From: a virus
Length of the DNA: 20,219 nt
IMG/VR virus record: IMGVR_UViG_3300017760_000148
Location: 1-20,219 of that record
Reading direction: 5' to 3' (one strand)
Under the pieces are notes generated by a model. It was not told where the DNA came from. It made no database searches and saw nothing but the letters and a program-made list of their open reading frames with translations. A program made the position numbers and the translations under genes. This document shows positions 1-20,219 of the stretch, in pieces (positions within the stretch are counted from its first letter, which is position 1; each line of letters opens with the position of its first letter).

Positions 1-569
1 AGATCATACGTTAGCCGTGCGTCGTATTCCGCATACTCACCTACATGCATTGATGGTAACTTGTACATCTCTTTCTTTGGATCAACACCAAACTCTTTTG
101 CTGCTTTATATAATAAATCTTCGTTCTTTGTTTCACCTAGTTTTTCTTTTGCCAAACTGTTTAACGTAAATGAGTATCTATTCTCATCTATCAATGCACT
201 TGAGATCATCGTGTCATGTACTTTACCGTTGACCGTTATCCCTAGACTTCTTAACCATCCTAAATCGTACGACGCATTATGAAAAATTTTATCACAATCA
301 AGTTTTGCTACACTCTTAAACCAGTCTAACACCTTCTTTTTATTGAGGTTTCCGCCTCCATGAGCTATTGGATAATACCCCTGCCAATCAGCAGTTGCTA
401 CAGCTATACCGGTTACATAACCATCACCCGTTGCCCAACCAGAACCGTGAGTTGTTAAATTTCTATCACACGTTTCTAAGTCAATCGCGATTAATTTTTC
501 ATTAGACAAGTCAGGATAATAATCTTTCGGTGTCCATTCAGTTGGTGCGTTGTATACAAACTTATTCAT
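1..569 (-). CDS. Family A DNA polymerase, N-terminal 3'-5' exonuclease part (partial, runs off left edge)
   Basis: The first 189 residues of a leftward gene are present and the rest lies beyond base 1. All three proofreading-exonuclease motifs are visible: ExoI AIDLETCD (Asp30, Glu32), ExoII FHNASYDLGWL (Asn98, Asp102) and ExoIII YAEYD (Tyr179, Asp183), with a further acidic HDT at Asp119. These are the DEDD metal-binding residues and the Tyr-containing third motif of the DnaQ-like domain of family A phage polymerases. The predicted role is proofreading, with the polymerase palm domain expected in the missing part. The start is the ATG at 569-567, which overlaps the end of the DUF3310 gene by 8 bp (ATGAATAA), suggesting translational coupling. 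No strong Shine-Dalgarno is seen, only a purine-rich GAAAGAAGAA. A free-standing exonuclease cannot be excluded because the polymerase domain is not seen, but gene order with primase and helicase favours a polymerase. Confidence 0.85.
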   Translation of the reverse strand, partial: MNKFVYNAPTEWTPKDYYPDLSNEKLIAIDLETCDRNLTTHGSGWATGDGYVTGIAVATADWQGYYPIAHGGGNLNKKKVLDWFKSVAKLDCDKIFHNASYDLGWLRSLGITVNGKVHDTMISSALIDENRYSFTLNSLAKEKLGETKNEDLLYKAAKEFGVDPKKEMYKLPSMHVGEYAEYDARLTYD

Positions 570-774
570 ATTCTTCTTTCAGTTTGTTAATGTACCATAT
601 TGCTTTGTCCAAGTCTTCTATAACTTTCCCTTTATGTTGATGTCTCCATAAATATTTTATAGCGTTACCTTGTAAATAAAATTTAAAACTATCTCCAAGT
701 GCAGACTTAATCGCATCAATACATTCTATATCCCCTTGTTTGTAGTGTGGTGGATGATTTACATTGTCAGTCAT
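562..774 (-). CDS. DUF3310-family phage protein (possible nucleotide kinase-like)
   Basis: A 70-residue protein with the DUF3310 pattern along nearly its full length: NHPPHY near the N terminus (residues 6-11), then GDIECIDAI (14-22), YLWRHQHKG in the middle (41-49) and EDLDKAIWYI near the C terminus (53-62). Proteins of this family occur next to replication genes in many phages. Some annotations equate the domain with the nucleotide-kinase protein gp1.7 of T7, but I see no classical Walker A motif here, so any kinase activity is inference. It sits in the replication operon, overlapping the 56-aa CxxC protein upstream by 8 bp and the polymerase downstream by 8 bp, so all three are probably co-translated. 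The start at 774 has only a weak A/G-rich leader. Family assignment is confident; function is not. Confidence 0.8.
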   Translation of the reverse strand: MTDNVNHPPHYKQGDIECIDAIKSALGDSFKFYLQGNAIKYLWRHQHKGKVIEDLDKAIWYINKLKEEYE

Positions 775-937
775 TATTTTTTCTTTCTACATTTACATGA
801 TAAACTATTACTACAGCCGTACAATTTGGACACGATAAGTTTGTTACAACCATGTGTTCTTCTTCTTCGTTATCTTCCCACTCAGTGTCGTGGTCACCGC
901 CCCATATCAATTCGTGATCACAACTCCAACATTTCAT
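767..937 (-). CDS. 56-aa CxxC/CxxC mini-protein (putative zinc ribbon)
   Basis: A short leftward reading frame of 56 codons from ATG 937-935 to TGA 769-767. It opens MKCWSCDHELIWGG and carries a second pair, CPNC, at residues 36-39, giving CxxC (Cys3, Cys6), a spacer of 29 residues, then CxxC, the layout of a zinc ribbon. The middle is strongly acidic (an EDNEEEE run) and the C terminus basic. Reality is supported by its fit into the operon: it starts inside the helicase stop codon (ATGA, 934-937) and ends 8 bp inside the DUF3310 start. Without it there would be a 159-bp hole in a gapless gene series. Similar tiny four-cysteine proteins are common in phage replication operons, where they may bind DNA or a partner protein; no specific role can be read here. 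Confidence 0.8.
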   Translation of the reverse strand: MKCWSCDHELIWGGDHDTEWEDNEEEEHMVVTNLSCPNCTAVVIVYHVNVERKNND

Positions 938-2433
938 AACGCAAACCTAAAGTGCATATTTGTTTGCGGTAATAATACATGCAGTTCGTCCTTTGCTCTT
1001 GTAGCGCCAACATAAAATACTCTTTGTTCATCGTCGGAGTCTTTCTGGTACGCGTTGTATGTTTTTAAATTCATATCTGTCGCAAGTAATACATTATCAG
1101 ATTCGCCACCTTTTGCACCATGAATTGTAGATATTTTTATGCGAGGTTTCTTAGTTATATCTTCTTCTCCAAGACCAAGACGTAAAAGATATGCTCTATC
1201 TTTAAGATTAATTTTGTCTAATGCTTGATGCCATTCACCAACACTGAAAGGACCTAGTAATACTTTCAAAGTATCCATATCGTATAAATGACTATCATTC
1301 ATTATATCTATTTTATCATTCGTTCCTTCTGCGACTTTCTTATAATAAAATATTTTCTTAATTGTTTTTTTGTCTACTGGATTACCTTCAACTAATTCGT
1401 TCCAACCTATAACTGCTTCAAACATTCTTTGAGGTATAGGTCTTACATTCTTTTTATATTCTTGTTTCTCATACCATAAACCTTGGTTACGGCAGGCCTC
1501 CTCTAGTTTACTTAATATAAATTTATCTCTTCCAAGTATTAACCAGTTGCCAATAGAAAGATCAACACTTTCAATGGTTTGGTGATACTTTAGTAAACCC
1601 TCTTCTTCTCTTGGTTCCCATTCTTTTTCAATTCTGTTTTTAGTTATACTAATTATACCATCAGCAAATTCCTGTATTTGTTTTTTAACTCTATAGGATT
1701 GAGGAAGTGTTATTTCTGTAGCAGGATATTCTATAAATCTTTCAACGTCTGCGCCCAACCATCTGTAGATTGCTTGATCGTCATCACCTGCGAGATAAAG
1801 TTTACCTGCTGTTGATGCAAAATGTTCTACCATAGACCATTGCAAAGGAGTCAAGTCTTGCGCTTCGTCTATAAAAACTACATCAAGTTGAGGTAATAAG
1901 TTTTCATTAACTGCCTCGTAACACATATCAGAATAATCAATGTAACCGTTGACCTCTTTGTATTGATCGTATGCTTGAGAAAAATATTCTAAGAACTTCC
2001 ATTCCACAACAGATGAGTCAACATACTTTTTGTAATGCTCTTGTAGTGGTATACCTCTTGCTCTAGCTAGGTTGTGATGAGTTAAGTATATATTGTCAGA
2101 TAAACCTGTTTCTTTATCTACAGAAAGTTTTGCTTTCAACCCTATCTTATCGCCAAAAGATTTGTACTGCACTTTACCCATGACAGCACGTCCTTCTAAA
2201 TTTATAGAATGATAACCACAAGAATGTAACGTAGAAAACCATTTGAAACTTTTTGCTTCAAGATCAAACTTTTCCATGGCTCTGTCTCTTGCTTCGTGTG
2301 CTGCTTTTCTAGTAAAAGAAAAATAACCTATCTTATCAATGTCATTTTTCTCCATCTCTTCTTCCACATAATTTAAAAGAGTTGTGGTCTTGCCTGTTCC
2401 TGGAGGCCCTAATAGTTTAATAACTTCAGCCAT
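934..2433 (-). CDS. UvrD/Rep-like superfamily 1A DNA helicase
   Basis: A 499-residue SF1 helicase with the full motif set in order: Walker A GPPGTGKT (9-16), motif Ia FSFTRKAAHEA (38-48), Walker B FIDEAQD (187-193), motif III LAGDDDQAIYRWLGA (214-228), motif IV LPQSYR (243-248), motif V ISTIHGAKGGE (434-444) and motif VI VFYVGATRAKDEL (472-484). It should be an ATP-driven 3'-5' ssDNA translocase acting in phage replication or recombination. At about 500 residues it is shorter than cellular UvrD or Rep (roughly 670-720), consistent with reduced 1B/2B subdomains. It lies directly downstream of the primase with a 1-bp TAATG junction, and a GAGG sits 5 bases before its ATG. No nuclease domain is visible. 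Helicase identity is certain; the biological step is inferred from context. Confidence 0.95.
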   Translation of the reverse strand: MAEVIKLLGPPGTGKTTTLLNYVEEEMEKNDIDKIGYFSFTRKAAHEARDRAMEKFDLEAKSFKWFSTLHSCGYHSINLEGRAVMGKVQYKSFGDKIGLKAKLSVDKETGLSDNIYLTHHNLARARGIPLQEHYKKYVDSSVVEWKFLEYFSQAYDQYKEVNGYIDYSDMCYEAVNENLLPQLDVVFIDEAQDLTPLQWSMVEHFASTAGKLYLAGDDDQAIYRWLGADVERFIEYPATEITLPQSYRVKKQIQEFADGIISITKNRIEKEWEPREEEGLLKYHQTIESVDLSIGNWLILGRDKFILSKLEEACRNQGLWYEKQEYKKNVRPIPQRMFEAVIGWNELVEGNPVDKKTIKKIFYYKKVAEGTNDKIDIMNDSHLYDMDTLKVLLGPFSVGEWHQALDKINLKDRAYLLRLGLGEEDITKKPRIKISTIHGAKGGESDNVLLATDMNLKTYNAYQKDSDDEQRVFYVGATRAKDELHVLLPQTNMHFRFAL

Positions 2434-3980
2434 TACGCCTCATACTCTTTCTTGTCTTTCATGTCGGGTATAACTGTTTCAATGTCCTCCATCTCGTCAA
2501 CAAATTCTGGAATGGTCCACACCTTTATAATTTTATCTTTGTCCCCAAAAGAATTCATTCGTAAACTTATCTTCTCACCTTTTACTTTATCTTTTAAAAC
2601 AAAAGTTATCTTAGTCCTGTTGAATGCATTGAACTTTTTCTTTTGCAAAAAGTCTTCCAAATCTTTTAGTAAAAAATGATGTTTACGATTAGTATTAGCT
2701 TCTCTATTTAACCATGGTTTACCTAAACTAATTTCTTCTTTAGTTTCTGCCGCACCTTTGTTTGTGCACCATTCTTTTAGATAGTCTATAAATATCTCCG
2801 TATTACTCGTGCCTGTTATACCAGGGCTATCGGTTGATTCACCGAGTAACGCATTGATTTTCTCTGCCCAACGTGGAGCAGGTATGGTTCCTGGCATAAT
2901 CTTTAACTGTTCAATACACGCTTTTTGAAAACGTGTTTGTAATTGAAGATCATCCGTTGTAAGCTCTAAGGTTGTGCCTCCATCTAAAGTCATAAACCAT
3001 ATAGGAGGTTCCACTCCAAATCGTTCTAGACCGGCAGGAGTAATCTCAAGATCAACTTTACCTTTACCATATTTACGTTTGTAACATTCTTTCTTATTGC
3101 AGTTAGATGCTAGAGGTTCTTTGCTACAACCATAGTCGTATTCTTTTTTAGTTATAGAATTAACTATAATATCAATTTCTTTTTCGTCTAATGGTGGATC
3201 ACATATATCTTCGTTGACCGTTAACAGTTTTAATTTAATCTTTTTCTCACCAGACTTTTGATAATAAACAGCTATGTTTGTCATTGTCTCATTACGACCA
3301 CCTTCAGGTATACCGTTTGAATGTAATGTATTTAAACATGGTGGACCACCCACAAAAAAATCTTCTAGTTTTAAATACTCTTTATCTGCTGCCTCTTGCG
3401 CATAAATATCATACAACGTGTAAAACTGTTCTATACTACAAGGATTACCATCGTCATCTAAAGCATATCTTTGACTATCTTCAGAATTAAAGTACGGAAG
3501 GTTTAGATAGTTTCCTGTTTGTCCCCTATCTAATAACAACTTAGTTTGTTTTGGAAATATCTCCGATCCCGCACAACCCAAAAAAGAAGCAAACTCCTTT
3601 AACTTGGACTGCACGAGACCAGCTTTCACAGGGACAGTGAAAAACATAAAGACATGAGCTCCGCCACTCTTTGATCTAAACACAATCAAAGGTAGCCCAT
3701 GCTTTCTAATCTTTTTAATTAACTCAATATGACTAAAACCATTGTAAATATCAATGTCAATACATCCCCACCTACAAGAATTGTTTTCATCAATTGGTAT
3801 AATTCCTAAACTTGTTTTGCCACTTAAATGATCTTCCCACAAATGTTCGGGCAGACCTTCGGGCTCTCTAATAATTTGATTTTTACCTTGCAGTTTACCT
3901 GCATCGTTTTTATCTTCAGGTATAAATTTACCATAGGCAATATTCAACCCACTAAATATCTCTATAAATTTGTCTTTCAT
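2433..3980 (-). CDS. Archaeo-eukaryotic-type primase (AEP) with PriCT-like and cysteine region
   Basis: A 515-residue primase or primase-polymerase. The AEP core spans about residues 50-200: motif I CIDIDIY with metal-binding Asp75 and Asp77, motif II SKSGGAHVF with His109, then EIFPKQ (140-145) and YLNLPYF (158-164). The core resembles the primase of TOTE-type systems and phage relatives. A PriCT-like helical region follows (about 212-280, including IPEGGRNETMTNIA). Cys215, Cys285, Cys294 and Cys299 form a C-x69-C-x8-C-x4-C set that could hold a metal or Fe-S cluster. The C-terminal 200 residues (NREANTNRKHHFLLKDLEDF and after) look like a small DNA-binding or regulatory region I cannot assign. 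It should make primers for the downstream polymerase. The start at 3980 has AGAGGG 5 bases upstream. It is the first gene after the terminator at 3996-4020, and its stop overlaps the helicase start. Confidence 0.85.
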   Translation of the reverse strand: MKDKFIEIFSGLNIAYGKFIPEDKNDAGKLQGKNQIIREPEGLPEHLWEDHLSGKTSLGIIPIDENNSCRWGCIDIDIYNGFSHIELIKKIRKHGLPLIVFRSKSGGAHVFMFFTVPVKAGLVQSKLKEFASFLGCAGSEIFPKQTKLLLDRGQTGNYLNLPYFNSEDSQRYALDDDGNPCSIEQFYTLYDIYAQEAADKEYLKLEDFFVGGPPCLNTLHSNGIPEGGRNETMTNIAVYYQKSGEKKIKLKLLTVNEDICDPPLDEKEIDIIVNSITKKEYDYGCSKEPLASNCNKKECYKRKYGKGKVDLEITPAGLERFGVEPPIWFMTLDGGTTLELTTDDLQLQTRFQKACIEQLKIMPGTIPAPRWAEKINALLGESTDSPGITGTSNTEIFIDYLKEWCTNKGAAETKEEISLGKPWLNREANTNRKHHFLLKDLEDFLQKKKFNAFNRTKITFVLKDKVKGEKISLRMNSFGDKDKIIKVWTIPEFVDEMEDIETVIPDMKDKKEYEA

Positions 3981-3995
3981 TGTGTCCCTCTATGT

Positions 3996-4020
3996 AAAAA
4001 GGGCGGCTTGCGCCGCCCTT
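3996..4020 (-). terminator. Rho-independent terminator on the minus strand, between the 259-aa gene and the primase
   Basis: A perfect 9-bp stem (AAGGGCGGC at 3999-4007 pairing with GCCGCCCTT at 4012-4020) encloses a 4-base loop. Read leftwards the loop is GCAA, a GNRA-type tetraloop, and the hairpin is followed by five T residues (4000-3996). It begins 4 bp after the stop of the 259-aa gene and ends 15 bp before the primase start. The arms are extremely GC-rich within an AT-rich genome. On the plus strand the trailing sequence lacks a T run, so it should act leftwards only. Confidence 0.85.
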
Positions 4021-4024
4021 AATA

Positions 4025-4804
4025 TTAGTATGAATTAGAAGTCGCTGCTTGCGCTTCTTCTTCATGTGACACCTTAACAGTATCTTTACCCACTGCTTGT
4101 GAGAAAGATTTAGCTGCTTCGTAAATGCCTTTATCACTAACGGGACCAATCTTTTGAATGTCCCACCCAAACCAAGTCCCTTTTGAATTGGACTGTGGCA
4201 CAGTTCTTAGCTTGTAAGTATGACTGTAAGACGGCGGTGTAAAAGGTCCGTTCTTACCTTGCATCTTCAAACCAAGCATCATGGAGTTCCACTTACGTGA
4301 AACTTTTCTTTGCGTAGCTTTCATAGTAATAAGCGCTTGCTCGTAACCATTTTCACTAACCACTAAGACATAATGATTTGCAGTCTCGTCGATGACGTTA
4401 CCATTAGCCATTCTGTTTTGATAGTTAGAATCACGAGGTGCTTGACTGATATCAAAATCAGCTCCATGTATTGCTACGGGTGCACCGCTGCCTTTACCGC
4501 GCTCGCCCCACTCTATAAACTCACGTTTATAATGGCAAGGTATAATGTCTATACCTTGTTCTCCGTCATACAAACTACCAGACACAGTATTGTAAATCAT
4601 GCCCGGCTCTGAACCTTCAACATAATTATTACTTGTCTTGTTGCATTGAGGAGAGAGTTGACTCAACACTTTCAAAAATGGAAGTGCTAAATCGTCTGTG
4701 GAACTTACGTTCTCAAGACCGCTCTGTGTTTCTGCGTCGGCCATAAACATATTTGTGTCTACTGACGCTATTTCGTTTTTCGTTGTTTTTGCTACTTTAT
4801 TCAT
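4025..4804 (-). CDS. Conserved phage replication-module protein, possible ssDNA-binding protein
   Basis: A 259-residue protein of a type often seen in phage replication operons. It has a flexible N terminus (1-38), then LALPFLKVLSQLSPQC (39-54), YVEGSEPGMIYNTVSGSLYDG (61-81), GIDIIPCHYKREFIEWGER (84-102), a middle region with NHYVLVVSENGYEQALITM (143-161), and a C-terminal part with KWNSMMLGLKM (171-181) and GTWFGWDI (209-216). The pattern suggests a single beta-rich (OB-like) domain, and the acidic C-terminal stretch HEEEAQAA would fit a ssDNA-binding protein tail. I do not see a decisive motif, so the function is inference. It follows the 194-aa gene with a 2-bp gap; the leader has AAGGA about 10 bases before the ATG. 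The terminator just after its stop may make this the most abundant product of the operon, as expected for a stoichiometric DNA-binding protein. Confidence 0.65.
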   Translation of the reverse strand: MNKVAKTTKNEIASVDTNMFMADAETQSGLENVSSTDDLALPFLKVLSQLSPQCNKTSNNYVEGSEPGMIYNTVSGSLYDGEQGIDIIPCHYKREFIEWGERGKGSGAPVAIHGADFDISQAPRDSNYQNRMANGNVIDETANHYVLVVSENGYEQALITMKATQRKVSRKWNSMMLGLKMQGKNGPFTPPSYSHTYKLRTVPQSNSKGTWFGWDIQKIGPVSDKGIYEAAKSFSQAVGKDTVKVSHEEEAQAATSNSY

Positions 4805-4806
4805 TG

Positions 4807-5391
4807 TTATTTTTTCCTTGTAACTTTTGCTTGCCTACCAACAAACGTTTTAAAAATATCCTCGGGTGGTAGTTCTGCACCTTTTTCGTGCAGTTCCCGA
4901 AGAGTTGCTTTCAGAGTCATGGGTTCAACTTTTAAATCTTGTTGAACCTCATACCCATTGGCGGTGGCTAACTTGGAAAATTCCAATGCCTTTCCGTCTT
5001 CGTTACGACCGAACCTAGCTGATATTTCATTCTTTATAATATCCCCTAGGTTATTGTCACGAAGCCATTGATATGCCGTTGCCCGTTCATCGGGATCCTT
5101 TGGCACACTAATTCCGTAAAAATTCTTTATTTCTATGGCACTTCCATCATTTAATTTAAGTTGTGTCAAGTTCTTTTCTCGCATCAGACCAGGTATTTTT
5201 TCATTCCTGACACTTAACATTTCTTCTTTTATGTGTTTCAATTGATTCTCGAGGGTGGATGCTTCGTTCTCAAGATCGACCAATCTTTGACAACAATCCG
5301 CGATGCTCAGGAGACCAGAGTCATTCACTCTCTCCAATTGATCAGTTTCAAAGTCTATTGTATCACCGTTATAATCGATTTCATTCATCAT
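4807..5391 (-). CDS. Conserved phage protein of unknown function, coiled-coil N-terminal half
   Basis: A 194-residue protein. Residues 28-66 form a probable coiled coil (heptad-like run LVDLENEASTLENQLKHIKE), followed by IPGLMREKNLTQLKLNDGS (66-84) and a beta segment AIEIKNFYGISVPK (85-98). An alpha/beta part with YQWLRDNNLGDIIKNEIS (107-124) comes next, then a basic end RQAKVTRKK. I recognise the overall pattern from phage genomes, always beside replication genes, but know of no assigned activity; an architectural or DNA-metabolism role is only a guess. Two adjacent ATGs (5391 and 5388) could serve; GGAG seven bases upstream favours the first. It overlaps the upstream gene by 11 bp (5381-5391) and is followed two bases later by the 259-aa gene. 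Confidence 0.75.
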   Translation of the reverse strand: MMNEIDYNGDTIDFETDQLERVNDSGLLSIADCCQRLVDLENEASTLENQLKHIKEEMLSVRNEKIPGLMREKNLTQLKLNDGSAIEIKNFYGISVPKDPDERATAYQWLRDNNLGDIIKNEISARFGRNEDGKALEFSKLATANGYEVQQDLKVEPMTLKATLRELHEKGAELPPEDIFKTFVGRQAKVTRKK

Positions 5392-5731
5392 CTTCTTTCT
5401 CCTTGTTGTAAAGGTCTATCGATAATGGATAATACTTACTAGCTTTACGATCCCATTTTAATAATTTTACTCTACCAAAATTTAAGTCACTTGCTACTAA
5501 ACACGATATAGCAATTAACCCTGGGTCTCCAGCAGCTATCAAGTAGTCCTCATCACTAAAACCTTTAAGTTTCTTTCTTAACGAGTTTATGGCTGCACCC
5601 GAACTTTTCATTAACTGAGCAAACTCAGAAAATAAAAATTTTACTTCACCGTATGGCAATGCTTCTAACACGTCATATTTAGGAATGCCGTCGGCAGTCC
5701 CTCTCGGTTCTTGTATACAGTATACAGTCAT
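5381..5731 (-). CDS. Conserved small phage protein of unknown function, first gene of the leftward operon
   Basis: A 116-residue soluble protein with no signal peptide or membrane segment. The most distinctive stretch is GDPGLIAISCLVASDLNFGRVKLLKWDRKASKYYPL (residues 68-103), a Gly/Pro-led helix followed by a KWDR-type beta segment that I recall from other phage replication modules. It ends in a very acidic tail, KEKEDDE. It is the promoter-proximal gene of the leftward operon: its ATG (5731-5729) is about 11 bp from the predicted transcription start of the leftward promoter. That leaves almost no 5' leader, and no Shine-Dalgarno is obvious (AAGAAAGTAATT). Its codons 2-7 contain the 15-bp inverted repeat at 5712-5726. 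Function unknown. Confidence 0.7.
   Translation of the reverse strand: MTVYCIQEPRGTADGIPKYDVLEALPYGEVKFLFSEFAQLMKSSGAAINSLRKKLKGFSDEDYLIAAGDPGLIAISCLVASDLNFGRVKLLKWDRKASKYYPLSIDLYNKEKEDDE
5712..5726. promoter_or_regulatory. 15-bp inverted repeat, candidate operator
   Basis: TGTATAC-A-GTATACA is a perfect 7-bp inverted repeat around one central base. It lies about 16-30 bp downstream of the predicted leftward transcription start and about 15 bp upstream of the rightward -35 box, so a bound dimeric regulator could affect both promoters. It also encodes codons 2-7 of the 116-aa protein. Operator function is inference; no repressor gene is seen in the window. Confidence 0.4.
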
Positions 5732-5741
5732 AATTACTTTC

Positions 5742-5772
5742 TTGACAAATTATATAGCATGTATTATATAAT
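5742..5772 (+). promoter_or_regulatory. Sigma70-like promoter for the SNF2 helicase gene
   Basis: A perfect -35 box TTGACA (5742-5747) is followed after 17 bp by TATATA (5765-5770), or after 19 bp by a perfect TATAAT (5767-5772). It is the only non-coding stretch upstream of the only rightward gene, which begins about 50 bp further on. The flanking DNA is highly AT-rich, as expected for a strong promoter. Confidence 0.7.
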
Positions 5773-5779
5773 AAATCAA
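5749..5779 (-). promoter_or_regulatory. Sigma70-like promoter for the leftward replication operon
   Basis: Read leftwards, TTGATT (5779-5774) is followed after 17 bp by TATATA (5756-5751), or after 19 bp by a perfect TATAAT (5754-5749). The boxes interleave with the rightward promoter, so the two polymerase footprints would overlap almost completely and the promoters should exclude one another. The predicted start near 5742 gives a leader of only about 11 bases before the ATG at 5731. Confidence 0.6.
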
Positions 5780-5813
5780 GAAAGAAAACTAATTAATTTT
5801 ATAAAGAAAGAAT

Positions 5814-5824
5814 TGGGAGGAGGG
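5814..5824 (+). promoter_or_regulatory. Ribosome binding site setting the start of the SNF2 helicase gene
   Basis: TTGGGAGGAGGG directly precedes ATG 5825 and carries two overlapping Shine-Dalgarno cores. The GGAGG nearer the 5' end leaves 4 bases to ATG 5825; the second core would suit the in-frame ATG at 5837. The reading frame is open back to 5711, but those upstream codons lie inside the promoter and the divergent gene, so they are not translated in this view. Confidence 0.75.
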
Positions 5825-7291
5825 ATGGCGCAAACCATGGACTACCGCTTTAAAACAAAACCGTATCAACATCAAATTGATGCGTTAAAAGTAAGTTATA
5901 AAAAGAAAAACTTTGCTTTGTTCTGCGAAATGGGAACAGGCAAGTCAAAAATATTATTAGACAATATTGCTATGTTATATGACGAAGGCAAGATTGAAGG
6001 TGCTATTATTGTTGCACCAAAAGGTGTTTACAAGAACTGGATAGAACAAGAGATACCTACGCATTTACCAGAACATATTGATTGCAGAACATTTCAATGG
6101 TCTGCTCCAAGCTCTAGATCTAAACAAGATCAAGAACTGTTAGATCAATTATTTGAACAAACTAGAGATCCGTCTTTGACTTTGTTTGTCATGAACATAG
6201 AAGCCTTCTCATCTAAACCTGGAATGGAAGCTGCTGAAAAATTTTTAATGGCGTACAGAGCATTGATGGCAATTGATGAAAGCACTACAATTAAGACACC
6301 GTCAGCCAAACGCACCAAAAATATAGTGTCCGTTAGCCGTTATGCGTATTACAAACGCATCATGACGGGTAGTCCTGTCACCAAAAGTCCGTTGGATTTA
6401 TATTCACAATGTGAGTTTTTAAACGAAGAATTATTAGGGCACAGCTCTTACTATACATTTAGAGCACGCTATGCCAACATGCAGACAATTAACGTTGGCG
6501 GTCGTTCGGTGAATATTGTTAGACCTAACAATAGTTATCGTAACCTTGGAGAGCTGTCAGATATTGTTAGTAAATTTTCCTATCGAATATTAAAAGAAGA
6601 CTGTCTTGATTTACCAGACAAAGTATTTGAAAAAAGAATAATTGAAATGACACCGGAGCAACAACGTGCGTACACAACTATGAGACAGATGGCGCTAGCA
6701 GAACTTGATGGTAAACTTTGTTCAACTGTAAATGTATTGACACAACTTTTACGTCTTCATCAAATCACTTGCGGTCATTTAAAAACAGATGATGGGTCAG
6801 TTACACATTTAAAAAACAATCGATTAACAGAATTAATGTCCTTGCTAGAAGAAACCGAAGGCAAGGTCATAATATGGGCAACTTACGTTTCTGACATAGA
6901 AAATATAGTCGCTGAGTTAAAAAAAGCTTACGGAGAAGCCTCTACAGTGGCATATTACGGTGCAGTGGACCCTAAGGTCCGCCAGAAGCAAATCACTCTG
7001 TTTCAAGAGAAAAATGGCCCTACACGCTATTTCGTTGGAAATCCACAAACTGGAGGGTATGGAATCACCCTTACAGCGGCTAGCACGGTAGTATACTACT
7101 CAAACAGTTATGACTTGGAAAAAAGATTACAATCAGAGGATCGAGCGCACAGAATTGGTCAAACAAACAAAGTTACATACGTTGATTTGATATGTGAAAA
7201 AACTGTTGATGAAAAAATTGTAAAAGCATTACGCAACAAAGTTAATATTGCAAACGAAATACTAGGTGAAGATCTTAAAGATTGGATTTAA
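5825..7291 (+). CDS. SNF2-type superfamily 2 helicase
   Basis: A 488-residue SF2 ATPase, the only gene on the plus strand. Motifs in order: PYQHQIDAL Q-like region (13-21), Walker A EMGTGKS (35-41), Ia IIVAPKGVYKNW (61-72), DEST in place of DEAH (151-154), motif III TGSP (181-184), motif V GGYGITLTAAS (410-420) and motif VI QSEDRAHRIGQ (436-446). The RAHRIGQ box and linked C-terminal lobe mark the SNF2 family, which translocate on dsDNA to remodel protein-DNA complexes or displace proteins. In phages such enzymes are thought to aid replication, recombination or transcription; which one is unknown here. The start at 5825 is chosen for its strong ribosome site; 5837 is the alternative. It has its own promoter and ends in a 3-bp overlap with the stop of the convergent 75-aa gene. 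Confidence 0.93.
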   Translation: MAQTMDYRFKTKPYQHQIDALKVSYKKKNFALFCEMGTGKSKILLDNIAMLYDEGKIEGAIIVAPKGVYKNWIEQEIPTHLPEHIDCRTFQWSAPSSRSKQDQELLDQLFEQTRDPSLTLFVMNIEAFSSKPGMEAAEKFLMAYRALMAIDESTTIKTPSAKRTKNIVSVSRYAYYKRIMTGSPVTKSPLDLYSQCEFLNEELLGHSSYYTFRARYANMQTINVGGRSVNIVRPNNSYRNLGELSDIVSKFSYRILKEDCLDLPDKVFEKRIIEMTPEQQRAYTTMRQMALAELDGKLCSTVNVLTQLLRLHQITCGHLKTDDGSVTHLKNNRLTELMSLLEETEGKVIIWATYVSDIENIVAELKKAYGEASTVAYYGAVDPKVRQKQITLFQEKNGPTRYFVGNPQTGGYGITLTAASTVVYYSNSYDLEKRLQSEDRAHRIGQTNKVTYVDLICEKTVDEKIVKALRNKVNIANEILGEDLKDWI

Positions 7292-7515
7292 AGAAGTTGT
7301 TTGAAAGCAAAAATAACACCGAGCAACATTCCAATGGCTCCAAACGAAGCCGCTGCTCCCATGAACCACGTCATCATCTGACGCAACTCAAACGTGTGTT
7401 TGTTTATCGTGTTTTGTTGTGCTTGCAACGTATCTAATTTTTCTTCAAACACTTCATAGCGCAGCTGACATTCAGCAAGGTGTGTTTTTAATGCTACTTT
7501 TGTTTCATCGCTCAT
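7288..7515 (-). CDS. Small membrane protein with coiled coil, holin candidate
   Basis: A 75-residue protein at the end of the virion operon. Residues 1-48 are hydrophilic and probably helical or coiled-coil (HLAECQLRYEVFEEKLDTLQ), and residues 51-71 form one hydrophobic, Gly/Ala-rich membrane segment (FMGAAASFGAIGMLLGVIFAF) ending FKQLL. Small phage proteins with this ECxxRY-coil-then-helix layout are often listed as putative holins or tail-associated membrane proteins. Its place after the last virion gene suits a late lysis function, but no endolysin is seen nearby, so holin is inference. The start ATG overlaps the stop of the 1507-aa gene (ATGA, 7512-7515) with AAAGGA upstream. The stop codon overlaps that of the convergent helicase gene, with no terminator visible between them. 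Confidence 0.7.
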   Translation of the reverse strand: MSDETKVALKTHLAECQLRYEVFEEKLDTLQAQQNTINKHTFELRQMMTWFMGAAASFGAIGMLLGVIFAFKQLL

Positions 7516-10500
7516 GCAAGATCCTTTAAGAATTCATCATTTTCAATAATTCGTTGTCTGGTTGTTACCGGATCAGCTGTCTGTGTCGCAACCGGCGGCA
7601 CGGCCGTTTGATTGCTTGCCATCTGTGCTACCGGTTGGACTACTTGATTAGGCATAGTTAAAGGTGCAGTTGCAGTATTTGTTTGAGGAACTACTGATGA
7701 TTGTTGCATATTTTTTTGATATTGTTTTTCTCTTTTAAACCTAATGTAAGCTTTAACTTTAGCATTTGTCCATCCTAAAGGCATGTTTAAATAATCCATT
7801 TGTATTCTTTGCATTTGATTATAAAGTTTTCTCATTTCGTTTCCTATTTCAATATTAGATAAACCTCTGTTTTTTAATATCTCAAAGATCCTGCCTTTTT
7901 CAGAAAAATTAGGTAAACTTGCTGCATTAAATTTTCCATCTAATAATAATGTAGGATCAGCAGCAACTAGTCCTGATCTTCCTGCCATGTATTCGTATAT
8001 CTCTTTGTCGTCAACTCCCCATAGTCTAGCAGCCTCTACAGTTTGACTGAATTGATTAAACACTTTATACTCTTCTAGTTGTTGATCCTCGTAAGCTTTA
8101 AGTATTTGTTCGTTAGTCATGTTAGGGTCAAAAGATTCTTTTGCCATTTTTGCTCTGGTGTTTTCTAATGTTTTTGCAAAAGCTCCCACTTCATATTTTC
8201 TAAAACTTTTATGAACATTAACTGTGTATTCTCTAACACCCATAAAAGTAGCCATAAACTCTGTTCCAATGTCGTAAGGTAAACCTTGATTAGTGTAAAT
8301 TAAATTTTTTCTATCTTTTTCAAATAAATTATCTGCTGCTTTTATAAATTTGTCTGCTTGTGTAAATACACCAGGGACAAAAGCTTGTTTAGCAATGTGA
8401 AGCATTGATTTTGTTAGTTTCTCACTAGTGTCATCATGTTGATAATAAATTGTTTTACCATCAATAGTTTCACCTCTTCTGGATACTACATCCGATATAG
8501 CACTAGCAACTATTTCTCCACTTGCAAAAGGTTGAATTACTGTTCCAAATGCAGTTAAAACAGAATCAAAAAATATTTGAGAACCTGTATCTCCCGTGGC
8601 TTTTCCTTCCTGAATAGCATCCAAAGCTTTATAAAAAGGGCCAAGCGTAATTTGAGCATGAGGGAACTGATAGCCTGTAGCCACATATTTAACAATAGTA
8701 TCTCCATCTTTATTTATGGACACATCAGTAATAGCCAAAGGTGCGTCTTTATTCCACTCAGGAGTAAAAGCGTCTTGAAATTTATCCATCATGTTATCTG
8801 ATATGCCGTATAAGTTTTGTGCTGTTTTTCCTGCAACATAAGGTAAAGTTAATGCGCTAAATAAACCCATTAATCTTCCAGCACCTTTTTTTCTAATACC
8901 AGGATTGCTTGAACCTAATTCATTTAAACCATATTTTATTAAATTAGCTTGAGTTCTAATCATTTCTGCTGGAAACGATATAAAGTTTCCAAGAGGTACT
9001 CTTCTCATATTTTTAACAAGAGGAGAGACAGCGTCGTAGTTTGGATAAACGTTTTTAATTATATCCGCTGATATTTCTCTAACCGCCTCATCTAATTGAG
9101 ACTCTGTAAGTTTAGGTAAAGACCGTAAATCGCTTAAACTTGGTTTTCCACCTGTTGTTCTTACAATAAAACCTTCAACATCAAATTCCCTACCGAACAC
9201 TTCTCTATAGTATTTAACTATGTCATCAAGATTTCTCATGTGAGGTCTTGTTAATGATTTTTCAAATTCATACCCATATATTTTCCAAATATCATCTCCT
9301 GCTCTATATATGTCAATTGCTTTTTCCATAAAAGGACTGTTGTACAAACGACTGAGTAAACCATCAGTGTCAACTATAAGAGGGTTTGCCTTCAAAGAAT
9401 CTTTAATTAAATAATCTAATTCTTTAACAACCATGTTGGTATTTATGACACCTTTTTCTATGTACTCGTCTATTTTACTTTTCATGATAGCATCATCGTA
9501 AGCTCCGTTGGGAGCAAAAACTTCTTTAAATATAAAATCAAAAGCTTGTTTGAAACTTGCACCGTTTCCAACGTGTCCTGCAGCTAACGCAAATGTTCCT
9601 GCTGAAGTTACGTTTCTGATTTGAGTTGTTGGACTTAAAACTGTTTTTTCTATTTGAGAAAAAGATTTTGCAGCTAAATAACTTTTAATAAGAGGAAAAG
9701 ATAAAAAACGGTCTGTCCATAAAACTCCGCCCATTGTTTCAATAGATTCTTTCATTGCAGGAACTGTCCATTTACCTTCTAAAGAATTTGGTATTTTAGA
9801 ATTACCAACACCTTTTAAACTTATTTGTTGTAGTCTTGTTAAAGCTCCTGTTGCTTTAAATAAATCATCAGGATTATCAAATATAAATTTTCCTTGCCCT
9901 ACTCTAGCTAAGTCTTCATACATATTAGTTTTAATGACTGCATCAGTTAGTTCCATTATTGTGTTTGTTAAAGCAACTTGAGGATCATCTACTTTTCCAA
10001 ATAACTTAGACACGATAGGAGGAAGTTCTTGTCCTTTTCTTAACCTATTCATTGATTGAATGCCTCCTATTTCATCTAATTTGTCATTTGCTAATTTTAT
10101 AAGTTTAGCAGATGACATATTTTCACCAGAAGCTAAGTCTTGTAAATCTGTAATTCTTTTTATTGCATCTCTTTCTAAAACTTCTTCATACAGTTCATCT
10201 AAATTTCCTTGGATTTCACCAGAGTCTAATTGTTTTCTTAAAGCTTCTTTTTGATCTAAAAGACGTTTATCAAAACGAAGGATACTTTTAAAAGCTTCAA
10301 CAACCTCTGCATAACTATCAGGCTTTAAAGTATAAGAACTATCATCAACTATTTTAAAAGATGTAGTAACGTACTCGTGCATATTTTTTGCGACATTTGT
10401 TATTAAATCATCTTCAGGTAAATTTAAACGACCATACATTCTTTTTATTGTTGCCATTTCTCTTTTAATTTTTGCTGCCGCTATTTTAAAATCTTTTGAT

Positions 10501-12035
10501 GCTCCTTTAAATAAAGGAAAAGACTTTTGACTAGGGTTTAAAACGTATTTTATTAAATCTTCTGTCATTATTTTTTTTTGCCATCTAGAACCATCTCGTC
10601 CAGACTGTGTCATCTCATCGACTGTTTTATGTAAAGAATTACTCATGATTTTAAAATTACCTATGATAGCAGACTTTACTTTTTCTATTTGAGCTATGGC
10701 TCTTCTTTGTATGGCTTTTGCTTCAGGAGTAAGCGCTTCATTAGTTCGAACAGCTCTTAGCACGCTATCTATTACACCAATTGTTTTTTGAATTCCTGTA
10801 TCTAGTCTTTGTCCTTTTTTATTTATAAAACGTATTCCATTCGGATTGTATAGTTTCCAATCTTTAACTGAAGGTATTCTTCTAACACCTGGCATTTCTC
10901 CTATTTTTTGTCTAAAAGCTTTTGCTAATCTAACTGTTTGAGGTAGACCTGTTTTTTCAGAAGCAAGCACAGCTCTTCCAACATCAAATGTCCAACCTAA
11001 AGCTCCCTTTCCTTTACTCGCTGCTGATAATAAATAAGGCGATGCAAATTTTCCAACACCATTTATACCTACACTTAGTCCTCCGACAACTAAAGGCGCT
11101 TCTAAACCAAAACGTGCTTTTTGCCCTAACACTGCAAGAGCTCTGTCTTTAGGAGAAAGGTTAGGATCACGAGGATCAACCATGTCTTCTGCTAATTTAA
11201 AACCCATGTATTGTTCTGTCAAAGGAGATAAAGCTTGAAGCACTGTGCGGTCTGTGCTGGTAGCAACTAAAGGTTCTCCTATCAAAGCAGGAGTTGCATA
11301 TTTAACAGTTTGTTGAGCTATTGATGATGTAATAGGAGCTTTAGCAGCTATCATACCAGTTGTTGTTGCAGTTTTTTTCTTTATTATATTTTTTACTTTT
11401 TTAACAACAGGACGTGCTAAAAGCGCTTCCCCTATTTTGTATCCTCCTATAAATTGCCCAGCAGTTCCGATAAAAGCACTGCCACCTGTTGTGTTAATAC
11501 TTGGAAAATCTTCATCTATTTTTTTTAAAACTTGTGTTTGAAGATCAACTCCTGTTGCTTTGCTTAAAGCATATGAACCAAGATCTGCCGGAACTCCTAC
11601 TAAAGTCTCGGAAAGTCCTTTACCTGCTTTCATAAAAGCGTCGCCTGTACCATAGGCAACTGTTCCCAAACCATAAGCTAGATTACCAAAAAAATTATCT
11701 GGGTAATCTTGCATGGCTTCTTTTGGAGATTTATCTCTTTCAAACACATCGTAAGAAACTGCATTTAATCCTCCATTTATTCTTTTGTGTCTTTCAAAAG
11801 CTGCTTGATTTTTTGCGTCTACTTCTGGATCTCCTGTTTCCTCTACAAAAGTAGAAAATGTTCCGTCTTTTAAATTTAAATTTTTTACAACTAAATCTTG
11901 ATTTATTTTAGGATCAGGATTGCCTGCTAAATATTGTTTGTATAAATCTTTATATATTTCGGGGTGATCTTGGTACACATGAGCATACCTCATTAAAATT
12001 CTTTTATCTTTATCTGTTAATGTGGTCTGAGCCAT
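7512..12035 (-). CDS. Giant (1507-aa) virion protein, probable DNA-ejection or internal virion protein
   Basis: The largest protein of the window. I see no catalytic motif and no lytic transglycosylase domain such as T7 gp16 carries. Residues 110-340 are rich in Gly/Ala hydrophobic patches interrupted by basic runs (VVKKVKNIIKKK at 210-221), suggesting membrane interaction. Residues 420-680 are largely charged helices. A conserved-looking core follows, with SPTTQIRNVTSAGTFALA (801-818), AYDDAI (845-850), RAGDDIWKIYGYEFEKSL (911-928) and GNFISFPAEMIRTQAN (1016-1031). The last 65 residues are Gln/Pro/Val/Thr low-complexity. The QxRN and FPAEMIRT patches recall large proteins of marine phages and polyvalent-type proteins. 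Size, position at the end of the virion operon and membrane-prone segments suggest it is packaged and delivered with the DNA. AAGGAG lies 8 bases before ATG 12035. Confidence 0.6.
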   Translation of the reverse strand: MAQTTLTDKDKRILMRYAHVYQDHPEIYKDLYKQYLAGNPDPKINQDLVVKNLNLKDGTFSTFVEETGDPEVDAKNQAAFERHKRINGGLNAVSYDVFERDKSPKEAMQDYPDNFFGNLAYGLGTVAYGTGDAFMKAGKGLSETLVGVPADLGSYALSKATGVDLQTQVLKKIDEDFPSINTTGGSAFIGTAGQFIGGYKIGEALLARPVVKKVKNIIKKKTATTTGMIAAKAPITSSIAQQTVKYATPALIGEPLVATSTDRTVLQALSPLTEQYMGFKLAEDMVDPRDPNLSPKDRALAVLGQKARFGLEAPLVVGGLSVGINGVGKFASPYLLSAASKGKGALGWTFDVGRAVLASEKTGLPQTVRLAKAFRQKIGEMPGVRRIPSVKDWKLYNPNGIRFINKKGQRLDTGIQKTIGVIDSVLRAVRTNEALTPEAKAIQRRAIAQIEKVKSAIIGNFKIMSNSLHKTVDEMTQSGRDGSRWQKKIMTEDLIKYVLNPSQKSFPLFKGASKDFKIAAAKIKREMATIKRMYGRLNLPEDDLITNVAKNMHEYVTTSFKIVDDSSYTLKPDSYAEVVEAFKSILRFDKRLLDQKEALRKQLDSGEIQGNLDELYEEVLERDAIKRITDLQDLASGENMSSAKLIKLANDKLDEIGGIQSMNRLRKGQELPPIVSKLFGKVDDPQVALTNTIMELTDAVIKTNMYEDLARVGQGKFIFDNPDDLFKATGALTRLQQISLKGVGNSKIPNSLEGKWTVPAMKESIETMGGVLWTDRFLSFPLIKSYLAAKSFSQIEKTVLSPTTQIRNVTSAGTFALAAGHVGNGASFKQAFDFIFKEVFAPNGAYDDAIMKSKIDEYIEKGVINTNMVVKELDYLIKDSLKANPLIVDTDGLLSRLYNSPFMEKAIDIYRAGDDIWKIYGYEFEKSLTRPHMRNLDDIVKYYREVFGREFDVEGFIVRTTGGKPSLSDLRSLPKLTESQLDEAVREISADIIKNVYPNYDAVSPLVKNMRRVPLGNFISFPAEMIRTQANLIKYGLNELGSSNPGIRKKGAGRLMGLFSALTLPYVAGKTAQNLYGISDNMMDKFQDAFTPEWNKDAPLAITDVSINKDGDTIVKYVATGYQFPHAQITLGPFYKALDAIQEGKATGDTGSQIFFDSVLTAFGTVIQPFASGEIVASAISDVVSRRGETIDGKTIYYQHDDTSEKLTKSMLHIAKQAFVPGVFTQADKFIKAADNLFEKDRKNLIYTNQGLPYDIGTEFMATFMGVREYTVNVHKSFRKYEVGAFAKTLENTRAKMAKESFDPNMTNEQILKAYEDQQLEEYKVFNQFSQTVEAARLWGVDDKEIYEYMAGRSGLVAADPTLLLDGKFNAASLPNFSEKGRIFEILKNRGLSNIEIGNEMRKLYNQMQRIQMDYLNMPLGWTNAKVKAYIRFKREKQYQKNMQQSSVVPQTNTATAPLTMPNQVVQPVAQMASNQTAVPPVATQTADPVTTRQRIIENDEFLKDLA

Positions 12036-12046
12036 TTAATAGCTCC

Positions 12047-13120
12047 TTATCCATCACCGAATGTTGCTTCAAAATCGTCTGTGTCATCAGCCTGTGTCTT
12101 TAAAATATCTTGAATAGCTTGAAGATCAATATTTAAACTATCACCGAACATACTTTGCATAACAGAGAAAGTTTGTTGAGCGGCTTGCGTAGGATCAGTT
12201 CCTATACCTCTACTTAAAGAATTTAATAATGAAGCAGCAAAATCAAGTTGACTGTTTTGAGTTTTAAATGCTAACGCTAATGCCTGTTCAGGAGTTTTAC
12301 CACCTTCGTTTATTAAGAACGCATAGTTTTTCATTATTTCACTAGGAGCTTGATTAGCAAGTTTTTGTATATCTATTCTAGTTGCATCTTGTCCCAAAGC
12401 TATTTGTAATCTGGTTGCCAGATCATCTCTTCCTAATTGAATTCTAGCATCCGCTTGTTGATTTCCAAGATCTAATTTTAATATTTCTATTTGTGCAAGT
12501 TGATCCGCTGCAGCGTCGGCTCTTCCCTCTAATCTAAATTTCTCTAATTGAGCCTCTGAGTTTTGTAGTAAGCCAAGTGTTCTGTTGTATTCTTCTTCCT
12601 CTTGCTTAAGTCTTAATGCTTTATTAGTCTCAGCTGTAGTTTGTCTAGCATCTCCATAAGCTATACCTAAATCTAAAAATTGATTAGGACTTCCAACTGT
12701 TCCCGCTGGTATAACTTCTTGTCTTTTCTTTAAAAAATTTAAACTGGCATCAGCTAAGGTATCTAATCCTGTTCTTCCATATTGAGAATAATCAACAGGT
12801 GTAAGATATTTTTCTCTCAAACTTCTATCTTTTAAAAATATATCTTCAGCACTTTGAGAAGGTGCATTAGAAGAAAGCATACTAACTCTATTTTGTACTG
12901 GTGCAGACTCATCTACAGGACCTGTTCTACTTCTTAAAGCTATTAAAGCTTGTTCTTTAGAATCAAGTTTATCTCCTCGTTGAACACTACCTCCTGGTCT
13001 AAAACCCACACGTCCACCTGTTGCGTAACCTGTTCTGTACTGCAACCCACTTGTAATACCAGAACTACGATGATCGTGTTTCGTTGTTTGAAATAATTTT
13101 CTAGTTAATGTTTTATCCAT
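12047..13120 (-). CDS. Putative inner-virion or ejection protein with GGRVGF motif
   Basis: A 357-residue protein starting MDKTLTRKLFQ at 13120. The frame is open to an earlier ATG at 13162, but that start would overlap the upstream gene by 41 bp, while 13120 follows its TAG after one base and matches the compact layout. Near the N terminus is YATGGRVGFRPGG (residues 32-44), also present in altered form in the 448-aa protein. Residues 150-240 are helical and charged, with a Gln-rich coiled-coil character (EEEEYNRTLGLLQNSEAQLE). The C-terminal part is helical and ends in an acidic tail, DDTDDFEATFGDG. I know no enzymatic function. Position between other presumed inner-virion proteins suggests a role in the DNA-delivery apparatus. 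The Shine-Dalgarno is weak, so translation may depend on the upstream gene. Confidence 0.6.
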   Translation of the reverse strand: MDKTLTRKLFQTTKHDHRSSGITSGLQYRTGYATGGRVGFRPGGSVQRGDKLDSKEQALIALRSRTGPVDESAPVQNRVSMLSSNAPSQSAEDIFLKDRSLREKYLTPVDYSQYGRTGLDTLADASLNFLKKRQEVIPAGTVGSPNQFLDLGIAYGDARQTTAETNKALRLKQEEEEYNRTLGLLQNSEAQLEKFRLEGRADAAADQLAQIEILKLDLGNQQADARIQLGRDDLATRLQIALGQDATRIDIQKLANQAPSEIMKNYAFLINEGGKTPEQALALAFKTQNSQLDFAASLLNSLSRGIGTDPTQAAQQTFSVMQSMFGDSLNIDLQAIQDILKTQADDTDDFEATFGDG

Positions 13121-13121
13121 G

Positions 13122-13895
13122 CTATCTACCAAACATACTACTACCAAGACCTGCAAGCCCACTTAGTATAGGATTTGTGTTTTGATAAGTTGAGAATGAT
13201 GGCGCACCTTGTAAGGCTCCAGCAAACTGTCCAAGTCCGTAGAATGGTGTTTGATATTGAGCTAAGTTTTGTGCTCCTAAAATCTGTCTTTGGTTTTCTC
13301 CCTGACCATACAATTGATTCACATCTTTAAACAAAGAATCTTGTGCCATTCTTCCTAATGTTCCAAACTGAGCTCCAAGTTGGCCTTGTTGTTGTGCCGC
13401 TTGTTGCGCTGCTCTTTGAGCCATGTTGTAGCCGCCTGAATAAATATTACCTAATGTTTTTGCCGCTGTGTCTGCTTGACCTCTTTGTAGTTCAGCTTGC
13501 ATAACCGCATTACGAGTTCCTGAACCTGCAAACGATCCTGACTGAATTGCACTTTGTTGTTGTTGAGCTTGTTGTGCGCCAAACATACGATTTAAATCTG
13601 TCATTGTAGTTGCGGCTTGTTGTTTAAGATAAGGATTTAAATATTGTTGCGCTGCACCTGGGCCTGTACTTGCCAATGCTTGTTGTGTTGCTCTAGCTCC
13701 AGCAGTTAAAAATGGTTGGTAAGAACCAATACCCGCTTGAGTCATGGCCATAGCATCTAACTGTTGCTGCTGTAGATTAGGTGCTAATTGAGATCCTGTC
13801 GGTACATTCTTCGGGTTAATTAAAGATTTGTAACCCTCTATAATACCACCTGGGGCAGTAAATGCACCCGATACTGTTTCGTCAATAGTCGCCAT
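13122..13895 (-). CDS. Gln/Ala-rich virion protein, probable ejection or tail-associated
   Basis: A 257-residue protein dominated by Gln, Ala and Gly. The recognisable part is YLNPYLKQQAATTMTDLNRM (85-104) followed by QSAIQSGSFAGSGTRNAVMQAE (112-133). This layout, a YLNPY helix then a small-residue (G)SFAGSGxR turn and a long Ala/Gln helix, is a common phage virion family found beside internal-core or ejection genes. The Gln runs (QQQQ at 40-44 and 114-117, with more near 160-170) suggest helical bundles. The C terminus is Gly/Ser-rich (LSGLAGLGSSMFGR). No signal peptide or enzyme motif is present. It starts with a TAATG junction (13893-13897) to the preceding gene, with GAAGGG upstream. The assignment rests on pattern and context, not on a catalytic feature. 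Confidence 0.6.
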   Translation of the reverse strand: MATIDETVSGAFTAPGGIIEGYKSLINPKNVPTGSQLAPNLQQQQLDAMAMTQAGIGSYQPFLTAGARATQQALASTGPGAAQQYLNPYLKQQAATTMTDLNRMFGAQQAQQQQSAIQSGSFAGSGTRNAVMQAELQRGQADTAAKTLGNIYSGGYNMAQRAAQQAAQQQGQLGAQFGTLGRMAQDSLFKDVNQLYGQGENQRQILGAQNLAQYQTPFYGLGQFAGALQGAPSFSTYQNTNPILSGLAGLGSSMFGR

Positions 13896-15241
13896 TATGC
13901 TTGCCCTTCTAAATTGTTCATTAGATCATACATTCTTTGTGCACCCACGTCTACACTTCCACCACCTGCCGCACGAACAGCGTCCGCTGTCATTACAAAT
14001 TCATTTTTTGATAATCTTGCCGGTACATCATCAGCTCTTTCTTTAGCTCCAACAGGAATAAAACCACCCCCTCTGTAATCCATTTCCATTGCAGGATCAC
14101 TACGGCCACCGTACGCTAATTCAATCGGCCCACCTTGAGCTGCGGTTTCTCTTTTTTCGTATCCATACATAGGAGAATCATTTTTACCTTCAGGATTAAT
14201 TCCTTCTTCTGTAATTTGTTTTATAATATCTTCTAGCCCACCACTATCTTCTTGTACTTCTCTAGAACTTCTTAAACTTTTATATCTTTGTGCACGCGCT
14301 TTCATAGCATCATTTTCACTTGCAATACTACCTAAAAATCTTAGTAAAGCTGCGTTAGGCCCTACACCATCTCTAAAACCAATACGTCCACCATTTGCAT
14401 AACCAATTATACCTCCATAAGCAGCTGTCTGCATAGGAGTTTGACTATAAAAATCTTTATAACCACGATTACCATAAACGTCAGCGTAGTTCTCATAACC
14501 AGGGCCTTGAAATTTTTCATTCTCTTTATTTTGTTCTTTTTGCCCAAAATAGTTTAGACCAAAATTTAAAATACCTTCTGCTAACCTAGGATTATTTTTT
14601 AAAAAATTAAATCCTTTTCCAAATAAACTACCTATACCTCCTCCACCAGAAGACCCTCCTGAAATCATATCCGGAACTCTAAGATCAGAACCTTTTTTAA
14701 ATATGTCAAGAACATTTGATCCTGTTCCTCCAGGTTTAAATAAAGAACCAATCCCACCTTGTGTACTAAAAGGATTAGTAAAGGACGCGCCTCCTGGAGC
14801 AAAAGGATTTCCTTGTAAGTTACCAATTCCTCCACCAACAACTCTTCCTGCTTGCCCTAAAGCATAACTTTTAGCTCCTGATTTTAAAGCTCCTGTAATA
14901 CTGCCATCTTTATCAAAACTAGCTCCAGCAGATAAGGCTGCTCCAATTGCTGGATTAAACATACTGACAATAGGAGCTATTTTTCCTGCAACAGCAGAGA
15001 CTTCATTAGGTATAATTTTTCTAACTCGTTCTTTTATTTTTTTAGTTACTTTAGAAACTTTTTTAACAACTTTTTTAAAGAAATATGTAGGAATACCCGC
15101 TTCGGTTAACTCACCAGAACCACCATGAGCTTTTAACAAACGTGCTTCTTCTTCATTAATAAATGCTAATGATTCACCTTCGGGTGCAAATTGAGATAGT
15201 AATTTTCTAGCTTCTGCTATTGACTGTTTTTTATTAACCAT
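13895..15241 (-). CDS. Putative inner-virion protein with basic, membrane-prone N-terminal part
   Basis: A 448-residue protein starting MVNKKQSIAE at 15241, one base after the preceding TAA; the longer frame to 15283 would overlap the upstream gene. Residues 53-76 are a strongly basic amphipathic stretch (FFKKVVKKVSKVTKKIKE), followed by a hydrophobic segment (82-107), then long Gly-rich low-complexity sequence (135-210). Two GGR motifs follow: YANGGRIGFRDG (281-292) and AYGGRSDP (376-383). The C terminus has ADDVPARLSKNEFVMTADAV (403-422) and AAGGGSVDVGAQRMYDLMNNLE, a highly conserved ending in a family of phage virion proteins. The basic plus hydrophobic region suggests it may insert into or cross the host membrane during DNA delivery; this is inference. 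The stop overlaps the next ATG (TAATG). Confidence 0.65.
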   Translation of the reverse strand: MVNKKQSIAEARKLLSQFAPEGESLAFINEEEARLLKAHGGSGELTEAGIPTYFFKKVVKKVSKVTKKIKERVRKIIPNEVSAVAGKIAPIVSMFNPAIGAALSAGASFDKDGSITGALKSGAKSYALGQAGRVVGGGIGNLQGNPFAPGGASFTNPFSTQGGIGSLFKPGGTGSNVLDIFKKGSDLRVPDMISGGSSGGGGIGSLFGKGFNFLKNNPRLAEGILNFGLNYFGQKEQNKENEKFQGPGYENYADVYGNRGYKDFYSQTPMQTAAYGGIIGYANGGRIGFRDGVGPNAALLRFLGSIASENDAMKARAQRYKSLRSSREVQEDSGGLEDIIKQITEEGINPEGKNDSPMYGYEKRETAAQGGPIELAYGGRSDPAMEMDYRGGGFIPVGAKERADDVPARLSKNEFVMTADAVRAAGGGSVDVGAQRMYDLMNNLEGQA

Positions 15242-15242
15242 A

Positions 15243-15926
15243 TTAACTCGCTGCATAGAGTGGCATGTAATATGTGGTGCCACCTTGTTTAACTTTTATG
15301 TATCTTGATATTGAGCCAACAGAGCCAGTTTCTATACTACTGCCTGATCCTGCTGTACCATCAAAATCAATAAACGGCGCATCGGTATCATCTTGATCCA
15401 ATGTAAGGCAGGGATTGCCACTTGACCCTGAGTATTGTAACTTAGCGGCAGTACCGGAAGCGTTAACAGTTAAACCTGTCAAGGTTCCTACACTAGTTAT
15501 AGCAGTCTGCGCAGCTGTGGTCAACGTTAAATCTGACACATATGTTTTAATTCTTGACGCTGCAACCTTTTTATTGTCACCATTTGCATACGTTTCTGTG
15601 CCTAGATTTAAGTCTAACATAAAGAATACATCATTATTATCTAAGGCGTCACCTTGAGTTGTAGCTCCAGCAAGATCTAATTTTGTTATAGCTATGTCAG
15701 CTGACGCGCCAACTTGTGCGTTGTTCACTGTTCCTGAACCGATTGCCGGTGCCTCAAAACCAGTATCAAGGTCCAAATCTTCTGTTGATACAGCACGATC
15801 TATTTCAAGAATGTTTTGCTCAATTACACTAGTTAGTAAATTTATATGTTCACCCAAAGCGTCCGTTGTCGGTTGTCCGTCGAGCGCTGTAAATCGTGGT
15901 AATGATCTAAATCGTGATCCTGACAT
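15243..15926 (-). CDS. Tail appendage or fibre-like protein
   Basis: A 227-residue protein. The N terminus (FRSLPRFTALDGQPTTDALGEHINLL) is a helical, probably attachment-type segment. The middle has VNNAQVGASADIAITKLDLAG, a sequence style often seen in phage tail-fibre and appendage proteins. The region around 140-180 has ITSVGTLTGLTVNASGTAAKL (143-163), the typical short beta-repeat of fibre proteins, and the end is Gly/Ser/Thr-rich (ISRYIKVKQGGTTYYMPLYAAS). It is likely a trimeric appendage or a fibre connector, acting at the host surface or at the tail. It shares a 1-bp TAATG junction with the 501-aa tail gene upstream in transcription. No strong Shine-Dalgarno is seen, so reinitiation is likely. 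Confidence 0.6.
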   Translation of the reverse strand: MSGSRFRSLPRFTALDGQPTTDALGEHINLLTSVIEQNILEIDRAVSTEDLDLDTGFEAPAIGSGTVNNAQVGASADIAITKLDLAGATTQGDALDNNDVFFMLDLNLGTETYANGDNKKVAASRIKTYVSDLTLTTAAQTAITSVGTLTGLTVNASGTAAKLQYSGSSGNPCLTLDQDDTDAPFIDFDGTAGSGSSIETGSVGSISRYIKVKQGGTTYYMPLYAAS

Positions 15927-17431
15927 TATCGTTTACCGTCAGGTTGAATGTTTAAACGAACGTCACCAAGTCTCCAATGTGAACTGGTGGCATTACTCGA
16001 TAGCTCCATAGACATCTGTCGTCCACGTGCTCTAATACTTGCAAACTCTGTCGTTGTTGCTAATGCTTCGGTTGCCTCTGTTACTTGAGAAGCGTTTGGA
16101 TACAATCTAAATTTTAAATTCATTGTGACTGAACCTACTTGATCGTCAAAGTCAGGTACAATTTTATCAATAAACATTATATCATCACCATCTTGTGGTA
16201 GATCAATGTCACCTGATTTTAAACTACAAGACAAGGCTGACGATTCATCGTCAGTGCCAAATTCGTGTTTGTAAATGTATGATGATGTTGCAGCAACTGA
16301 ACTTGCTATTGGATTATCGTAAATACCTTCAGGTGCCCAGGCACCTCTAACCAGTGATCCGATAGACCACACTCGTTCTTTATAATTATAGATCACATAT
16401 TTGTTTATTTCTTCAGCATCATCATTTGTTCCCGCTGGATAAAACCACCATACTTCGTTAAATTTAGGATTGATACCTGCAAAACTTTTCATCTTTTGTT
16501 GTTTACTTAAGTTGTCAAATACATGACGTTCAACGGAACATGGTATTTGTTGTACACCACCAGAGAATTGATAGAAACCATCATTACCCATCCAAAACAC
16601 CGTACCGTTAAACTCGGCTGCTGCTTGTGGTCCAACAATACCTGCATTCTCTGCAACTTGTTGAAAAGCAAATACATCAGGTTGACCTACAAAGGTCATA
16701 GTAAATACTGATGTATCAGAAAATAAAAGAATAGTACCTCGTGTACGTATACCGCCAAGAAGTAAGTTACCTCCTGTTAACACTTGTGCGCCTGCAAAGT
16801 TAGAAGTAGCTGCAACAAAATCTGTAATATCTTGAAGATCAGAAAACGCTACGTTCATAGGGTTTGCTGCTGTACCGTCATGTGCCCCATACAATACAAC
16901 TTGTCTTGATGCTGAGTTTACAATTACACCGTTTGCAGATGCCGGAACACCTGTATTAACTACTGTAGCGGCATTTGTTGCAGCATTAGATTGAAATGTG
17001 CTTGTGCTTAATCTTACAAGTCGTCCACCAACACCATTGACTCCAATTAAATCTTCACCAAACATATCTAATGTCCACATAGTATTGTAAGTATATGTAC
17101 CTGAACTGATCGTTGTGTGTTGTGCACCAGCCGTGTAGTTTGAAGCGGGTGTAATATCTATATAACTACCCGCACCATCATCATACAAATATAAATGACT
17201 GTGAGTACCGATACCAATATAACGTTTTGAGTTGTTGGCACGATATGGAAGTAATGCTCGAACCACACCACTTGCGATATTATCTGTGTCTAGTTTTGCC
17301 CAACCGCCTATCTTTTCAGGTCGGCCTTTCATGAATCTAATTTTATCAGAATCAATGTATTTGCCTTCTTGCGAATAAACAGTGTCGTCTGTAAAAATTC
17401 CAGGTTGTAATTGTATTTTTGATAAAGGCAT
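15926..17431 (-). CDS. Tail or head-tail joining protein of the beta-propeller type (P22 gp10-like pattern)
   Basis: A 501-residue structural protein. The N terminus (IQLQPGIFTDDTVYSQEGKY) leads into SDKIRFMKGRPEKIGGWAKL (28-47), then a run of beta segments with repeated YxGIGTHSHLYLYDD-type strands (70-88) and ITPASNY. It closes with a RARGRQMSM...WRLGDVRLNIQPDGKR ending. This order, the KIRFxxGxPEKIGGW opening and the WRLGDVRLxIxPDGxR ending, is characteristic of a widespread phage propeller-like tail family that annotations often link to P22 packaged-DNA stabilisation (gp10). The role is to plug or extend the head-tail connector. It overlaps both neighbours by TAATG junctions, and AAGGG precedes its ATG. 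Structural identity is well supported by pattern; the exact connector position is inferred. Confidence 0.7.
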   Translation of the reverse strand: MPLSKIQLQPGIFTDDTVYSQEGKYIDSDKIRFMKGRPEKIGGWAKLDTDNIASGVVRALLPYRANNSKRYIGIGTHSHLYLYDDGAGSYIDITPASNYTAGAQHTTISSGTYTYNTMWTLDMFGEDLIGVNGVGGRLVRLSTSTFQSNAATNAATVVNTGVPASANGVIVNSASRQVVLYGAHDGTAANPMNVAFSDLQDITDFVAATSNFAGAQVLTGGNLLLGGIRTRGTILLFSDTSVFTMTFVGQPDVFAFQQVAENAGIVGPQAAAEFNGTVFWMGNDGFYQFSGGVQQIPCSVERHVFDNLSKQQKMKSFAGINPKFNEVWWFYPAGTNDDAEEINKYVIYNYKERVWSIGSLVRGAWAPEGIYDNPIASSVAATSSYIYKHEFGTDDESSALSCSLKSGDIDLPQDGDDIMFIDKIVPDFDDQVGSVTMNLKFRLYPNASQVTEATEALATTTEFASIRARGRQMSMELSSNATSSHWRLGDVRLNIQPDGKR

Positions 17432-17853
17432 TAGCTTACCCTTATTAATGCTGTTGTCGCTGACGCTGTTGGTAATGTTATTGTTAATGTGCCACTAGAT
17501 ACTGACTTTGTAGCACCAAAGTCTATAACTGCTATAGCTCTATTACTAGCAGATGAATTGTATATCAAAGCTCCTGCAGCATCACTGATTGTTGCACTTG
17601 TAAAAGATACATTATCGAAATCAACAAAAGCTGTAGTGCCGGACAATGATACAGCAACGTTTGCAAGTGTTGCACCGCCAGCCGTGTACCCTGTGCCGCT
17701 TGATTCGTTTGTTGTAGAATATGCTGTAGTCGTTGCGCCAAGTGTAGCACTTGATGTAAACAATGCCATCTTCAATGTATGCCCATCAAGGTCATGTAGA
17801 CCTTGTAGAAGTTCTTGTTTGAATGAATTACATAGTGCTTGTGTTATTGCCAT
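17431..17853 (-). CDS. Conserved virion-type protein of 140 aa
   Basis: A 140-residue protein with SFKQELLQGLHDLDGHTLKMALFTSSATLGATTTAYSTTNE near the N terminus, followed by SSGTGYTAGG and a Ser/Thr/Ala-rich beta-strand series to the end. This SFKxELLxGxHxF-like opening followed by KxALyTSSATL and GTGYTAGG is a pattern I recognise from many marine and environmental phage tail operons. It probably forms a small beta-sandwich of the virion, but its position is unknown. A clear AAGGAG precedes the ATG at 17853, the strongest ribosome site in this stretch, so it may be expressed at a higher level than its coupled neighbours. Its TAA overlaps the ATG of the 501-aa tail gene. The frame is rich in Ala/Thr/Ser, which creates a long false reading frame on the opposite strand. 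Confidence 0.7.
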   Translation of the reverse strand: MAITQALCNSFKQELLQGLHDLDGHTLKMALFTSSATLGATTTAYSTTNESSGTGYTAGGATLANVAVSLSGTTAFVDFDNVSFTSATISDAAGALIYNSSASNRAIAVIDFGATKSVSSGTLTITLPTASATTALIRVS

Positions 17854-17862
17854 AATATCTCC

Positions 17863-18099
17863 TTACGGACTAATAGATGTCCATGATTCACCCGTGCCAC
17901 CTGCGTTGACCGTTGACCATGTTTCCCCTGTCCCTGATGCGCTGATCTCTGTCCATAATTCGACTGAAGTGTCAACGCTACCTGCAAATGATACTACACC
18001 AAAAGCGTTTTCACCAAAAGTAGAAGTTTCTATTTTTTGAACAAGGTCGGTTGATATAGCCGAAAGAACGTATACCGGTGACCAATGTTCAGTGGCCAT
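17863..18099 (-). CDS. Small W-repeat protein, 78 aa, unknown function
   Basis: A 78-residue protein. The C-terminal half consists of 12-residue units beginning with Trp: Trp49, Trp61 and Trp73, read as WTEISASGTGET, WSTVNAGGTGES and the truncated WTSISP. The conserved features are W-S/T at the start and GTGE in the second half of the unit. The N-terminal 48 residues (HWSPVYVLSAISTDLVQKIE) have no recognised domain. It looks like a small beta-repeat spike or fibre-like piece, consistent with its place in the tail operon, but no function is known. The ATG overlaps the stop of the 58-aa gene (TAATG, 18097-18101) with AGAGG upstream, and the next gene starts after a 9-bp gap. Confidence 0.7.
   Translation of the reverse strand: MATEHWSPVYVLSAISTDLVQKIETSTFGENAFGVVSFAGSVDTSVELWTEISASGTGETWSTVNAGGTGESWTSISP
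17866..17955. repeat. 36-bp coding repeat units in the W-repeat protein gene
   Basis: Two 36-bp units (17955-17920 and 17919-17884) and a truncated third (17883-17866) encode the 12-residue Trp-led repeats. At DNA level the copies have diverged, so the periodicity shows mainly at protein level. Such short in-frame units can expand or contract by slippage. Confidence 0.6.
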
Positions 18100-18275
18100 T
18101 ACTCAGCCTCTTGATCTTCTGACTTTTCCTCAGTTTCTTTATCTTGTGCAGCAGTCTCCGCTCTAAGCACATCCAATTCAGCTTGAAGTTTTGCATTAAC
18201 ATCAAGTGCTTGGTTTCTTTGCTTAGTAAGCATACTTATAAGACCGTTCACATAATTTTGAGTTTTTTCGTCCAT
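18099..18275 (-). CDS. 58-aa acidic coiled-coil protein
   Basis: A leftward reading frame of 58 codons from ATG 18275-18273 to TAA 18101-18099. Its sequence begins MDEKTQNYVNGLISMLTKQR, then NQALDVNAKLQAELDVLRAE (21-40), a clear heptad-type coiled coil, and ends in a highly acidic tail (KETEEKSEDQEAE). It is real on three counts. AAAGG sits 7 bases before the ATG, its stop overlaps the ATG of the next gene by TAATG, and it fills an otherwise unexplained hole of about 200 bp in a gapless operon. Similar tiny YVxGLI-type proteins occur in tail operons of marine phages. The coiled coil suggests a trimeric assembly or chaperone-like role, which is inference. Confidence 0.8.
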   Translation of the reverse strand: MDEKTQNYVNGLISMLTKQRNQALDVNAKLQAELDVLRAETAAQDKETEEKSEDQEAE

Positions 18276-18298
18276 TTCTATACCTTTCGTAAGTTATA

Positions 18299-18601
18299 TT
18301 AACTATCGTTTAATGTACTTATATCGAACGAATTGTCAACTGTATCTACTGCTGGTGGGTTCTTGTGTACGTTATGTTTTTTTGCAAACATATCATCCCA
18401 ATGTGCCTCATCCATAAGTGCTAGTATCTCAGCTTTAGTATAGCTACCCGGTGCTTTTGATGGTGTGTCTATCTTTTCAGATTTACTGAATGTATGAGAA
18501 AAGTCACCGTCAGTATATTTATACTCAACGGACCATTCTGTTACATTACCATCAGCATTCTTTTTTGGTTTAGCTGATACCCATGTTTTAGTTACTGCCA
18601 T
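18299..18601 (-). CDS. Small phage protein of 100 aa, unknown function
   Basis: A 100-residue protein starting MAVTKTWVSAKPKKN. Residues 20-45 form probable beta strands (VTEWSVEYKYTDGDFSHTFSK), a helix follows (YTKAEILALMDEAHWDDMFAKK, 54-75), and the end is NSFDISTLNDS. Small proteins with the same MAVTKTW opening and beta-then-helix layout are common next to tail fibre genes in marine phages, but no function has been assigned to my knowledge. A strong AAAGGAGAA ribosome site lies within the last three codons of the tail fibre gene, directly upstream of ATG 18601. The gene is thus probably translated well and independently. A 23-bp gap separates it from the 58-aa gene. Confidence 0.65.
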   Translation of the reverse strand: MAVTKTWVSAKPKKNADGNVTEWSVEYKYTDGDFSHTFSKSEKIDTPSKAPGSYTKAEILALMDEAHWDDMFAKKHNVHKNPPAVDTVDNSFDISTLNDS

Positions 18602-18602
18602 A

Positions 18603-20219
18603 TTATTCTCCTTTTATGGTTTTTAGTTCTTGTTGTAGAGTTGTTACTTGAGCCGACAACTCTTGTACGGCTTTTATTAGTGGATAAACAAACATTTCTT
18701 GTGAAATTCTTTGTGAACCATCTTTATCTTCTTTCCATCCACCAAAATCATTAACTTCAGCATTATCTAAAGCACTTTTAACTTCTTGAGCAATCATTCC
18801 GTGCATAGTAACGTCTAATGTCATGTAATTTTCTTCATTGTATTCAGAAAAATCTTTTGGAAATTGATTGTTAGGCTTCCATTCAAAAGTCACAGGTCTT
18901 AAATCATTAATAAAATTTAAACCTAATGTAGAATTTTTTATGTTTTTCTTTTTACGAACATCTGAACTTCTTGTCCAAGCATTATCTGTATCAAACTCAT
19001 TTGCAACAGTATTACTAGGTCTACCAAAAATAAACTGACTATCTTCTGTAGCAGTAATATTATAACCTATTACATATTGATAAGTAGCATCAACAGCACC
19101 CGTGTCAGTATTTGAACCAATTATAATATTTTGAGCACCAGTGGTAATGCTATCTCCTGCTAGATAACCAACAGTAGTATTATTCCCACCTGTAGTTATT
19201 GCACTACCAGCATTATATCCAACAGCTACACTTTGACCAGCAGACGTTAAAGCATCTAGTGTGTAGTTACCCACTGCTACGTTGTATTCTCCACCTGCTA
19301 CAGCTCCACCTAGAGCCGCTCTACCAATCCCTAAATTATTAGCCTCCGTGTCGTGTCCGTCTCCAGCAGCTTGTCCAACAAATACAACACTGTTTCCCGT
19401 GGTTAAAGACGCACCAGCATTTTGACCAATTATTACGGAACTGTGACCTGAAGTCATTGCTTTAGCAGAGTCAGTACCTACTATTGTATTTGAAGCACCA
19501 GTTAGTACACCAGCACCATTAGCTTCAGTACCAATAATAACATTGTTTGCACCAGTTGTAGCATTAAGACCAGCTTGATAACCTACAAAAATATTACTTG
19601 CACCTGTCGTCAATGCAGATCCAGCTTGATAACCAATAGCTGTGTTGTTGTCAGATGAAGTCAAAGCATCTAGTGCGTAGTTACCTATTGCTACGTTGAA
19701 TTCACCACCATTGACAACTCCACCTAGTGCTCCAACTCCAAGTCCCATATTATGAGTTTCAGTATCAAAACCACCAAGAGCAAACTTGCCTAAAGCAGTA
19801 TTTGAACGTCCTGTTGTAATGGCCGTTCCTGCTGTTTCCCCAATTAAAGTACAGTCAATAGCTGTTGTTAAGGCTTTACCAGCTTCAAAACCTACTGCTG
19901 TTAATCTAGATCCTTCTGTTACTGCTGTACCAGCATTATATCCAATAGCCACACAATTATCCGCTGATGTCAAAGCATCAAGTGTGTTGTTTCCTATTGC
20001 TACATTGTATTCTCCACCAGCAACCGATCCACCTAATGCACTAACACCTATTCCAAGGTTTGCAGTTTCAGTATCAAATCCTGCACAAGCTCCAGAACCT
20101 ATACCAATATTGTTTCCGCCAGTAGTCAAAGCAGTAAGTGCAGTAGCACCAATGGCAACATTGGTATCTCCTTCTGTAACTGCACTCATTGCTAGATGAC
20201 CTACAGCAGTATTTGCTAA
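18603..20219 (-). CDS. Tail fibre with repeated beta-rungs and C-terminal S74 intramolecular chaperone (5' end beyond window)
   Basis: The frame stays open to the right edge, so the start lies outside; the Met at 20189 is within a repeat (ANTAVGHLAMSAVTEG) and is not the true start. Numbering from that Met, residues 9-367 are 17-18-residue units of the type NxxxGxxAGxxxTTGxx, probably stacked rungs of a trimeric beta-structure. Three nearly identical 57-residue blocks start at Gly37, Gly140 and Gly278. The C-terminal Peptidase_S74 chaperone starts SSDVRKKKNI (408-417), with predicted self-cleavage just before Ser409. It continues with NDLRPVTFEWKP (428-439), HGMIAQEV (463-470) and FVYPLIKAVQELSAQV (500-515), ending in a coiled coil. 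It is likely the receptor-binding fibre; the chaperone drives trimerisation and is then released. Its last codons contain the ribosome site of the next gene. Confidence 0.88.
   Translation of the reverse strand, partial: LANTAVGHLAMSAVTEGDTNVAIGATALTALTTGGNNIGIGSGACAGFDTETANLGIGVSALGGSVAGGEYNVAIGNNTLDALTSADNCVAIGYNAGTAVTEGSRLTAVGFEAGKALTTAIDCTLIGETAGTAITTGRSNTALGKFALGGFDTETHNMGLGVGALGGVVNGGEFNVAIGNYALDALTSSDNNTAIGYQAGSALTTGASNIFVGYQAGLNATTGANNVIIGTEANGAGVLTGASNTIVGTDSAKAMTSGHSSVIIGQNAGASLTTGNSVVFVGQAAGDGHDTEANNLGIGRAALGGAVAGGEYNVAVGNYTLDALTSAGQSVAVGYNAGSAITTGGNNTTVGYLAGDSITTGAQNIIIGSNTDTGAVDATYQYVIGYNITATEDSQFIFGRPSNTVANEFDTDNAWTRSSDVRKKKNIKNSTLGLNFINDLRPVTFEWKPNNQFPKDFSEYNEENYMTLDVTMHGMIAQEVKSALDNAEVNDFGGWKEDKDGSQRISQEMFVYPLIKAVQELSAQVTTLQQELKTIKGE
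19089..20219. repeat. In-frame repeat array of the tail fibre gene, with three 171-bp superblocks
   Basis: About 20 units of 51-54 bp encode the beta-rungs. Superblocks lie at 20081-19911, 19772-19602 and 19358-19188, each exactly 57 codons, reading GxDTExxNxGxGxxALGG then GGExNVAxGNxxLDALTS. The spacing between block starts is 309 and 414 bp, i.e. 6 and 8 rungs. The array continues beyond the right edge. Confidence 0.85.

Follow-up and report, generated by a model that had tools for sequence, protein, structure and literature searches.

Reciprocal overlapping divergent promoters predicted between a SNF2-family helicase gene and a replication operon are conserved among related phages

How might two divergent transcription units of a phage be started from one short intergenic gap? 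The question is raised by a 38-bp segment (5742-5779) of the 20,219-nt virus record IMGVR_UViG_3300017760_000148, which was analysed over its whole length (positions 1 to 20,219) and will be referred to as the window. The original prediction described the segment as self-symmetric, with overlapping divergent promoters that control the two halves of the genome and could form a built-in switch between the helicase and the replication operon. The genes flanking the element are divergent, with 94 nt between their start codons. On the minus strand, the gene of a Pam3 gp32-like protein (5381-5731; Pfam PF23992, 5.2e-27) is the first of a leftward operon that continues with the genes of a Pam3 gp33-like protein (4807-5391; PF23984, 2.2e-28), a Pam3 gp34-like protein (4025-4804; PF23977, 3e-68), a primase (2433-3980; AEP-TOTE and PriCT_1 in Pfam) and a UvrD-type helicase (934-2433; Pfam). 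On the plus strand, the gene of the SNF2-family helicase (5825-7291; Pfam SNF2-rel_dom 8.8e-20, Helicase_C 8.2e-13) starts with ATG at 5825 or 5837, and a purine-rich AGGAGG is located at 5818-5823 just 5' of this start. Rightward of the element, the helicase gene stands alone before genes of convergent orientation begin; every large ORF from 7512 to 20189, some of them with virion-protein matches, is encoded on the minus strand. Control over the two halves of the genome was therefore not borne out, as the rightward promoter faces the helicase only, with the structural genes encoded in the opposite direction. At this junction of phage 023Pt_psg01, too, only the helicase gene and one small ORF point this way. 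The terminator-like hairpin with the most pairs in the window is found on the plus strand at 7581-7603, approximately 290 nt past the helicase stop and inside the gene opposing the helicase, and could end the rightward transcript.

The complete element (5737-5784) reads CTTTCTTGA CAA ATTATATA GCATGTAT TATATAAT AAA TCAAGAAAG. On the plus strand, a TTGACA -35 hexamer (5742-5747) is followed after a 17-bp spacer by the -10 TATATA (5765-5770; alternatively TATAAT at 5767-5772 with 19 bp), and the rightward transcription start is predicted at 5777, 7 nt past the -10. The leftward -35 TTGATT (5774-5779, minus strand) overlaps this predicted start and is combined, again with a 17-bp spacer, with TATATA at 5751-5756, preceded by the extended -10 motif TGC (5759-5757); the leftward start is predicted at 5744. 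The interleaved divergent -35/-10 pairs are thus present as originally proposed, and each -35 is placed on the predicted start region of the other promoter. Both strands carry sigma70-like elements at a spacing of about 17 bp within one polymerase footprint, with the two -10s 8 bp apart and not overlapping and the predicted starts 33 bp apart. GAAAG forms the 5' end of both predicted leaders, at 5737-5741 on the minus strand (CTTTC on the plus strand) and at 5780-5784 on the plus strand. Probably, the segment represents an overlapping divergent promoter pair for a host sigma70-type RNA polymerase, the two orientations of which would exclude each other.

The self-symmetry turned out to be larger than the 38 bp first described, comprising 5737-5784 (48 bp) with 18 of 24 positions paired and arms of 9 and 8 bp (CTTTCTTGA / TCAAGAAAG). 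When the 105-bp intergenic region was dinucleotide-shuffled 5000 times, this number of pairs was reached once; in 40 whole-window shuffles, it was never reached. The 38-bp segment alone, however, shows only 13/19 pairs, a number that is equalled or exceeded (13-15) by further stretches of this length in the window. A score of 18/24 pairs was also observed for a 48-bp dyad at 10076-10123, within an ORF of 1507 aa.

In the AT-rich DNA of the window, promoter-like matches alone mean nothing. A generic promoter scan, which demands a T ending the -10 and does not have either claimed promoter among its matches, yielded 66 matches compared to 62.7 ± 8.3 in shuffled sequences. A simple sigma70 matrix ranked TTGTCA-18-TATACT (5748-5719) as the top leftward site of the window rather than the claimed one. 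This site was set aside as operon promoter since its predicted start is located inside the gp32-like gene; as nearer homologues share the N-terminus of the protein (MTVYCIQE) from its first residue, transcription from there could not supply the full gene. Nevertheless, the preference of the matrix for another site together with the weak TTGATT is evidence against the promoter pair proposed here. A search of the window against Rfam gave no match. Given these limits of the symmetry, of the promoter scan and of the matrix choice, our case rests on conservation and not on the window alone.

Related loci were fetched using the gp32-like, helicase and gp34-like proteins as queries. A helicase match was obtained for 317 of 369 loci, 305 of which included the N-terminus and at least 150 nt upstream. 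Together with five added reference regions, by which named phages are partly counted twice within their own cluster, they form 83 clusters at 85% helicase identity (an earlier clustering used 90%); the 57 clusters not represented in the first locus set were treated as held-out. A first look had printed 75 of 80 helicase loci, namely those with usable upstream DNA. Within 150 nt upstream of the helicase, the strict pair TTGAC-N21..31-GTCAA was present in 49/83 clusters and in 39/57 held-out clusters, counts that do not represent independent events as the clusters share ancestry. In 50 shuffled sets, the mean was 0.02 and the maximum 1, and the opposite motif order occurred once. The placing of overlapping divergent promoters between helicase and replication operon is thus supported by a reciprocal pair that related phages have kept. 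Spans from TTGAC to GTCAA amount to 33-41 bp in all but three pairs, varying in 1-bp steps, and the helicase starts 7-39 nt past GTCAA in the 49 elements. Using a looser pair definition, as required for the window, 52/83 clusters and 240/310 regions were positive. Even by the relaxed definition, the reciprocal pair is absent in 31/83 clusters, including those of HTVC027P, HTVC023P, DSL-LC04, Pam3 and LKO4. A few representatives (DSL-LC04, L084 and L092) have start codons misplaced by start calling or in the record, and no TTGA..TCAA pair was found for these three with up to 300 nt upstream. The rightward -35 had been considered the better copy, which is correct for the window but not in general: the rightward hexamer is TTGACA in 39 of the 49 strict elements (TTGACT in the other ten) and the leftward one in 33, and the leftward TTGATT of the window is weaker than the GTCAA found at the reciprocal place in 49/83 clusters.

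The arrangement was also recovered when the best rightward and leftward sigma70-like promoters were chosen independently of each other. They interleave with a span of 33-41 in 48/83 clusters (shuffles: mean 5.7, maximum 12) and in 37/57 held-out clusters (mean 4.0, maximum 9), and the predicted starts of the 48 interleaved clusters are 28-39 bp apart. Anchoring on the best rightward TTGA -35 (63 clusters) located GTCAA 33-41 bp further on 47 times and elsewhere four times. Joint scoring of pairs placed 44/83 clusters at a predicted separation of 26-36 bp compared to a mean of 9.9 and a maximum of 13 in shuffles, whereas the separation class of 7-25 bp was not enriched (14 versus 17.9 in shuffles). 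Compared to 2000 shuffles of the interior with unchanged arms, -10 scores at spacers of 16-18 bp were higher in every case on both strands (2.75 versus 0.69 and, on the other strand, 2.09 versus 0.54). Scores at spacers of 10-12 bp, where the -10 of the other strand is located, also beat the shuffles, in part because TATATA reads alike on both strands, and the -10 assignment is accordingly blurred in this AT-rich DNA. Averaged -10 profiles by spacer were noisy and were discarded.

In a quick helicase tree (SH-aLRT only), the arrangement is present in two separated clades. Five sister clusters (L049, L051, L303, L304 and L310; helicase 71-78% identical to that of the window) seem to share a -10 between both orientations, a reading drawn solely from the agreement of the five with one another; for those among them with 16/16 spacers at a span of 51, the predicted start separation is 18 bp. 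In other clades (represented by L086, L089, L093 and L104), which do not have the element upstream of the helicase, CTATTAG[CT]-type motifs were noticed, five in L093 (both orientations), one in L089 and none by pattern in L086 and L104; the latter two contain similar GGTAATAGG and CCTATTGGC words by eye. The nearest named relatives by helicase identity are phage 023Pt_psg01 (61%) and Pelagibacter phage HTVC027P (56%). Helicase and gp32-like genes are divergent in both of these and in DSL-LC04; in Pam3 (ON014755) and Yuavirus LKO4 (KC758116) they are adjacent and codirectional. From these gene orders, we infer that in the divergent lineage the helicase gene has been flipped at its original location with respect to the gp32-33-34 cassette, the divergent promoter having arisen along with this inversion.

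Viral contigs were in addition scanned with the DNA pattern TTGACA-N21..31-GTCAATAGAAAG, without any protein query. At least 120 stretches matched; among the matches listed, 80 became loci, 78 of which had enough downstream DNA to be assessed, and in 70/78 the same strand carried the helicase gene at a distance of 0-40 nt downstream. One further locus (L430) represents the same helicase junction read from the gp32 side, two (L392 and L438) look like chance matches in coding DNA, and L379 and L408 are ambiguous. In L401, L425 and L441 (perhaps also L379), the element is followed by small genes of another kind. L401 and L425 have it between divergent genes, with a nearby large ORF that is terminase-large-subunit-like by eye. 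The reciprocal -35 module thus seems to be reused at a second divergent junction. When 12 long records were searched for copies elsewhere, nine contained a match to the pattern and eight an AT-rich copy placed at the helicase junction; further matches in these records were about as frequent as those of the reversed pattern used as a control.

Symmetric arms around a variable interior might be taken as an operator bound by a dimeric regulator of phage or host origin, the resemblance to promoters being secondary. The arms are more constant than the interior (43-67% interior identity in same-span groups, with arm identity fixed by the search pattern), the dyad is nearly complete in the clade of the window, and the element recurs at the second divergent junction. 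The -35 arms are also more constant than the -10s, which is unusual for sigma70 promoters and speaks against the promoter reading. The half-site spacing is not fixed, however: spans changing from 33 to 41 bp in single base pairs would rotate the half-sites round the helix. Interior symmetry over 50 elements was at chance level (0.362 versus 0.342; 38 of 300 shuffles equalled or exceeded the observed value), leaving the dyad conserved in the arms only. On this ground, the palindrome was rejected as a conserved feature. The proposed alignment of related phages hence confirmed the reciprocal -35/-10 geometry but not the symmetry of the whole segment, which appears peculiar to a few clades. An operator would also have no need for hexamers resembling a -10 on each strand at a spacing of 16-18 bp, and a Pfam search of ten window proteins revealed no DNA-binding regulator domain. 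The single-bp span changes, the chance-level interior symmetry and the -10 scores are better explained by two promoters each with its own spacing than by one rigid dimer site, and we consider an operator unlikely. Far less probable still is a replication origin or another DNA-processing site formed by the AT-rich palindrome. The element does precede the first of the replication genes, and the records of relatives open beside it, probably by convention, but its conserved parts match -35/-10 spacing, its palindromy is not conserved, and a similar element occurs at another junction.

The sequences beyond the arms were inspected as well. CTTTC is found within 14 nt 5' of TTGAC in 30/49 elements and GAAAG within 14 nt 3' of GTCAA in 32/49. 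GAAAG as a locus-specific signal was rejected, since an enrichment was seen in front of other genes as well, both in 023Pt_psg01 (7/79 versus 1.6 expected) and in HTVC027P (6/40 versus 1.3); AGGA is commoner before the genes of both phages (38/79 and 17/40). GAAAG is probably part of an extended Shine-Dalgarno sequence, a reading for which the 3' end of the 16S rRNA is the basis. In one clade (L103, L113, L116, L158, L164, L168, L172, L174, L175, L185, L186, L189, L191, L192, L200, L201 and L203), a conserved hairpin AAGGCCC-NNNN-GGTGCCTT begins the predicted leftward mRNA just after the reciprocal -35. In its alignment 98.3% of cells are paired, and one pair is changed on both sides in 3/17 sequences; possibly, the hairpin acts as a 5'-end stabiliser or attenuator.

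The gp32-like protein was considered as a helix-turn-helix (HTH) repressor and dismissed, as its predicted structure alternates strands and helices with no HTH evident by eye. The alpha/beta AlphaFold model (pLDDT 86) consistently, though weakly, matched ring nucleases and cyclic-nucleotide sensors of the CARF/SAVED type (best Foldseek E 0.024; highest VIA-align Z 7.7, values below 8 possibly reflecting a common arrangement), and the CRISPR-associated transcription factor Csa3 is among the weak CARF/SAVED-like matches. A search with PADLOC in the follow-up of this protein gave no match. Judged by the model, a cyclic-nucleotide-binding counter-defence protein is a possible role for the gp32-like product.

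How would the predicted promoter pair work? Host RNA polymerase would recognise the element in either orientation, a rightward polymerase producing the mRNA of the SNF2 helicase and a leftward one the mRNA of the replication operon with the gp32-like gene first. One polymerase would occupy about the whole site, the two orientations would exclude each other, and initiation would be shared between the two units. Mutual exclusion is expected because each -35 covers the start region of the other promoter; the firing of both promoters, the start positions and the occlusion are what we infer from sequence. According to the main text of the paper on HTVC027P, this phage encodes no RNA polymerase and relies on that of the host, and no start sites were found in this text, which does not name the helicase and gp32-like genes (PMC12753301). 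Exclusion of polymerases at overlapping promoters has a published basis in two studies (PMC12825309, PMC4207663). In the first, bidirectional promoters of E. coli show little competition at basal strength, but strengthening one -35 sharply reduced transcription in the other direction at four of the five promoters tested (PMC12825309). As near-consensus -35s are found on both sides of the phage sites and competition sets in in E. coli once one -35 is improved, we predict by analogy that the phage sites sit in the competition regime.

This competition might in principle amount to a true regulatory switch, one promoter winning early and the other later. The suppression of the opposite transcript by a stronger -35 in E. 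coli and the presence of two near-consensus -35s in most relatives would fit, and pLS20 does use overlapping divergent promoters in a switch (PMC4207663). For such a switch, however, feedback or a regulator is required, pLS20 being an example, and none was seen at this junction. The built-in switch of the original prediction is not supported, as neither neighbouring gene product looks like a regulator by Pfam or, for the gp32-like protein, by its predicted model, and a switch appears improbable. Conceivable, though still the lesser prospect, is mere compaction, in which the same two promoters are ordinary ones packed into a short gap and their interference is not selected. The short intergenic gaps, both in the window and between GTCAA and the helicase start in relatives, argue for compaction, as do the different placing of elements in some sister clades, such as the five clusters with a shared -10, and the weak competition of basal bidirectional promoters in E. 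coli (PMC12825309). Spans clustering at 33-41 bp across deep divergence and the recurrence of the same arrangement at a second junction argue against it. It is conceivable, though less likely than not, that promoters with a reciprocal -35 on the other's +1 form a distinct selected bidirectional class that partitions host polymerase between helicase and operon, always competing and regulator-free, reused at the second junction and swapped in the sister clade for a shared -10 form with bidirectionality kept.

The bidirectional promoters of E. coli tested so far have a shared -10 and show little competition unless one side is strengthened (PMC12825309). The phage family, which occurs in phages including relatives of isolated pelagiphages, offers natural near-consensus -35s on both sides in a different geometry kept over large divergence. 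Exclusion of polymerase by polymerase as a selected regulatory device could thus be tested with the 48-bp fragment and about 50 natural variants. In the literature searched, with most subscription papers outside its scope, no paper on promoters of these phages was found.

Divergent phage promoters are known from the lambda-type PR/PRM switch region, and in comparison to lambda neither a divergently encoded repressor gene nor repeated operators were seen here. Closer is the Pc/Pr pair of pLS20, with fully overlapping divergent core promoters likewise on a mobile element (PMC4207663). In Pc/Pr, however, each promoter has its -35 at the position of the other's -10 and its -10 at that of the other's -35, whereas in the phage element the -35 lies on the other's start region; Pc/Pr is moreover governed by a repressor and a DNA loop, and at the phage junction no regulator was seen. 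The bacterial bidirectional promoters described by Warman, Grainger and colleagues share with the element a polymerase-sized site, divergent transcripts (here predicted), pseudo-symmetry and the expectation of steric exclusion. Their starts, however, are 7-25 bp apart around a shared or overlapping -10 (PMC10268837, PMC12825309), compared to predicted separations of 33 bp in the window and 28-39 bp in its relatives and to the separate -10s of the window. We therefore do not file the window element in the published class, although by analogy it should work alike; the five sister clusters with the putative shared -10 do resemble that class as described. Unlike in the published promoters, the symmetry of the window element resides in near-consensus -35s, and what related phages have kept is, as far as it can be read from their DNA, a conserved new geometry of overlapping divergent promoters.
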